The notes under the pieces: model-generated
What the model was told of the DNA's origin: nothing
What the model saw: the letters and a program-made list of their open reading frames with translations, nothing else
The model's database searches: none
Made by a program: the position numbers and the translations under genes
Assembly (NCBI RefSeq): GCF_001895005.1
Contig: NZ_BCXH01000004.1
Coordinates: 345,658 to 409,657, forward strand
Reading direction: 5' to 3'
Length of the DNA: 64,000 nucleotides
From: Rhodococcus yunnanensis NBRC 103083
Lineage (GTDB): Bacteria > Actinomycetota > Actinomycetes > Mycobacteriales > Mycobacteriaceae
Shown: positions 1 through 64,000 of the stretch, in pieces
Numbering within the stretch: the first letter of the stretch is position 1
How the letters are laid out: each line of letters begins with the position of its first letter

Positions 1-32
1 TTGTATTTGCGTTAGTCGTTCTGGGAGGTTCG

Positions 33-1310
33 ATGGTCGAGACGGTAGTGCCACATGTCGGTAGTGCACGAGCAAGACGGCTGCCGCCGCAGATCGCGTT
101 CTGGGCGGTCGGACTGACCTATCTCGTCATCATGGCGTCCTCAGCAGCGCCGTCCCCGCTGTACCCGGTGTTTCAGCAGGCGTGGGGTTTTTCGTCGACG
201 ATCCTGACGGTGATCTTCGCTGTCTACGCGGTGGCGCTTCTGCTCGCGCTCCTGACGGTAGGAAGTCTGTCCGACCACGTCGGCCGCAAGCCGATCCTGA
301 TCGGCGCACTCGTGCTGCTGCTGATCAGTCTGATCCTGTTCATCGCCGCGGACGGAGTGTCAGGGCTGATCGCCGCACGCATCGTGCAAGGTCTGGCCGC
401 AGGCACGGCGACGGGGGCGCTCAGTGCGGCAGTGATCGATCTGCAACCGTCGGAATCGGCAGGGCCCCTGGTGAACAGTCTTGCGCCGTCCGTCGGATTG
501 GCAACTGGAGCACTCGGTGCCGGACTCCTGGTTCAGCTCGCGCCTGCGCCGACGGTGCTCGTGTTCGCGCTCTTGATCGGTGCCACAGTGCTGCTGGTGT
601 CGGTGGTGGCGTTCGTTCCGGAGACCTCGGCCATGCGAGGCGTCGAATCGCGACGGCATCTCGCGCATCTGCTGCTTCCACGTATGTCCATTCCGGAGGC
701 AGTGCGCACACCGTTTCTGCTGATCGTTCCCGCGCTCATCGCAACCTGGTCACTCGGCGGATTTCATCTCTCCCTCGGCCCGTCGATCGTCGGCTCCCTG
801 TTCGGGATCGACAACCACATCGTCGGCGGATTCGAGATCTTCGCATTGTTCTTCTCCGGTGCGGTCGCCGCGGCGGTCGTGCGCAGCAGGCCTGCACGCG
901 CGTCGATGATCTACGGCGCTGTCGTGCTGTCCGTCGGGGTCGCGTTGTCGTTGACGTCCATTGCAGTCGGATCGGTGTGGCTGTACTTCCTCGGCGCCGT
1001 CGTCGCGGGCGCGGGATGGGGAAGTACCTTCCTCGGCGCAATGCGCACCCTGGGAGCTCTCGTTCCCGCAGCCGAACGCGGCAGCATGTTCGCCACGACG
1101 TTCGTCATCAGCTACCTGGCGTTCAGTGTGCCCGCGGTGATCGGGGGAGTGTCGGTCCACGCGTTCGGGCTCGAATCGACAGCGCTCGTCTACGGCGCGT
1201 TCGTCATCGTCCTGGCGTTGGTGTCCGCTGTCGGGTTTGCGCTGGCATCCCGCAGGGAGTCCGCAGGCCTACCCGATCGGGGAGTTCGCACCGCGACGAA
1301 CGGGCGGTAG
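33..1310 (+). CDS. MFS drug/metabolite exporter
   Basis: A 425-residue integral membrane protein of the major facilitator superfamily, probably a proton-driven exporter in the inner membrane. The translation shows about twelve hydrophobic segments and, after the second, the loop GSLSDHVGRKP, which is the MFS motif A. The ATG is preceded by GGGAGG at 23-28, a good though close ribosome site. It ends 81 bases before the lipoprotein gene of the ABC importer and could be part of the same locus, but an operator-like inverted repeat sits between them. The substrate cannot be read from the sequence. MFS membership is secure; the direction of transport is inferred from length and from similarity to actinobacterial drug-resistance-type members. 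Confidence 0.85.
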   Translation: MVETVVPHVGSARARRLPPQIAFWAVGLTYLVIMASSAAPSPLYPVFQQAWGFSSTILTVIFAVYAVALLLALLTVGSLSDHVGRKPILIGALVLLLISLILFIAADGVSGLIAARIVQGLAAGTATGALSAAVIDLQPSESAGPLVNSLAPSVGLATGALGAGLLVQLAPAPTVLVFALLIGATVLLVSVVAFVPETSAMRGVESRRHLAHLLLPRMSIPEAVRTPFLLIVPALIATWSLGGFHLSLGPSIVGSLFGIDNHIVGGFEIFALFFSGAVAAAVVRSRPARASMIYGAVVLSVGVALSLTSIAVGSVWLYFLGAVVAGAGWGSTFLGAMRTLGALVPAAERGSMFATTFVISYLAFSVPAVIGGVSVHAFGLESTALVYGAFVIVLALVSAVGFALASRRESAGLPDRGVRTATNGR

Positions 1311-1354
1311 TCGATCGATCCTGTGCCGTCGGGGGTCCGCTGTGGCACCATTCG

Positions 1355-1380
1355 TTCATCTGAACAGATAATCAGATGAA
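1355..1380. promoter_or_regulatory. Inverted-repeat operator upstream of ABC importer
   Basis: TTCATCTG (1355-1362) and CAGATGAA (1373-1380) form perfect 8-base arms around a 10-base spacer. A further overlapping palindrome, ATCTGAACAGAT, lies at 1358-1369, so the half-site CAGAT occurs three times. GATAAT near 1367 could be a -10 box. The cluster lies directly in front of the importer ribosome site (GGGAGG, 1382-1387), a typical place for a repressor. No regulator gene is adjacent, and the protein that binds is unknown. Confidence 0.4.
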
Positions 1381-1391
1381 TGGGAGGATCG

Positions 1392-3008
1392 ATGATTCGG
1401 ACCGCGCCGATCGTCGGTGCCGCGGCAGCCACCGTCTGTGCTGTGGCACTCGCGTCGTGCAGTGCGCCGACGAGCTCGACCGGCACAGCGAACGAGGACG
1501 GCCTGGTCCTCGCCGACGGATACGAGCTCGGCGGTTACAACCCCGTGGCCGGTTACGGCGCCGCAGGGGAGGCGAAGATGTACGACGGCCTGCTCCGGCT
1601 CGACGGTGCCGAGGGGCTGCCCGGTTTCGAGCCCTCGCTGGCGACCGAACTACCGACGGCGAACGCGGATGCCACGGTGTGGACCGTACCGATTCGCGAC
1701 GGCGTCACGTTCTCCGACGGCAGCGGCTTCGACGCCGCGGACGTCGTCGCCACGTACGAGGCCATCCTCGCCCCGGCGTCCGCGTCGCAGGTGCGGTCGT
1801 CGTTCGACATGATCACCGACGTGATCGCTCTCGACGACCGAACCGTCGAATTCCGTCTCGCATACCCGTATTCGGCACTGCCGACGAAACTCCTGATCGG
1901 GATCGTGCCGTCCGAGGCAGTCGCGACCGAAGGACCGGCTGCCGAGTCGAGTCTGAATACCGCACCGATCGGGACCGGTCCGTACACCCTCGTCGATCTG
2001 TCGCCCGATCGCGCTGTGTTCGAGGCCAACGAGGACTACTTCGGCGGCGCACCCGAGGTGAAGAAGCTGACGTTGCTGTACGTGCCGGACGACAACACAC
2101 GCGCGCAGCGAATGGCTGCGGGGGAGATCGACGGCACCAACCTTCCGCCGCTGCTCGCGAAGACACTCGACGGGCGCGATGGAATGTCGTCGACGGCGAA
2201 CACTTCTGCCGACTGGCGCGGTGTGTCGCTGCCGTCGAACAACCCTGTCACGGGTGACAGAGCGGTACGAATGGCTCTCAATCTGGCCGTGAATCGGCAG
2301 TCGATGGTCGAGGACGTACTCGGTGGATACGGACGGCAAGCGTCAACGCCGATTCCCGAGATCTACGGCGACGCATACGATCCTGCGGCGGTCTTTCGTC
2401 ACGACCCCGCGGACGCCGAGCGGCTGTTGACCGATGCAGGCTGGGCGGCAGGCGCCGACGGCATCCGCAGCAAGGACGGTATCCGTGCCGAGTTCACCGT
2501 GATGTACAACTCGAGTGACACCGTGCGACGGGATCTGGCCCAGGCCTTCGCATCCGACGCGCTGGCAATAGGCGTCGAGGTAAATCTGGAAGCACTGTCC
2601 TGGGACCGCATCGACCCCAGAATCTCGTTCGATTCGACCCTGCTCGGGGGCGGATCCGAACCCTACGATCCGGATACCCAGGCGTACAACGCACTCGACT
2701 CGGTATTCGTGACGCCCGGGACCGGTGGTATCTACGACAACGCGAGCGATTACTCCAATCCTGCCGTGGATGCAGCCCTGGAGACGGGACGGCGCAGCCT
2801 CGACACTGCCGAGCGTGATGCGGCCTATCGCGACATGCAGCGCGCGTACGTCGACGATCCCGGATACGTGTACCTGGTGTTCCTCGACCACACCTATGTG
2901 TCGAAGGACTCGGAGTGGACCACATCCGGTCCGATTCTCGAGCCGCACTCGCACGGGGTCACCTGGGGACCGTGGTGGTCGCTGCAGACGTGGACGAGGC
3001 AGTCGTGA
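1392..3008 (+). CDS. ABC importer substrate-binding lipoprotein (peptide/nickel type)
   Basis: A 538-residue extracellular solute-binding protein of family 5 (DppA/OppA/NikA). The N-terminus is a lipoprotein signal ending in the lipobox L20-A21-S22-C23, so the mature protein would be anchored outside the membrane by a diacylglyceryl cysteine. The chosen ATG follows GGGAGG (1382-1387); an in-frame ATG at 1380 lies inside that ribosome site and is less likely. The gene starts a five-gene operon whose coding regions overlap. Family 5 proteins bind di- or oligopeptides, nickel chelates, opines or oligosaccharides. Nothing in the sequence decides among these, so the substrate is left open. Confidence 0.85.
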   Translation: MIRTAPIVGAAAATVCAVALASCSAPTSSTGTANEDGLVLADGYELGGYNPVAGYGAAGEAKMYDGLLRLDGAEGLPGFEPSLATELPTANADATVWTVPIRDGVTFSDGSGFDAADVVATYEAILAPASASQVRSSFDMITDVIALDDRTVEFRLAYPYSALPTKLLIGIVPSEAVATEGPAAESSLNTAPIGTGPYTLVDLSPDRAVFEANEDYFGGAPEVKKLTLLYVPDDNTRAQRMAAGEIDGTNLPPLLAKTLDGRDGMSSTANTSADWRGVSLPSNNPVTGDRAVRMALNLAVNRQSMVEDVLGGYGRQASTPIPEIYGDAYDPAAVFRHDPADAERLLTDAGWAAGADGIRSKDGIRAEFTVMYNSSDTVRRDLAQAFASDALAIGVEVNLEALSWDRIDPRISFDSTLLGGGSEPYDPDTQAYNALDSVFVTPGTGGIYDNASDYSNPAVDAALETGRRSLDTAERDAAYRDMQRAYVDDPGYVYLVFLDHTYVSKDSEWTTSGPILEPHSHGVTWGPWWSLQTWTRQS

Positions 3009-4039
3009 CTGCGACGATCGCTCGGCGAGAGGTGGTCTCGACGGTCGCACACGATCGCCACGGGAGGCGACGCGACGTACTCCGCATGATCGGCAGGCGC
3101 GTGCTGTTCGTGATCCCGGTATGTGCAGCGGTATCTGTCGGTCTGTTCGCCGCGGCGGCGGTCTCGCCGTTCGATCCTCTCGTGGCATATCTCGGCGACC
3201 GATACACGACGACGAGTGATGCCGACAAGCAGGTGATCACGCAGCAGCTGGGTTTCGACGAGTCCTGGTACACGACGTACTGGCGGTGGTTGCAGAGCAT
3301 CGCCACCGGGGATCTCGGCATGTCGCGGTCGTTCGGTCAACCGGTGGCGGACGTCCTCGTCGAGCGTGTGCCGTGGACTCTGTTGTTGGCAGGAATCGGT
3401 CTCGCGCTGGCCGCCTCACTCGCGTTGCTGCTCGGTGTCCTTGCCGGGGTGTTCGCCGGCGGCCTTCTCGATCGCGGGATCACCGCCGTGTGCATCATGA
3501 TTCAAGGACTACCTCCCTTCGTGCTGTCTCTCGGTGCGATCTCGGTGTTCGCTCTCGGACTCGGATGGCTGCCCGTCGCAGGACTGAGCGACGGGGGAGC
3601 CGACCCCAGCTTCACCGGCGTCGCCGAGCACCTCGTACTGCCCGTCGCGGTTCTGGCGCTGTCGCAGGTGCCATGGCTTCTGCTCGCAGTGCGCGAGTCC
3701 GTATCGACCTCACGCGGTGCCGATTTCGTGGCAGGAGCCGTCGCACGAGGGATTCCGGCGTCGACGATCACCCGCAAGCACATCCTGCCGGCGTCGCTGG
3801 CGCCGTTCGTCAACGTGCTGGGAGTGCGGCTCCCCGAGCTCGTCGTCGGAGCAGTGCTCGTCGAGGAGGTGTTCTCGTGGCCCGGAATCGCCGGTGCGAT
3901 CGTGGTGTCCGCGCGCGATCTCGACATGGCGCTCCTCGCATTCCTCACCGTGGGTACGACGCTTGCCGTCATGGTCGGGTCGCTGATGGCCGACGTCGGC
4001 GTGGTGCTTGTGGATCCACGGGCGGCAACCGATGGATAG
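3005..4039 (+). CDS. ABC importer permease, DppB-like
   Basis: A 344-residue inner-membrane permease, the first of two in the importer. It has an N-terminal membrane anchor, an extracellular region with the DppB-family look (GFDESW near residues 80-90) and five further membrane segments. The cytoplasmic coupling loop is of the EAA type, around GAVARGIPASTITRKHILP. The start is the GTG at 3005, whose GTGA overlaps the stop of the binding-protein gene. The reading frame is open further upstream, but only across the neighbouring gene. The overlap suggests translational coupling with the binding protein. Confidence 0.85.
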   Translation: MTATIARREVVSTVAHDRHGRRRDVLRMIGRRVLFVIPVCAAVSVGLFAAAAVSPFDPLVAYLGDRYTTTSDADKQVITQQLGFDESWYTTYWRWLQSIATGDLGMSRSFGQPVADVLVERVPWTLLLAGIGLALAASLALLLGVLAGVFAGGLLDRGITAVCIMIQGLPPFVLSLGAISVFALGLGWLPVAGLSDGGADPSFTGVAEHLVLPVAVLALSQVPWLLLAVRESVSTSRGADFVAGAVARGIPASTITRKHILPASLAPFVNVLGVRLPELVVGAVLVEEVFSWPGIAGAIVVSARDLDMALLAFLTVGTTLAVMVGSLMADVGVVLVDPRAATDG

Positions 4040-4850
4040 GCGGCTGATCGTCGCGGGTTCGGTCCTCGGCGCGGTCGCGCTGTATGCGATCGCGGTGCCG
4101 TGGGTGTCGGGTGTCGACGACCGCATCACCGATTTCGCCTCGGCGCGGCAGGGCCCGTCCGTCTCGCACTGGTTCGGAACCGACTCCGCAGGCCGGGATC
4201 TTCTCGTGCGCAGTGCCGCAGCCATCCGAACATCGCTGGTGATCGCGGCTGCGTGCGCGGCGTTGGCCACTGTCATCGGGAGTCTGGTCGGTGCCGTCGC
4301 AGGACTGTGGGGAGGATGGGTCGACCGAGTTGTCATGCGCAGCACCGACGCGATCAACGCGCTGCCTCATCTGCTGTTGGGGATTGTCATCGTCGCGATG
4401 TTCCGAGGTAGCGTCGCGGCGATCGTGCTGTCGATCGCATTGACGCACTGGACCCAAGTGGCGCGGATCGTCCGCTCGGAGATACTGGTTCTCCGTCAGC
4501 GCCCCTACATCGATGCGGCGGTTCTCGCAGGTGCGGATCGAGCACATGTCATCAGACGGCACGTGTTACCTGCGGTCGCACCGCAGGCACTCATCGCGGT
4601 GGTTCTCCTTCTTCCTCATGCCATCTGGCACGAGTCGACGTTGTCCTTCCTCGGGTTCGGATTGCCCCCACACGAACCGAGTCTCGGAACTCTGCTGTCG
4701 GAGGCACGCAGCTCGCTTCTGCTCGGCGGATGGTGGACCTTGGTGTTCCCGGCCGGAATTCTCGTCACGGCAACGGTCTCGGTTGCCGTGGCAGGTTCCG
4801 CGCTGCGACAGACGATCTCGCCCCCGATACCCTCGGAGCTACGACTGTGA
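4032..4850 (+). CDS. ABC importer permease, DppC-like
   Basis: A 272-residue second permease. It carries the DppC-family N-terminal signature HWFGTDSAGRDLLVR (about residues 43-57) and an EAA-type coupling loop, AAVLAGADRAHVIRRHVLP, about two thirds along. The start is the ATG at 4032, which overlaps the previous gene by eight bases; an in-frame ATG at 4008 lies deeper inside that gene and is less likely. DppB- and DppC-type permeases form the heterodimeric channel. The family assignment is firm and the substrate unknown. Confidence 0.85.
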   Translation: MDRRLIVAGSVLGAVALYAIAVPWVSGVDDRITDFASARQGPSVSHWFGTDSAGRDLLVRSAAAIRTSLVIAAACAALATVIGSLVGAVAGLWGGWVDRVVMRSTDAINALPHLLLGIVIVAMFRGSVAAIVLSIALTHWTQVARIVRSEILVLRQRPYIDAAVLAGADRAHVIRRHVLPAVAPQALIAVVLLLPHAIWHESTLSFLGFGLPPHEPSLGTLLSEARSSLLLGGWWTLVFPAGILVTATVSVAVAGSALRQTISPPIPSELRL

Positions 4851-5833
4851 CCGCATCAGCCCAGACTGCATCGTCCCTTACTGCATCGTCCCTTACTGCA
4901 TCGTCCGTGACGGCATTGCCCCTGACTGCATTGTCGATCGAGGACGTGACCGTCCGAATCCCGCTGGCCGACGGGTCGCTCGTCCACGCGGCGAGCGAGG
5001 TGAGCTTGGCCGTCGAAGCGGGCACCGTCACCGCGTTGGTGGGTGAATCCGGTTGCGGTAAATCGATTCTCGCGTCGGCGGTCATGGCCATGCTGCCTGC
5101 GGGCGCGCAGGTCTCGGGGTCTGTCACGGTCCGCGCCGGAGGCAGGACCGTGGACGTGTTCACGGATCGCGGATTTCGCGGACACGATGTGGCGTTGATC
5201 CCGCAGTCGGCGTCGTCGCACCTGACGCCGGTCCGAACCGCACGGTCGCAGCTGGACGAGACCGCCCGGGTACTGCGATCGCGTCGCCGCCCCGACGAGC
5301 TCGCTCGAATCGTGGGGTTGGATCCGGTCGACCTGGATTGTTACCCACATCAATTGTCCGGCGGTATGGCCCAGCGTGTCGCGATCGCCGCGGCGCTCGT
5401 CGGGAGTCCGGCCGTCATCGTCGCCGACGAGCCGACGGCGAATCTGGACCGGGAGCTGACCGATCGAATCCTCGAGTTGCTGCGCCGGTCTGCGCAGGCC
5501 GGTGCGGCAGTCCTGCTCATCACACACGATCTGTCCTCGCTGATGCGCACGGCCGTCGCCGACCGGATCGCGGTCATGTACGCCTCTCGCATCATGGAGA
5601 CCGGCCCGGCAGCATCGGTGCTCGATGACCCGTTGCACGATTACACACGGGATCTGTTGAACGCATTGCCCTCTCGTGGCCTGAACCCGATTCCCGGTAC
5701 TCCGCCCGAACTGACCGATCTACCCGACGAATGCGTCTACCACCGTCGCCGACCCGGTTCGCTGCAGTCGGGCGGACCAACGGAGCTGGTCACGGTCGGC
5801 GAGCGGAGCTACAGAACGAGGAAGCGCGCATGA
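4847..5833 (+). CDS. ABC importer ATPase, DppD-like
   Basis: A 328-residue cytoplasmic ATPase with Walker A GESGCGKS, signature LSGGMAQR and Walker B VIVADEP. It ends with the oligopeptide-type extension found in DppD/OppD, although the usual C-terminal cysteine pattern is reduced to a single Cys near RLPDECVYH-like sequence (here DLPDECVYH). The start is the GTG at 4847, whose GTGA overlaps the stop of the DppC-like gene. The N-terminus is odd: residues from about 7 to 31 consist of a five-residue repeat (TASSL, TASSL, TASSV, TALPL, TALSI) before the ABC fold starts at IEDVTV. This comes from a 15-base tandem DNA repeat. Confidence 0.85.
   Translation: MTASAQTASSLTASSLTASSVTALPLTALSIEDVTVRIPLADGSLVHAASEVSLAVEAGTVTALVGESGCGKSILASAVMAMLPAGAQVSGSVTVRAGGRTVDVFTDRGFRGHDVALIPQSASSHLTPVRTARSQLDETARVLRSRRRPDELARIVGLDPVDLDCYPHQLSGGMAQRVAIAAALVGSPAVIVADEPTANLDRELTDRILELLRRSAQAGAAVLLITHDLSSLMRTAVADRIAVMYASRIMETGPAASVLDDPLHDYTRDLLNALPSRGLNPIPGTPPELTDLPDECVYHRRRPGSLQSGGPTELVTVGERSYRTRKRA
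4865..4909 (+). repeat. 15-base tandem repeat inside ATPase gene
   Basis: ACTGCATCGTCCCTT occurs twice perfectly (4865-4879, 4880-4894), with a third copy differing at two bases (4895-4909). Two more diverged 15-base units follow to 4939. The unit is five codons long, so changes in copy number would preserve the reading frame and only lengthen or shorten the protein N-terminus. Confidence 0.9.
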
Positions 5834-6519
5834 GCCTCGATGCAGTCGCCGTCACTGCGGGCTATCGCGGCACGTCGGATGTGCTGACGGAAAGTTCGCT
5901 GTCCATTCCCGCCGGCGGTCTCGTCGGACTGGCAGGGCCGTCCGGTTCCGGCAAGTCGACGATGGCCCGGGTACTCGCACTGCTTCTCGCACCTCGCGCC
6001 GGCGAGGTGACGATCGACGGCACCGTCGTCGTCGGGACGGGATACGCTGTGCCGTCGTCTGTTCGACGGCAGATCGCGATGCTGTTCCAGTCGCCGCGGG
6101 CCGCCACCGATCCACGTATGACGTTGCGGGCGATCATCGGCCAACCCGCGGACATCGTCCGTCGTCCGATCGTCGTCGAGGAACTCGCCGAGCGGGTCGG
6201 TCTCACTCCTGATCTGCTCGGGCGTCGCCCGCATCAGGTCAGCGACGGTCAGTTGCAGCGAGCATGCATCGCACGGGCACTCGCACAGCAGCCGAAATAC
6301 CTCGTGTGCGACGAGGCCACGGCCATGCTCGACGCTGCGACGACGGCGTCCATCATGAGACTGGTTCAGGACGAGGCGCGTGAGGCAGGAATGGGTGTTC
6401 TGATGATCAGCCACGACACCGAACTGCTGGATGCTCTCTGCGCCCGCGTGAGCGTGCTCGGTGCGCAGCGAACTCACAGCGTCTCCGGCGCTGAAAATCA
6501 GAGTTCGGGAGCAACCTGA
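5830..6519 (+). CDS. ABC importer ATPase, DppF-like
   Basis: A 229-residue second ATPase with Walker A GPSGSGKS (about residues 37-44), Q-loop MLFQSPRAATDP, a modified signature VSDGQLQRACIARAL and Walker B YLVCDEA. The start is the ATG at 5830 (ATGA overlap with the first ATPase). It is shorter than typical DppF (about 320 residues) because it lacks the C-terminal oligopeptide-transport extension; this looks natural rather than a truncation, since the ABC core is complete. The signature has D where G is usual (SDGQ instead of SGGQ), a common variant in NikE/DppF-like ATPases. Confidence 0.83.
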   Translation: MSLDAVAVTAGYRGTSDVLTESSLSIPAGGLVGLAGPSGSGKSTMARVLALLLAPRAGEVTIDGTVVVGTGYAVPSSVRRQIAMLFQSPRAATDPRMTLRAIIGQPADIVRRPIVVEELAERVGLTPDLLGRRPHQVSDGQLQRACIARALAQQPKYLVCDEATAMLDAATTASIMRLVQDEAREAGMGVLMISHDTELLDALCARVSVLGAQRTHSVSGAENQSSGAT

Positions 6520-6558
6520 AGAGGTCAGAACATCCTCTCTCGACACAGGAGTCCCCAC

Positions 6559-6852
6559 ATGCGTAACTCGTTCAAGAAGGCTGTCGCCGTCGTCGCCTCG
6601 GTCGGTGCGGTATCGGTCGGAGCAGCGTCGCTCGCCAACGCGGCCACCGCCGAGACGATCTCGGTCCCTGACGTCATCGGTTACTCCGCACCTGCGGCGG
6701 TGGACGTTCTCGAGAATGCGGGATTCACCACCGTCGTCGTCTCCGGTCCCTATGCGCACGACCCCGACACCACGGTGACCCGTACCTCGCTGACTGCGGC
6801 GACCGTCGCGTCGCACACGCAGCCGATCACGGTGTTCGTCAACCCGTGGTGA
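6559..6852 (+). CDS. Small secreted PASTA-domain protein
   Basis: A 97-residue protein with an N-terminal signal peptide (basic RNSFKK, then a hydrophobic run ending in SLANAATA, likely cleaved near residue 29-31). One PASTA-like repeat follows, starting VPDVIGYSAPAAVDVLENAGF. PASTA domains are best known as the extracellular sensor repeats of PknB-type kinases and penicillin-binding proteins. Free single-PASTA secreted proteins occur in actinobacteria, but their role is not settled. The gene stands alone, 39 bases after the ABC operon and convergent with the reductase gene. The function is unassigned. Confidence 0.7.
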   Translation: MRNSFKKAVAVVASVGAVSVGAASLANAATAETISVPDVIGYSAPAAVDVLENAGFTTVVVSGPYAHDPDTTVTRTSLTAATVASHTQPITVFVNPW

Positions 6853-6888
6853 CCGTGCGGTCCTGGCCTCGGCAGACCTGAGGTTCTG

Positions 6889-7932
6889 TCAGAACTCGAT
6901 CTCCACCTCGTCGGAGACGGGACGTGCCTGGCACCCCAGGATCATTCCGTCGGCGATATCCTCCTCGTCCAGGATCTCGGCATTCTCCATCTCGACCCGG
7001 CCGCGCCGAATCGTGCACGCGCACGACCCGCATTCTCCTTCCCTGCAGGAGTAGGGGACGGCGATTCCCTTCGCCACCATGACCTCGACGAGAGTCTGCT
7101 TTCGCGGCCAGCCGAACGTATGTGTCTGCCCGTCGAGTTCGACGACGGCGGCTGCGGCGGTTGCGGTGTCCTCGTCGGTGATCTCGGTATCCGGCGCATC
7201 GGTGAACGGGTCTCCGGCCAGGGATGCGAAGACCTCGCTGTGGACTCGTTCACGTGGGACACCGATCGAGGTGAGTGCCGAGTGGACGACCTCCATGAAT
7301 GCACCCGGTCCGCAGACGAACGCGGCGCGGTCGCGGAACGGCAGTGCGAGAGTGCGCAGTTGGTCCACGGTCGGAATCGACTGCAGCGATTCGAGCCAGT
7401 GTGTGACGGTCAGCCTGCGCGGATACTCCGCGGCCAACGCCCGTAGTTCGTCGGTGAAGATCACCGAGTTCTCGTCGCGGTTGGCGTAGAGGAGAACGAT
7501 CTTGCCGATGCCCTCGCTCAATGCGGACTTCAGAATCGAGACGACGGGAGTGATGCCGGAACCGGCGGCGAAGAGCATGAAGTCGTCGTCGAGGTCGCGT
7601 GGGGTGAACGTCCCCGACGGCGGGAGGACTTCGATGGTGTCGCCTACCTGGACGTTGTCACATACCCAGTTCGAGCCGTACCCGTCCGAGGTTCGCTTGA
7701 CGGTGACCTTGGGCAACTCACCTCGGTGCGGCGAGCTCGCGAGCGAATAGCAGCGGGCAATCGAACCGGTGCGTTCGCTCGGAATTCGCAACGTCAGGAA
7801 TTGACCGGGCCGGTAGTGGAAACCGGCGGGCGAGTCGAACACGATGGACCGGGCGTCGGCAGTTTCCTCGACGACCTCGGCGACCGTGAGCAGCACGGAG
7901 CGCGTGCTGTGGGGCACGTCGACTGTCGTCAT
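6889..7932 (-). CDS. kshB: 3-ketosteroid 9-alpha-hydroxylase reductase (KshB-like)
   Basis: A 347-residue flavo-iron-sulfur reductase that passes electrons from NAD(P)H to an oxygenase partner. The order is an FAD-binding barrel (RCYSLASSP around residue 60), an NAD-binding domain (FAAGSGITPVVSILKS), and a C-terminal plant-type [2Fe-2S] ferredoxin with CREGECGSCAC near residue 295 and a distal Cys in ILGCQARP. This domain order is that of KshB/HmpX, the reductase of 3-ketosteroid 9-alpha-hydroxylase in cholesterol degradation. The ATG at 7932 is preceded by an AGGA ribosome site. A KstR-like operator lies just upstream, which supports KshB over a phenylacetate or generic Hmp-type reductase. 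No oxygenase subunit (KshA) is in the window. Confidence 0.78.
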   Translation of the reverse strand: MTTVDVPHSTRSVLLTVAEVVEETADARSIVFDSPAGFHYRPGQFLTLRIPSERTGSIARCYSLASSPHRGELPKVTVKRTSDGYGSNWVCDNVQVGDTIEVLPPSGTFTPRDLDDDFMLFAAGSGITPVVSILKSALSEGIGKIVLLYANRDENSVIFTDELRALAAEYPRRLTVTHWLESLQSIPTVDQLRTLALPFRDRAAFVCGPGAFMEVVHSALTSIGVPRERVHSEVFASLAGDPFTDAPDTEITDEDTATAAAAVVELDGQTHTFGWPRKQTLVEVMVAKGIAVPYSCREGECGSCACTIRRGRVEMENAEILDEEDIADGMILGCQARPVSDEVEIEF

Positions 7933-7957
7933 CGGGCATGGTCCTTTCCACCAAAAC

Positions 7958-7971
7958 TGTAACGTGTTCTA
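7958..7971. promoter_or_regulatory. KstR-type operator
   Basis: The sequence TGTAACGTGTTCTA, read on the minus strand as TAGAACACGTTACA, matches the known KstR consensus TNNAACNNGTTNNA at every fixed position. It lies 26 bases upstream of the reductase start, in the promoter region. KstR is the TetR-family repressor of cholesterol catabolism in mycobacteria and rhodococci and controls kshB there. The match is direct; regulation in this organism is inferred. Confidence 0.72.
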
Positions 7972-8117
7972 GTTTAGGCACAGTCCCTGGAATCTGTCGA
8001 CCGTGTGCCCACGTCGCAGGCGCGTGGCGTATGGACCTATCCGATCGGGCAGGTCTCGGCCCCTCCTGCTGCTGGTGGGCCTCGGTGCGGTGAGCCGGTT
8101 ATGGTTGTAACGTGAAT

Positions 8118-8132
8118 CACACGAGCTGTGTG
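8118..8132. promoter_or_regulatory. Inverted repeat upstream of ErcA-like dehydrogenase
   Basis: CACAC (8118-8122) and GTGTG (8128-8132) form an inverted repeat around five bases, 36 bases upstream of the dehydrogenase ATG. A possible -10 box TATGGT lies at 8100-8105. The response regulator encoded two genes downstream is a natural candidate to bind here. The arms are short, so chance is possible. Confidence 0.3.
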
Positions 8133-8168
8133 CACGGAGAGACCTAGGCATTGCAGAGGCGAGAAGAC

Positions 8169-9386
8169 ATGATCGAAACGGCTGCGACCGGTCAGGCGAT
8201 GCACGACCTGCACGCGCACCGCAGCTCGGTCGAGGCACCGCGCGTACTCAAGTTCCACGCTCCCGAGATCGTGTTCGGTCAGGATTCGCTCGGCGAAGTC
8301 GCGCATGCGGCCCTGCGCCTCGGCGCGCAGCGACCCATGGTGGTCACCGACGGCGGGCTCATCGAAGCAGGCTGGGTGGCTCAGCTGGCATTGCTGCTGG
8401 AGGAGCAGGGACTGGCGCCCACGGTATGGAACGAGCTGACCCCCAACCCCAAGGACTTCGAGATCGAAGCAGGCCACGCCGTGTACCAGGACTCCGCGTG
8501 CGACGTGCTCGTGGCGATCGGCGGCGGCTCGGTCATGGACGCAGCCAAGGGGATCGCCATCCTCGCGGGAAACGGCGGATCGATACTCGACTACGAGGGA
8601 GTGGACCGGGCGACCCGTCCCATCCCGCCGCTCGTCATGGTTCCGACCACCTCCGGCACCGGTGCCGACGTCTCGCAGTTCTGTATCGTCACCGACACCG
8701 CACGGTCGATCAAGGTCACCATTCTGGGTCGAGCGCTCGTTCCCGACATCACGGTCATCGACCCACGCCTGCTCACCACGATGCCCGACTGGCTCAATGC
8801 CGCAACAGGTCTGGATGCACTGACGCACGGGATCGAGGCTTTCGTCTCCCTCGGTCACAATCAACTCACCGACCATCACGCGCTTCGTGCAGTGACCATG
8901 GTGACCTCGCATCTCGCTCACACCATGGACGTGCCGTCGGACATGCGGGCCAGGACGTCGATGGCGCAGGCCAGCCTGGAAGCCGGGCTCGCATTCACCA
9001 ACGCCATTCTCGGTGCCACACATGCCATGAGCCACCAGGTCGGCGGCCTGCTGGATCTACCGCACGGCGTCATCAACGGTGTGCTGCTGCCGCACGTCAT
9101 TCGATTCAACGCTGCCGCTGACCCGCTGCCCTACGTGGCGATCGCGACGAGCCTCGGTCTGCCGGAGGGCCGCGCGTCCGCCGACGAGGCCGCAGCCGCA
9201 GTCGCCGAACGCGTGGAACAGCTTGCGCGTCAGGTCGGAGTTCCCAAGGGACTACGTGAGATCGGCGTCAGTGCCACCGACATCGACGTACTCGCCACCA
9301 ACGCATTGCGTGACGCGTGCATGTCCACCAACCCACGCCCGGCGACGCATCGCGAGATGGTCGACCTGTTCAGGATCGCGCTGTGA
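8169..9386 (+). CDS. Iron-type group III alcohol dehydrogenase, ErcA-like
   Basis: A 405-residue metal-dependent alcohol dehydrogenase. Visible signatures are the nucleotide-binding GGGSVMDAAKG and the metal-site region with DALTHGIEAF and HAMSHQVGG, the latter supplying histidines. The N-terminal stretch LKFHAPEIVFG and the motif VPTTSGTGADVSQF resemble ErcA/YiaY-like enzymes, which accompany PQQ-dependent ethanol oxidation in pseudomonads, more than the NDMA-dependent methanol oxidoreductases (from memory of those families). The ATG at 8169 follows GAGG; a TTG at 8151 behind GGAGAG is an alternative adding six residues. It heads an operon with a sensor kinase and response regulator, directly beside the mycofactocin genes. 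A role in alcohol oxidation or its sensing is likely; the substrate is not known. Confidence 0.75.
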   Translation: MIETAATGQAMHDLHAHRSSVEAPRVLKFHAPEIVFGQDSLGEVAHAALRLGAQRPMVVTDGGLIEAGWVAQLALLLEEQGLAPTVWNELTPNPKDFEIEAGHAVYQDSACDVLVAIGGGSVMDAAKGIAILAGNGGSILDYEGVDRATRPIPPLVMVPTTSGTGADVSQFCIVTDTARSIKVTILGRALVPDITVIDPRLLTTMPDWLNAATGLDALTHGIEAFVSLGHNQLTDHHALRAVTMVTSHLAHTMDVPSDMRARTSMAQASLEAGLAFTNAILGATHAMSHQVGGLLDLPHGVINGVLLPHVIRFNAAADPLPYVAIATSLGLPEGRASADEAAAAVAERVEQLARQVGVPKGLREIGVSATDIDVLATNALRDACMSTNPRPATHREMVDLFRIAL

Positions 9387-10729
9387 CCGCCTCGCAGCCG
9401 GACCTGTCACTGCTCACCGGACTGCGGTCCGGGAAAGGGTCGTTCTACCCGCAGTATCGCGGCGCCGCCGAGCGTCTCGAACGCGTCGTGCATGCGCTGG
9501 AACTGATTTCGCGCGCGCTGGTCCGTACCGTCGACGGTCCGGAGACACTGATCTGCGCGGTGGCAGAGGCCGCCCGCGCGCATCTGAGCGCCCAATGGGT
9601 GGTCTTCGCTCTGGCCGACGGCGCACTGCCCGACGCCGGACCCCGCCGCCTCGTGCTCGGACCCGACGCAACACCGTTTCTGGTCGACAACGTCGAGGGG
9701 CCGCCGTTACCCGACGACGTCGTGGAGTGTCTCGAATCGATTCGTCTCGCGACTATCGGCGACGGCCGCGCCCCGGTCATCGCGACGCATCACGCGTTCG
9801 TGCCCATCGCACTCGACGGCGGTGTTGTCGGCGCGTTCGCTGCCTGGACGCCGAAACACCGGGTACTCGACGGCACCGACTCTGCCGTGCTCAGTATTCT
9901 GGCGAGCCAGACGGCGGTGGCGCTGCAGAACTCGGCGCTCTACCAGAGTAGGCGGATGTTGCTCGAGCGCACCGAGAATGCGTATGCGGAAGCGCACCGC
10001 ACAGCTGCCGACCTTGCAGTCCGCAACGCCGAGCTCGAAGCGACGCAGCGTCAACTCGGCGCCGCGCACCGTCACCAAGTTCTCGACGACGAACGTCACC
10101 GAATCGCACGAGAGCTGCACGACAGTGTCACGCAGGCCGTGCTGTCGGCGGGAATGCAGATCGAGGTGTGCCTGGGCGAGGTTCCCACCGAAGAACGGCG
10201 TGAACGTCTGCATCTCGCCAAGGAACTGACGCGCCGGGCCGTCGAGCAACTGAGGTCGGCGATCTACGCACTCAACCATGCCCAGGATGCCGACCGCACG
10301 TCACTGCCGGAGATGTTGGAACAGCTGTCGGTGGTGCACATGCCGGACGAGCTGAAGGTCTCGCTTCGGATCGAAGGGACACCGGTGGAGCTGAGCAGCA
10401 AATGCGAACACGACCTGCTGCGTATCGCCGGAGAAGCATTGTTCAACACGGCAGTTCATGCGAGCGCCAAGCGGGCGATCCTGCGGCTCGCGTACCACCA
10501 ACGCTACGTGCAGCTGTCCATCGCGGACGACGGAACCGGCGATCCGTCCCATCTTCGGTTGATGTGGAAGATGGCGGAGACCGGCGATGTCGACGGTAGA
10601 CATCGAGGGCTCGCCAACATGGCGGCTCGTGCCCGCGAGCACGGTGGCTCGCTCGTGATCCGGAAAGCCAGAATCGGCGGAGTGCGCATCTCGGTGCGCA
10701 TCCCCGCCCAGGAAAGTGAGCAGTCATGA
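9383..10729 (+). CDS. Sensor histidine kinase (NarL-system type)
   Basis: A 448-residue kinase. Residues about 40-190 form a GAF-like sensory domain with no membrane segment, so it is probably cytoplasmic. A helical stretch follows, then a HisKA_3 phosphoacceptor region with ERHRIARELHDSVTQ (His about residue 246) and a HATPase domain (GEALFNTAVHASA, ADDGTGDP, HRGLANMAARA). The GTG start at 9383 overlaps the dehydrogenase stop (GTGA), and the stop overlaps the response regulator ATG, so all three genes are tightly coupled. The operon context suggests that it senses an alcohol, aldehyde or redox signal and controls the dehydrogenase and perhaps mycofactocin genes; this is inference. Confidence 0.82.
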   Translation: MTASQPDLSLLTGLRSGKGSFYPQYRGAAERLERVVHALELISRALVRTVDGPETLICAVAEAARAHLSAQWVVFALADGALPDAGPRRLVLGPDATPFLVDNVEGPPLPDDVVECLESIRLATIGDGRAPVIATHHAFVPIALDGGVVGAFAAWTPKHRVLDGTDSAVLSILASQTAVALQNSALYQSRRMLLERTENAYAEAHRTAADLAVRNAELEATQRQLGAAHRHQVLDDERHRIARELHDSVTQAVLSAGMQIEVCLGEVPTEERRERLHLAKELTRRAVEQLRSAIYALNHAQDADRTSLPEMLEQLSVVHMPDELKVSLRIEGTPVELSSKCEHDLLRIAGEALFNTAVHASAKRAILRLAYHQRYVQLSIADDGTGDPSHLRLMWKMAETGDVDGRHRGLANMAARAREHGGSLVIRKARIGGVRISVRIPAQESEQS

Positions 10730-11376
10730 CCGTGACCACGGCAGTGGTTCGTATCGTCCTCGTCGACGATCACGCGATCCTCAGAGACGGATTGAAATCG
10801 GTGCTCGAGCGTGAGTCCGATCTGACGGTCGTGGGTGAGGCATCGTCTCGCGGGGAAGGGCTAGAGGTGGTCGAGCGGGTCAAGCCCGATATCGTGCTGA
10901 TGGACCTGAAGCTTTCCGCCAGTTCCGATTACGAGGGGTTGGCCCTGTGCGCGCAGCTCTCCGGTGCGCACCCGGGGATCGGATTGCTGGTGTTGACAAC
11001 GTTTCTCGACGATCGACTCGTCGTCGAAGCGGTCCACGCGGGAGCGCGAGGCTACGTGGTCAAGGACGTGGACACTACCGAACTGGTCCGCGCGATCAGA
11101 GCGGTGTCGCGAGGTGAGAGCGCGTTCGACTCCCGCAGCGCGTCGGCGGTGATTCGTTCGCTCAACGGACAGGGTTCGACCATAGAGCGCCTCACCGACC
11201 GCGAGTTGGAGGTCCTTCGCCTCCTGGCAACAGGGTTGTCCAACAACAAGATCGGAACCAAGCTGTTCATCTCGGCGACGACGGTCAAATTCCATGTCAG
11301 CAACATCATGCGCAAGCTCGGAGTGAGCCGCCGCGCGGAAGCGGTCTACGCAGCCAGCAAACAAGGGCTCATCTAG
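10726..11376 (+). CDS. LuxR/NarL-family response regulator
   Basis: A 216-residue DNA-binding regulator. The receiver domain (residues 8-125) has acidic D14-D15, phosphoacceptor D60 (VLMDLK) and the conserved Lys in YVVKD. A LuxR-type helix-turn-helix follows (LTDRELEVLRLLATGLSNN to VKFHVSNIMRKL). It is coupled to the kinase by an ATGA overlap. The preferred target is probably the inverted repeat upstream of the dehydrogenase, but that is untested. Confidence 0.88.
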   Translation: MTVTTAVVRIVLVDDHAILRDGLKSVLERESDLTVVGEASSRGEGLEVVERVKPDIVLMDLKLSASSDYEGLALCAQLSGAHPGIGLLVLTTFLDDRLVVEAVHAGARGYVVKDVDTTELVRAIRAVSRGESAFDSRSASAVIRSLNGQGSTIERLTDRELEVLRLLATGLSNNKIGTKLFISATTVKFHVSNIMRKLGVSRRAEAVYAASKQGLI

Positions 11377-11439
11377 TCGGGGCCGCTGTCTTCGGACTCG
11401 GGGCCGCTGTCTTCGGACTCGGGGGCACTGTCTTCAGAC
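11377..11439. repeat. 21-base tandem repeat, three copies
   Basis: Starting immediately after the response regulator stop, a 21-base unit (tcggggccgctgtcttcgga plus c) occurs at 11377-11397 and 11398-11418 identically, and at 11419-11439 with four mismatches. The third copy runs six bases into the 3' end of the convergent methyltransferase gene. The unit is seven codons long, which hints at a former coding tail on one strand. It forms no clear terminator hairpin. Confidence 0.85.
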
Positions 11440-12258
11440 GGCGCTGAGTACGTCGCTCGTGTCCAGGACGAGCCAGCCGCCGTGAAACTCGTCGACCTCG
11501 TACGGCACGCCGATCTGCTCGCCCATGCTACGCAGTGCAGCGATGTCGAATGTCCTGATGTGCCCGTGGCACGACGTGGCTTCGGTTTCGAACGGTACGG
11601 CGACGACCACCCGTCTGCGCGCGATCCGAAGTGCCTCTCCGAGAATGCGATCACCGACCTCCTGGTCGACGTGCTCGAGCAGATGCAGCGCGGTGACGGT
11701 GTCGACGCTGTTGTCGGCGACGGGAACTCCAGCGGCGTCACAGGTGATGACGCCGAGACTCACGCCGAGGCGAGGTGCAACGGTGCCGAGCAATCGCATG
11801 GTGCCCGCCGACAGGTCCGTCGCGGTCACGTCGTATCCCCGCGAGGCAAGGCGGAGAGGAAAGAAGCCGAAACACGATCCGAGGTCGAGAACAGAGCCTT
11901 CCACGAGCGACTCGGCGCGTTGGTGAACGGCCGCGAAATCGGCGCGGCCGCTCAGCAGTTCGTCGAGCGAGTTGCGGTAGTACGTAGCCCAGGCTTCGAT
12001 GGGCTCGTCGACAGTGGATCGAACCAGGCCGACCATGACGAGTTCGAATTCCCGTTGGGACAGCGCGAAGTCGGTGATCTGCGCGACCAGCCGCTCACCG
12101 ATGTGCGACGACGTCAAGCCGTGGCGAACCACTAGGTCGCCGCCGGAACGCTCGATGTCCACCGCACCGAATTCCATCGAGTCGGAGCGTACGACCGTCG
12201 TGTTCTCATGGGTCCACCGTCCGGTAGCAGCGGGCGCGAGTGCATCGAGTTCGGTCAT
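11434..12258 (-). CDS. mftM: SAM-dependent methyltransferase, probable MftM
   Basis: A 274-residue class I methyltransferase with the SAM-binding motif VLDLGSCFGFFPLRLA (about residues 122-137), the acidic post-strand TATDLS, and a motif LHLLEHVD typical of the fold. It lies 31 bases downstream of mftR on the same strand, likely one operon. In mycobacteria MftM methylates the glucose chain attached to mycofactocin; position next to mftR and general sequence support that role here. The frame is open further upstream, but the ATG at 12258 opens the conserved part and avoids the mftR coding region. Methyltransferase is certain; MftM is likely. Confidence 0.75.
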   Translation of the reverse strand: MTELDALAPAATGRWTHENTTVVRSDSMEFGAVDIERSGGDLVVRHGLTSSHIGERLVAQITDFALSQREFELVMVGLVRSTVDEPIEAWATYYRNSLDELLSGRADFAAVHQRAESLVEGSVLDLGSCFGFFPLRLASRGYDVTATDLSAGTMRLLGTVAPRLGVSLGVITCDAAGVPVADNSVDTVTALHLLEHVDQEVGDRILGEALRIARRRVVVAVPFETEATSCHGHIRTFDIAALRSMGEQIGVPYEVDEFHGGWLVLDTSDVLSAV

Positions 12259-12289
12259 GTCGTTTCTCTCGAGTTTCTTTCGAATCGGG

Positions 12290-12922
12290 TCATTTCGGCA
12301 GGCTGCACTCCTGCTGCAGTCCGAAGCGGTCGACTCCGGAATAGAGTGCGATGGTGCCCTCGGACAGCAGTTCGGCGAGGTCGAGGTTCTCGTCGGTGAG
12401 CCACTGCTCGTAGGCAGACATTGCCACACCGAGCACCATCCAGCCAACGGTACGCGGGAAATGGTCGTCCGGGGTCGAATCCGTCCGAGTGGCTACGTAT
12501 TCGGCGATCACGCCGCGCCAGCCCTCGTACATCAACATCGAGTAGCCCTGCAGCGCGGGATTGTGGAGAATCAAGGCCATCCGTTGACGGTGTACCGGCT
12601 TCTCGTCCTCCGGGAAAGTGTTGAACTGCAACAACGCCGACCGAATTCCATCGGCGAGTGAGATGTCGGCAGGGAGTCCGGACAGTAGCGCGCGCAACGC
12701 GGTGAGCTGCTCGTCGAAGTCGCCCCATGGCACCGCATTCTTCGAGGGGAAGTACCGAAAGAACGTTCGGCGAGCTATGCCGGCCGCTTCGGCGATCTCG
12801 TCGACACTGGTCGCGTCGAAACCCTGCCGCGCGAAGAGTTCGATGCCGATGTCACTGATCTGGCCCCTCGTCGTGGACGGGCGACGACCTACCCGGCTGG
12901 ACGGTTTCGCTCCGCGGCCCAT
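12290..12922 (-). CDS. mftR: Mycofactocin system TetR-family regulator
   Basis: A 210-residue TetR-family repressor. The N-terminal helix-turn-helix covers about residues 18-65 (IELFARQGFDATSVDEIAE, then RRTFFRYFPSKN). The C-terminal ligand domain has the acyl-binding family look. It diverges from mftA across a 116-base gap, with a GGGGAG ribosome site before the ATG. In Mycobacterium, MftR was reported to bind the mft promoter and to respond to long-chain acyl-CoAs. The same role here rests on sequence and position. Confidence 0.9.
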   Translation of the reverse strand: MGRGAKPSSRVGRRPSTTRGQISDIGIELFARQGFDATSVDEIAEAAGIARRTFFRYFPSKNAVPWGDFDEQLTALRALLSGLPADISLADGIRSALLQFNTFPEDEKPVHRQRMALILHNPALQGYSMLMYEGWRGVIAEYVATRTDSTPDDHFPRTVGWMVLGVAMSAYEQWLTDENLDLAELLSEGTIALYSGVDRFGLQQECSLPK

Positions 12923-12964
12923 AAATTTCTCCCCGAATCTCTGTCATTGTGCACTCGATGCCAT

Positions 12965-12985
12965 TATTGTGGTGAACCAAGTCAC
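12965..12985. promoter_or_regulatory. CRP/GlxR-like site and -10 box in mftR-mftA gap
   Basis: GTGA-accaag-TCAC at 12972-12985 has the exact GTGA-N6-TCAC core bound by actinobacterial CRP/GlxR regulators. A candidate -10 box for mftA, TATTGT, lies at 12965-12970, so the site would overlap the transcription start and could repress. A further half-site GTGAC is at 13000-13004. Binding by CRP and the start point are inferred. Confidence 0.45.
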
Positions 12986-13038
12986 TGTCGCCCCTGATCG
13001 TGACGGACCGAATGATTCTTTCCGATGGAGGTAGCCCC

Positions 13039-13152
13039 ATGTCCCAGAACCCCAAGACCGATGTCGTCAATGCGGCAGTAGTCGAGTCCGACCTGGTCGA
13101 AGAGTCCCTGGTGGAAGAGGTTTCCATCGACGGCATGTGCGGCGTCTACTGA
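13039..13152 (+). CDS. mftA: Mycofactocin precursor peptide
   Basis: A 37-residue RiPP precursor. It ends in IDGMCGVY: the last two residues, Val36 and Tyr37, are the ones that become mycofactocin after decarboxylation and cross-linking by MftC. The preceding acidic segment ESDLVEESLVEEVS is the leader recognised by MftB. A strong ribosome site GGAGG at 13027-13031 lies seven bases before the ATG, fitting the high expression needed for a precursor. mftB starts four bases after the stop. Identification is secure from the core motif and neighbours. Confidence 0.97.
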   Translation: MSQNPKTDVVNAAVVESDLVEESLVEEVSIDGMCGVY

Positions 13153-13156
13153 CGTC

Positions 13157-13447
13157 ATGTCCGCACCCGTGAAGCAAGACACTGTGCTCGATCTCGATGC
13201 TCGGTGGGCTCTTCACCCGCAGGTGGCGCTGCGTCCCGAGTCTTTCGGGGCGCTGCTCTACCACTTCGGGACACGTAAGCTCTCCTTCCTCAAGAACCGA
13301 ACGATCGTAGCGATCATCGAGTCCTTTCCCGAGCATCCCGACATGCGCTCGGCCATCGCTGCAGCAGGCATCGACGAATCCGGCATGGCCCTGTACGTGA
13401 AAGCCCTGGCCACGCTCGCCGACTCACGCATGATTCACCGACTCTGA
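13157..13447 (+). CDS. mftB: Mycofactocin peptide chaperone (RRE)
   Basis: A 96-residue RiPP recognition element protein that holds the MftA leader and presents the C-terminal core to MftC. The sequence shows the PqqD-like winged-helix pattern (WALHPQVALRPESFGALLYHF near the N-terminus, then FLKNRTIVAII). It has no catalytic residues. It lies four bases after mftA with only a weak ribosome site, so it is probably translated by coupling. Confidence 0.94.
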   Translation: MSAPVKQDTVLDLDARWALHPQVALRPESFGALLYHFGTRKLSFLKNRTIVAIIESFPEHPDMRSAIAAAGIDESGMALYVKALATLADSRMIHRL

Positions 13448-13472
13448 CTTCTTTTCGACACACCCGACGCAC

Positions 13473-13490
13473 CCGACGCAGCCCCGTCGG
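13473..13490 (+). promoter_or_regulatory. GC-rich hairpin between mftB and mftC
   Basis: CCGACG (13473-13478) pairs with CGTCGG (13485-13490) over a six-base loop, in the 77-base gap between mftB and mftC. A direct repeat of ACCCGACGC (13462-13470, 13471-13479) offers a second left arm. No T-run follows, so this is more likely an mRNA processing or stability element than a terminator. It could help keep small, abundant mftAB message distinct from mftCD. Confidence 0.35.
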
Positions 13491-13524
13491 CCGTCACCTC
13501 GACCTGTGAAGAGGACGAAAGCCC

Positions 13525-14757
13525 ATGACCTCCATGCTCGAAAGGCCAGCACCACCGCCCGCGGTCGGCAAGCTGGTCGATCAGTTCGAACTCGGACTCG
13601 ACGCCCCGATCTGCCTGACCTGGGAATTGACCTACGCATGCAATCTCTCGTGCGTGCACTGCCTCTCCTCTTCGGGCAGACGTGACCCGCGTGAGCTGAG
13701 CACCGAGCAGTGCAAGTCGATCATCGACGAACTGCAGAAGATGCAGGTGTTCTACGTCAACATCGGTGGCGGTGAGCCGACGGTGCGCTCGGACTTCTGG
13801 GAGCTCGTGGACTACGCGACTGCTCACCAGGTCGGCGTCAAGTTCTCCACCAACGGTGTGAAGATCGACAAGAAGGTCGCTGCCCGTCTGGCTGCGTCCG
13901 ACTACGTCGACGTGCAGATCTCCATCGACGGAGCAACGGCCGAGGTCAACGACGCGGTACGCGGTCCGGGCTCGTTCGACATGGCGGTCCGCGCGCTCGA
14001 GAACCTGCGCGACGCGGGGTTCAAGGATGCGAAGATCTCCGTCGTCGTCACCCGGCACAATGTCAGCCAGCTCGACGAGTTCAAGGCTCTCGCCGACACA
14101 TACGGTGCGACGCTTCGGATCACCCGTCTTCGCCCGTCCGGCCGCGGCGCCGACGTGTGGGACGACCTGCATCCCACTGCTGGTCAGCAGCGTGAGCTCT
14201 ACAACTGGCTCGTCGCCAACGGCGAAGGCGTCCTGACCGGCGACTCCTTCTTCCATCTGTCCGCATTCGGTGACGCCCTCCCGGGGCTGAACCTGTGCGG
14301 CGCCGGCCGCGTCGTCTGCCTGATCGACCCCATCGGCGACGTCTACGCGTGCCCCTTCGCCATCCACGAGCAGTTCCTGGCAGGCAACATCGTCAGGGAT
14401 GCAAAAGACGGCATGGGCGGATTCCAGAGCGTCTGGCAGACATCGGAGTTGTTCCAGGAACTGCGCTCGCCGCAGACCTCGGGCGCGTGCACCAAGTGCT
14501 CGCACTTCGATGCGTGCCGCGGCGGCTGCATGGCAGCCAAGTTCTTCACCGGCCTCCCCATGGACGGTCCGGATCCCGAATGCGTCATCGGTAACGGTGA
14601 ATTGGCGTTGGCTGCGGCGGGGGAGATCCCCAAGTCGAGCGTCGACCATTCTCGTACCGGGCAGCGCAAGACACCCAGAAAGTCGGTTCCGCTCACATTG
14701 ATGATGCGTCCGCCGGCGAAGATCTGCGACGAGAACCCGCTCGCAGGAATGGAATAG
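13525..14757 (+). CDS. mftC: Mycofactocin radical SAM maturase
   Basis: A 410-residue radical SAM enzyme that decarboxylates the MftA C-terminal Tyr and then cross-links it to Val. The [4Fe-4S] motif is C39-x3-C43-x2-C46 (CNLSCVHC), with the SAM-contacting GGGEP and SIDGA further on. A C-terminal SPASM region supplies cysteines for auxiliary clusters (CGAGRVVCLIDPIGDVYACP; later CTKCSHFDACRGGC). The C-terminal tail after residue 360 is basic and low in complexity. A GAAGAGGA ribosome site precedes the ATG. Length and motifs match the family. Confidence 0.96.
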   Translation: MTSMLERPAPPPAVGKLVDQFELGLDAPICLTWELTYACNLSCVHCLSSSGRRDPRELSTEQCKSIIDELQKMQVFYVNIGGGEPTVRSDFWELVDYATAHQVGVKFSTNGVKIDKKVAARLAASDYVDVQISIDGATAEVNDAVRGPGSFDMAVRALENLRDAGFKDAKISVVVTRHNVSQLDEFKALADTYGATLRITRLRPSGRGADVWDDLHPTAGQQRELYNWLVANGEGVLTGDSFFHLSAFGDALPGLNLCGAGRVVCLIDPIGDVYACPFAIHEQFLAGNIVRDAKDGMGGFQSVWQTSELFQELRSPQTSGACTKCSHFDACRGGCMAAKFFTGLPMDGPDPECVIGNGELALAAAGEIPKSSVDHSRTGQRKTPRKSVPLTLMMRPPAKICDENPLAGME

Positions 14758-14771
14758 GAAGCAAATCAGCT

Positions 14772-15947
14772 ATGGCCAAGAGTGCGTGGTTCGAGACCGT
14801 TGCCGAAGCGCAGCGGCGTGCCAAGAAGCGCCTACCGAAGTCCGTGTACGCCGCGCTGGTGGCCGGTTCGGAGCGTGGCATCACCGTCGATGACAACATG
14901 GCGGCATTCGGCGAACTAGGCTTCGCCCCACACGTCGCCGGACTGTCGGACAAGCGTGATCTGTCGACAACGGTCATGGGACAACCACTCTCGTTCCCGG
15001 TCATGATCTCGCCGACGGGTGTGCAGGCCGTGCACCCGGACGGCGAGGTCGCGGTGGCCAGAGCCGCGGCGGCGCGAGGAATTCCCGTCGGGTTGTCCTC
15101 GTTCGCCAGCAAATCCATCGAGGAGGTAGCGGCCGTCAATCCGCAGACCTTCTTCCAGATGTACTGGGTGGGTTCGCGGGAGGTACTGCTGCAGCGCATG
15201 GAACGTGCTCGCGCCGCAGGTGCCGTCGGGCTCATCATGACGCTCGACTGGTCCTTCTCCAACGGACGAGATTGGGGCAGCCCGTCCATCCCGGAGAAGC
15301 TGGATCTCAAGGCGATGGCCCAGTTCGCTCCCGAGGGCATCACTCGCCCGAAATGGTTGTGGGAGTTCGCCAAATCCGGCAAGTTGCCCGATCTGTCCAC
15401 ACCGAACCTCACCGCACCGGGCGGCGTCGCGCCGACGTTCTTCGGTGCCTACGGCGAATGGATGGGCACTCCGCTCCCGACGTGGGAGGACGTTGCGTGG
15501 CTGCGCGAGCAGTGGGGCGGTCCGTTCATGCTCAAGGGCGTCATGCGCGTCGACGACGCCAAGAAGGCTGTCGACGCCGGTGTCACCGCGATTTCGGTGT
15601 CCAATCACGGCGGCAACAACCTCGACGGCACCCCGGCACCGATCCGTGCGCTTCCCGCCATTGCCGAAGCCGTCGGCGACCAGATCGAGATCACCCTCGA
15701 CGGCGGTGTCCGTCGCGGTAGCGATGTCGTCAAGGCACTCGCTCTCGGTGCACGTGCCGTCCTGATCGGCCGTGCGTACCTGTGGGGTCTTTCGGCCAAC
15801 GGCCAGGCCGGGGTCGAGAACGTCCTCGACATTCTGCGCGGCGGGGTCGACTCCGCGGTCCTCGGTCTCGGCCACACGTCGGTGCACGATCTGTCGCCGT
15901 CGGATGTCGTCATGCCGCTGGGATTCGATCGGAAACTCGGCGTCTGA
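14772..15947 (+). CDS. mftD: Mycofactocin FMN-dependent oxidase (first copy)
   Basis: A 391-residue alpha-hydroxy-acid-oxidase-fold flavoenzyme. MftD oxidatively deaminates the intermediate AHDP to the alpha-keto amide that carries redox activity (pre-mycofactocin). The family signature SNHGGNNLDGTP, with the catalytic His, is near residue 278; FMN-binding parts include ISPTGVQAVHPDGE and the C-terminal DGGVRRGSDVVKALALGARAV-type phosphate loop. It starts 14 bases after mftC. A second full-length copy follows with a four-base overlap, which is unusual for this pathway. Confidence 0.93.
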   Translation: MAKSAWFETVAEAQRRAKKRLPKSVYAALVAGSERGITVDDNMAAFGELGFAPHVAGLSDKRDLSTTVMGQPLSFPVMISPTGVQAVHPDGEVAVARAAAARGIPVGLSSFASKSIEEVAAVNPQTFFQMYWVGSREVLLQRMERARAAGAVGLIMTLDWSFSNGRDWGSPSIPEKLDLKAMAQFAPEGITRPKWLWEFAKSGKLPDLSTPNLTAPGGVAPTFFGAYGEWMGTPLPTWEDVAWLREQWGGPFMLKGVMRVDDAKKAVDAGVTAISVSNHGGNNLDGTPAPIRALPAIAEAVGDQIEITLDGGVRRGSDVVKALALGARAVLIGRAYLWGLSANGQAGVENVLDILRGGVDSAVLGLGHTSVHDLSPSDVVMPLGFDRKLGV

Positions 15948-17119
15948 ACGAGAACGGGTGGTTCGAGACCGTCGCAGAAGCCCAGCGGCGGGCGAAGAAG
16001 CGGTTGCCGCGGTCCGTGTACGCCGCATTGCTCGCGGGCTCGGAACGCGGCATCACCGTCGACGACAACACGGCGGCGTTCGGTGAACTCGGTTTCGCTC
16101 CGCACGTCGCCGGATTGTCGGACAAGCGTGATCTGGCGACAACGCTGATGGGGCAACCGCTGTCGTTTCCGGTGATGATCTCGCCGACCGGTGTGCAGGC
16201 CGTGCACCCGGACGGCGAGGTCGCCGTGGCACGGGCCGCGGCCGCGCGCGGCATCTCGATGGGTCTCTCGCTGTTCGCGAGCAAGCCCATCGAGGAGGTC
16301 GTCGCCGCCAATCCACAAACGTTCTTTCAGCTGCACTGGGTCGGTTCCCGCGAGGTCATGCTGGATCTGCTGGCCCGTGCCCGCGGCGGAGGGGCGGTCG
16401 GGCTGATACTGACGATGGACTGGTCGTTCTCGGAAGGTCGTGACTGGGGAAGTCCGGCGATTCCGGAGACAGTCGATCTGCGAACCATGGTTCGGTTCGC
16501 GCCCGAGGCGCTGACCAGACTGAAGTGGTTGTGGCAGTTCGCGGGGTCCGGCTCGATCCCCGATCTGACAGCACCGAATCTGGCGCCCGCCGGGGGCCGC
16601 GCTCCGACATTCTTCGGTGCGTACCGCGAGTGGATGGCAACGCCGTTGCCGAGCTGGGAGGACATCGCCTGGCTGCGTGAGCAGTGGGGCGGGGAGTTCA
16701 TGCTGAAAGGAATCTCGCGTATCGACGACGCCAGGAAGGCCGTCGACGCAGGAGTCACCGCGGTGTCGGTGTCCAATCACGGCGGCAACAACCTCGACGG
16801 AACGCCTGCGTCCATCCGGCTGCTTGCTGCCGTCGTGGACGCGGTGGGCGATCGGATCGAGATCACCCTCGACGGCGGGATCCGTCGCGGTAGTGATGTC
16901 GCGAAAGCTCTGGCACTCGGTGCCCGCGCTGTTCTGATCGGCCGCGCGTACCTGTGGGGTCTTGCGGCAGGCGGTCAAGCCGGGGTCGAGAACGTTCTCG
17001 ACATACTGCGCGGTGGCCTCGATTCCGCGGTGCTCGGACTCGGTCGTTCGTCGGTGGGTGAGCTGACCCGATCCGACCTCGTGATCCCGCCCGATTTCGA
17101 ACGGGCAGCCGGGTACTGA
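15944..17119 (+). CDS. Second MftD paralogue with apparent CTG start
   Basis: A 391-residue paralogue of MftD, identical in length to the first copy. In the first 60 residues the two differ at eight positions, five of them the first five. The catalytic signature SNHGGNNLDGTP and the FMN loop DGGIRRGSDVAK are intact. No ATG, GTG or TTG lies in frame near the start: the only in-frame ones are far upstream within mftD1. CTG at 15944 aligns exactly with the Met1 codon of mftD1, overlaps the mftD1 stop as CTGA, and has GGAAA eight bases upstream. Whether this copy is redundant or acts on another intermediate cannot be told. Confidence 0.85.
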   Translation: MNENGWFETVAEAQRRAKKRLPRSVYAALLAGSERGITVDDNTAAFGELGFAPHVAGLSDKRDLATTLMGQPLSFPVMISPTGVQAVHPDGEVAVARAAAARGISMGLSLFASKPIEEVVAANPQTFFQLHWVGSREVMLDLLARARGGGAVGLILTMDWSFSEGRDWGSPAIPETVDLRTMVRFAPEALTRLKWLWQFAGSGSIPDLTAPNLAPAGGRAPTFFGAYREWMATPLPSWEDIAWLREQWGGEFMLKGISRIDDARKAVDAGVTAVSVSNHGGNNLDGTPASIRLLAAVVDAVGDRIEITLDGGIRRGSDVAKALALGARAVLIGRAYLWGLAAGGQAGVENVLDILRGGLDSAVLGLGRSSVGELTRSDLVIPPDFERAAGY

Positions 17120-17132
17120 CCCGAACAGGCGA

Positions 17133-17753
17133 TCAGTCGGCGGAGGGGAGTCGGACGCGCAGATCCGCGCGCGATGCAGTCGACGCGACGAGGACAGCGT
17201 TGTGCTCGTCGCTTCCGTCGGTCCACATCCGTGCTTGTACGGTTGTCTTGCCGAACATCTCGTGGCGCCGAACAAGTCGGCTGCGTCGAACGTCGTCGTC
17301 GATCTCGATGTACCAGACTTCGTCCATCGATGCGCGCGCGAGAGGCCAGTCGCCGTCGTCCAGCAGCAGATAGTTGCCCTCGGTGATGACGAGCGGCACG
17401 TCGGCTGTGACGGAGATAGCGCCGGCGACAGGTTCTTCGAGAGTGCGGTCGAATCGTGGTGCATAGACGATCCCCGTGCGCTGATCGCGCAGCCGCGCGA
17501 GCAGATTCGCGTAACCGGCTACGTCGAAGGTGTCGGGTGCACCCTTGCGGTCGCGGCGGCCGAGACGATCGAGCGCTTCGTCGGCAAGGTGGAATCCGTC
17601 CATCGGCACAACTGCTGCGAGGTCGGGGCCGAGCTCGTCGGCGAGCACCGTCGCGAGCGTCGACTTCCCTGCTCCCGGCGCACCCACGATCCCCAGAATG
17701 CTACGTCCGGGTCCGGCCGCGAGCTCCTTCGCCCGCGCAATCAACTCGTTCAT
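17133..17753 (-). CDS. P-loop kinase of uridine/phosphoribulokinase family
   Basis: A 206-residue kinase with Walker A GAPGAGKST (about residues 24-32) and a conserved MDGFH motif (about 51-55), followed by ITEGNYLLLD, the pattern of the PRK/uridine-kinase-like family (YggC/FrcK-like). Such proteins phosphorylate nucleosides, sugars or pantothenate-like compounds; the substrate here is unknown. It is the last gene of the reverse-strand block that splits the mft locus, 17 bases after the racemase gene, and its stop is only 13 bases from that of mftD2. Confidence 0.78.
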   Translation of the reverse strand: MNELIARAKELAAGPGRSILGIVGAPGAGKSTLATVLADELGPDLAAVVPMDGFHLADEALDRLGRRDRKGAPDTFDVAGYANLLARLRDQRTGIVYAPRFDRTLEEPVAGAISVTADVPLVITEGNYLLLDDGDWPLARASMDEVWYIEIDDDVRRSRLVRRHEMFGKTTVQARMWTDGSDEHNAVLVASTASRADLRVRLPSAD

Positions 17754-17770
17754 GTTTTCGACGATAGGCC

Positions 17771-18523
17771 CTACCCGCTCGCGGGCGGCGAAGCCGGCGT
17801 CCCGAACCCCGCCAACAATCCCGAATATCTCTTGGGCAGCGGCGCAGCGAACTCACCCGACTTACCGGTGCGTAGACCCATCGTGACGAGTGATTGCACG
17901 AAAAGCGTTGCAGCGGCCACACCGTCGACCACCGGCAGGCCGATGTCCGACGAGATGTGATCACACAGGTCGGCCATCCCGGCACACCCGAGCACTATCG
18001 CGTCACTGCCGTCGTGCCGAGCAGCTTCCCGGCACGCCTCGGTGATGATCGTGCGGGCGTCGGGATCGGTCTCGAGTTCGAGGACCGGTATCTCGCAGGC
18101 ATGGACGCCTCGGCACCGACCGGACATTCCGTAGTGCGACGCGAGGTCCCAGGCCCGGCCGGTGGTCCGGCCGAGTGTGGTGACGACGGAGAATCCGCGT
18201 CCGAGGAAACTCGCCGCGTGCATCGCTGCCTCGGCGATTCCGACGACAGGCCCGGTGGCGGCTTCCCGCGCGGCATCCATGCCTGGATCACCGAAGCAGG
18301 CGATCACGTACCCGTCGACGCCCTTGCTCTCGCCGAGTGCGATCTGTTCGAGAATGCCTGGAACACTGAGTGCTTCGTCCACATGGCTTTCGATGGAGGC
18401 GGGCCCCATCGTCGGGTTGACCGCCTCGACGAGTGTGCCCGGGCCTGCAACGGCCCGGGCGCACTCGCCGATCTTGGCGGTCATCGACGCCGTTGTGTTC
18501 GGATTGATGACCTTGATGAGCAT
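17771..18523 (-). CDS. Asp/Glu/hydantoin racemase family protein
   Basis: A 250-residue member of the Asp/Glu/hydantoin racemase family. It opens with IKVINPNTTASMT and carries both catalytic cysteines in the expected settings, GYVIACFGDPG (about residue 75) and AIVLGCAGMADL (about 180). These enzymes racemise 5-substituted hydantoins or, in allantoin pathways, allantoin. The start at 18523 opens the conserved sequence; the longer open frame upstream lies in the permease gene. It sits 11 bases after an NCS1 permease gene, the usual partner in hydantoin or allantoin uptake. Confidence 0.85.
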   Translation of the reverse strand: MLIKVINPNTTASMTAKIGECARAVAGPGTLVEAVNPTMGPASIESHVDEALSVPGILEQIALGESKGVDGYVIACFGDPGMDAAREAATGPVVGIAEAAMHAASFLGRGFSVVTTLGRTTGRAWDLASHYGMSGRCRGVHACEIPVLELETDPDARTIITEACREAARHDGSDAIVLGCAGMADLCDHISSDIGLPVVDGVAAATLFVQSLVTMGLRTGKSGEFAAPLPKRYSGLLAGFGTPASPPASG

Positions 18524-18534
18524 GGATACCGATC

Positions 18535-20097
18535 CTATGCCCGTGCCGGTTCGTCGAGATGGTCGGTGACGGCGAGCTTGGTCTTGGTGGCGAGAACGTA
18601 GTACAGCGCGAACCCGACGCCGCATCCGATGAACCAGCTGTACTTCGACGCCGTGGACATTCCGGCGATCTCCATACCGTCGATGGCGCCGTTGAACAGC
18701 ACCGTGAACATCGCCAGTACTGCTCCGACGACCGTGGCGTACACCGCGGCGGGGTTGTATCCCTTGGAGTACCAGTACTTTCCGGTGGACGACATCGTGA
18801 ACAGCTCGTCGACTACTACCTTCTGCTTGCGCACCAGGTAGTAGTCGGCGATGAGGACGCCGAACAGCGGTCCGATGAACGCGCCGAGAGTCTCCAGCGT
18901 GAGGTGAATGACGTCCGGGTTGTTGTACAGATTCCACGGAGTGATGAGTACGGAGCCGACGGCCGCGATCATGCCGCCCGCACGCCAACTGATGCGCTGT
19001 GGGCTGACGTTGGAGAAATCGAATGCCGGGGAGATGAAGTTGGCGACGATGTTGATGCCGATCGTGGCGATGGTGAAGGTCAGCGCGCCGAGGACGATGG
19101 CGAACGTGCTGTCGATGCGCGCCACGGTCTCGACGGGGTCGGTGATCAGCTCACCGAAGACGGGAAGCGTCAGTGATGCGGTGACGACGACGAGAATGGA
19201 GAAGACGAGGAAGTTGACGGGAAGGCCGAGGAAGTTGCCCTTCTTGACGGCGGTGTAGGACTTTCCGTAGCGGGAGAAGTCGCCGAAGTTGAGCATCGGT
19301 CCGGAGAAATAGGACACGACGAGTGCGATGGCGCCGAGCATGACGGGTACGGCACCGAATCCGGTGTACTCGACCTCGCCGAGGTTGAGATCGATTGCGC
19401 CCCAGCCTGCTTTCCAGATGAGGTAGCCGCACAGTGCGAACATGACCACGTAGACCGCGGGGCCGCAGAAGTCGATGAACTTGCGAATCGATTCCATTCC
19501 TCGCCAGAAGACGGCGGCTTGGACGACCCACAGGAACAGGAAGCTGGCCCATCCGAGTGCGGACAGTCCGGCGAAACCGTAGTCGGCGGTCACCGCATAC
19601 GGCGCCAGGTCCGGGAACAGTTTGATCAAGACGATGTCGAGAGCGGCCGACGCCAGAAACGTTTGGATGCCGTACCAGGCGACGGCGATGAGACCGCGAA
19701 TGATCGCGGGGATGTTGGCGCCGAGGACACCGAAGGATGCCCGGCAGATGACCGGATACGGAACACCGGTGGCCTGGCTCGGTTTGGCGACGAGGTTGCA
19801 GAAGAAGTAGACGATCGTGATACCGACGAGAAGGGAGATCAGCACCTGCCAGCTCGCCAGTCCCAGCGCGAAGAGGCTTCCGGCGGTGACGTATCCACCG
19901 ACGGAGTGCACGTCGGACATCCAGAAGGCGAACAGATTGTACGAGGTCCAGGACTGCTTCTTCAGCGGCGCGAGGTCCTCGTTGGTGAGGCGTGGGTCGT
20001 AGCTGTCCTTGATCAGTCCGCCGCCGACCGGATGGCCTGCGGCCTCGACCACGTCACCGATCGACGTGGGGCCTGATCCGTGCGCTGTATCTGTCAT
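18535..20097 (-). CDS. NCS1-family nucleobase/hydantoin/allantoin permease
   Basis: A 520-residue membrane transporter with about twelve hydrophobic segments. Family markers are the N-terminal SWTSYNLFAFWMSDVHSVGG and the middle GPMLNFGDFSRYGKS. NCS1 permeases import uracil, cytosine, allantoin or hydantoins by cation symport. With the racemase next door, a hydantoin or allantoin is the best guess. The ATG at 20097 follows AGGAG at five bases, which decides the start against the longer open frame. Confidence 0.88.
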   Translation of the reverse strand: MTDTAHGSGPTSIGDVVEAAGHPVGGGLIKDSYDPRLTNEDLAPLKKQSWTSYNLFAFWMSDVHSVGGYVTAGSLFALGLASWQVLISLLVGITIVYFFCNLVAKPSQATGVPYPVICRASFGVLGANIPAIIRGLIAVAWYGIQTFLASAALDIVLIKLFPDLAPYAVTADYGFAGLSALGWASFLFLWVVQAAVFWRGMESIRKFIDFCGPAVYVVMFALCGYLIWKAGWGAIDLNLGEVEYTGFGAVPVMLGAIALVVSYFSGPMLNFGDFSRYGKSYTAVKKGNFLGLPVNFLVFSILVVVTASLTLPVFGELITDPVETVARIDSTFAIVLGALTFTIATIGINIVANFISPAFDFSNVSPQRISWRAGGMIAAVGSVLITPWNLYNNPDVIHLTLETLGAFIGPLFGVLIADYYLVRKQKVVVDELFTMSSTGKYWYSKGYNPAAVYATVVGAVLAMFTVLFNGAIDGMEIAGMSTASKYSWFIGCGVGFALYYVLATKTKLAVTDHLDEPARA

Positions 20098-20224
20098 CGA
20101 TGCTCCTGATGGGCGAAGTGCTGCCGATCGGCCCGCTCCGAGGACTGGAGTGGACCGGCGAGACAAAAGGTAGCGAGCAAGTGTTGCACCTGCGTGACGA
20201 CAGGAATATATCTTCTCTCCGGGG

Positions 20225-20950
20225 TCAGTCGGCAGTGGGATGCCGAGGTTCGGCGAGCAGTCCGGTGTCGGAGGAAATGGAGGAAATGACCGTGTTGAGA
20301 CGGCCGTGATGATATTGCGCAATGTCCAACAATGCCGTCGCATCGCGATCGAGAAATGCCTCCAGCATATGGCGATGGTCGGAATGGAGAGTTTCTCGAT
20401 CGGAGCCGGCTACGTGCACCATGGGCTGCACGGGTTCGGTGATGTTCCATGCCGCCTCCAACATGTGTACGAGGCGTTTCATGCGAGACGGACGGGTGAG
20501 CGACATATGGAACTCGCGGGAGTGACGGTGGTACGCCCGCGAGTCGTTCGCGGTAATGCTCTGTTCCAGAAGGTCGTTCGCGAGTATTGCTCGGCGGTGA
20601 TCCTCGTCGGTCGCCAGTTCGACCGCGGTAGCGAGTGCCGCTGTTTCCAGTACCTCTCGCACGATGTACATCTCGCGCAGTTCCGCGGATGTCAATTGTG
20701 CGACGGTATAACCGAGATTGGGACGGTGGTCGACGAGACCTTCGCCGATGAGTGTCTTCAATGATTCCCTCACCGGAATTGCGCTGACACCGAATACTTC
20801 GGCGACGTCGTTCGGCGGAATCGGTGTATTGGGAGGCGCATCACCGGAAAGAATGACTCGCTTGAGTTCGTCGAGAATGCTCGTCTGGCCACCGCCGGGG
20901 GCGGCGATACTGAGTTGGGCAAACAAGACCGATCTCCGCCTGGGTGGCAT
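20225..20950 (-). CDS. GntR/FadR-family regulator
   Basis: A 241-residue regulator with an N-terminal winged helix (about residues 28-90, including IPPNDVAEVFGVSAIPVRESLKTL) and a C-terminal FCD-type helical ligand domain with metal-ligand-like histidines (HSREFHMSL, HSDHRHMLEAF). The ATG at 20950 has the ribosome site GGAAGGAG five bases away; an in-frame ATG eight codons upstream does not. It is divergent from mftE and upstream of the permease across 127 bases, so it probably controls the permease-racemase-kinase genes. Confidence 0.85.
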   Translation of the reverse strand: MPPRRRSVLFAQLSIAAPGGGQTSILDELKRVILSGDAPPNTPIPPNDVAEVFGVSAIPVRESLKTLIGEGLVDHRPNLGYTVAQLTSAELREMYIVREVLETAALATAVELATDEDHRRAILANDLLEQSITANDSRAYHRHSREFHMSLTRPSRMKRLVHMLEAAWNITEPVQPMVHVAGSDRETLHSDHRHMLEAFLDRDATALLDIAQYHHGRLNTVISSISSDTGLLAEPRHPTAD

Positions 20951-21023
20951 GAATACTCCTTCCTGCCTCTGCACGGCGACGCTAGTTGCACTTTGTTTCG
21001 TACGTGTGAAGATTTTCGTGCGT

Positions 21024-21029
21024 TAGCAT
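21024..21029 (+). promoter_or_regulatory. -10 box for leaderless mftE
   Basis: TAGCAT fits the actinobacterial TANNNT -10 pattern and ends seven bases before the mftE ATG, so transcription would start at or next to the A of the start codon. mftE lacks a ribosome site, which agrees. Direct repeats TTTCGTACG (21000 region) and TTTCGTGCG (21014 region) lie just upstream. The promoter explains how mftE can be expressed despite the reverse-strand block before it. Confidence 0.45.
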
Positions 21030-21036
21030 CGGTCGG

Positions 21037-21741
21037 ATGACATCACCGTCCGAGTCCCGATCGACCCGTCTCGGGGACACGGGGTGGCAGCGGATCGAGC
21101 CGGACCGACTCGTCGTCGTGCCGGTCGGTGCGTTCGAACAACACGGCCCACATCTTCCGCTCGACACGGACACCCGAATCGCGGAGGCGGTGTCGACGCG
21201 ACTGCCCGACGCCGTGGTCGCTCCCGCCATCGCGTACGGATCGAGCGGCGAACACGAGGGTTTCCCCGGCACGGTGTCGATCGGCTCCGACGCTCTGCGC
21301 GGTGTGCTGGTCGAGTACGGACGTTCGGCGTGTCGCTGGGCGACGCGTCTGCTGTTCGTCAACGGACACGGCGGCAACGTGGCCACCGTGGCGGAGGCGA
21401 CGACTCTGCTCCGCTACGAGGGCCGCGACGTCGCCTGGACCCCGTGCGCCGTTCCTGGCGCCGATGCGCACGCCGGTCGAACCGAAACCTCGCTGCTGCT
21501 CTGTCTTTCGCCGCGACTGGTCGACATGGCTCGCGCCGAGATCGGCAACACCGACAGCATCTCCGAACTGCTTCCGCGTCTGCGGGAAGGAGGAACACGT
21601 GCAGTCTCGCCCAATGGTGTGCTCGGTGATCCGACACTGTCGACGGCAGAGGAGGGGCGCGCGCTTCTCGACGAGATGGTGCGGCGAACCACGGCCGCAG
21701 TGAGCCGCTGGGCACCGTCGTCGAACGGCATGTTGACGTGA
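21037..21741 (+). CDS. mftE: Mycofactocin precursor peptidase (creatininase family)
   Basis: A 234-residue metallopeptidase that cuts the MftC-modified MftA before its last two residues, releasing AHDP. Creatininase-family metal ligands are visible in FEQHGPHLPLDTDTR (about residues 33-47), NGHGGN (about 109-114) and a later TETSLLL. In other genomes mftE follows mftD directly; here a four-gene block lies between. One could suspect a creatininase belonging to the hydantoin genes instead, but the sequence matches MftE and it is followed by mftF and mftG. Confidence 0.9.
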   Translation: MTSPSESRSTRLGDTGWQRIEPDRLVVVPVGAFEQHGPHLPLDTDTRIAEAVSTRLPDAVVAPAIAYGSSGEHEGFPGTVSIGSDALRGVLVEYGRSACRWATRLLFVNGHGGNVATVAEATTLLRYEGRDVAWTPCAVPGADAHAGRTETSLLLCLSPRLVDMARAEIGNTDSISELLPRLREGGTRAVSPNGVLGDPTLSTAEEGRALLDEMVRRTTAAVSRWAPSSNGMLT

Positions 21742-21808
21742 GAGAACAGCACGAAATCCCAGGACGAAAACGGGCTTACGGTATGTTAGTGACTTTTTCG
21801 GGCCGTGG

Positions 21809-21839
21809 ATGACACTTTCGTGGCGTGTCCGCTTACGAT
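21809..21839 (+). promoter_or_regulatory. Promoter for leaderless mftF
   Basis: ATGACA (21809-21814, one mismatch to TTGACA), a 19-base spacer and TACGAT (21834-21839, TANNNT) are followed after six bases by the ATG at 21846. This would give a leaderless transcript and supports the ATG over the GTG at 21825 as the start. No ribosome site precedes either codon. Confidence 0.4.
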
Positions 21840-21845
21840 CACCTG

Positions 21846-23243
21846 ATGGGTCAAGGTCGGTTGCCTGATGGCTTCGGGGTACGAGTCGATCCGCGTGTAC
21901 GCAAATACTCCGACGGCCGGGTTCTCATCGGGGGTTCGCCCACGAGAATGCTGAAGTTGGCACCGACTGCCGCTGCGATGATCGGGGACGGATTTCTCGA
22001 AGTGACCGACTCGCAGTCGGCTCTGGTGGCACGCAAACTTCTCGACTCGGGGGTGGCCAATCCGCGGCCCGTCTCCATACCGTCCCCCCGCGACGTCACG
22101 GTCGTGGTACCGCTGAAGAACAATGCTGTCGGCCTCGGACGTCTGCTGCCCGCGCTGCACGGGCTCACTGTGATCGTCGTCGACGACGGATCCGACACGC
22201 CGGTCAAGCCGCCTGTCATGGAGTGGAGTGTCGGCAGTGTGACGGTTCTCCGTCACGAGAGATCGCGCGGTCCTGCGGCCGCGCGCAACACGGGGTTGCG
22301 CAGCGCTACAACCGACTTCGTGGCTTTCCTCGACTCGGACGTCGTGCCGCGCAAGGGATGGCTCGAGGTCATGCTCGGTCACTTCTCGGACCCGGCCGTG
22401 GCGTTGGTGGCTCCGCGGATCGTCGCGCTCGAGCCCGAAGGCAACGCTCTCGCTCGGTACGAGCACGCCAGGTCGTCTCTGGACCTCGGCCGACGAGAGG
22501 CCGCCGTGCAAGCAGGGAGTTCGGTTTCCTACGTACCGAGTGCGGCCATGTTGATCAGACGACGCGTCGCCGAGGAATGCAACGGTTTCGACGAATCGAT
22601 GCACGTCGCCGAGGACGTCGACCTCTGCTGGAGGCTTCAGGAGGCGGGATGGCGGCTGCGGTACGAGCCCGTTGCCCACGTGGCGCACGATCACAGGGTG
22701 ACGTTCGGTCGCTGGTTCGGTCGTAAGTTGTTCTACGGAACCGGTGCCAGTCCTCTCGCGGATCGGCACCCCGGCATGGTTCCACCGATCGCCATGTCGC
22801 CATGGACTCTCGTTGCCTGCCTGTTGGCGGCGAGCTTCACCAGGATCGGATTGCTCGGGGCCCTCGCAACACTCGCAGTGACGATAGGTCGGCTGCGGAA
22901 GATGTTCGTGGGACTCGACCAACCGACGCGTATCGCCGCGATCCTGGCTGCGGAGGGATTCGTCGCCGGACTCTGGCAGCTGGCGTCCGCGCTCTGTCGA
23001 CACTATTGGCCGATCACACTCCTCGCGGTGTTGCTGTCGCGTCGAATCAGAAAGATCGCTCTCGGGTTGGCAGTCGCCGAGGCAGTCTCCGATTGGTACA
23101 AGCATCGTGAGCTCGGTGGTCTCGACCCGGTCAGGTACGCGTTCTTCAAGAGGATGGACGACGTGGCCTACGGAGCGGGTCTGTGGCGCGGCGCCGTGGA
23201 CTCGCGCTCGCTGAAGGCGCTGACTCCGCGCATGGATACGTGA
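21846..23243 (+). CDS. mftF: Mycofactocin glycosyltransferase
   Basis: A 465-residue GT2-family glycosyltransferase that adds the beta-1,4-glucose chain to pre-mycofactocin. The N-terminal [16 protein letters not shown] and [12 protein letters not shown] are typical of MftF. The catalytic domain has DDGSDT, AARNTGL and FLDSDVV (the DxD metal motif), and the acceptor-side ED in [12 protein letters not shown]. The C-terminus has hydrophobic segments suggesting membrane association. ATG 21846 was chosen because of the promoter spacing and family N-terminus; GTG 21825 would add seven residues. Confidence 0.91.
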
Positions 23244-24709
23244 GCAGCCACAACGCATTCGACGCAGATGTGATCGTGGTGGGCGGAGGTTCGTGCGGTT
23301 CGGTCGTTGCATCTCGTCTCAGCGAAGATCCTGACTGCAGGGTGATCCTCGTCGAGGCAGGCCCCGGCGTCGAACGGGTGCAGGATTATGCGCCCGAGGT
23401 ACGGGATGCGCACGTTCTGCCCGTCGGACCGGGTAGCGCATGGACGGATCGCTACCCCGCCGAACTCACCGCAGGGATCGAGCGTGAGATCGCTCGGGGC
23501 CGAATTCTCGGTGGGTCGGGCGCGGTCAACGGTGCCTACTTCACCCGGGCGCGTCCCGCGGACTTTGCCGAGTGGCCCTCTACCTGGTCGTACGAGAACG
23601 TGCTGCCGTACTTCCGCGTATCGGAAACCGATCAGGATTTTCGCGGAGACACACACGGTGCGGACGGGCCGATGCCGGTGTGGAGAACTCCGATCGAGTC
23701 CGCGAGCGATATCACCGGCGCATTCGTCGACGCAGCCACGCACATCGGATTCGGCGAGGATCCGGACAAGAACGACCCGGAACCCGGCGGCGGTGTCGGG
23801 CCTGTTCCGCTCAACGTGTCCCACGGCGTCCGCATGAATGCCGCTGCGGCATACCTACTTCCGAACATCACGCGCAAGAATCTCCGTGTGATGGGCGGAT
23901 CCGTGGTCCTCGGCGTGGAGCTGGACGGGTCGAGAGCATCCGGAGTCAGGATCGTTCACGACGGCACGCAGGCGATTCTGAATGCGCGGACGGTGATTCT
24001 GTGCGCGGGCGCGGTGCGTACGCCGCAACTGCTGATGCTGTCCGGAATCGGTCCGGCAGATCACCTGAAAGACCTCGGCGTTCGCGTCCGGCTCGATCAA
24101 CCACGCGTCGGACGCGGATTCTCCGATCATCCCGAAGTCGGTGTGTACTACCGCACTTCGCTCCCGTACCGTCCGGCCTCGCCGATCGAGGCGGTACTGC
24201 ACGTGGGTGATCTCGAGATTCGTCCGTACACCTCGTCCTTCGATCGCATGATCCCAGGCGTCGGCGTCTGCGACCCGATGATCGGGGTCGGGCTGATGCG
24301 AGCGGACAGCCGGGGGGACATCACACTCACCTCGACCGACGTGCTCGACGCACCCCGAGTGCGATATCGGTATCTCGAATCGGAAGCCGATCGTCGTGCA
24401 CTCCAGTCCGGCCTCGACATCGTCGAGGCGTTGCTGTCGAGTCCGCCGCTGGCGCGGGTCGCCGACGCGGCGGCCGTGTCGGGGGATCGTCTACTCGATC
24501 GCCTCGGAACGGCGCTGCACCTGTCGGGAAGTTGTGCGATGGGTGGGGACGGTTTCGTTCTCGACGACTCGTGCCGGGTGCAGGGTGTGGACGGTCTTGC
24601 CGTCGTGGACACCTCGGCGATGCCGGTCGTACCCACGCGCGGACCTCACGCAACGGCCATAATGCTCGCAGAACGCGCGTCCGTACTTCTGCGACCCGGT
24701 CTGACGTGA
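23240..24709 (+). CDS. mftG: Mycofactocin-associated GMC oxidoreductase
   Basis: A 489-residue FAD-dependent GMC oxidoreductase. The N-terminal Rossmann motif is [15 protein letters not shown], followed by [15 protein letters not shown]. The C-terminus carries the catalytic-site HLSGSCAMG with the active-site His region and the final [15 protein letters not shown]. MftG is reported to re-oxidise mycofactocinol and pass electrons towards the respiratory chain. GTG at 23240 overlaps the mftF stop (GTGA); the frame is open 19 codons further upstream inside mftF only. Confidence 0.9.
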
Positions 24710-24790
24710 GAACCTGGCGCGACGCAGGCAGCCGTCGCTTCTGTGAGCTGCGTTACAGTAGTGTGAACACGTGGGAAGAGGAACTACGCG

Positions 24791-26086
24791 ATGACAGGTA
24801 GATCGCCCGGTCAAGGCAACCCCTGGGTAGCCGTCCGTCCAGGTGACGACATCGATCTCCTCGCGCGTCGTGTGTCGACAGCGCACCGATCCTTCGTCGA
24901 ACACGAACCGTCGACGAGTGACTCGGTCCGATCCGTCGTGCTCGATTCCTGGATGCGAAGCCGAACCAAGGGTGTCAACCCCGACGGCGGCAACGATTCT
25001 CTCGTACTTACCGGTACGGATCTGGAGCGTTACCGCGACGGCCACCCGATGTCGATCATCCGACCCGTGATCCGAAAGCTGTTGGTCGAGGATGCGGCCG
25101 ACACCGGTTTGCTCGTGGCGATCTCCGATGCCGAAGGCAGACTTCTGTGGGTCGAGGGCGACACGGCAGCAAAAGACCGCGCGCTGTCGATGAATTTCGC
25201 CGAGGGAGCGGACTGGAGCGAAGAGAGCAAGGGAACCAACGCCCCGGGCACAGCGCTCGCGATCGACCACTGCGTGCAGATCTTCGCAGCCGAACACTTC
25301 TCGCGGACCGTCCACGAGTGGAGCTGTTCGGCGGCGCCCGTGCATCATCCGACGAGCGGTCACATCCTCGGCGCGATCGACATCACCGGCGGACCCCGCG
25401 TGGCGGTTCCGGAAGTGCTCTCTCTCATCAGGGCCACCGTTGCCGCCGCCGAATCCGAGCTGCGCGTGCATCTGATGAATTCACCGAAGTCGTTGGGGGA
25501 CACTGCACCTAGGTTGGAGGTGCTCGGTTCGGGCCGTCCGGGCCTGGTGCGAAGCAGCGGCAGACAGGCGTTGTCGCAACGTCACGCCGAAATTCTGCTC
25601 CTGCTCGCCGACCATCCGGAGGGTCTGAGCTCGGACCATCTCGCGGTACTTCTCGACGAACACGAGCTCGACTCGGTCACGATCCGAGCGGAGATGTCGC
25701 GGTTGCGGAAGACCTTCGGTGCCGCGGGATTGGCATCGCGCCCGTACCGGTTGGTGGGAGAACTGTCCTCGGACGTACGCGACATCAGGCGCGCGCTCGA
25801 CCGCGGTGACGTCGAGGCAGCTCTGCGTATCTACTCGGGCCCGGTGCTTCCGGGGTCGTCCGCCCCAGGGATCGAGGAGATCCGCGAAGAATTGCGCTCA
25901 CGCGTACAGGCGGCACTGTTGCGCGTCGGCGATCCGGTTCTGCTCGCGCAGTGGACGTCGTCGATCCACGGGCGCACGGACGTCATCGCGTGGGAGGCGT
26001 ATCGGGCGACGTTGAGCCGGGATTCTGCGCTCTACGGCCAGGTCAACGCGCGTATCGATCTTCTCGACCGCCAGTTGGGCGTCTGA
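24791..26086 (+). CDS. GAF-domain transcriptional regulator
   Basis: A 431-residue regulator. The first part (about residues 30-215) is AcoR-like, with SWMRSRTKGV and a GAF domain (AISDAEGRLLWVEG to GAIDITGGP). It lacks the sigma-54 AAA+ domain of true AcoR. A winged-helix-type region follows (SQRHAEILLLLADHPEG to EMSRLRKTFG). A -10-like TACAGT is at 24754-24759 and GAGG nine bases before the ATG. It lies directly upstream of the aldehyde dehydrogenase, whose promoter has a palindromic operator, and so is the likely regulator. The ligand is probably an aldehyde or alcohol, by analogy only. Confidence 0.75.
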   Translation: MTGRSPGQGNPWVAVRPGDDIDLLARRVSTAHRSFVEHEPSTSDSVRSVVLDSWMRSRTKGVNPDGGNDSLVLTGTDLERYRDGHPMSIIRPVIRKLLVEDAADTGLLVAISDAEGRLLWVEGDTAAKDRALSMNFAEGADWSEESKGTNAPGTALAIDHCVQIFAAEHFSRTVHEWSCSAAPVHHPTSGHILGAIDITGGPRVAVPEVLSLIRATVAAAESELRVHLMNSPKSLGDTAPRLEVLGSGRPGLVRSSGRQALSQRHAEILLLLADHPEGLSSDHLAVLLDEHELDSVTIRAEMSRLRKTFGAAGLASRPYRLVGELSSDVRDIRRALDRGDVEAALRIYSGPVLPGSSAPGIEEIREELRSRVQAALLRVGDPVLLAQWTSSIHGRTDVIAWEAYRATLSRDSALYGQVNARIDLLDRQLGV

Positions 26087-26103
26087 GTTTCTTTTGGCAT
26101 GCA

Positions 26104-26133
26104 GTGCAGCAACGTAGTTGCAACGTTGCGCAC
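26104..26133. promoter_or_regulatory. Composite palindromic operator of aldehyde dehydrogenase
   Basis: GCAAC-gta-GTTGC (26109-26121) overlaps the perfect palindrome GCAACGTTGC (26120-26129), so four half-sites of GCAAC/GTTGC stand in tandem, framed by GTGC (26104) and GCAC (26130-26133). A -10-like TAGTGT follows at 26136-26141. The position over the -35 region suits an activator or repressor; the adjacent GAF regulator is the obvious candidate. Confidence 0.5.
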
Positions 26134-26182
26134 CCTAGTGTTCTGAATCACATCAGTTCTGTTGATCAGAAGGAGTCACTAG

Positions 26183-27706
26183 ATGTCCGTCTACGCCCGT
26201 CCAGGTACCGCCGATTCCGTGATGTCGTTCCAGCCTCGTTACGACAACTGGATCGGTGGCGAGTGGGTGCCACCGGTCAAGGGTCAGTACTTCGAGAACC
26301 CGACTCCCGTCACCGGTGAGAACTTCTGCGAGGTCGCTCGCTCGACATCCGAGGACATCGAGCTCGCCCTCGATGCCGCACACGCCGCCGCTCCCGCGTG
26401 GGGCAAGACCTCTGCCGCCGAACGCGCAGTGATCCTCAACAAGATCGCCGACCGCATCGCCGAGAACCTCGAATCCATCGCGCTCGCCGAGTCCTGGGAC
26501 AACGGCAAGCCGATCCGCGAGACCCTCAACGCCGACATCCCGCTCGCAGTCGATCACTTCCGGTACTTCGCCGGATGCATTCGTGCGCAGGAAGGCTCGC
26601 TTTCCGAAATCGACAGCGACACGGTGGCGTACCACTTCCACGAGCCGCTCGGCGTCGTCGGCCAGATCATTCCGTGGAACTTCCCGATCCTCATGGCCGT
26701 GTGGAAGCTCGCGCCCGCACTGGCCGCAGGCAACGCCGTCGTACTCAAGCCGGCCGAGCAGACGCCTGCGTCGATCCTGCATCTCATCTCGATCATCGGC
26801 GACCTGCTTCCCGCCGGAGTCGTCAACGTCGTCAACGGATTCGGCACCGAGGCCGGTAAGCCGCTGGCATCGAGCCCACGAATCGCCAAGATCGCGTTCA
26901 CCGGTGAGACCACCACCGGACGCCTCATCATGCAGTACGCGTCGCAGAACCTGATTCCGGTGACCCTGGAACTCGGCGGCAAGAGCCCCAACGTCTTCTT
27001 CTCCGACGTCCTCTCGTCCAACGACGACTACCAGGACAAGGCGCTCGAAGGCTTCACGATGTTCGCGCTCAATCAGGGCGAGGTCTGCACCTGCCCGTCG
27101 CGCTCGCTCATCCAGGCGGACATCTACGACGAGTTCCTCGCGCTTGCCGCGATCCGCACGAAGGCTGTGCGACAGGGCAATCCGCTCGACACCGAGACCA
27201 TGATCGGTGCACAGGCGTCCAACGATCAGCTCGAGAAGATCCTGTCGTACATCGAGATCGGCAAGGGCGAAGGCGCTCAGGTCGTCACCGGTGGCGAACG
27301 TGCACAGCTCGGCGGAGATCTCAACGGCGGCTACTACGTTCAGCCGACGATCTTCACCGGTAAGAACGACATGCGTATCTTCCAGGAGGAGATCTTCGGA
27401 CCGGTCGTATCGGTGACGTCGTTCAAGGACTACGACGAAGCCATTTCGATCGCCAACGACACTCTCTACGGCCTCGGCGCCGGTGTCTGGTCACGTGACG
27501 GCGGTGTCGCCTACCGCGCGGGCCGCGATATCAAGGCAGGGCGCGTGTGGACCAACACCTACCACCAGTACCCCGCGCACGCGGCCTTCGGCGGTTACAA
27601 GCAGTCGGGCATCGGACGTGAGAACCACAAGATGATGCTCGATCACTACCAGCAGACGAAGAACCTCCTGGTCAGCTACGCCCAGAAGGCTCAGGGCTTC
27701 TTCTGA
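26183..27706 (+). CDS. NAD-dependent acetaldehyde/aldehyde dehydrogenase (ExaC/AldB type)
   Basis: A 507-residue aldehyde dehydrogenase converting acetaldehyde (or similar short aldehydes) to the acid. It has the glutamate motif LELGGKSPN and the catalytic cysteine in [11 protein letters not shown], the pattern of the AldB/AcoD/ExaC group rather than betaine aldehyde dehydrogenases. The ribosome site AAGGAG lies seven bases before the ATG. The next gene starts inside the stop (TGATG). Its place between mycofactocin genes and ethanolamine genes fits disposal of acetaldehyde from both routes. Confidence 0.9.
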
Positions 27707-28245
27707 TGGCCGACGCGCGACCTCCAGCGCGTCTCAGAGCAACCGCCGGGGCGATGGAGCTTCTCCGTCGTCTCGGTGGTACCCACGGCGCACTGATGAT
27801 GCATCAGTCCGGCGGATGCTGCGACGGCTCGTCGCCGATGTGTTATCCCGCAGGTGAATTCATCGTCGGGGACCGAGACGTGCTTCTCGGTCTGCTCGAT
27901 CTTCGCCTCGGCGTAGGGGAGATTCCACACGATCTTCCCGAGGGCAACGACGCGGTCCCGGTCTGGATCTCCGGATCTCAGTTCCAGGCGTGGAAGCACA
28001 CGCAGATGGTGCTCGACGTGGTTCCGGGACGTGGTTCCGGTTTCTCGCTGGAGACGCCGGAGGGACTTCGCTTCCTCAGTCGTGGACGAGCATTCACGAC
28101 CGAGGAGTACGACGACCTGCAACAGCTCACCCCGTTCGTCGGAGTGGACTGGGAAGAGGGTCGAAGACCACCGGTTCCCGACGACGTCCTCGTCGTGGCG
28201 GAGGCTGTGGACGCATGTCCGGTTCCCGGAATGCTGCAGGGCTGA
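27706..28245 (+). CDS. DUF779 protein
   Basis: A 179-residue protein of the DUF779 family, whose members usually sit next to acetaldehyde dehydrogenases. The notable motif is SGGCCDGSSPMCY (about residues 35-47), cysteines that could bind metal. There is no signal peptide or membrane segment. Its ATG shares a base with the dehydrogenase stop, so the two are co-translated. The biochemical role is unknown; an accessory or repair role for the dehydrogenase is a guess from context. Confidence 0.85.
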   Translation: MADARPPARLRATAGAMELLRRLGGTHGALMMHQSGGCCDGSSPMCYPAGEFIVGDRDVLLGLLDLRLGVGEIPHDLPEGNDAVPVWISGSQFQAWKHTQMVLDVVPGRGSGFSLETPEGLRFLSRGRAFTTEEYDDLQQLTPFVGVDWEEGRRPPVPDDVLVVAEAVDACPVPGMLQG

Positions 28246-28342
28246 GACCCTGCGTGTGAAGCGGCACGGTCGAGTGCACCCCTTGGTACTCGACCGTGCC
28301 ACCGGAACACATCGGGTCGTCGAACGTGCCAGAGTGACACAG

Positions 28343-29320
28343 ATGACCAGTTCGACGAAAAACGACGGCGGTGCCGGAAGCGAGAGCCCCCGCACCGTCG
28401 TCATCGCGTTCGGTGCCAACCTCGGAGTGGCCGTGGCCAAGACCGCTGCGGCGATCGCAACGGGATCGGCATCGATGGTGGCCGAGGCCGCGCACTCGTG
28501 GGCGGATACGGGCAACGAGATATTCCTCCTCGTGGCGAACAAGCGGGGTTCGCGGGGACCGGACGAGACGAGGCCACTGGGGTACGGCCGTGAGGCGTAC
28601 GTGTGGTCCTTGCTCGCCGCGATCGGTCTGTTCGTGGCAGGGGCCGCGGTGTCGATCTGGCACGGTGTGACCTCGCTGCTCGCAGGCGAGTCGTCGGCCG
28701 AGAACTACACGATCAACTACATCGTGCTCGCGGTGGCGTTCGTGCTCGAAGGAATCTCGTTCCTGCAGTCCGTCAGGCAGATTCGAGGTGAGGCCGACGC
28801 GTACGACAAGGACTTCCTCGACTACGCGCTGGAAACCTCCGATCCCACACTGCGTGCCGTGTTCGCCGAGGACAGTGCGGCGTTGATCGGTCTCGTGATC
28901 GCCGCCGTCGGGATCGGGCTGCATCAGATCACGGGCTCGGCTGTGTGGGACTCGCTCGGCTCGATACTGGTCGGTGTCCTTCTCGGCGTGGTAGCAGTGG
29001 TATTGATCGATCGAAATCGACGATTCCTCACCGGCGAACCGGGTTCGCGCGCATTATGGAATGCAGTCGTCGAGCGTATCGAGCGGCTACCGGAAGTGGC
29101 ATCCGTTCGATTCGTTCGCATCGAATTCGTCGGACCGAAGCAGATCTTTCTCGTCGCAAGTGTCGACCTGGTCGGCGATTCCGTCGAGTCCTCGATCGCG
29201 CACACACTCCGGCGATTGGAGCGCGAACTGGAAACCAACACTGCCGTAGTCGATGCCGTTCTGACGGTCGCCGAGCCGGACGAGAACGATATCGGCGACG
29301 CCGGCGTCGTGTCGAGGTGA
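28343..29320 (+). CDS. Cation diffusion facilitator (Zn/Fe/Mn exporter)
   Basis: A 325-residue CDF transporter with about six membrane segments and a cytoplasmic C-terminal domain. The metal-site motifs are HSWAD in the second segment (about residue 48) and FAEDSAALIG in the fifth. CDF proteins export divalent metals by proton antiport. ATG 28343 was chosen; GTG 28334 is an alternative, while the much longer open frame overlaps the DUF779 gene. No link to the ethanolamine genes is evident. Confidence 0.82.
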   Translation: MTSSTKNDGGAGSESPRTVVIAFGANLGVAVAKTAAAIATGSASMVAEAAHSWADTGNEIFLLVANKRGSRGPDETRPLGYGREAYVWSLLAAIGLFVAGAAVSIWHGVTSLLAGESSAENYTINYIVLAVAFVLEGISFLQSVRQIRGEADAYDKDFLDYALETSDPTLRAVFAEDSAALIGLVIAAVGIGLHQITGSAVWDSLGSILVGVLLGVVAVVLIDRNRRFLTGEPGSRALWNAVVERIERLPEVASVRFVRIEFVGPKQIFLVASVDLVGDSVESSIAHTLRRLERELETNTAVVDAVLTVAEPDENDIGDAGVVSR

Positions 29321-29426
29321 CGTAATTTGCTCGTCACGAGGCGGTGACGCCCCGCTCACACCGCGGGTTTAACTTCGAAGCTTCGCGTACCGCCGGCGCG
29401 CGAACCCTGTACCCGAGAGGCCGACC

Positions 29427-30866
29427 ATGTCCGTTGCCGAGCCAACAGGCACCCATCACGACAGCACACAATCACACGTCGAAGGCAGCGACTATCTGGC
29501 ACGACGCCAGCTGAAGAAGGGCACCGCGGGCTGGGTGCTGCTCGCCGGACTCGGCGTCAGCTACGTCATCTCCGGTGACTACTCCGGATGGAACTTCGGC
29601 CTCGAACAGGGCGGTTTCGGCGGTCTGCTCATCGCCGGAATCGTCATCGCCGGTATGTACCTGGCGATGGTCCTCGGCATGGCCGAGATGTCCTCGGCAT
29701 TGCCCGCTGCCGGTGGCGGTTACACGTTCGCGCGACGCGCCCTCGGTCCCTGGGGTGGGTTCGCCACGGGCACAGCAATTCTCATCGAATACGCGATAGC
29801 GCCCGCGGCGATCGCCACCTTCATCGGTGCGTACGTCGAATCGCTCGGTCTGTTCGGCATCACCGACGGGTGGTGGGTGTACCTCGCGGTCTACGCGATC
29901 TTCATCGGTATCCACCTGGCAGGTGCGGGAGAAGCGCTCAAGATCATGTTCGTCATCACTGCGATCGCACTGGTCGGCTTGGTGATCTTCGCGGTCTCCG
30001 CACTCGGACAGTTCGACGCGTCCAACCTGACCGACATCGCCCCGACCGACGCCGCGGGTGCGTCGAGCTTCCTGCCGTTCGGATACCTCGGCATCTGGGC
30101 GGCCGTGCCGTTCGCGATCTGGTTCTTCCTCGCGGTGGAAGGTGTTCCGCTCGCAGCCGAGGAGGCAAAGGATCCGACCAAGAACGTCCCTCGCGGCATC
30201 ATTGCGGCGATGGCCATACTGCTCGTGACGGGTGCGGGTGTGCTGTTCCTCGTCACCGGCGCGGGCGGCGCGGACGCGATGCAGTCCTCGGGCAACCCGC
30301 TCGTCGAGGCTCTCGGAGACGGAACCCCCGCCAAGATCGTCAACTACATCGGCCTCGCGGGTCTGGTCGCGAGTTTCTTCTCGATCATGTACGCGTACTC
30401 GCGGCAGCTCTTCGCGCTCTCACGCGCCGGATACCTTCCGAAGGCGTTGTCCGTCACCAACTCCCGTAAAGCGCCCACGCTGGCACTGATCGTCCCCGGC
30501 ATCATCGGTTTCCTTCTCTCGCTCACGGGACAGGGCGCCATGTTGCTGAACATGGCGGTCTTCGGTGCCGCGTTGAGTTACGTGCTGATGATGGTCAGCC
30601 ACATCGTCCTGCGCCGCAAGGAACCGGACATGGAACGGCCGTACCGCACTCCCGGTGGCATCGTCACCACCGGCTTCGCACTCGTGGTGGCAGCGCTCGC
30701 CGTGGTCGCGACATTCGTCGTCGACAGCACCGCCGCACTGTGGTGCCTCGGCGTCTTCGCCGCCTTCATGCTGTACTTCGGTATCTACAGCCGACACCAC
30801 CTCGTGGCGAACTCTCCCGACGAGGAGTTCGCGGCGCTGGCGAAGGCGGAAGCCGAACTCGAATGA
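29427..30866 (+). CDS. eat: Ethanolamine permease
   Basis: A 479-residue APC-superfamily transporter with about twelve membrane segments. It opens with KKGTAGWVLLAGLGVSYVIS and DYSGWNFGLEQGG, characteristic of the ethanolamine permease subgroup. The ATG follows GAGAGG at six bases and the stop overlaps eutB (ATGA). Nested palindromes CTTCGAAG and CGAAGCTTCG (29373-29385) lie in the leader and might be an operator. Function is well supported because EutB and EutC follow. Confidence 0.9.
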   Translation: MSVAEPTGTHHDSTQSHVEGSDYLARRQLKKGTAGWVLLAGLGVSYVISGDYSGWNFGLEQGGFGGLLIAGIVIAGMYLAMVLGMAEMSSALPAAGGGYTFARRALGPWGGFATGTAILIEYAIAPAAIATFIGAYVESLGLFGITDGWWVYLAVYAIFIGIHLAGAGEALKIMFVITAIALVGLVIFAVSALGQFDASNLTDIAPTDAAGASSFLPFGYLGIWAAVPFAIWFFLAVEGVPLAAEEAKDPTKNVPRGIIAAMAILLVTGAGVLFLVTGAGGADAMQSSGNPLVEALGDGTPAKIVNYIGLAGLVASFFSIMYAYSRQLFALSRAGYLPKALSVTNSRKAPTLALIVPGIIGFLLSLTGQGAMLLNMAVFGAALSYVLMMVSHIVLRRKEPDMERPYRTPGGIVTTGFALVVAALAVVATFVVDSTAALWCLGVFAAFMLYFGIYSRHHLVANSPDEEFAALAKAEAELE

Positions 30867-32275
30867 GCACGTACACGCAACACATCTCGGGAACCACCTA
30901 TCAGTTCGACGGACTCGTCGAACTGATGGCAAAGGCCACACCACTGCGCTCCGGCGACGAACTCGCCGGTTGTGCAGCACAATCCGACGCCGAACGAGCC
31001 GCAGCACAGTGGGCGTTGTCGGAGGTCTCTCTCGACGTCTTTCTGCACGAGATGCTCGTCCCCTACGAGAGCGACGAGGTCACCCGGCTGATCATCGACG
31101 CGCACGACAGGACGGCTTTCTCCGCTGTCTCGCATCTGACCGTGGGCGGACTCCGAGACTGGCTGCTGGAAACGGCAGCGTCGAACAACGCGGCTACGAC
31201 GCTGCGGTCCGTCGCGGCCGGGCTCACCCCGGAGATGGTTGCGGCGGTCAGCAAGATCATGCGTAACCAGGATCTGATCGCCGTCGCACGCGCTGCGGAG
31301 GTGACCTCGGCGTTCCGCACTACCGTCGGACTGCCGGGAACACTGAGCACTCGCCTGCAACCGAACCACCCGACGGACGACCCCCGAGGAATCGCCGCAG
31401 CGACGCTCGACGGACTACTGCTCGGATCCGGTGATGCCGTCATCGGAATCAACCCGGCCACCGACTCGCCGCACGCGACGTCGGATCTACTGCATCTGCT
31501 CGACGAGATCAGGCAGCGATTCGAGATCCCCACGCAATCCTGCGTGCTCTCTCACGTCACCACGACGATGGAACTCATCGAGAAGGGCGTACCCGTCGAC
31601 CTGGTGTTCCAGTCGGTCGCAGGTACCGAGGGCGCCAATTCCGGCTTCGGCGTACACGTCTCGCTTCTGCGTGAGGCGAACGAGGCGGGCCGGTCGCTGC
31701 ATCGCGGAACCGTCGGGAACAACGTCATGTATCTCGAAACGGGGCAGGGCTCGGCACTGAGCGCCGGTGCACATCTGGGCACCGGCGGGCGGCCCGTCGA
31801 TCAGCAGACACTGGAGGCACGTGCCTACGCGGTGTGCCGGGACCTCGAGCCGCTTCTGGTCAACACCGTCGTCGGATTCATCGGTCCCGAATACCTGTAC
31901 GACGGCAAGCAGATCATCCGAGCCGGGCTGGAAGATCACTTCTGCGGCAAGCTACTCGGACTCCCGATGGGTGTCGACGTCTGCTACACCAACCACGCCG
32001 AAGCGGACCAGGACGACATGGACACGTTGCTGACGCTGCTGGGAGCAGCCGGCGTGGCGTTCGTCATCGCGGTTCCCGGAGCCGACGACGTGATGCTCGG
32101 ATACCAGAGCCTGAGCTTCCACGATGTCCTCTACGTCCGACAGGTACTGGGGCTCGGGCCCGCACCGGAGTTCGCGGCGTGGCTGGAGCGGCTCGGAATG
32201 ATGGACGGAAACGGTCGCATTCTCGACATCGATGCGGCCGGTTCGCCGCTTCGTGCACTGACAGGAGCGCGATGA
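30863..32275 (+). CDS. eutB: Ethanolamine ammonia-lyase large subunit
   Basis: A 470-residue catalytic subunit of adenosylcobalamin-dependent ethanolamine ammonia-lyase, which turns ethanolamine into acetaldehyde and ammonia. Recognisable stretches are NPATDSP (about residues 196-202), SVAGTEGANSGFGV and LETGQGSALSAGAHLG in the TIM-barrel active site, and DVCYTNHAEADQDDMD. The start overlaps the permease stop and the stop overlaps eutC. No eutA reactivase and no carboxysome-like shell genes are nearby. Confidence 0.95.
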   Translation: MSTYTQHISGTTYQFDGLVELMAKATPLRSGDELAGCAAQSDAERAAAQWALSEVSLDVFLHEMLVPYESDEVTRLIIDAHDRTAFSAVSHLTVGGLRDWLLETAASNNAATTLRSVAAGLTPEMVAAVSKIMRNQDLIAVARAAEVTSAFRTTVGLPGTLSTRLQPNHPTDDPRGIAAATLDGLLLGSGDAVIGINPATDSPHATSDLLHLLDEIRQRFEIPTQSCVLSHVTTTMELIEKGVPVDLVFQSVAGTEGANSGFGVHVSLLREANEAGRSLHRGTVGNNVMYLETGQGSALSAGAHLGTGGRPVDQQTLEARAYAVCRDLEPLLVNTVVGFIGPEYLYDGKQIIRAGLEDHFCGKLLGLPMGVDVCYTNHAEADQDDMDTLLTLLGAAGVAFVIAVPGADDVMLGYQSLSFHDVLYVRQVLGLGPAPEFAAWLERLGMMDGNGRILDIDAAGSPLRALTGAR

Positions 32276-33042
32276 GCGAGCTCGAGGTCGACGCATTCTG
32301 GAAAGATCTGCGCCTGAGTACTCAGGCTCGAATCGGGTTGGGACGCACAGGAGATTCTCTGCCTACACGTCGTGTACTCGAGTTTCGTTCCGCTCATGCC
32401 GCCGCACGAGATGCCGTACACATGCCACTCGAGGTCGAGACCTTCTCCGCCGACGTCGAGAAGGTCGGTATCGGGGCCCCCGCCGTCGTCACGTCGAGGG
32501 CGACATCGCGCGCGGAGTATCTGCGCAGGCCCGACCTCGGCCGACTACCGAAGGATCTGGGACCGATTTCGACAGGCGACTTCGATGTCGGTTTCGTCCT
32601 CGGTGACGGGTTGTCACCGCGAGCGCTGATGGATCACGGTGCGGCGATGCTCGACGCGCTCGTGACCGAGCTGTCCGAGTCGTATTCCATTGCGCCACCG
32701 GTCATCGCTACGGAGGCGCGGGTGGCGTTGGGGGACCACATCGCTGAGGCGATGGGGGTGCGTACCGTCGTCGTGTTGATCGGTGAGCGGCCGGGATTGT
32801 CGGTGGCGGACAGTCTCGGAATCTATCTGACGCATCTTCCTGCGCCGGGCAAGTCGGACGCCGACCGGAACTGCATCTCCAACATCCATCCACCCGAGGG
32901 TCTCGGGTACGCGCAGTCGGCCAAGATCGTCGCGGGGCTGGTCGGCGGGGCGAGAAGACTGGGGCGATCGGGTGTTGCGTTGAAGGACACCTCCCGCGCG
33001 GATGTGTTGGAGGCGACCGAGAAATCGACGATCGAAGGATAG
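32272..33042 (+). CDS. eutC: Ethanolamine ammonia-lyase small subunit
   Basis: A 256-residue small subunit that helps bind adenosylcobalamin. It has TQARIGLGRTGDSLPT near the N-terminus, DFDVGFVLGDGLSP in the middle and IGERPGLSVADSLGIYLTH plus DRNCISNIHPPEGL towards the end, all conserved in EutC. It overlaps eutB by four bases, so the subunits are made together. Typical EutC of enterobacteria is slightly longer at the N-terminus. Confidence 0.95.
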   Translation: MSELEVDAFWKDLRLSTQARIGLGRTGDSLPTRRVLEFRSAHAAARDAVHMPLEVETFSADVEKVGIGAPAVVTSRATSRAEYLRRPDLGRLPKDLGPISTGDFDVGFVLGDGLSPRALMDHGAAMLDALVTELSESYSIAPPVIATEARVALGDHIAEAMGVRTVVVLIGERPGLSVADSLGIYLTHLPAPGKSDADRNCISNIHPPEGLGYAQSAKIVAGLVGGARRLGRSGVALKDTSRADVLEATEKSTIEG

Positions 33043-33064
33043 CCCCGTCCGGGGGTAGTAGAGA

Positions 33065-33084
33065 GTGACGCGGCTCACTATCGT
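33065..33084 (+). promoter_or_regulatory. CRP/GlxR-like site and -10 box for CoA ligase
   Basis: GTGA-cgcggc-TCAC (33065-33078) has the GTGA-N6-TCAC core. TATCGT (33079-33084) fits TANNNT, and the ATG at 33092 lies seven bases later, as in a leaderless gene. A CRP-family protein bound here would cover the promoter and probably repress. The motif matches are direct; function is inferred. Confidence 0.45.
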
Positions 33085-33091
33085 GACTGAG

Positions 33092-34717
33092 ATGGACACC
33101 GACAGCTATTCCTCCGGAGTGTCGTCGAAACCGATGCTCGGGCACACCATCGGGGCCGATCTGGATCGAAACGCCGCTCTGTACGCCGGCCGCGACGCAC
33201 TGGTCGACGTACCGTCGGGTCGTCGGTGGACGTACTCCGAGTTCTCGGCCGACGTCGAGTTGCTGGCGGCCGGGCTCGTGGTGAAGGGCGTGAAGAAGGG
33301 CGATCGCGTCGGGATCTGGGCGCCGAACTGCCCCGAATGGGTACTCGCTCAGTACGCAACGGCCAAGATCGGTGCGATTCTGGTCAACATCAACCCGGCC
33401 TACCGAACCCACGAGCTCGGGTTCGTGCTGAAGCAAGCCGGTGTCAGCGTGCTCTTGTCCGCCCAGGAGTTCAAGGGCTCGGACTATTCCGCCATGATCG
33501 AACACGCGCGCCTCGACGCCACCGGCGTGCGTGAGGTCGTGTTCATCGGCAGTTTCGGGTGGGAACTGATGACGGACAGAGGGCACCGTGCCCTTGCCGA
33601 GAACCCCGACATGATCGCCTCCGCACAGCGGTCGCTGAGCGCCGACGACCCGATCAACATCCAGTACACTTCGGGCACAACCGGATTCCCCAAGGGTGCG
33701 ACACTGAGTCACCACAACATTCTGAACAACGGCTACTTCGTCGGCGAACTGTGTCACTACACCGAAGCGGACCGCGTGTGCATACCTGTGCCGTTCTATC
33801 ACTGCTTCGGGATGGTGATGGGGAACCTCGCCTGTACCAGTCACGGTGCTGCCATCGTCATACCGGGGGCCTCGTTCGATCCAGCCGCGGCGCTCGCTGC
33901 CGTCGAGAAGGAAGCGTGCACATCGCTCTACGGAGTGCCGACGATGTTCATCGCGGAACTCGCACTGGCGGAGTTCGATTCGTACGACCTGTCCAGCCTG
34001 CGCACCGGGATCATGGCAGGGTCACCGTGCCCGACCGAAGTCATGAAGCAGGTCATCGAGCGCATGGGTATGTCGGAGGTGTCGATCTGCTACGGCATGA
34101 CCGAGACCTCTCCGGTGTCCCTGCAGACACGCAGCGACGACACCATCGACCAACGTGTTTCGACCGTCGGCGCGGTCGGGCCGCATCTCGAGGTCAAGAT
34201 CGTCGATCCCGTCACCGGGCTGACAGTGCCGCGCGGCGATGCAGGCGAACTGTGTACCCGCGGATACTCCGTCATGCTCGGGTACTGGGAGCAGCAGGAG
34301 AAGACTGCCGAGGCCATCGATGTCGCAGGGTGGATGCATACCGGCGACATCGGCGTCATGGACGACCTCGGCTACGTCTCCATCACCGGGCGCATCAAGG
34401 ACATGGTCATCCGTGGAGGCGAGAACGTCTACCCCCGGGAGATCGAGGAGTTCCTCTACACACACCCGGACATCCTCGATGCTCAGGTCATCGGTGTCCC
34501 CGACGCCAAGTACGGCGAGGAGTTGATGGTGTGGATCCGGATGAAGGACGGCTCCGCGCCCCTGGATGCCGCGTCGGTCAGGGCGTTCTGTGAGGGCAAG
34601 CTGGCGCACTACAAGATCCCGCGCTACGTCCACATCGTCGACGAGTTTCCGATGACCGTGACGGGCAAGGTCCGCAAGATCGAGATGCGGGAGCGGTCGA
34701 TGGACTTGCTGGGTTAG
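33092..34717 (+). CDS. Fatty-acyl-CoA ligase (FadD-type, AMP-forming)
   Basis: A 541-residue acyl-adenylate-forming CoA ligase. The AMP-binding P-loop is [12 protein letters not shown], followed by YGMTETSP, the hinge region [17 protein letters not shown] and the catalytic Lys in TGKVRK near the C-terminus. This pattern is that of medium/long-chain fatty-acyl-CoA synthetases. GTG at 33065 would add nine residues but falls on the CRP-like site. An acetate-activating role for the upstream pathway is possible but the sequence is FadD-like, not Acs-like. Confidence 0.85.
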
Positions 34718-34733
34718 GGCTTCTGGTTCGTTC

Positions 34734-34776
34734 CTACAACACTGCTGCTCGTGTGCAACCGATGGTGGCGTTGTAG
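34734..34776. promoter_or_regulatory. Spaced inverted repeat before acetoacetyl-CoA synthetase
   Basis: CTACAAC (34734-34740) and GTTGTAG (34770-34776) are perfect inverted copies 29 bases apart in the 106-base gap between the two ligase genes. They may form an RNA hairpin at the end of the first gene or a two-site operator for the second. There is no T-run. Confidence 0.3.
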
Positions 34777-34823
34777 CTGAGGATTTCGGTGGTACGAACC
34801 CGAGCTCGAGGAATACTGACCCC

Positions 34824-36764
34824 ATGACCGAACCGCAGTGGACGCCGTCGCCCGAGGATATCGAGGGTGCCCGCATCACGGACTTCGCCCGACGTGTGGA
34901 GCAGGAACACCAGGTATCGCTGCCCGATTACGACGCTCTGTGGCAGTGGTCGACCCAGAATATCGAGAAGTTCTGGCAGTCGGTGTGGACCTACTTCGAC
35001 ATCTCGGCGGAGACCGAACCCACCGATGTGCTCTCGAATTCGGACATGCCGGGCGCGGAATGGTTTCCGGGTGTTCGGTTGAACTACGTCGATCAGGTCC
35101 GGCGGCACGCACAGGGCCACGGCACGGCGATCGTTCATGCGCGTGAGGACGGCACGACCACCCGGTTGTCCTGGGCGGAATTGAGCAGGCAGACAGCAGC
35201 GCTGGCGAACACCTTTCGTGAGGCGGGCGTCGAACCGGGGGACAGGGTGGTCGGCTATCTGCCCAACATTCCCGAGGCCGTGGTGGCCTTCCTCGCCGCA
35301 GCGAGTGTCGGCGCAGTCTGGTCCGCGTGCGGACAGGACTACTCCGCGTCGGCGGCGCTCGATCGTCTGGGCCAGTTGGATCCGGCAGTGCTGGTCGCGG
35401 CGAGTGGCTATTCCTACGGCGGAAAGCACCACGACAAGCGATCCGACGTCGCGACCCTGCGTGCTGGACTCCCGACGGTGACGCTGGTGGTGCAGGTGGG
35501 CGAACACGACGCAGGCGAGACGGTCGGCTGGGAATCCGCCACTGCAGGCGAGTACGAATGGTCCTCGGTACCGGTGAATTTCGACCACCCCCTGTGGGTG
35601 GTGTTTTCCTCCGGCACCACGGGGCTGCCCAAGGGAATCGTGCACGGACACGGCGGTGTACTCCTCGAGCATCTGAAGGCGGTTGCACTGCAATCGGACA
35701 TCGGTTCCGAGGACACGTTCTTCTGGTACACCAGTCCGAGTTGGATGATGTGGAACTTCCAGGTCGCAGGATTGCTGGTGGGTGCGACAATCGTCTGCGC
35801 CGACGGAAGCCCGGCATTCCCGACGCCCGACGCGTTGTGGGCTGTCGCCGCACGCGAGAAGGTCACGTTTCTCGGTACCAGCCCCGGTTACGTTCTCGCG
35901 TGCATCAAGGCGGATTCGCATCCTGCGCGCGATCACGATCTGTCGGCGCTTCGGGCGATCGGAATCACCGGCTCCGCCATGCCTGCATCGTCGTCACTGT
36001 GGCTCGCGGACAACGTCGGCCACGCGGTTCCGGTGTTCTCGATCTCCGGCGGAACCGATGTGGTGTCGGCATTCGCCGGTGGGGTACGAACGGTGCCGGT
36101 ATGGCCGGGCGAGCTGTCCGCGCCGTGCCTGGGCGTGGCGCTCGACGCCTTCGACATCGACGGTAAGTCCGTGATCGGTGAGGTGGGCGAGTTGGTCGTC
36201 ACGAAGCCGATGCCGTCGATGCCCGTGCGATTCTGGAACGACGACGACGGATCTCGATACCGCGACGCCTATTTCGACGCCTATCCAGGCGTATGGCGTC
36301 ACGGCGATTGGATCACCCGAACGCAGCACGGCAGTGTGGTGGTACACGGCAGGTCCGATTCGACCTTGAATCGCAACGGAATTCGGATGGGAAGCGCCGA
36401 CATCTATCAGGCCGTCGAGGCCCTTCCCGAGATAGTCGAATCACTCGTCCTCGGCGTCGAATCCGACAACGGCAGCTACTGGATGCCGCTGTTCGTCGTG
36501 CTGGCCGACGGCATCGAACTGGACGATGCACTGAGGTCGAAAATTAACGCTGCGATTCGCGAGCACGCATCACCACGCCACGTGCCCGACGAGATCATCG
36601 CCGCCCCAGGGGTTCCGCACACCAGGACCGGCAAGAAGATGGAAGTGCCGATCAAACGGATCTTTCAGGGCGGCGATGTGGCACGCACCCTCGATCGTCG
36701 GGCCGTCGATGCACCGGAACTCGTGGACTGGTACATCGAACAAGGTCGCGATCACGGGCGCTGA
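34824..36764 (+). CDS. Acetoacetate-CoA ligase
   Basis: A 646-residue AMP-forming ligase that activates acetoacetate (or a short 3-oxo acid) to its CoA ester. It matches acetoacetyl-CoA synthetase by length and by the N-terminal FWQSVWTYFDI and GAEWFPGVRLNYV. The adenylation motifs are FSSGTTGLPKGIVHGHGG, WYTSPSWMMWNF, GGTDVVSAF and RSDSTLNRNGIRMGS, with the catalytic Lys in TRTGKKMEVP. The last 13 bases overlap the convergent thioesterase gene. Confidence 0.9.
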   Translation: MTEPQWTPSPEDIEGARITDFARRVEQEHQVSLPDYDALWQWSTQNIEKFWQSVWTYFDISAETEPTDVLSNSDMPGAEWFPGVRLNYVDQVRRHAQGHGTAIVHAREDGTTTRLSWAELSRQTAALANTFREAGVEPGDRVVGYLPNIPEAVVAFLAAASVGAVWSACGQDYSASAALDRLGQLDPAVLVAASGYSYGGKHHDKRSDVATLRAGLPTVTLVVQVGEHDAGETVGWESATAGEYEWSSVPVNFDHPLWVVFSSGTTGLPKGIVHGHGGVLLEHLKAVALQSDIGSEDTFFWYTSPSWMMWNFQVAGLLVGATIVCADGSPAFPTPDALWAVAAREKVTFLGTSPGYVLACIKADSHPARDHDLSALRAIGITGSAMPASSSLWLADNVGHAVPVFSISGGTDVVSAFAGGVRTVPVWPGELSAPCLGVALDAFDIDGKSVIGEVGELVVTKPMPSMPVRFWNDDDGSRYRDAYFDAYPGVWRHGDWITRTQHGSVVVHGRSDSTLNRNGIRMGSADIYQAVEALPEIVESLVLGVESDNGSYWMPLFVVLADGIELDDALRSKINAAIREHASPRHVPDEIIAAPGVPHTRTGKKMEVPIKRIFQGGDVARTLDRRAVDAPELVDWYIEQGRDHGR

Positions 36765-37222
36765 CGAGTCCACCTCGCAAGATATTCCTTCTCGTCGGGG
36801 GTGATACGCCGCAGTGTCTCCGAGCCGACGTCCACCATCGCCATCTGAGTCGACGCGAGCACCGCAGGCGGAGAATCGGCGGCCGCGCCCGCCGCGCGGA
36901 CCTCGTAGCCGATGGTGAAGTCCACCGACCGCACCCGCTCGAACCACAAGGTGATGTCGAGCGGACTGTCCGAATGGCGCAGCGGCTTCTTGTAGGAGAT
37001 GTTCACATTGGCGATCAACGCACTCTTGATCAAACTCTCGTTGGCATCACCCGAATTCGATGGTCGTTCCGCAGGCTCCACTCCGCTCGACAAGAGCCAC
37101 TCGATCCGCGCCTCCTCCAACAGGGTGACCATGCGAGCGTGGTTGATGTGGGCGAAGGCGTCCATGTCGGACCACCGGACGGTGACTCGTGCGTGGTAGC
37201 CGATGGGGTTCTGGTCAGTCAC
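36752..37222 (-). CDS. Acyl-CoA thioesterase (hotdog fold)
   Basis: A 156-residue 4HBT-type thioesterase. The active-site pattern VRWSDMDAFAHINHARMVTLLEEAR (given here only as its core, D-x-D-AFAHINHAR near residues 19-31) is that of the YbgC/FcbC group. It would hydrolyse an acyl-CoA in the cytoplasm; the acyl chain is unknown. It overlaps the 3' end of the acetoacetate-CoA ligase on the opposite strand and is the only minus-strand gene of this stretch. Confidence 0.85.
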   Translation of the reverse strand: MTDQNPIGYHARVTVRWSDMDAFAHINHARMVTLLEEARIEWLLSSGVEPAERPSNSGDANESLIKSALIANVNISYKKPLRHSDSPLDITLWFERVRSVDFTIGYEVRAAGAAADSPPAVLASTQMAMVDVGSETLRRITPDEKEYLARWTRQRP

Positions 37223-37284
37223 CGGTCCACGTTCTCATGTCACCGCTCTTTCACGGGTGCGTGCTGTCGAGTCGCCAGGTGTTC

Positions 37285-37290
37285 TAGAGT
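37285..37290 (+). promoter_or_regulatory. -10 box for leaderless amidohydrolase gene
   Basis: TAGAGT fits TANNNT and ends six bases before the GTG start at 37297, which has no ribosome site. This spacing points to a leaderless transcript. Confidence 0.4.
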
Positions 37291-37296
37291 CCGGGT

Positions 37297-38754
37297 GTGC
37301 TGATCAGAAGTGTTGTCCTCACCCCGGGCACTCCCGCTGTCGACGTTCAGACCGTCGGCGGCGCGGTCGCCGAGGTGCACCCGGCCAGTGCAGCGACACG
37401 CCCGATCGAGGGGGACGTTCTCGACGGTCGCGGCGGGGCCTTGCTGCCGTCGTTCGTCGACAACCATGTTCATCTGACGCAGTGGGCCGCCTCCTTGACC
37501 CGGATCGACGTGACGGGCGCGGATTCGGCGGTCGATCTCGTCGACATTCTCGCGCGTTCGAACGAGCGGCACGGCACGTCGATCCTGCGTGCGCAGGGAT
37601 TTCGTGACGCGTTGTGGCCCGACACGCCGCACAAGGACATTCTGCAGAACGCGTTGCCAGGACGGCGTGCCGCGATCACCAGCATGGATCTGCACACCCT
37701 GTGGCTCAGCCCGGCCCTGCTGGCCGAGCTCGACATCGATCATCCGACAGGTGTGCTGCGGGACATCGAGTGCATGGAAGGTCTCAATGCCCTCGACCGA
37801 TTGGCCGACGTCGACGACAGTGACCGCGACACGCTCGCTGCCACCGACGAGCTGGCCAGACGGGGCGTCACCGGCGTCACCGACTTCGAGTACGCGGACA
37901 ATCGCGCCGTGTGGACGCGCCGCTGCGGCGGTGGAACGTCGGCCGTCGACGTGCAGTTCGCGGTGTGGCCCGAATGGCTCGAACACGAACTGATTCGCGG
38001 CGCTGCGACCGGTGACGTGATCGATGATCACTCCGGTGTCTCCCTCGGACCGTTGAAGGTCATGTTCGACGGTTCGCTCAACACGAGAACTGCGTGCTGC
38101 CACGATCCGTATCCGGGCGGTGGATCGCATGGACTTCTGCTGGAGACGCAGGAAGATCTGATCTCTCTGATGCGCAGTGCGTCGGACGGTGGAATACGGC
38201 CTGCGATCCATGCGATCGGTGACCGCGCGAACTCCCTGGTGCTCGACGCGTTCGAGGTGGTCGGCGGAGGTGGGCGGATCGAACACGCGCAGCAATTGCG
38301 TCCGGCGGACGTAGCGCGGTTCGCCGCGTACGGAGTCACGGCGTCGGTCCAGCCTCAGCACGCGATGAGCGATCGAGAGGTCGCCGACGAGCTGTGGAGC
38401 GGCCGCGCGTCGATCGCCTACCCCTACATGTCCTTGCACCGGGCAGGTGCGCGGCTGCTGTTCGGTTCCGACGCGCCCGTGAGCCCGCCGTCACCGCTGG
38501 ACGCGGTCGCCGACGCCGTCTGGCGGACCGACGACGACCGGGAGCCGTGGCAGTTCGCCGAAGCCCTTCCACTCGACGTGGCGCTCGCCGCTGCCTGCGG
38601 TGGACGTTCGGTGATCGACGTCGGATCGCCTGCCGACCTGGTGCTTCTCGCCGAACACCCGGCCACGTTGGGCAACGCCGAGCTACGCGAAGTGCCGGTC
38701 CGCGCCACGGTGCGTGCAGGCCGACGCACGTTCGATGCGGTGGGATCGTCATGA
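37297..38754 (+). CDS. Amidohydrolase family 3 protein (YtcJ-like)
   Basis: A 485-residue metal-dependent hydrolase. The metal motif HVH is in FVDNHVHLTQWA (about residues 56-58), further ligands are in HAIGDRAN and the catalytic Asp in LLFGSDAPVSPPSP. Members hydrolyse formamides, hydantoin-like rings or other amides; the substrate is unknown. It is coupled to a TetR-family regulator by an ATGA overlap, which probably controls it. Confidence 0.82.
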   Translation: MLIRSVVLTPGTPAVDVQTVGGAVAEVHPASAATRPIEGDVLDGRGGALLPSFVDNHVHLTQWAASLTRIDVTGADSAVDLVDILARSNERHGTSILRAQGFRDALWPDTPHKDILQNALPGRRAAITSMDLHTLWLSPALLAELDIDHPTGVLRDIECMEGLNALDRLADVDDSDRDTLAATDELARRGVTGVTDFEYADNRAVWTRRCGGGTSAVDVQFAVWPEWLEHELIRGAATGDVIDDHSGVSLGPLKVMFDGSLNTRTACCHDPYPGGGSHGLLLETQEDLISLMRSASDGGIRPAIHAIGDRANSLVLDAFEVVGGGGRIEHAQQLRPADVARFAAYGVTASVQPQHAMSDREVADELWSGRASIAYPYMSLHRAGARLLFGSDAPVSPPSPLDAVADAVWRTDDDREPWQFAEALPLDVALAAACGGRSVIDVGSPADLVLLAEHPATLGNAELREVPVRATVRAGRRTFDAVGSS

Positions 38755-39362
38755 CCGAACACGATCTGGGCACCTGGCGCGAGTACGCCGGCTCGACCTT
38801 GTCGGCGCCGCTCACCGCCGCGCTCAGCGCATTCGTCGAACAGGGGTATCACGGGACGTCGGTGCGCGAAATCGCAGGTCGGGCCGGGTTGTCGGTGCCT
38901 GGGCTGTACCACCACTACCCGTCGAAGCAGGCGCTGCTCGTCGGTCTGATGACCGCCGCGATGGAGGAGCTACTCGAACGCTCCACGCGTGCGGAGGCCG
39001 AGGCCGGGCCACGCGCGGCGGAGAGATTCGATGCCGTCGTCGAGTCGCTTCTGCTGTTCCACATGCACCGGAGCAATCTGGCGTTCGTCGGATCGACGGA
39101 GATCCGCAGCCTGGAACCGGCGAATCGCACACACTACGTGCGGCTTCGGGACGAACAACAAAGGATGCTCGATCGGATCGTGCTCGACGGGATCGCCTCG
39201 GGTGACTTCGAGGCCCCGTACCCGGCCGACGCGTCGCGAGCGGTCACCACGATGTGTGTGGGGGTGGCTGGTTGGTACCGCCCGGACGGGCCGCTCGCCG
39301 TCGGCGAACTCGCCACCGTGTATCTCGATATCTCGAGAAGAATTGTCGGTGCCGTGCGGTAG
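38751..39362 (+). CDS. TetR-family regulator
   Basis: A 203-residue regulator with an N-terminal helix-turn-helix (FVEQGYHGTSVREIAGRAGLS, of which the core is TSVREIAGRAG, followed by LYHHYPSKQALL) and a helical C-terminal domain. The start ATG overlaps the amidohydrolase stop. It probably autoregulates this two-gene unit. The ligand cannot be read. Confidence 0.87.
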   Translation: MTEHDLGTWREYAGSTLSAPLTAALSAFVEQGYHGTSVREIAGRAGLSVPGLYHHYPSKQALLVGLMTAAMEELLERSTRAEAEAGPRAAERFDAVVESLLLFHMHRSNLAFVGSTEIRSLEPANRTHYVRLRDEQQRMLDRIVLDGIASGDFEAPYPADASRAVTTMCVGVAGWYRPDGPLAVGELATVYLDISRRIVGAVR

Positions 39363-39392
39363 TACTGAAACCTGTGAACAATCACGAACAGG

Positions 39393-39398
39393 TAACAT
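39393..39398 (+). promoter_or_regulatory. -10 box for leaderless PPOX gene
   Basis: TAACAT (TANNNT) ends six bases before the ATG at 39405, and no ribosome site is present. A partial palindrome GTGA-acaa-TCAC at 39374-39385 covers the -35 region; its spacer of four is wrong for a CRP site. Confidence 0.4.
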
Positions 39399-39404
39399 CG
39401 CTTT

Positions 39405-39830
39405 ATGGCCACTCTCACCGACCCCGATGTTGTTGAGTTCCTCGGTTTCGGGACACGAACGGGCAAATTGGGTTACGTCGCCGCCGATGGTCGGCCACTC
39501 GTAGCTCCCGTCTGGTTCGTGCTCGAGGGCGATGCCGTCGTATTCAACACCGGGGCCGACACAGCGAAGGGTCGCGCCATTGCCCGTGACCCACGCGTGG
39601 TGTTGACGGTCGACCTGGAGGAGCCGCCGTACGGGTTCGTTCAGATTCAAGGTGTGGTGGAGACCTCGGAAGAGCCGCTCGACCTGCTCCGGACCGCAAC
39701 CGCGATCGGTGGTCGATACATGGGTGGCGATCGAGCGGAGGAGTTCGGCGCGCGTAACGGAGTTCCGGGTGAACTCGTCGTCCGTATTCGCCCGACCAAG
39801 GTGATCGCTTCTCTCGACATGACCTCGTGA
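39405..39830 (+). CDS. PPOX-class F420/FMN-binding protein
   Basis: A 141-residue split-barrel protein of the pyridoxamine-phosphate-oxidase-like superfamily. The sequence GKLGYVAADGRPLVAPVWFVLEGD and RDPRVVLTVDLEEPPYGFVQIQG (each cited only as marker regions around residues 20-40 and 61-85) resembles Rv1155-type F420-dependent reductases. It would act in the cytoplasm on an unknown small molecule. The gene is probably monocistronic. Confidence 0.8.
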   Translation: MATLTDPDVVEFLGFGTRTGKLGYVAADGRPLVAPVWFVLEGDAVVFNTGADTAKGRAIARDPRVVLTVDLEEPPYGFVQIQGVVETSEEPLDLLRTATAIGGRYMGGDRAEEFGARNGVPGELVVRIRPTKVIASLDMTS

Positions 39831-40197
39831 ACCGTGGTCTGCGGTGCGCTGGGGCTTTCGAAAACGCGGAGCCGATGTCGCTCGTTCGTTTTGGTCAACG
39901 CTGCCGGGTGACCTGTAGATTGGACCGGTGCTGATTCAGGTTCGGGGACTGGGGGCACTCGTGTTCATGACACGCGTCCGACGAGTCGGTAGTGCCAGGC
40001 GACGGGAGACGACCTACTTCAGATGTAACGACAATGGCCCGTCATGTAGATGTACCGATGGGTAACTTCTATCGGCCCGTGGTCTGCGGTTTCGTGGATA
40101 CGGGAATTTTTCGAATTGATGTATTCGGTGCCCACCGAACAGTCGGTGCAGCTGGCGATCGATGGGGGCGCGTGATTGTGGGAAAGAGAGGATTCGA
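39831..40197 (+). promoter_or_regulatory. NRPS upstream region with candidate promoter
   Basis: This 367-base stretch holds no convincing gene. A candidate promoter is TTGGTC (39891-39896), 19 bases, TAGATT (39916-39921). Six bases later a GTG at 39928 could open a leaderless 45-codon ORF ending at 40065, with a Cys-rich end; it may be a leader peptide or chance. The rest is probably the NRPS 5' leader, including AT-rich sequence near 40105-40125. No IdeR/DmdR iron box (TTAGG-TTAGSCTAACC type) was found by eye. Confidence 0.35.
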
Positions 40198-43100
40198 TTG
40201 GACCCGCTAGGTTTTGATGGATCAGCCGATAGTGAATCAGCAGGTCCCGGGGTACCCGAGTCGTCGTTCCCGCTTTCTCCCGCACAGCTCGGCATGTGGT
40301 TCGCGCAACATGTCGATCCTTCTGTGCCCGCGAACATCGCTCAGTACGTCGAACTCCGCGGTGATCTCGATACCGATCTCCTGCGTCGAACGTCCTCGAC
40401 CGCTGCGATGGAGATGCAGTCCGGGTTCGTTCGAATCGTCGAGGTCGACGCCGAACCACGTCAGTTCGTCGACTCCTCCCTCGACGACCCGCTGGGTTAC
40501 GTCGACCTCCGCGGAGAGGCCGATCCGGACCGCGCCGCGCACGAGTGGATGCGCGCCGCCTACAGCGCACCGATCGACATCCTCCGTGATCGACTGATCG
40601 CGGCCACGGTTCTGCACCTCGACGAGGACCGCTACTTCTGGTTCAACCGGGTCCACCACGTGGTGCTCGACGGTTTCGGCGCCGTGACGTTCATGAACCG
40701 GGTCGCCGAGCTCTACACCGCGGCGGTCGAGAAGATCGAGCCGAAGCCGAACCAGTCCTCGGACCTGTCGAAGGTCTACGAGATCGATGTCGCGTACCGC
40801 GAATCGTCGCGATTCGTCACCGACAAGCAGTACTGGAGCGAGCGGATCGCCGGTATCGAGGAGACCACGAGTCTCGCCGGCCGTTCGGCGGCGCCTGCAC
40901 CGATCAGTCAGATCGACAGTGTGGCGCTCGGTGAGGGCACCGTCGCGGGCTTCGACGAGCTGACCACGGCAACCGAGAGCACCATGGCGACCGTCGTGAT
41001 CGCCGCCTTCGCCAGCTACATGGCGCAGATGACCGGTCGTGAGGACGTCGTGTTGAGCCTGCCGGTCACGGCGCGGACCACGGCAGTGCTGCGGCGATCC
41101 GGTGGCATGGTGTCCAACGTCGTACCGCTGCGGCTCACGGTGGCCGCGGACACGACCATCGAACAGCTTCTGACCAAGGTCACCACCGAGGTATCCGGAG
41201 CCCTACGGCATCAGCGTTACCGCCACGAGGACATCCGACGCGACGCAGGTGGAACCAGCGGCCAGGCGTCGTTCTTCGGGCCGTGGGTCAACATCATGCT
41301 GTTCTTCTCCGAGGTGCGACTCGGCGAGATGGTGGGCGGCATCAACATTCTGTCGACCGGACTCATCGAGGACTTCGGACTCAACCTGTACCAGAGCGTC
41401 GGCGGTAGCAAGACTCACATCGACTTCGAGTCGAACCCGAACCTGTACTCCTCGGACGAATCGGCACGCAATCACGACCGCTTCGTGGAGTTCCTCGACA
41501 CGTTCGTCGCGGCCGAACCCGGCTCGCGCGTATGGGATCTCGATGTCTCTACGCGCGCCGAGCGGGCGGCGGTGCTGGGGACGTTCAATGCCACCGATCA
41601 TCCGGTCGAGCAGCGCACTCTGCTGACCGACTTCCATGCGCGCGTCGACGTCGATCCCGATTCCGTAGCGCTCGTGTACGAGGGGACAGCTCTCACGTAC
41701 GGCGAGCTCGGCAATCGAGTCAGCGGCCTCGCCCGCCAGCTCATCGCCAAGGGTGTAGGAACCGAAACTCTTGTCGGACTGTCGATTCGGCGATCCATCG
41801 ATCTGATCGTGGCGATGTACGCCATCGTCGAAGCCGGCGGCGCCTGGGTCCCGATCGATCCCGATCACCCCGCCGAACGCACCGCGTACATTCTCGATTC
41901 GGCGTCACCGCTGTGTGTCCTGGTGTCCTCGCACGACGCCGTCGACCTACCCGACGGAACCGACGTGCTCGAGGTCGATCGACTCGACTACGACGCGCTG
42001 GATTCGGCGCGGGTGTCCGACGCCGACCGCCTCGGTGCGCTTCGGCTCGACAACACGGCCTACGTCATCTACACCTCCGGTTCGACCGGTCGACCCAAGG
42101 GGGTCGCGGTCACGCACGAGGCGATCGACAACCAGCTGCAATGGATGGCCGCCGAGTACGCGCTCGACGCCTCCGACGTCTACCTGCAGAAGACGGCGAC
42201 GACGTTCGACGTGTCGCTGTGGGGCTTCTTCCTGCCCCTGCAGGTCGGCGCCACCATGGTGCTGGCAACTCCGGACGGCCATCGGGACCCGGTCTACGTA
42301 GCCGACAAGATCGCCGAACATCGAGTGACCGTCACCGATTTCGTGCCGTCGATGCTCACCGTGTTCGTGGCCAATGCCCCCGCCGGATCCTGTGATTCCC
42401 TGCGGCACGTGTTCGTCATCGGCGAAGCACTTCCCGCCGAAACCGCCGCTGCATTCCGGGTTCTCGGCGACGCCGGACTGCACAATCTGTACGGCCCGAC
42501 CGAGGCCGCGGTGTCGGTGACGTACTACCCGAGCGGCCCCGCGGACGTCCGCACGGTCCCGATCGGCGTACCCGAGTGGAACACCAAGGCATTCGTGCTC
42601 GACGGCACCCTTCGGCCGGCTCCGATCGGTCAGGCGGGAGAGCTCTATCTGGCGGGCGTACAGCTCGCGCGCGGTTACGTCGGGCGACCCGACCTGACCT
42701 CCGACCGCTTCGTGGCCAACCCGTTCTCCGCGTCGGGTGAGCGCATGTACCGCACCGGCGATCTCGTGAAGTGGCGCGCGGACGGCAACATCGACTACAT
42801 CGGGCGCACCGACTTCCAGGTCAAGTTCCGCGGTCAGCGCATCGAACTCGGCGAGATCGAGACGGTGCTGCTCGCGCACGAAAATATTTCGCAGGCAGTC
42901 ACACTCGTCGTTGCAACGGCAACGGGCGACCAATTGGTGTCCTATGTCGTCGCCGCGCCCGGCCGAGCCGTCGATCCCTCCGACACAACGGAATTCGCGT
43001 CGCACGCACTGCCGTCGTACATGGTTCCCGCGGCCGTCATGGTTCTCGATGCGCTGCCACTGAACACGAGCGGGAAACTCGACCGCAGCGCGCTGCCCGA

Positions 43101-46100
43101 GCCGGTTTTCACCAGCGCCCGAGAGTATCGGGCACCGCATTCTCGCGCCGAGTACGTCGTGGCGGGAGTGTTCGAGGATGTACTGGGTGCCACGAGGGTG
43201 GGGCTCGACGAAGACTTCTTCGAACTCGGTGGAAACTCGCTCATCGCAACACAACTCGTCACCCGTGTGGGCTCGGCGCTGGGCATCAGGCTCGGCGTCC
43301 GTGAGCTGTTCGAGGCGCCGACCGTCGGCGCGTTGGCTGCGCGTGCCGAGATCGCGATCGAACACGGATCCTCGGGACCGGAACTGGTTGCGGGAGTGCG
43401 ACCGGAGGTTCTGCCGCTCTCGCTCGCGCAACAGCGTATGTGGTTCCTGAACCGGTTCGACCCGGACACCGCCGCCTACAACCTGCCGTTCATGGTGCGG
43501 TTGACCGGACGTGTCGACGTGCACGCCCTGTCGCGGGCCTTCGCCGATGTGGTGACACGGCACGAGAGCCTGCGAACCGTCTACCCACAGGTCGACGACG
43601 CCCCTCGACAGGTCATCCTGTCGCCGGACGACGCATTCACCGGGCTCACCGCCGTCGGCGTCGACGAGGGGTCGCTGACGAGGAAGCTCGTCGAGCTGGC
43701 CCGAGAGGGTTTCGACGTATCGGCGGCGCCACCGTTCCGTATCGAACTGTTCGAGCTGTCCGGCACCGAATACGTGCTGGCAATGGTTCTTCATCACATC
43801 GCGGCGGACGGATCGTCCTTCGGCCCGCTGGCTCGCGACATCATGGTCGCGTACGAGGCCCGCTCGAACGGCCGGGCACCGGGATGGGCCCCACTGCGCA
43901 TCCAGTACGCCGACTACGCGCTGTGGCAGCGCCGGATGCTGGGAGTGGAGACCGATTCGGCGTCGCTGTCGGCGCAACAGATCGACTTCTGGCTGCGCGC
44001 GCTCGACGAACTTCCCGACCAGCTCGATCTGCCGTCGGATCGCCCGCGACCGGCCGTGGCCACCAACGGAGGTGCCAAGAGTCGCTTCGTCATCGCTCCG
44101 CGCGTCCACCGTGGGCTCAGCGACGTCGCACGATCACATCAGGCGTCGCTGTTCATGGTCGTGCAAGCCGCCTACGCGGTGCTGCTCTCGCGTCTGAGCG
44201 GGACCACCGACATCGCGATCGGCGCGCCGATCGCAGGCAGGGCGCACGAGGAACTCGACGACATCATCGGTATGTTCGTCAACACTCTCGTGCTCCGCGC
44301 CAAGGTCGAGCCAGGTGATTCGTTCGACGAGCTGCTCGATCAGGTCCGCAACACCAACCTCTCGGCGTTCGCACACGCCGACATCCCTTTCGAACGGCTC
44401 GTCGAGGTGCTGAACCCGCCTCGCTCGACGGCGCGTCACCCGCTGTTCCAGGTTGCGCTGTCGCTGGAGAAGGCACGGCACAGCGATCTCAGTTTCGCCG
44501 GGTTGCGTGCCACCGCAGACGAACTCGACGTTCCGATCGCGAAGTTCGATCTCCAGCTCTGGCTGACGGAGCATCACGACGAGTCGGGTGCGCCCGACCG
44601 CATCGAGGCGACGTTCGAGTATGCGACGGACCTCTTCGACGCAGCCACCGTCGAAGGATTCGCCGACCGCTTCCTGAAGATCCTCGATGCCATCGTCACC
44701 GACGCTTCCGTGCCGCTCGGTGCGATCGACATTCTGACTCCTGACGAGTTGGCGCAGCTGACCACCGTGCACGGTGGTCCGGTGTCGTCGCCGCGCACAC
44801 TTCCGGAGTTTCTCGCAGCGGGTGTGGCGGCCAATCCCGACGGCGTCGCGGTGTACGCGAACGGTGACGAGCTCACCTATCGCGACATCGACGACATCAC
44901 CAATCGGTACGCCCGATATCTGATCGGTCGCGGTGTCGGACCGGAAACCGTGGTGGCACTGGCCTTCCCGCGGTCGGTCGAGATGGTCGTCTCGATGTGG
45001 GCGGTCGCGAAGACCGGCGCAGCCTGGGTGCCCGTGGATCCGGAATACCCGGTCGATCGAGTCCGCCACATGTTGTCCGACTCGGGAGCTCTCGTCGGAG
45101 TCACGTCCTCGGCACGCGTCGACGAGCTTCCCGATACCTGTGAGTGGTGGGCCATCGACGACCACGCCTTCGAGAGCTCGGTCGAAGGATCCTCGGGTGA
45201 ACCGATCACCGATGCAGATCGGCGTGCGCCGATCCGTCTCGACAACGCCGCATACGTCATCTACACCTCAGGATCGACAGGACTGCCCAAGGGCGTCAGC
45301 GTCACCCACCGCGGCCTGTCCGGTCTTGTGGACCAGTCGCGTGAGCTGTATCGCGTCACCGTGGAATCGCGCTTCCTGCATGTCATCTCGCCCAGTTTCG
45401 ACCCGTCGGTACTCGAATGGGCGCTGACGGCGTCGGCGGGTGCCACGCTCGTCGTCGTCCCGCCGGCGATCATCGGTGGCCCGGAACTGCATCGGCTGTT
45501 CGCGGACGCGGGCGTCACGCACGCGATCATCACCCCGGCAGTTCTCGGATCGATGGATCCGGCAGGGCTCGACGCCCTGGAGCTGTTGTCCGTCGGAGGC
45601 GAGGCGTCGGCGCCGGATCTGGTATCCAGGTGGGCACGCGGGCGTCGCTTCTTCAACGCGTACGGACCCACCGAGACGACCATCGTCTCGACACGTGGTG
45701 AGCTGTTCGCAGGTGAGGTCATCACCGTCGGAGGCCCTGTTCCCGGAGTCGGCGCCGTGATACTCGATACGCGTCTGCAGCCCGTTCCTGTCGGTGTCGC
45801 AGGTGAGCTCTACCTGTCGGGCGAGGCGACCGCTCGCGGATACTACCGTCGACACGGCCTCACGTCGGAGCGCTTCGTGGCCGATCCGTTCGGTGCACCC
45901 GGATCGCGTATGTACCGAACAGGTGACGTGGTCAGGTGGACCAAGGAGTTCGCGATCGAGTACGTCGGTCGTTCGGACTTCCAGGTCAAGGTGCGCGGAT
46001 TCCGCATCGAACTCGGTGAGATCGACGCCGCCCTCGAATCGTTCCCCGCCGTCGGGTTCGCTGCGACGCTCGGGCACGAAATGCAGTCCGGCCACACGGC

Positions 46101-49100
46101 TCTGGTGTCCTACGTGCACGGGTCCGCCGAGATCGACAAGGACGAACTGCTGCGGCACGTGTCCGCACTCTTGCCGAGCTACATGGTGCCGTCGGTGCTC
46201 ATGGTCCTCGACGAGGTACCGCTGACACCGATCGGCAAGCTGGATCGACGTGCGCTGCCCGCGCCGGAGGTGGGCATCAGCTTCCGGCAGTTCCGTGCTC
46301 CGACCACGCCGATCGAGGAGACCGTCGCGACGGTGTTCTCCGACGTCCTCGGCGCACCGGTGGTGGGGCTGGACGACGACTTCTTCGAGCTCGGCGGTAA
46401 CTCGCTCATCGCGACACAGGTCGTGGCGAGGCTCGGTGCGGCGCTCGACGCACAGGTTCCGGTCCGGGCGATTTTCGAGTCGCCCACCGTGGCCCAGCTC
46501 GCGATTCGAGTCGAGCAGGAAGCAGGCCGTGGCGCACGTGTCGCACTCGGCCGAAGCGTGCGGCCGGAGCGCATTCCGCTCTCGCTCGCGCAGCAGCGGA
46601 TGTGGTTCCTGAACCGGTTCGACACCGAGTCCGCCACCTACAATCTGCCGATCGCACTCCGGCTGTCCGGCGCACTCGACGTGCCCGCTCTGCAGGTGGC
46701 CATTCTCGACGTCATCGATCGACACGAGTCACTGCGGACGCTGTTCCCGGACTCGGCGGACGGCCCACACCAGGTGGTGCAGGACGCCGCGCAGATCGTG
46801 CCGAACCTGATGCCGATCGACACCACCGTCGCCGAGTTGCAGCGTGCCATAGCGCATCTGGCGTCGACCGGGTTCGACGTCACCGCCGACGTGCCCGTCC
46901 GGGCTCGCCTGTTCGAGATCAGCCCGACCGAGCACGTGCTGACGATCGTCGTTCACCACATCTCCGCCGACGGTTGGTCGTTGAGTCCGCTCGCCCGCGA
47001 CATCATGATCGCGTACGCGGCCAGGACCGCATGGGAGCCGCCTGCCTGGTCTCCGTTGGCGGTGCAGTACGCGGATTACAGTGTGTGGCAGCGGTCGATT
47101 CTCGGATCGGAAGACGATCCCGCGTCGCTCATTTCCAGCCAGGTCGACTACTGGGCGGACGTACTCGCCGGGTTGCCCGACCAACTTGATCTGCCGACCG
47201 ATCGTTCGCGGCCGAGCCGGCAGTCCTACAAGGGTTCGTCGGTCCGCTTCGAGGTCTCGGCCGACCTTCACCGTCAGTTGTCGATGCTCGCCCACGCGAA
47301 CAACGCGTCCTTGTTCATGGTGGTGCACGGCGCTCTGGCGGTGCTGCTCGCACGGTTGTCCGGGACGAGCGACATCGCAGTCGGAACGCCGGTCGCCGGT
47401 CGCGGTGATGCCGCGCTCGACGATCTGGTCGGGATGTTCGTCAATACACTCGTGCTGCGGACCGAAGTCGACACGTCGCTGTCCTTCACGGAGCAGATCG
47501 GCCGAGCCAGGGAAGTTGCACTCGGTGCGTTCTCCCATGCGGATCTGCCGTTCGAGCGTCTTGTCGAGGTGCTCAATCCAGCACGTTCACAGGCCAGGCA
47601 TCCGCTGTTCCAGGTCATGTTGTCGTTCGAGAATCTCGCGCGGACACACGTCGAACTTCCCGGGCTCTCGGTCGACAGCGTCGCTCTCGACACCGAGGTC
47701 GCCAAGTTCGATCTACAGCTCAACGTCACCGAGTCGATCGGACCGGACGGCCGCGGACAGGGCATGTCGGCCGAGTTCACCTACGCGATCGATCTGTTCG
47801 ATGCGGAAACGGCGCAGAGTTTCGCCTTCCGGTTCGTTCGAGTACTGGAAGCGGTCGTCGCCGATTCTTCGGTCGCGGTAGGCGACATCGACCTGCTGCA
47901 CACGGGGGAACGCGAGCGGGTGGTGTCCACCTGGAACGGTACGAGTCGGGAGATCGCATCCGATGTCACCCTCGTGGACCTGTTCGATCGACAGGTCGCG
48001 CGCACACCGGACGCGACGGCGCTGGTGTACGAGGGCGAGGTTCTGACCTACTCCGAGTTCGATGCACGAGCGAATCGCCTTGCTCGACATCTCATCTCGA
48101 TCGGTATCGGCCCCGATACGTTGGTAGGACTTGCTATCGGGCGAAGCATGGAACTGCTCGTCGGAATGTACGCCATCGTCAAAGCGGGCGCCGGTTACGT
48201 GCCGATCGATCCCACGCAGCCGGCCGAGCGCAACGAATACATCGTCTTCACCGCATCTCCGGTGTGCGTGTTGTCCACGACGCGCGATCACCCGAATTTG
48301 GCGACGGTCGACGTCCTCGATGTGGATTCACTCGACCTCGGCGGATACTCGAGCGACCCTGTGACGCAACAGCACAGGGTGTCTCCGCTGCGTGCGCAGA
48401 ACACCGCGTACGTCATCTTCACTTCGGGTTCGACAGGCCGACCCAAGGGTGTCTCGGTCTCGCACGCCGCGATCGTCAACCGGTTGCTGTGGATGCAGCA
48501 CGAGTACCCGATCGGTGCCGACGACGTGGTGCTGCAGAAGACCCCCTCGACATTCGATGTGTCGGTGTGGGAATTCTTCTGGGCCCTGCAGAACGGAGCC
48601 TCGATAACCATTGCGATTCCGGACGGTCACCGGGATGCGGCGTACCTTCTGGAGCTGATCCAGCGTCGACGGGTGTCGGTGGCGCACTTCGTGCCGTCGA
48701 TGTTGTCGGTGTTCGTTCCCGAGGTCGAGGTACGGCGAGATGCAGGTAGCTCGCTGCGGTTGGTATTCGCTTCGGGTGAGGCTCTGGCTCCGACGACGGC
48801 ACAATCGTTGCGCCGCGCGCTGCCCAGAGTGGCATTGCACAATCTCTACGGTCCCACCGAAGCTGCAGTAGACGTGACGTACCACCCCGTGAGCGATGTC
48901 GACACCGTGGTGATGCCCATCGGTGTGCCCGTGTGGAACACCTCGGTGTTCGTGCTCGACGCACGTCTGCTGCCGGTGCCGATCGGCGTTGCGGGAGAGC
49001 TCTATCTTGCGGGCGATCAACTGGCACGTGGCTACGTAGGCCGTCCTGACCTGTCCGCCGATCGGTTCGTCGCAGATCCGTTCGCGCAGTCCGGAAGTCG

Positions 49101-52100
49101 TATGTACCGCACGGGTGACGTCGTGCGGTGGAACCGTGCAGGGGAACTCGAGTACATCGGGCGCAGCGACTCTCAGGTCAAGCTCCGAGGCCTTCGCATC
49201 GAACTCGGCGAGATCGAAGCCGTGCTGCTCGAGAACGCCGACATCGCACAGGCATCGGTGGCGGTGCGCGGCGAGCAGTTGGTCGCCTACGTGGTCACTG
49301 CACCCGACACCGATCTACGCCCGATACGAAACATGTTGGCGCAGAGGCTGGCCGAGTACATGGTCCCGTCGGTGTTCGTGCCGATGGACCGGTTCCCGCT
49401 CGGTGCAACAGGAAAGCTGGATCGCCGCGCCCTTCCCGACCCCGTGCACGTGCAGCGCGAGTACCGCGAACCGGTCACACCGACCGAGCAGACGGTAGCG
49501 CGCGTGTTCGGCGAGGTACTCGACGCGGATGCGATCGGCCTCGACGACGATTTCTTCGAACTCGGTGGAAACTCACTGATCGCAACCCGTGTCGTGACGC
49601 GGCTCGGCGCTGCCCTCGACGCCGAGATCGGCGTTCGTTCGCTGTTCGAAAACCCTTCGGTCGGTGCTCTGGCGCAGGCTCTCACGGAACGAGCAGGTGC
49701 CGGACGACGCAAGCCGTTGGTGCCGCAAGTTCGTCCCGACGTCGTTCCGCTCTCGCTCGCCCAGCAGCGAATGTGGTTCCTCAACCGGTTCGACACGGCA
49801 TCCGGTGTCAACAACATTCCCGTCGCGGTCCGCCTGTCCGGGTTGCTGGATCGGCAGGCGCTCAACATCGCCGTAGCGGACGTGCTGGATCGGCACGAAT
49901 CCCTTCGCACCGTGTACCCCGAGATCGACGGATCCGGGCACCAGGTGGTTCTTCCGACCAGCGAAGTGATCCCGGATCTTTCGCCGATCGAGATTTCCGG
50001 CGACGACATCTTCACTGTTCTCGAAGACGTGGCGACGGCGGGCTTCGACGTCACTGTCGAGTTGCCGCTGCGCGCACGCCTGTTCGAGATCAGCCCGACC
50101 GAGCACATCCTGGTGTTGGTCGTTCATCACATCTCGACCGACGGTTACTCCATGGGTCCGCTCACGCGGGACGTGATGACCGCCTATGTCGCACGGTCCG
50201 AAGGTGCCGAACCGAACTGGACAGCTCTTCCGGTGCAGTACGCGGACTACAGCCTGTGGCAGCGGGACATGCTGGGACACGAGAGCGATTCGGACTCTCT
50301 GCTCGCCAAGCAACAGGACTACTGGAAGTCCGCTCTGGAATCGATTCCCGCACAACTGGATCTGCCGACGGACCACGCGAGACCTGCGGTCGCATCGAAT
50401 CGCGGCGCAGCTGTGCCGTTCTTCATCGATCAGGCAACGGTGGGCGATCTGACGGATCTGGCGCACCGCAACGGGTCCTCGCTGTTCATGGTGATGCATT
50501 CGGCGTTCGCCGTCCTTCTCTCGCGCTTGTCGGGAAGCGACGACATCGTGATCGGCACTCCTGTCGCCGGGCGCGGCGAGTCGGCGCTCGACAATCTGAT
50601 CGGCATGTTCGTCAACACGCTCGTACTCAGGACCCCCGTCGACGGGCACTCTCGTTTCGACAAGTTCCTCGCACGCAACAGATCCATCGATCTACAGGCT
50701 TTCGCACACGCGGACGTACCGTTCGAACGACTGGTCGAAGTACTCAATCCTGCTCGTTCGCAGGCACGCCATCCGCTGTTCCAGGTCATGCTCTCGTTCC
50801 AGAACATGGAGCGGACCAGCCTGGAACTGCCGGGACTGTCGGTCTCGATGGTGGATTTCGAGACGAAGGGTTCCAAGTTCGACCTGCAGCTGACCATGAG
50901 TCAGACGGTCGACGAACACGGTGCCGACGCAGGTCTGTCCTGCTTGTTCACCTACGCCACCGACCTGTTCGACGAGTCGACAGTAGAGACGCTCGCGGCA
51001 CGGTTCGTACGGGTCCTGCGCGCAGTCAGTGCCGACTCGGCAGTTGTGATCGGCGACATCGACTTTCAGGATGCCGACGAACGCGATCAGCTCGTGCACG
51101 GTGTCAACGACACCGCGCAGGCAGTCGACGGTGCGCACACACTGGTGTCGCTGTTCGACGAACAGGTCGCTCGCACTCCGGATTCGACTGCTCTCGTACT
51201 CGCATCGGAGACCGACGAGCCCCCTCAGGTACTCACCTACGCGGAATTCGATGCCCGAGCGAACGCCCTCGCCCGCTACTTGGCGGGCCGCGGGGTCGGA
51301 CCCGAGTCCACGGTCGCGTTGGTGGCGCGTCGCTCGTTCGAGCTGCTCGTCGGAATGTATGCGATCGTCAAAACCGGTGCCGCCTATGTGCCCATCGACC
51401 CCGATCAACCTGCCGCGCGCAACGAGCACGTCCTCGCGACCGCACTGCCGCTGCTGATCCTGGCGACGCAGGACGTGGCCGATTCGATCACGGCGGACGC
51501 TCCGATCTGTGTGTTCGACCAGCTCGATCTGAGCGAAGTCTCGAGCACTCCGATCACCGATGCCGATCGCACCGCTGCGCTCCGACCGGACAACCCGGCC
51601 TACCTGATCTTCACGTCGGGGTCCACCGGCAGACCCAAGGGTGTGTCGGTCAGCCATCGCGCAATCGTGAACCAGATGCTGTGGGGACGGGATCGCTATC
51701 GCCCGACCGAAGACGACGTCTTGATTCAGCAGACCCCTGCAACCTTCGACGTCTCGGTGTGGGAGTTCTTCTGGGGGTTGGGGAACGGCGCATCACTGGT
51801 TATTGCACCCCCTGACGCGCATCGTGACCCCAGTCGGATCACCCGCATCATCGAGCGGGAACAGGTGACGCTTGCACACTTCGTTCCCTCGGTGCTGTCG
51901 GTGTACGTCGCCGACACCGAGAACGAAGCATGCCGTTCGCTGCGAATGCTGTTCGTTGCCGGTGAGATGCTTCCCCTGCCTACCGTGATTCGGGTTCTTC
52001 GGGTCCTTCCGAACGTGCGACTGCACAACCTGTACGGACCTGCCGAAACCACTGTCTACGTCACCCACCATTCGGCGTCCGGCACCGACATCGAGGCGGT

Positions 52101-55100
52101 GCCGATCGGCGTGCCGTTGTGGAACACGCAGGTCTACGTTCTGGACGAGCGGCTGCACCCCGTGCCAGCGGGTGTCCTCGGAGAACTCTACGTCGGTGGC
52201 GTGCAGCTGGCCCGTGGATACGCGAGCCGGGCCGATCTGACCGCCGAGCGCTTCGTGGCGGATCCCTACGGGGACAACGGGGCTCGTCTCTATCGTACCG
52301 GCGACCTGGTGCGATGGAACGACAGCGACGAGCTGGAATACGTCGGACGGAGCGACTTCCAGGTCAAGCTCCGGGGCCAGCGGATAGAGCTCGGAGAGAT
52401 CGAGTCCAGTCTCCGATCCGCCGGCGAGAACGTCGACGACGCGGTGGTCGTCGTCCATTCGGACGAACGCGCAGGAGACCGGCTCGTTGCCTACGTCGTG
52501 CCGCGTGTCGGCCACGCGATCGACTCGGCAGCTCTTCGTTCCGCCATGAAGGCGTCCCTGCCGTCGTACATGGTGCCGTCGTCGTTCGTCACTCTCGATG
52601 CCTTGCCGCTCAACGCCAGTGGGAAGCTCGACCGTCGCGCTCTGCCGGTCCCCAGCATGGACGTCGCGCTGTTCCGCGCACCTGTGACGCCGATCGAGGA
52701 GATCGTTGCTCAGATCTTCGGTGACGTGCTGGGCGCCGAACGGGTGGGTCTCGACGACGACTTCTTCGAGCTCGGTGGGAACTCATTGGTCGCGATGCAG
52801 CTGGTCTCGCGACTCGGGGCTGCGCTGGACACGCGCGTCGCCGTGCGTGAACTGTTCGAGAGCTCGACCGTCGGTGCATTGGCGACAAGCGTCGAACGCA
52901 AGTCCGGGACCGGTGGGCGCACAGCGCTCGGCCCGCAGGATCGTCCGTCTCTGATCCCGTTGTCCCTTGCGCAGCAACGCATGTGGTTCCTCAACCGCTT
53001 CGACCCGGAGTCCGCCGTCAACAATATTCCCGCGGCGATCAGGCTTACCGGACAGCTCGACGTCGCAGCGCTCACCGCAGCGGTGAGCGATCTCGTGAGC
53101 CGTCACGAATCATTGCGTACCGTTTATCCGGATCACGGCGGTTCCGGCTTCCAGAAAATCCTGGCCTCCGGTGACGTCACGCTCGATGTGGTGCCGAGAG
53201 ATGTCACAGCCGACGAGCTGGCCACGGCCATGTACGACATGGCAGCAACCGGGTTCGACGTCACCAGCAGCGTGCCGTTCCGAACGCGACTGTTCCGCGT
53301 CGGCGACGACGAATACGTGTTGATGTTCGTCGCCCACCACATCGCGGCCGACGGATTTTCGATGACACCGTTGGCGCGCGATGTGATGACCGCGTACGTG
53401 GCGCGGGCGGAAGGTCAGGATCCGACCTGGACGATGCTCGAGGTCCAGTACGCCGACTTCGCCATCTGGCAGCGCGACGTACTGGGATCCGAGTCCGACC
53501 CGGGCTCGCTTCTCGCTCAGCAGGAAATCTATTGGCGTCAGAACTTGGCCGACCTTCCGGACGAGGTCACGCTGCCGTCGGATCGACCACGTGGCGACAC
53601 GGCGTCGGGGCGCGGCGACGTCGTCTCCTTCGCCGTGAGCTCCGATGTCCACCGACGCTTGTCGGAACTCGCGCGCGAGGGCAACGCATCGCTGTTCATG
53701 GTCGTCCACAGTGCGGTGGCTCTGATGCTGGCGCGTATGTCGGCGACGGAGGACATCGTTGTCGGAACACCGATAGCAGGCCGTGGCGACGCGGCCCTCG
53801 ACGACGTGATCGGCATGTTCGTCAACACGCTGGTCCTGCGGACCGACGTGCAGGCTTCGGCAACGTTCGGCGAGTTGCTGGCGAGGTCTCGCGAGGCCGA
53901 TCTGGCTGCATTCGCGCACTCGGACATTCCGTTCGAGCGAGTGGTGGAGGTTCTCGACCCCGAGCGCTCCAGAAGCCGCCATCCCTTGGTCCAGGTACTG
54001 CTCGCGTTCCAGAACATTCGGCGGACCGAGTTCGAATTGCCCGGCCTGACAGTGGCATCGGTCGACGTGCATTCGGCGACGGCGCGGGCTGATCTGCAGT
54101 TGACGGTCACCGAGTCCATCGCGGAGGACGGTGCTCCCGACGGACTGGAGGTCTTCTGGACCTACTCGACGGATCTCTACGATCGACGCACGGTGGAGGA
54201 GTTCGGTGCACGACTGAATCGAGTGTTCGACGCTGTCGTCGACAACCCTCGTGTCGTCGTCGGCGACATCGATCTGCTCGGCGCCGACGAACGAGTCCTG
54301 GTGACGTCGACCTGGGCGGGTGTCGACGGTATCGATGCATCCACTCGAACGCTGGTGGACCTGCTGGACCGACAGGTCGAACAGGCGCCACACTCGACTG
54401 CGGTGGTGTTCGGTGCCGAGCGCGTGAGCTACCTCGAACTCGACGGGCGAGCCAATCGGCTTGCGCGATACTTGATCTCGATCGGTGTCGGACCCGAGTC
54501 GTTGGTTGCCGTCGCGCTGCCACGATCGGTCGAGCTCGTCGTCGCACTGTTGGCTGTGATCAAGTCCGGCGGTGGGTACGTCCCGGTCGACCCGACCAAT
54601 CCGGCGGATCGAATCGCGTACGTCCTGGAGGACGCGGCGCCTGCTGCCCTGGTGACCTGGAAGGGTCGCGAGTTCTCGGTAGCGGATGGCCTGACGTGCG
54701 TCGAAGTCGACGCTGTCGATCTCGGGGACGTCGACTCGGCGACAATCGGCGATGCCGAGCGCATTCGTCGGCTTCGTCCCGAGGACGCTGCCTACGTCAT
54801 CTACACCTCGGGGTCGACGGGACGACCGAAGGGTGTCGTGGTCCCGCACGTAGCCGTGGCGCGTCTGATGGCGAACACCGACGGTCTGTTCGAGTTCGAC
54901 TCCGGCGACGTGTGGACACTGTTCCACTCGTACGCATTCGACTTCTCGGTGTGGGAGCTGTGGGGACCGCTACTGCACGGCGGCACGCTCGTGGTGGTCG
55001 ACTACTTCACGTCGCGGTCGCCGGAGTCGTTCCGCGAACTGCTGATTCGGGAGAAGGTCACGGTTCTCAACCAGACTCCCTCGGCGTTCTATCAACTCGC

Positions 55101-58100
55101 CGAAGTGGATCGGGTTGCGCCTGTAGGCGATGCGGAGCTGGAACTGCGCTACGTCGTCTTCGGCGGTGAAGCTCTCGAACTGCGTCGGCTGTCGGATTGG
55201 TTCTCGCGTCACGGTGACCGTGGTCCCGAGCTGGTGAACATGTACGGGATCACCGAGACGACGGTGCACGTATCGCACCGTCGGATAGACAGCGAGTTGG
55301 TCGCGAGCGCGACGGGTTCCGTAGTGGGCGGCGCGATCCCTGGTCTGCGCGTCTACGTGCTCGACTCACGCCTCGAGCCGGTACCGGTCGGGGTCGCCGG
55401 TGAGATGTACGTCGCCGGTGGCACGTTGGCTCGTGGATATCTCGGACGTACGGAGTTGACGGCCACTCGTTTCGTCGCGAACCCGTTCTCGGGTACGCAT
55501 GCGCATCGCGGCGGTTCGCTGATGTACCGCACCGGTGACGTCGCGCGTCGAACCGCAGACGGCGATCTCGAATTCGTCGGTCGTGCCGACGATCAGGTGA
55601 AGATCCGGGGCTTCCGGATCGAGCTCGGCGAGATCGAAACTGCCGTATTGGAACAGAATTCGGTCGGTCAGGTCGCAGTGGTGGTCCGGGCCGACCGCCA
55701 TGACGCGCATCAGCTGGTGGCCTACGTCGTGCCTGCCTCGGGCGCCACTGCGGATCTGTCGGATATTCGGGCCGGAGTTGCCGCCCTGCTACCTGACTAC
55801 ATGGTCCCGTCGGCGTTCGTCGTCGTGCCGCAGATTCCGTTGACGGTGAACGGAAAGCTGGACCGTCGCGCATTGCCCGAACCGGTCTTCGAGATTCGAG
55901 AGTTCCGTGCACCGACCACCCCGTTCGAGGAGATCGTCGCGGAGGTCTTCGCCGACCTGCTCGGCGTCGAACGGATCGGTGTCGACGACGACTTCTTCGA
56001 ACTCGGCGGTAACTCGTTGATCGCGACTCGTGTGGTGTCGCGTATCGGTGCAGCGGCCGACGCCGTGGTTCCCGTGCGGGCCTTGTTCGAGGCGCGCACT
56101 GTCGCGAAGCTGGCCGTCGAGGTCGAACGCTCCGGTGGTGCCGGTCGCGTAGCTCTTGTTGCACGGGAGCGGCCGACGGAGATTCCGTTGTCGCTGTCGC
56201 AGCGGCGAATGTGGTTCCTGAACCGGTTCGATCCCACATCGACGGCGTACCTCGTGCCGATTGCGCTCCGCCTGTCCGGAGACTTGGACGTCTCGGCACT
56301 CGGGGCGGCGGTGGCCGATCTGATGTCGCGTCACGAGTCGCTGCGGACGGTGTATCCGGAGACCGAGAACGGGCCGGTGCAGGTCATTCTGCATCCTTCG
56401 CAGGCTGTTCCCGAACTGACGGTCACCGAGGTCGCGCCGGACGCTGTTGCCGAACAGATCGCGTCGCTCGCAGCCACACAGTTCGATGTCACGACGGACG
56501 TTCCGATTCGAATCGAGCTCTACCGGACCGATGCCACGGAGCACGTGCTCGCCATGGTTGCGCATCACATCAGCGTCGACGGTGTGTCGGTCGGGCCCTT
56601 GGCGCGCGATCTGATGACTGCCTACGCCGCGCGGACTGCGGGTGCCGATCCGGGTTGGGTTCCGCTACCTGTGCAGTACGCGGACTTCAGTCTCTGGCAG
56701 CGGGACATGCTCGGATCCGAGTCCGACGAGGATTCGACGGCAGCGCGCCAAATCGGTTTCTGGACCGAGACATTGGCGGGTCTCCCGGACGAGCTCGCGC
56801 TTCCCTCCGACCGTCCGCGGCCGGCGGCACAGTCGTTCGCCGGGGCGAGCGTCGAGTTCGACATCGATCCGGAACTGCACCGACGTCTGCGCGATCTGGC
56901 GCGGGCGCAGGGTGGCACGCTGTTCATGGCTGTGCACGCGGCGTTCGCGGGACTGCTCTCGCGGATGTCCGGAACGGAAGACATCGTCGTGGGTACGCCG
57001 ATCGCCGGTCGCGGTGACCGCGCATTGGACGACTTGATCGGAATGTTCGTCAACACTCTCGTGCTGCGCACCCAGGTGGACGGATCGATGCCCTTCACCG
57101 CTCTCGTCGACCGTGCCCGCGAGACAGATTTCGCCGCCTTTGCGAACGCGGACGTGCCGTTCGAGCGACTGGTGGAGGTCATCAACCCCGTTCGCTCGAC
57201 AGCTCGGCATCCGTTGTTCCAAGTCGGATTCTCGTTCCAGAACCACGGTGTCACCGATCTGGCACTTCCCGGTCTCGACATCGCTGCGGTGGAGGTCGAA
57301 TCCGGTGTCGCGCAGTTCGATCTGCACCTGATCGTGGTGGATCGCTACGACGAGAGCGGGTCACCCGCAGGCATGGCTGCGGAGTTCACGTACGCGAAGG
57401 ACCTGTTCGACCACGCAACCGTCGGCTCGATCGCCCAGCGTTTCGTGCGGTTGCTCGAATTCGTCGTCGATCGACCCGACGTGCCGATCGGCGATGTCGA
57501 CGTACTCGACACGGTCGAGCAGACACTCGTCGTCGAATCGTGGAACCAGACGGCTCACCCGGTGAACCGTGAGGCCACGTTGGTCTCGCTGTTCGACGCT
57601 CGAGTCACCGCCCAGCCCGACGCGACTGCGTTGGTCGACGGCGCCGACCGCCTCACGTTCCTTGAATTCGATTCGCGGATAAACCGATTGGCGCGTTACC
57701 TGATCTCCCGCGATGTCGGACCGGAAACTCTGGTGGCGCTGGCGATTCGTCGTAGCGCCGATCTGGTCGTCGCGATGTTCGCGGTCGCGAAAGCGGGTGG
57801 CGCCTACGTGCCGCTCGATCCCGATCAGCCACGGGAGAGGATCGACTACATCCTGGGGACCGCCAGGTCGGTACTGCTGCTGACGACGTCGAACGACGGC
57901 TCCGGATTCTCGGAGCACCCGGTCCCGGATCTTCCGACGACGTACGTCGACGATCTCGATCTGTCCTCGTATGAGGACTCGCCGATCACCGACGTCGAGC
58001 GGTTGTCCTCGCTCGGTGCCGCCAACTGTGCCTACGTCATCTTCACCTCGGGATCGACAGGTAGGCCCAAGGGCATCGCCGTGAGCCACGCCGCGATCGT

Positions 58101-61059
58101 CAACCAGCTGACCTGGAAGAGCACCGAGTTCGACCTCGGACGAGACGATTCCGTGCTGCTCAAGACTGCGGCGACGTTCGACTTGTCGGTGTGGGAGTTC
58201 TGGTCTGCTCCGACGTCGGGTGCAACTCTCGTCATCGCTGGACCGGACGAGCACCGCGATCCTGCGAGGCTGGTGGACATCATCGCGGGCGAGTCGATCA
58301 CCACGCTCCACGTCGTGCCGTCGATGCTGAGCGCACTGATGACGGTCACGGACAACACACTGCCGCCGTCGTTGAAGCGGGTGCTCGCCATCGGTGAGGA
58401 ACTCCCCGGCGATGTCGCACGGCGTTTCGTCGAGCACAACCAGATCGCTCTGTTCAACCTGTACGGTCCGACCGAGGCAGCGGTGTCGGTGACCTCGCAC
58501 CTGGTCCTGCCCGACGAGGGCGCACGTGTTCCGATCGGCAGGCCGGAGTGGAACACCCGGGTCTACGTGCTCGATTCGCGGATGCACCCGGTCCCGGTCG
58601 GAACCACGGGTGAGCTCTATCTGGCCGGAGATCAGTTGGCCCGCGGCTACCTCGGTCGCTCGGATCTGACTGCCGAGCGCTTCGTCGCAGACCCCTTCGA
58701 CTCCGACGGCGGACGGCTGTATCGCTCCGGCGACCTCGCGTCCTGGACCGCAGACGGAGAACTGGTCTTCGCGGGCCGGTCCGACTTCCAGGTCAAGATC
58801 CGAGGTTTCCGGATCGAGCTCGGTGAGATCGAGGCAGCGTTGCGGGCGATGGATGAGCTCGGCGACGCTGCCGTGCTGTCGTATTCGGACCCACACACCG
58901 GTGATCGGCTCGTGGGCTATCTGGTTTCCGCCGAATCCGCGTCGGTCGACATCGATGCGGTGCGAACAGCATTGAACTCGGCCCTGCCGTCGTACATGGT
59001 GCCGTCCCACTTCGTCGTACTGTCGTCGCTGCCGCTCAACGCCAACGGCAAGCTCGATCGTGCCGCGCTGCCCGCCCCGGTCTTCGAATCGACGGAATTC
59101 CGAGCTCCGACCGATCCGATCGAAGAAATCGTGGCGCGCGTGTTTTCCGAGCTTCTCGGCGTACCTCGGGTCGGTCTGGACGACGACTTCTTCGCCCTTG
59201 GCGGCAATTCGCTGGTCGCGACTCAGCTCGTCGCTCGTCTCGGTGCTGCACTGAATGCGCCGATCTCGGTCCGTGCGGTGTTCGAGGCGCCGACGGTCGG
59301 TGCCCTCGCCGCCCGTGTGGAATCGAACGTGGGACAGGGTGCCCGCGCGCCGCTCGTGGCGCGGCCCCGACCGGACGTCGTACCGCTGTCGTTGGCGCAG
59401 CAGAGGATGTGGACGCTCAACCAGTTCGACAGCACGTCCGATGCCTACAACATTCCGGTGGCCATCAGGCTGACCGGGTCGTTGGACGTCGCCGCGCTGC
59501 GAGCGGCGGTGGGCGACCTGTTCCGGCGGCACGAGATTCTGCGGACTCGGTACCCCGATACCGCGGACGGCCCCGTCCAGTCGGTTGTGCCGCTCGAGGA
59601 GGCGCAGCCGCCTCTCGAGTTGCGTGACATCTCGGCGGCGGACGTACTGGCTGCAGTCGGGGACGTCGTGACCGAAGGCTTCGACGTTGCGGCGCAGGTC
59701 CCGGTCCGCGCGGAGCTGTACCGCATCACCGAGTCCGGCGATTCCGAGTTCGTCCTGGTCCTGGTTGCCCATCACATCAGCGCCGACGGATTCTCCATGC
59801 GTCCGCTGATCAGAGATGTCATGACCGCTTATGTCGCGCGCACGGCCGGCGATGCGCCCTCGTGGGCCGAATTGCCCGTGCAGTACGCCGATTACTCGCT
59901 GTGGCAGAGGGAAGTACTCGGATCCGAGAGCGACCCGGACAGCGTGCTGGCCAAGCAGATCGCGTTCTGGTCGGACACGCTCTCCGGTGCACCCGAGCAG
60001 ATCGGGTTGCCGACGGACTTTCCTCGGCCGGCCAGAGCGTCGATGCGCGGTGGCCGGATGGAGTTCACGGTCGCATCCGACATCGCCGCGCGTGTGCAGA
60101 AGACTGCACGCGAGCACAGCGCGACGGTCTTCATGGTGGTGCACAGTGCCCTGGCGGTCTTGCTGTCCAAGTTGAGCGGTGAGCAGGACATCACCATCGG
60201 TACTCCGGTTGCCGGCCGTGGTGATGCAGCCCTCGACGATCTCGTCGGCATGTTCGTCAACACGCTGGTACTGAGAACATCGGTTCCGCCGAGTGCAACG
60301 TTCGCCGACCTGTTGGCCGGAGTAAGAGAGAAGGATCTGGCCGCGTTCGGCAACGCCGACGTCCCGTTCGAGCGGGTCGTCGAGGTGGTCGGACACAAGC
60401 GTTCGGCGGCCTTCAGCCCGCTGTTCCAGGTCATGCTGACATTCCAGAATCTCGCCTCCGGCACCTTCGCGTTGCCCGAATTGGAAGTGTCGGCTCTCGA
60501 CAGCGGCCTCGAGCAGGCAAAGGTGGATCTACAGCTGACCGCTGTCGAGCGCTTCGACGATTCCGGCGAGCTCGTCGGAATCGACGCCGTGTTCAACTAC
60601 GCGACGTCGTTGTTCGAGCCGGCGACGGTCGACCTGTTCGCGCAGCGCTTCGTCCGCCTTCTCGATCTCCTGACGTCCGATCCCGACAGCATCGTTCGTG
60701 CCGTGGACATGCGTTCCGAGTCCGAGCGAGTGGTGCCTGCAGCCAAGCCGAAGACGATCGACGACCTGCCCGAGTTGGTGGCGGCCGCAGCGACGGTTGC
60801 TGGATCCTCCGTTGCGTTGTCGCACGACGGCACGAGCGTCACGTTCGGAGAACTCGACGAGAAACTGTCGGCGGTCTCCAGATCGACCGGCGGTGCACTG
60901 AAACCAGAAGCGGTGTTGTCGGTGGCACTGACAGGTCTTCTCCCGGGGATTCTGCCCGCTCTCGGCGCGGACGGCTTTGCGGCAACGGTTGCCACCTTGA
61001 TTCGCGACGCCCAGGACCTGGCTGCTCCGCCGGGAGGAGCCGGTGCCCCCATGCAGTGA
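40198..61059 (+). CDS. Giant non-ribosomal peptide synthetase, six modules plus C domain
   Basis: A 6,953-residue NRPS. The start is TTG 40198 behind GAGAGG (40186-40191, six-base gap); ATG 40162 is in frame but lacks a ribosome site. Order: C1 from 40264 (HHVVLDG), A1 41620, T1 Ser codon 43237; C2 43411, A2 44797, T2 46402; C3 46573, A3 47965, T3 49573; C4 49744, A4 51136, T4 52783; C5 52954, A5 54349, T5 56014; C6 56182, A6 57571, T6 59209; C7 59380; then an A-domain N-terminal relic 60743-61056. Codes read by eye against EntF (Lys517 assumed): A3 DVWHFSLVDK is Ser, A5 DFWNVGMVHK is Thr; A1 DVWDFILVSK, A2 DPLISGAIVK, A4 DVWHFALVYK and A6 DLWHLILVSK are not assigned. C1 looks EntF-like (aryl or acyl cap). 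No epimerase or thioesterase domain is present. Confidence 0.93.
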   Translation: MDPLGFDGSADSESAGPGVPESSFPLSPAQLGMWFAQHVDPSVPANIAQYVELRGDLDTDLLRRTSSTAAMEMQSGFVRIVEVDAEPRQFVDSSLDDPLGYVDLRGEADPDRAAHEWMRAAYSAPIDILRDRLIAATVLHLDEDRYFWFNRVHHVVLDGFGAVTFMNRVAELYTAAVEKIEPKPNQSSDLSKVYEIDVAYRESSRFVTDKQYWSERIAGIEETTSLAGRSAAPAPISQIDSVALGEGTVAGFDELTTATESTMATVVIAAFASYMAQMTGREDVVLSLPVTARTTAVLRRSGGMVSNVVPLRLTVAADTTIEQLLTKVTTEVSGALRHQRYRHEDIRRDAGGTSGQASFFGPWVNIMLFFSEVRLGEMVGGINILSTGLIEDFGLNLYQSVGGSKTHIDFESNPNLYSSDESARNHDRFVEFLDTFVAAEPGSRVWDLDVSTRAERAAVLGTFNATDHPVEQRTLLTDFHARVDVDPDSVALVYEGTALTYGELGNRVSGLARQLIAKGVGTETLVGLSIRRSIDLIVAMYAIVEAGGAWVPIDPDHPAERTAYILDSASPLCVLVSSHDAVDLPDGTDVLEVDRLDYDALDSARVSDADRLGALRLDNTAYVIYTSGSTGRPKGVAVTHEAIDNQLQWMAAEYALDASDVYLQKTATTFDVSLWGFFLPLQVGATMVLATPDGHRDPVYVADKIAEHRVTVTDFVPSMLTVFVANAPAGSCDSLRHVFVIGEALPAETAAAFRVLGDAGLHNLYGPTEAAVSVTYYPSGPADVRTVPIGVPEWNTKAFVLDGTLRPAPIGQAGELYLAGVQLARGYVGRPDLTSDRFVANPFSASGERMYRTGDLVKWRADGNIDYIGRTDFQVKFRGQRIELGEIETVLLAHENISQAVTLVVATATGDQLVSYVVAAPGRAVDPSDTTEFASHALPSYMVPAAVMVLDALPLNTSGKLDRSALPEPVFTSAREYRAPHSRAEYVVAGVFEDVLGATRVGLDEDFFELGGNSLIATQLVTRVGSALGIRLGVRELFEAPTVGALAARAEIAIEHGSSGPELVAGVRPEVLPLSLAQQRMWFLNRFDPDTAAYNLPFMVRLTGRVDVHALSRAFADVVTRHESLRTVYPQVDDAPRQVILSPDDAFTGLTAVGVDEGSLTRKLVELAREGFDVSAAPPFRIELFELSGTEYVLAMVLHHIAADGSSFGPLARDIMVAYEARSNGRAPGWAPLRIQYADYALWQRRMLGVETDSASLSAQQIDFWLRALDELPDQLDLPSDRPRPAVATNGGAKSRFVIAPRVHRGLSDVARSHQASLFMVVQAAYAVLLSRLSGTTDIAIGAPIAGRAHEELDDIIGMFVNTLVLRAKVEPGDSFDELLDQVRNTNLSAFAHADIPFERLVEVLNPPRSTARHPLFQVALSLEKARHSDLSFAGLRATADELDVPIAKFDLQLWLTEHHDESGAPDRIEATFEYATDLFDAATVEGFADRFLKILDAIVTDASVPLGAIDILTPDELAQLTTVHGGPVSSPRTLPEFLAAGVAANPDGVAVYANGDELTYRDIDDITNRYARYLIGRGVGPETVVALAFPRSVEMVVSMWAVAKTGAAWVPVDPEYPVDRVRHMLSDSGALVGVTSSARVDELPDTCEWWAIDDHAFESSVEGSSGEPITDADRRAPIRLDNAAYVIYTSGSTGLPKGVSVTHRGLSGLVDQSRELYRVTVESRFLHVISPSFDPSVLEWALTASAGATLVVVPPAIIGGPELHRLFADAGVTHAIITPAVLGSMDPAGLDALELLSVGGEASAPDLVSRWARGRRFFNAYGPTETTIVSTRGELFAGEVITVGGPVPGVGAVILDTRLQPVPVGVAGELYLSGEATARGYYRRHGLTSERFVADPFGAPGSRMYRTGDVVRWTKEFAIEYVGRSDFQVKVRGFRIELGEIDAALESFPAVGFAATLGHEMQSGHTALVSYVHGSAEIDKDELLRHVSALLPSYMVPSVLMVLDEVPLTPIGKLDRRALPAPEVGISFRQFRAPTTPIEETVATVFSDVLGAPVVGLDDDFFELGGNSLIATQVVARLGAALDAQVPVRAIFESPTVAQLAIRVEQEAGRGARVALGRSVRPERIPLSLAQQRMWFLNRFDTESATYNLPIALRLSGALDVPALQVAILDVIDRHESLRTLFPDSADGPHQVVQDAAQIVPNLMPIDTTVAELQRAIAHLASTGFDVTADVPVRARLFEISPTEHVLTIVVHHISADGWSLSPLARDIMIAYAARTAWEPPAWSPLAVQYADYSVWQRSILGSEDDPASLISSQVDYWADVLAGLPDQLDLPTDRSRPSRQSYKGSSVRFEVSADLHRQLSMLAHANNASLFMVVHGALAVLLARLSGTSDIAVGTPVAGRGDAALDDLVGMFVNTLVLRTEVDTSLSFTEQIGRAREVALGAFSHADLPFERLVEVLNPARSQARHPLFQVMLSFENLARTHVELPGLSVDSVALDTEVAKFDLQLNVTESIGPDGRGQGMSAEFTYAIDLFDAETAQSFAFRFVRVLEAVVADSSVAVGDIDLLHTGERERVVSTWNGTSREIASDVTLVDLFDRQVARTPDATALVYEGEVLTYSEFDARANRLARHLISIGIGPDTLVGLAIGRSMELLVGMYAIVKAGAGYVPIDPTQPAERNEYIVFTASPVCVLSTTRDHPNLATVDVLDVDSLDLGGYSSDPVTQQHRVSPLRAQNTAYVIFTSGSTGRPKGVSVSHAAIVNRLLWMQHEYPIGADDVVLQKTPSTFDVSVWEFFWALQNGASITIAIPDGHRDAAYLLELIQRRRVSVAHFVPSMLSVFVPEVEVRRDAGSSLRLVFASGEALAPTTAQSLRRALPRVALHNLYGPTEAAVDVTYHPVSDVDTVVMPIGVPVWNTSVFVLDARLLPVPIGVAGELYLAGDQLARGYVGRPDLSADRFVADPFAQSGSRMYRTGDVVRWNRAGELEYIGRSDSQVKLRGLRIELGEIEAVLLENADIAQASVAVRGEQLVAYVVTAPDTDLRPIRNMLAQRLAEYMVPSVFVPMDRFPLGATGKLDRRALPDPVHVQREYREPVTPTEQTVARVFGEVLDADAIGLDDDFFELGGNSLIATRVVTRLGAALDAEIGVRSLFENPSVGALAQALTERAGAGRRKPLVPQVRPDVVPLSLAQQRMWFLNRFDTASGVNNIPVAVRLSGLLDRQALNIAVADVLDRHESLRTVYPEIDGSGHQVVLPTSEVIPDLSPIEISGDDIFTVLEDVATAGFDVTVELPLRARLFEISPTEHILVLVVHHISTDGYSMGPLTRDVMTAYVARSEGAEPNWTALPVQYADYSLWQRDMLGHESDSDSLLAKQQDYWKSALESIPAQLDLPTDHARPAVASNRGAAVPFFIDQATVGDLTDLAHRNGSSLFMVMHSAFAVLLSRLSGSDDIVIGTPVAGRGESALDNLIGMFVNTLVLRTPVDGHSRFDKFLARNRSIDLQAFAHADVPFERLVEVLNPARSQARHPLFQVMLSFQNMERTSLELPGLSVSMVDFETKGSKFDLQLTMSQTVDEHGADAGLSCLFTYATDLFDESTVETLAARFVRVLRAVSADSAVVIGDIDFQDADERDQLVHGVNDTAQAVDGAHTLVSLFDEQVARTPDSTALVLASETDEPPQVLTYAEFDARANALARYLAGRGVGPESTVALVARRSFELLVGMYAIVKTGAAYVPIDPDQPAARNEHVLATALPLLILATQDVADSITADAPICVFDQLDLSEVSSTPITDADRTAALRPDNPAYLIFTSGSTGRPKGVSVSHRAIVNQMLWGRDRYRPTEDDVLIQQTPATFDVSVWEFFWGLGNGASLVIAPPDAHRDPSRITRIIEREQVTLAHFVPSVLSVYVADTENEACRSLRMLFVAGEMLPLPTVIRVLRVLPNVRLHNLYGPAETTVYVTHHSASGTDIEAVPIGVPLWNTQVYVLDERLHPVPAGVLGELYVGGVQLARGYASRADLTAERFVADPYGDNGARLYRTGDLVRWNDSDELEYVGRSDFQVKLRGQRIELGEIESSLRSAGENVDDAVVVVHSDERAGDRLVAYVVPRVGHAIDSAALRSAMKASLPSYMVPSSFVTLDALPLNASGKLDRRALPVPSMDVALFRAPVTPIEEIVAQIFGDVLGAERVGLDDDFFELGGNSLVAMQLVSRLGAALDTRVAVRELFESSTVGALATSVERKSGTGGRTALGPQDRPSLIPLSLAQQRMWFLNRFDPESAVNNIPAAIRLTGQLDVAALTAAVSDLVSRHESLRTVYPDHGGSGFQKILASGDVTLDVVPRDVTADELATAMYDMAATGFDVTSSVPFRTRLFRVGDDEYVLMFVAHHIAADGFSMTPLARDVMTAYVARAEGQDPTWTMLEVQYADFAIWQRDVLGSESDPGSLLAQQEIYWRQNLADLPDEVTLPSDRPRGDTASGRGDVVSFAVSSDVHRRLSELAREGNASLFMVVHSAVALMLARMSATEDIVVGTPIAGRGDAALDDVIGMFVNTLVLRTDVQASATFGELLARSREADLAAFAHSDIPFERVVEVLDPERSRSRHPLVQVLLAFQNIRRTEFELPGLTVASVDVHSATARADLQLTVTESIAEDGAPDGLEVFWTYSTDLYDRRTVEEFGARLNRVFDAVVDNPRVVVGDIDLLGADERVLVTSTWAGVDGIDASTRTLVDLLDRQVEQAPHSTAVVFGAERVSYLELDGRANRLARYLISIGVGPESLVAVALPRSVELVVALLAVIKSGGGYVPVDPTNPADRIAYVLEDAAPAALVTWKGREFSVADGLTCVEVDAVDLGDVDSATIGDAERIRRLRPEDAAYVIYTSGSTGRPKGVVVPHVAVARLMANTDGLFEFDSGDVWTLFHSYAFDFSVWELWGPLLHGGTLVVVDYFTSRSPESFRELLIREKVTVLNQTPSAFYQLAEVDRVAPVGDAELELRYVVFGGEALELRRLSDWFSRHGDRGPELVNMYGITETTVHVSHRRIDSELVASATGSVVGGAIPGLRVYVLDSRLEPVPVGVAGEMYVAGGTLARGYLGRTELTATRFVANPFSGTHAHRGGSLMYRTGDVARRTADGDLEFVGRADDQVKIRGFRIELGEIETAVLEQNSVGQVAVVVRADRHDAHQLVAYVVPASGATADLSDIRAGVAALLPDYMVPSAFVVVPQIPLTVNGKLDRRALPEPVFEIREFRAPTTPFEEIVAEVFADLLGVERIGVDDDFFELGGNSLIATRVVSRIGAAADAVVPVRALFEARTVAKLAVEVERSGGAGRVALVARERPTEIPLSLSQRRMWFLNRFDPTSTAYLVPIALRLSGDLDVSALGAAVADLMSRHESLRTVYPETENGPVQVILHPSQAVPELTVTEVAPDAVAEQIASLAATQFDVTTDVPIRIELYRTDATEHVLAMVAHHISVDGVSVGPLARDLMTAYAARTAGADPGWVPLPVQYADFSLWQRDMLGSESDEDSTAARQIGFWTETLAGLPDELALPSDRPRPAAQSFAGASVEFDIDPELHRRLRDLARAQGGTLFMAVHAAFAGLLSRMSGTEDIVVGTPIAGRGDRALDDLIGMFVNTLVLRTQVDGSMPFTALVDRARETDFAAFANADVPFERLVEVINPVRSTARHPLFQVGFSFQNHGVTDLALPGLDIAAVEVESGVAQFDLHLIVVDRYDESGSPAGMAAEFTYAKDLFDHATVGSIAQRFVRLLEFVVDRPDVPIGDVDVLDTVEQTLVVESWNQTAHPVNREATLVSLFDARVTAQPDATALVDGADRLTFLEFDSRINRLARYLISRDVGPETLVALAIRRSADLVVAMFAVAKAGGAYVPLDPDQPRERIDYILGTARSVLLLTTSNDGSGFSEHPVPDLPTTYVDDLDLSSYEDSPITDVERLSSLGAANCAYVIFTSGSTGRPKGIAVSHAAIVNQLTWKSTEFDLGRDDSVLLKTAATFDLSVWEFWSAPTSGATLVIAGPDEHRDPARLVDIIAGESITTLHVVPSMLSALMTVTDNTLPPSLKRVLAIGEELPGDVARRFVEHNQIALFNLYGPTEAAVSVTSHLVLPDEGARVPIGRPEWNTRVYVLDSRMHPVPVGTTGELYLAGDQLARGYLGRSDLTAERFVADPFDSDGGRLYRSGDLASWTADGELVFAGRSDFQVKIRGFRIELGEIEAALRAMDELGDAAVLSYSDPHTGDRLVGYLVSAESASVDIDAVRTALNSALPSYMVPSHFVVLSSLPLNANGKLDRAALPAPVFESTEFRAPTDPIEEIVARVFSELLGVPRVGLDDDFFALGGNSLVATQLVARLGAALNAPISVRAVFEAPTVGALAARVESNVGQGARAPLVARPRPDVVPLSLAQQRMWTLNQFDSTSDAYNIPVAIRLTGSLDVAALRAAVGDLFRRHEILRTRYPDTADGPVQSVVPLEEAQPPLELRDISAADVLAAVGDVVTEGFDVAAQVPVRAELYRITESGDSEFVLVLVAHHISADGFSMRPLIRDVMTAYVARTAGDAPSWAELPVQYADYSLWQREVLGSESDPDSVLAKQIAFWSDTLSGAPEQIGLPTDFPRPARASMRGGRMEFTVASDIAARVQKTAREHSATVFMVVHSALAVLLSKLSGEQDITIGTPVAGRGDAALDDLVGMFVNTLVLRTSVPPSATFADLLAGVREKDLAAFGNADVPFERVVEVVGHKRSAAFSPLFQVMLTFQNLASGTFALPELEVSALDSGLEQAKVDLQLTAVERFDDSGELVGIDAVFNYATSLFEPATVDLFAQRFVRLLDLLTSDPDSIVRAVDMRSESERVVPAAKPKTIDDLPELVAAAATVAGSSVALSHDGTSVTFGELDEKLSAVSRSTGGALKPEAVLSVALTGLLPGILPALGADGFAATVATLIRDAQDLAAPPGGAGAPMQ

Positions 61060-61132
61060 CCGACATGCGTCCGATCGTGAACTTGGAGTCGAAGCCGGTT
61101 TGTGTCGCATCGTTTCGTAGGGTGTCTCGTGT

Positions 61133-61153
61133 ACGCGTGCGTCTCGCATACGT
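61133..61153 (+). promoter_or_regulatory. Imperfect hairpin between the two NRPS genes
   Basis: ACGCGTGCG (61133-61141) and CGCATACGT (61145-61153) can pair as RNA at eight of nine positions (one G-U) over a three-base loop, in the 141-base gap between the synthetase genes. CGTAGGG and GCATCGT each occur twice around it. It has no T-run and could be a processing or attenuation element. The following ribosome site AGGAGG is at 61186-61191. Confidence 0.3.
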
Positions 61154-61200
61154 AGGGCATCGTGACGCGCGCAGCGGCGGTTAGTAGGAGGAACAGTCAG

Positions 61201-64000
61201 ATGTCGAATGGTCGGCCGAACACTCGGAGCCAGAGCGCTGCCGGCAGCGTTGCCGTGGACGAACTTCCTTCAGTGATAGCTGCCGTCGTCGCAGCTGCGC
61301 CCGATCGCATCGCGTTGACTCACGGTGAGACTGCGGTGAGTTACACGACGTTGTCCACCGAACTGGCTGCTCTGGAGGCAGCCATGGGCGGCGCGCTGGG
61401 GACCGAGGCGCTCGTCACCGTCGTGCTGTCCAACCTGCTTCCCGGTGCACTCGAATCCGGCGGACTCGCGGCCATCGTCGACTCGATCGCCGCCGACGCG
61501 TCCGAGCTGTTGGGGGACGTGGCACCCGCCGGTTCTCCGACGCTGGTCTCCCGCTTCGAGGACCAGGTCGCACGCACCCCCGACGCGACCGCGATCGAGT
61601 TCGAGGGCACAGCTCTGACCTACGCAGAATTCGATGCCCGAGCCAATCGGCTCGCCCGTCACCTCGTGGGCAGGGGAGTCGGCCCGGAGTCCCTCGTCGG
61701 GCTCGGTATCCGTCGGTCGCTCGATCTTCTCGTCGGAATGTACGCGATCGTCAAAACTGGTGCGGCCTACGTTCCGCTCGACCCCGATCACCCTGCGGAC
61801 CGGCTCGCCTACGTTCTCGACGTTGCACAACCGGCCGCCGTACTCGCCCTGTCCACGGAACCTCTCGACCTGCCGGCAGGAACCGGCGTCGTCGAGATCG
61901 ACACGCTCGACCTCGACGATGTCGACGCGACGGCCTTGTCCGACGAAGACCGGGTGCGGTCGCTGACCGACGATGCCGTGGCCTACGTGATCTTCACCTC
62001 CGGATCCACCGGACGTCCCAAGGGCGTTGCGGTGTCGCACCGAGCAATCGTCAGCAACGTGCAGTGGCGTCAGGACGAGTACGCGCTGACGACGGACGAT
62101 GTGGTGCTGCAGAAGACGCCGTTCACCTTCGACGTGTCGGTGTGGGAATTCTTCTGGCCGTTGCAGGTCGGTGCGCGCCTCGTCATCGCCGCACACGACG
62201 GTCACCGCGACCCCGCTTACCTCGCCCGCGTCATGACCGAGCGCGAGGTGACCGTCGCGCACTTCGTGCCGTCGATGCTTGCGGTGTTCGTAGCCGAACC
62301 CTCGGTCCGCGATATCACGACCTTGCGGTACGTCTTCGCCTCGGGCGAAGCGCTTCCCGCCCAGACCACCACTCGGTTTCACACCATCAGCTCGGCCGAA
62401 CTCCACAACCTGTACGGCCCCACCGAGGCCGCCGTCGACGTCACTTACTACGCGACCGAGGCCGCGGAAACCGGTTCGGTTCCGATCGGTCGGGCTGTGG
62501 CCGACACACAGTTGTACGTGTTGGACGACGCCCTACGGACCGTGCCTGTCGGAGTCGAGGGAGAGCTGTATCTCGCGGGTATCCAACTTGCCCGCGGGTA
62601 CGTGGCGCGACCTGACTTGACAGCCGATCGTTTCGTGGCCGATCCGTTCGACGCAGGCCGGCAGATGTACCGTACGGGCGATCTCGTCCGGTGGGTGCAG
62701 CGCGGCGACGTCGAGATGTTGGAATACGTGGGGCGCACCGACTTCCAGGTCAAGCTACGCGGATTGCGCATCGAGCTCGGTGAGATCGAGACGGCCGTGC
62801 TGGAGCACACGTCGGTCTCGCAGGCCGTGGCACTGGTGCATTCCGACGACACGCTCGGTGACGTCCTTGTCGCCTATGTCGTCCCCGCACTCGGCGCGAC
62901 GATCGAGCAGCAGGATCTGGCCGACGCGGTGGGATCGCGTCTACCCGAATACATGATCCCAGGGCTGTTCGTCGCTGTCGACGAATTTCCGCTCGGTTCC
63001 AGTGGAAAGCTGGACCGCAAAGCCCTGCCCGCGCCGGACTTCTCGTCGCTTGCGAGCGAATACCGCGAGCCGTCCACCGACTCGGAGCGTGCGATAGCAG
63101 AGGTGTTCCAGGAGGTCCTCGGGTCCGACACCATCGGTGTCGACGACGACTTCTTCGCAATCGGCGGCAACTCGCTGATCGCCACACGCGTGATCTCGCG
63201 CATCAATGCGCGATTCGCCATCCGTGTCGATGTTCGCGACTTCTTCGATGCGCCGACGGTAGCGGGTCTCGCGGTGATCGTCGACGACGCGATCGACGTC
63301 GGCGCCGGTGGATTGGCACCTCTTGTCCCACAGGAGCGTCCGGAGATTGTTCCGTTGTCGTTGGCGCAGCAGCGGATGTGGTTCTTGAACCGGTTCGATA
63401 CGGCGTCTGCGGTGAACAATATTCCGGTGGCGATCCGGTTGACGGGTGAGCTGGACGTGCCCGCGCTCGAGTCGGCCATCCGCGACGTCCTGGCCCGTCA
63501 CGAGTCGGTGCGCACGATGTACCCCGAAATCGACGGTGTGGGATCCCAATTGGTGCTCGACGTGGATGCCGTGGCGCCCACGCTGACGGCGGAGCCGGTG
63601 TCGGAGTCGGATGTTCTCGCGCGCGTGGTCGAGTTCGTGTCTGTTGGTTTCGATGTGACGGCGGAGGTGCCGTTTCGGGCTCGGTTGTTCGAGGTTGTGG
63701 GTGTTGGTTCTGAGTTCGTGGTGGTGTTCGTGGTGCATCATATTGCGGCTGATGGTTTTTCGATGGGGCCGTTGACGCGGGATGTGATGGGTGCGTATGT
63801 GGCTCGGGCTGGGGGTGGGGAGCCGGGGTGGGCTCCGTTGCCGGTGCAGTATGCGGATTTTGCGTTGTGGCAGCGTGGGGTGTTGGGGTCGGAGTCTGAG
63901 TCGGGTTCGTTGTTGTCGGAGCAGGTGGCGTTTTGGCGGTCGGCGTTGGCGGGGTTGCCGGAGCAGTTGGATTTGCCGTCCGATCGTGCGCGTCCGGTTG
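61201..64000 (+). CDS. Second NRPS, starts with A domain, incomplete at window end
   Basis: At least 933 residues; the frame stays open to the window end. ATG 61201 follows AGGAGG (nine-base gap). Residues 19 to about 103 are an A-domain N-terminal relic homologous to the tail of the preceding NRPS. A full A domain follows from about 61534 (core TSGSTGRPKG; code DVWHFSLVDK, so Ser), then a T domain with the pantetheine Ser codon at 63172 (IGGNSL), then a C domain from about 63345 (HHIAADG) cut by the window end. There is no C domain before the A domain, so module 7 is completed by C7 of the first NRPS. Codon use changes sharply within the last C domain. Confidence 0.93.
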   Translation, partial: MSNGRPNTRSQSAAGSVAVDELPSVIAAVVAAAPDRIALTHGETAVSYTTLSTELAALEAAMGGALGTEALVTVVLSNLLPGALESGGLAAIVDSIAADASELLGDVAPAGSPTLVSRFEDQVARTPDATAIEFEGTALTYAEFDARANRLARHLVGRGVGPESLVGLGIRRSLDLLVGMYAIVKTGAAYVPLDPDHPADRLAYVLDVAQPAAVLALSTEPLDLPAGTGVVEIDTLDLDDVDATALSDEDRVRSLTDDAVAYVIFTSGSTGRPKGVAVSHRAIVSNVQWRQDEYALTTDDVVLQKTPFTFDVSVWEFFWPLQVGARLVIAAHDGHRDPAYLARVMTEREVTVAHFVPSMLAVFVAEPSVRDITTLRYVFASGEALPAQTTTRFHTISSAELHNLYGPTEAAVDVTYYATEAAETGSVPIGRAVADTQLYVLDDALRTVPVGVEGELYLAGIQLARGYVARPDLTADRFVADPFDAGRQMYRTGDLVRWVQRGDVEMLEYVGRTDFQVKLRGLRIELGEIETAVLEHTSVSQAVALVHSDDTLGDVLVAYVVPALGATIEQQDLADAVGSRLPEYMIPGLFVAVDEFPLGSSGKLDRKALPAPDFSSLASEYREPSTDSERAIAEVFQEVLGSDTIGVDDDFFAIGGNSLIATRVISRINARFAIRVDVRDFFDAPTVAGLAVIVDDAIDVGAGGLAPLVPQERPEIVPLSLAQQRMWFLNRFDTASAVNNIPVAIRLTGELDVPALESAIRDVLARHESVRTMYPEIDGVGSQLVLDVDAVAPTLTAEPVSESDVLARVVEFVSVGFDVTAEVPFRARLFEVVGVGSEFVVVFVVHHIAADGFSMGPLTRDVMGAYVARAGGGEPGWAPLPVQYADFALWQRGVLGSESESGSLLSEQVAFWRSALAGLPEQLDLPSDRARPV

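What the first reader, a model, noticed from the sequence alone, without database searches (positions are those of the whole stretch)
59380..63240. Module 7 of the NRPS is split between C and A, with homologous A-domain relics on both partner ends
The first NRPS ends with a lone C domain followed by about 100 residues that look like the first part of an A domain (…VALSHDGTSVTFGELDEKL…). The second NRPS begins with a homologous stretch (…IALTHGETAVSYTTLSTEL…) before its complete A domain. My hand alignment gives roughly 40 percent identity over about 65 positions, including shared GGAL-x2-EA and LLPG. Neither relic has the A3 core, so neither can adenylate. Matched relics at the exact protein-protein junction suggest a docking pair derived from a duplicated A-domain N-terminus, unlike the known short helical COM/docking domains.
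Basis: partly seen in the sequence, partly recalled or inferred. Interest (0 to 1): 0.75.

Follow-up and report, generated by a model that had tools for sequence, protein, structure and literature searches.

The report
Docking pair built from A-domain pieces
Two giant peptide-making enzymes of a Rhodococcus carry, on the two ends that would have to meet, a pair of small conserved domains related to the start of their own adenylation domains, and these likely clip the two proteins together so that one shared module can work.

Summary
NRPS1 ends in a lone C domain plus a ~100-aa domain (R1); NRPS2 starts with a homologous ~95-aa domain (R2) before its A domain (39% identity over 98 aa). They are not decaying relics: both are under purifying selection (dN/dS 0.10-0.20), and the same R1 | R2 arrangement lies at a gene junction in 30 of 37 genomes of the genus. 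In a protein database R1 sits at the extreme C-terminus in 54 of 54 hits, R2 at the N-terminus in 11 of 11. About two thirds of R matches A-domain starts; the last third is a predicted helical hairpin of its own. R1 and R2 carry opposite conserved charges at one column. Best reading: a docking pair for a module split between C and A, a junction type that the review sections and papers seen here do not describe. Against a pure docking role: some single-chain synthetases carry R inside two of their C-A linkers, and one genome has a synthetase of nearly the same layout split at the first of these, with R on both sides. Binding is untested; the only pair model rests on three sequences and is inconclusive.

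The parts
40162..61059 (+). NRPS1: six C-A-T modules, then a seventh C domain and R1
   Evidence: ORF and motif map
59371..60666 (+). C domain of split module 7 (HHISADG intact; borders approximate)
   Evidence: AF2 model of C-R1 matches solved C domains; motif
60754..61056 (+). R1, C-terminal A-related domain of NRPS1 (core 60754-61026)
60862..60864 (+). Lys at column 36 of R1 (K/R in 26 of 26 R1 representatives counted)
60904..61023 (+). predicted helical hairpin (last two helices) of R1, the part shared with R2 but not aligned with A domains
   Evidence: secondary structure of model; A-domain alignments end near position 63
61186..61193 (+). AGGAGGAA, likely ribosome-binding site of NRPS2
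   Evidence: read
61201..64000 (+). NRPS2 (cut by the end of the contig)
61249..61545 (+). R2, N-terminal A-related domain of NRPS2 (core 61255-61521)
61360..61362 (+). Glu at column 36 of R2 (E/D in 27 of 30 R2 representatives counted)
61555..62601 (+). A domain (AMP-binding) of module 7, complete
   Evidence: Pfam
63091..63273 (+). T domain of module 7
   Evidence: Pfam PP-binding

Best explanation
R1 at the C-terminus of NRPS1 and R2 at the N-terminus of NRPS2 are homologous mini-domains related to the start of A domains, and they likely bind each other as a docking heterodimer that would bring the C domain of NRPS1 next to the A-T half of module 7 on NRPS2. Shown: position at the junction, homology to each other and to A-domain N-termini, purifying selection, class-specific conserved residues. 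Predicted: R folds as helix, beta-hairpin, helix, followed by two further helices. Inferred: the A-like part may keep the contact that an A domain would make with C (on R1) or with the following A (on R2); the helical hairpin that the two share beyond the A-like part, with the Lys/Glu contrast at column 36, makes the partner-specific contact; specificity keeps NRPS1 from meeting the other A-starting subunits of the line, in which no R was found. Single-chain C-R-A linkers would then be either the precursor of a split or the scar of a fusion at such a junction.
For: Terminal position without exception in the split form: 44 of 44 loci (in one, L044, the frames are broken in the record), R1 1-14 residues from the C-terminus in 54 of 54 database proteins, the window's own among them, R2 from residue 12-13 in 11 of 11. 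Junction in 30 of 37 genomes of the genus (each read), also in other genera of the family. R absent from the 6 in-chain C-A linkers of the same NRPS1. R1 and R2 resolve as two groups (27 of 29 and 33 of 35 rows; 86/91 for R1, 98/95 for R2). Class-specific charges: column 36 K/R 26 of 26 in R1, E/D 27 of 30 in R2; column 49 K 26 of 26 in R1; columns 67 and 84 acidic in 28 and 29 of 30 R2. dN/dS 0.10-0.20. A second R | R split, in another synthetase of G284, falls in a separate clade with internal R of single-chain relatives (96/92). R1-R2 distances correlate beyond C and A (partial r 0.30, 0 of 2000 permutations as high; C-A given R1 and R2: -0.21). In G342, probably a Nocardia, R1 and R2 are on different contigs, both away from contig ends, so the pair is kept without adjacency. 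R1 modelled with pLDDT 84-96 in blocks of ten.
Against: No measured or confidently predicted contact: the pair model has pTM 0.42 and mean pLDDT 61 with three rows, and does not decide. R occurs inside single chains, where no docking is needed. The partial correlation is modest, and R1-A given C and R2 is 0.25, almost as high. The K/E contrast is absent in the second pair of G284 (both Arg there; sequences). Nine of the 30 genomes hold a second R2-like domain but one R1, so one-to-one pairing is not general. dN/dS of R1 is up to about twice that of its C domain, and synonymous sites are near saturation.
Confidence: 0.7

Rival explanations
1. R is a structural cap or spacer of the C-A linker that works within its own chain; when such a linker was split by duplication both halves kept a copy, and the two copies do not bind each other.
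For: Internal C-R-A linkers in single-chain synthetases, 6 of 6 internal copies in three chains; the G284 split falls at the first such linker.
Against: R is absent from the ordinary C-A linkers of the same protein (0 of 6 in NRPS1); R1 and R2 have diverged into classes with opposite conserved charges; the pair is kept where the genes are on different contigs (G342).
Confidence: 0.15
2. R binds a third partner or self-associates: for example an MbtH-like protein, a free-standing R-like protein, or an R of a second copy of the synthetase, so that it is a dimerisation or recruitment domain rather than an ordered docking pair.
For: G428 has two free-standing R-like ORFs on either side of an MbtH-like ORF, just upstream of a synthetase with two internal R domains; the single chains read carry two R each.
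Against: No free-standing R-like ORF was found near the split pairs in the stretches scanned, which for most loci reach only 1.5 kb; the K/E contrast argues for a hetero- rather than a homotypic contact.
Confidence: 0.1
3. The two stretches are leftovers of a recombination between modules, without function.
For: Relation to A-domain starts.
Against: dN/dS 0.10-0.20 in three clades, in the range of the neighbouring catalytic domains (0.08-0.19); conservation across genera.
Confidence: 0.03

Closest known systems
SLiM / beta-hairpin docking (betaHD, TubC_N) pairs
   Same: N-terminal alpha-beta-beta-alpha-alpha domain at a subunit junction (review PMC9113145, section 15); R is predicted alpha-beta-beta-alpha-alpha-alpha; salt bridges are key there
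   Different: There the upstream partner is a disordered motif under 15 residues and the junction is PCP/C, PCP/Cy or similar; here both partners are homologous ~95-residue domains at a C//A break. No TubC_N match in the window's genome at E <= 10
PAX three-helix docking domains
   Same: dedicated C- and N-terminal pieces, Lys/Glu and Arg/Asp salt bridges (review, section 11)
   Different: one helix against two helices at a PCP/C junction; no relation to a catalytic domain is mentioned
COM domains (helix-hand)
   Same: order NRPS subunits
   Different: E/C junctions, short donor helix, acceptor partly inside the C domain (review, section 11); here the break is C//A
C-A unit of an intact NRPS module
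   Same: R1 has the sequence place of the A-domain start behind C, and its first ~60 residues are homologous to it
   Different: no A3 or any later core; a predicted helical hairpin instead; present on both sides of a chain break

Membership tests
[quoted passage not shown]
   54 of 54 and 11 of 11 database proteins; 44 of 44 loci
NRPS docking domains (in general) | occur as matched pairs at the same junction | tested here: met
   30 of 37 genomes of the genus; the other seven: 3 single-chain, 4 without; 9 of the 30 have an extra R2-like domain
NRPS docking domains (in general) | the two ends bind each other | tested here: inconclusive
   pair model with three rows, pTM 0.42; no wet test possible
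   R inside two C-A linkers of each of three single chains read in full
betaHD (TubC_N) | sequence match to the family model | tested here: not met
   no TubC_N match in the genome at E <= 10 (the 14 control genomes have none over the cut-off either); Pfam scan of R1 and R2 empty at E <= 10
[quoted passage not shown]
   predicted order of elements agrees for the first five; no superposition on a betaHD structure was made
betaHD (TubC_N) | partner is a short disordered C-terminal motif | tested here: not met
   upstream end is a ~95-residue domain modelled with pLDDT 84-96
COM domains | E/C junction with a donor helix behind E | tested here: not met
   junction is C//A; R1 follows a C domain
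PAX three-helix bundle | single N-terminal helix docking into a C-terminal helix pair | tested here: not met
   both ends are predicted as helix, beta-hairpin, helix and two more helices (R2 only in the weak model)
A domain (ANL superfamily) | homology to the N-terminal part | tested here: met
A domain (ANL superfamily) | A3 and later cores (catalysis) | tested here: not met
   domain ends before A3; alignment ends near position 63

The most novel reading that the evidence does not exclude
These synthetases recycle the start of their own A domain into matched docking heterodimers, so that a module can be cut between C and A and still work; the same assembly line orders its later subunits by a second A-derived device, a ~270-residue acidic dead A-domain half on the upstream C-terminus facing a basic leader on the downstream A domain. 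Fusion and fission at the R domain let such lines change between single-chain and split forms.
Probability: 0.45. Interest if true: 0.82.

Novelty: new variant of a known kind. Interest (0 to 1): 0.7.

Why it matters
Docking pairs decide the order of NRPS subunits and are tools for building new assembly lines. The review sections read here describe pairs at E/C, PCP/C and similar junctions; a pair that bridges C//A would show how a module can be cut inside, suggest where a docking domain can come from (a piece of the enzyme's own A domain), and give engineers a cut site at the C-A boundary with a portable, natural connector. The unsplit and split versions of one layout in relatives (G034, G393 against G284) make the idea directly testable.

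Tried and rejected
Family models: the Pfam scan of R1 and R2 was empty at E <= 10; NCBIfam gave one weak hit each, for R2 an acyl-CoA synthetase at E 0.028, which fits the A-domain relation, for R1 an unrelated one at 0.28. Literature: nine paper searches and what I opened showed no A-derived or C//A docking pair. Of the docking review PMC9113145 I read the outline, passages and sections 11 and 15, not the PKS parts; of PMC5550956, PMC13324335 and PMC10127204 only passages; a term search of PMC11433410 found none of four terms; the rest I saw as search listings. Most subscription papers are not in that library. PMC5550956 mentions an unknown NRPS cluster, NRPS-2, conserved in most rhodococci; that it is this line is a guess.

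C-R1 against C-A structures: several two-domain entries align over ranges that run into R1, but only first and last residues are given, so whether R1 sits where an A domain sits could not be judged.

Rows dropped or placed by hand: from the column counts three of 29 R1 representatives (L091, L068, L097) and three of 33 R2 representatives (L097, L098, L044); from the tree L044 and one A-type row. Four rows of genus g24 (L058, L059, L060 as R2, L079 as R1) did not pass the automatic end test and were labelled by hand; start codons lie 8-29 residues before those R2 domains, and in L079 the frame runs 63 residues past R1. 37 of 61 pair loci were kept for after removing copies and short flanks. HMM matches ending before model position 70 were treated as A-domain starts. 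In the scans of the order and phylum only the best 12-13 candidates per genome were scored, so misses are possible. The database search for R1 was by a single sequence and among proteins of 0.55-1.75 times its length; the single-chain synthetases fall in that range but did not appear, so 54 of 54 describes R1-like sequences, not all R domains. The R2 search used a contig-cut 3299-residue piece and thus saw only proteins of about 1800-5800 residues, several of them partial.

Full report
What is there. NRPS1 (40162-61059, 6965 aa) carries six C-A-T modules and a seventh C domain with an intact HHISADG motif; behind it lie ~100 residues, R1, and the stop. NRPS2 most likely begins at ATG 61201, behind AGGAGGAA (read), with R2 and then a complete A domain and T domain; it is cut by the end of the contig, which is also the end of the window.

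R1 and R2 are homologous: 39% identity over 98 positions, E 6e-16, profile against profile 99.6%. In the genome nothing else comes near: after R2 (1.1e-11) the best matches of R1 are A-domain starts, from 5.5e-5. None of the six in-chain C-A linkers of NRPS1 has such a domain.

Relation to A domains. About two thirds of R is homologous to the start of an A domain. A profile of R against the start regions of 55 A domains gives 98.1% probability over 58 columns. Against PDB sequences the profile matches 45, by name all NRPSs or other adenylate-forming enzymes, mostly over positions 5-63. The last third (LLPG and what follows) is shared by R1 and R2 but aligns with no A domain there; that is why the pair is closer to each other than to any A domain. 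AlphaFold2 on C-R1 with 47 rows gives mean pLDDT 88.2, pTM 0.75, and 84-96 per block of ten residues over R1: helix, beta-hairpin, helix, then two helices. In the weaker pair model the R1 half matches adenylate-forming enzymes in the first 15 rows, at modest Z (2.9-5.6).

Distribution and position. In 44 of 44 loci that hold both (several are two records of one species; in L044 the frames are broken in the record), R1 closes the upstream protein and R2 opens the downstream one. In the genus 33 of 37 genomes have R: 30 with an R1 | R2 junction (each read), three with two R in one chain (G005, G015, G034); four have none. Record titles name Rhodococcus and Prescottella. In a sample of 397 genomes of the order 17 match; one (G083) only over the A-like part, the other 16 all in the same family: nine with adjacent pairs, one with the pair on two contigs (G342), five with internal copies, one with a C-terminal copy only (G171). 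In four of the nine (genus g24) the start of the R2 gene was not fixed; start codons lie 8-29 residues ahead. In 396 genomes of the phylum full-length matches occur only in that family. Among 5.8 billion proteins, 54 of 54 hits of R1, the window's own included, have it 1-14 residues from the C-terminus and 11 of 11 hits of R2 have it from residue 12-13; names given by the sources include Rhodococcus, Rhodococcoides, Prescottella and Nocardia.

Not a relic. Median dN/dS in three clades is 0.10-0.20 for R1 and for R2, against 0.08-0.19 for stretches of the flanking C and A domains; R1 is up to about twice its C domain, and synonymous sites are near saturation, so these are rough. R1 and R2 form two groups in the tree, which has few columns, an unsettled bootstrap and a midpoint root. 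At column 36, in the helix behind the hairpin, 26 of 26 R1 representatives have Lys or Arg and 27 of 30 R2 representatives have Glu or Asp; R1 has Lys at column 49 in 26 of 26; R2 is acidic at columns 67 and 84 in 28 and 29 of 30. R1-R2 distances correlate beyond what the adjoining C and A domains explain (partial r 0.30, 0 of 2000 permutations as high, 37 pairs), while C and A given R1 and R2 do not (-0.21); but R1 with A reaches 0.25, so this is weak support.

The single chains. Three synthetases of 11,274-11,944 aa were read in full (G034, G393, G428). Each has two R domains, and all six lie between a C and an A domain. G284 has a synthetase with nearly the same spacing of domains, broken exactly at the first of these places: C-R | stop | R-A. 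Its R domains and the first internal ones of G034, G393 and G424 form one clade, 96/92, apart from the main R1 and R2. So an R on both ends of a C//A break has a second instance, linked by descent to a single R inside an unbroken C-A linker. Whether fission or fusion came first I cannot tell. This speaks against R being only a docking device, and equally against R being an accident: in two separate cases both ends of the break have it.

Mechanism. I hold that R1 and R2 bind each other and bring C next to A-T. What is shown is place, pairing, conservation, homology and the charge contrast; what is predicted is the fold; the binding is inferred. The pair model, with three rows, has pTM 0.42 and decides nothing. 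The hairpin helices are my candidate for the contact because they are what R1 and R2 share beyond the A domain; the beta-hairpin is another, since betaHD docking domains, alpha-beta-beta-alpha-alpha, bind their partner along a strand of theirs (review PMC9113145, section 15). R resembles them in the order of elements only: no TubC_N match in the genome at E <= 10.

The rest of the line. In the single-contig genome G001 and in contig C32 of the window's own genome the later junctions are also C//A, but without R: the upstream protein ends in C plus ~270 residues of an A-domain start without A3 (net charge -21 to -29 in six tails of four genomes, against -7 to -20 in a like stretch of six active A domains of the window), and the downstream protein starts with a basic leader (+4 to +9 over 35 residues in nine) directly before its A domain. 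That C32 continues this line is inferred from the same order in G001. So one line seems to use two kinds of A-related ends. The second kind was not tested further.

Known or new. The review sections and the nine searches showed me no docking pair at a C//A break and none derived from an A domain. I file it as a new variant of a known kind, docking domains, with the binding still to be shown.

Noticed in passing
G000:C32 (L102, L103), G001:C1:906259-956369, G030 and G032: Later subunits of the same line end in C plus a ~270-residue degenerate A-domain start without A3 (acidic), and the next subunits begin with a basic leader and an A domain: a possible second A-derived docking device.
   Followed up: partly
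G003, G004, G010, G021, G026, G028, G030, G032, G033: Nine of the 30 genomes with the pair hold one R1 but two R2-like domains; in G003, G026, G030 and G032 the second was checked to be N-terminal, in the other five not. One upstream and two downstream subunits would make a branched line.
   Followed up: partly
G428:C1:703934-705377 (L091): Two free-standing R-like ORFs (144 and 150 aa) flank an ORF that looks MbtH-like (recalled motif), just upstream of a single-chain synthetase with two internal R domains.
   Followed up: partly
G342:C1:441834-442112 and G342:C10:123803-124072: R1 and R2 lie on different contigs, both away from the contig ends; behind R1 follows an ORF with an A-domain start that breaks off.
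   Followed up: partly
G001:C1:906259-926362; G000:C32:1-12427: Two A-starting subunits follow the same upstream protein; in G001 both end in a stretch that looks like a thioesterase by eye. Two alternative ends of the line?
   Followed up: no
G030:C47:118053-119291 (L094): A 413-residue frame with a secretion-signal-like stretch sits between NRPS genes, behind a subunit that ends in a T domain without thioesterase.
   Followed up: no
window 64000: The window ends where contig C4 ends, inside a C domain of NRPS2; near-identical repeated modules (seen in NRPS2 of G001) may have broken the assembly.
   Followed up: no
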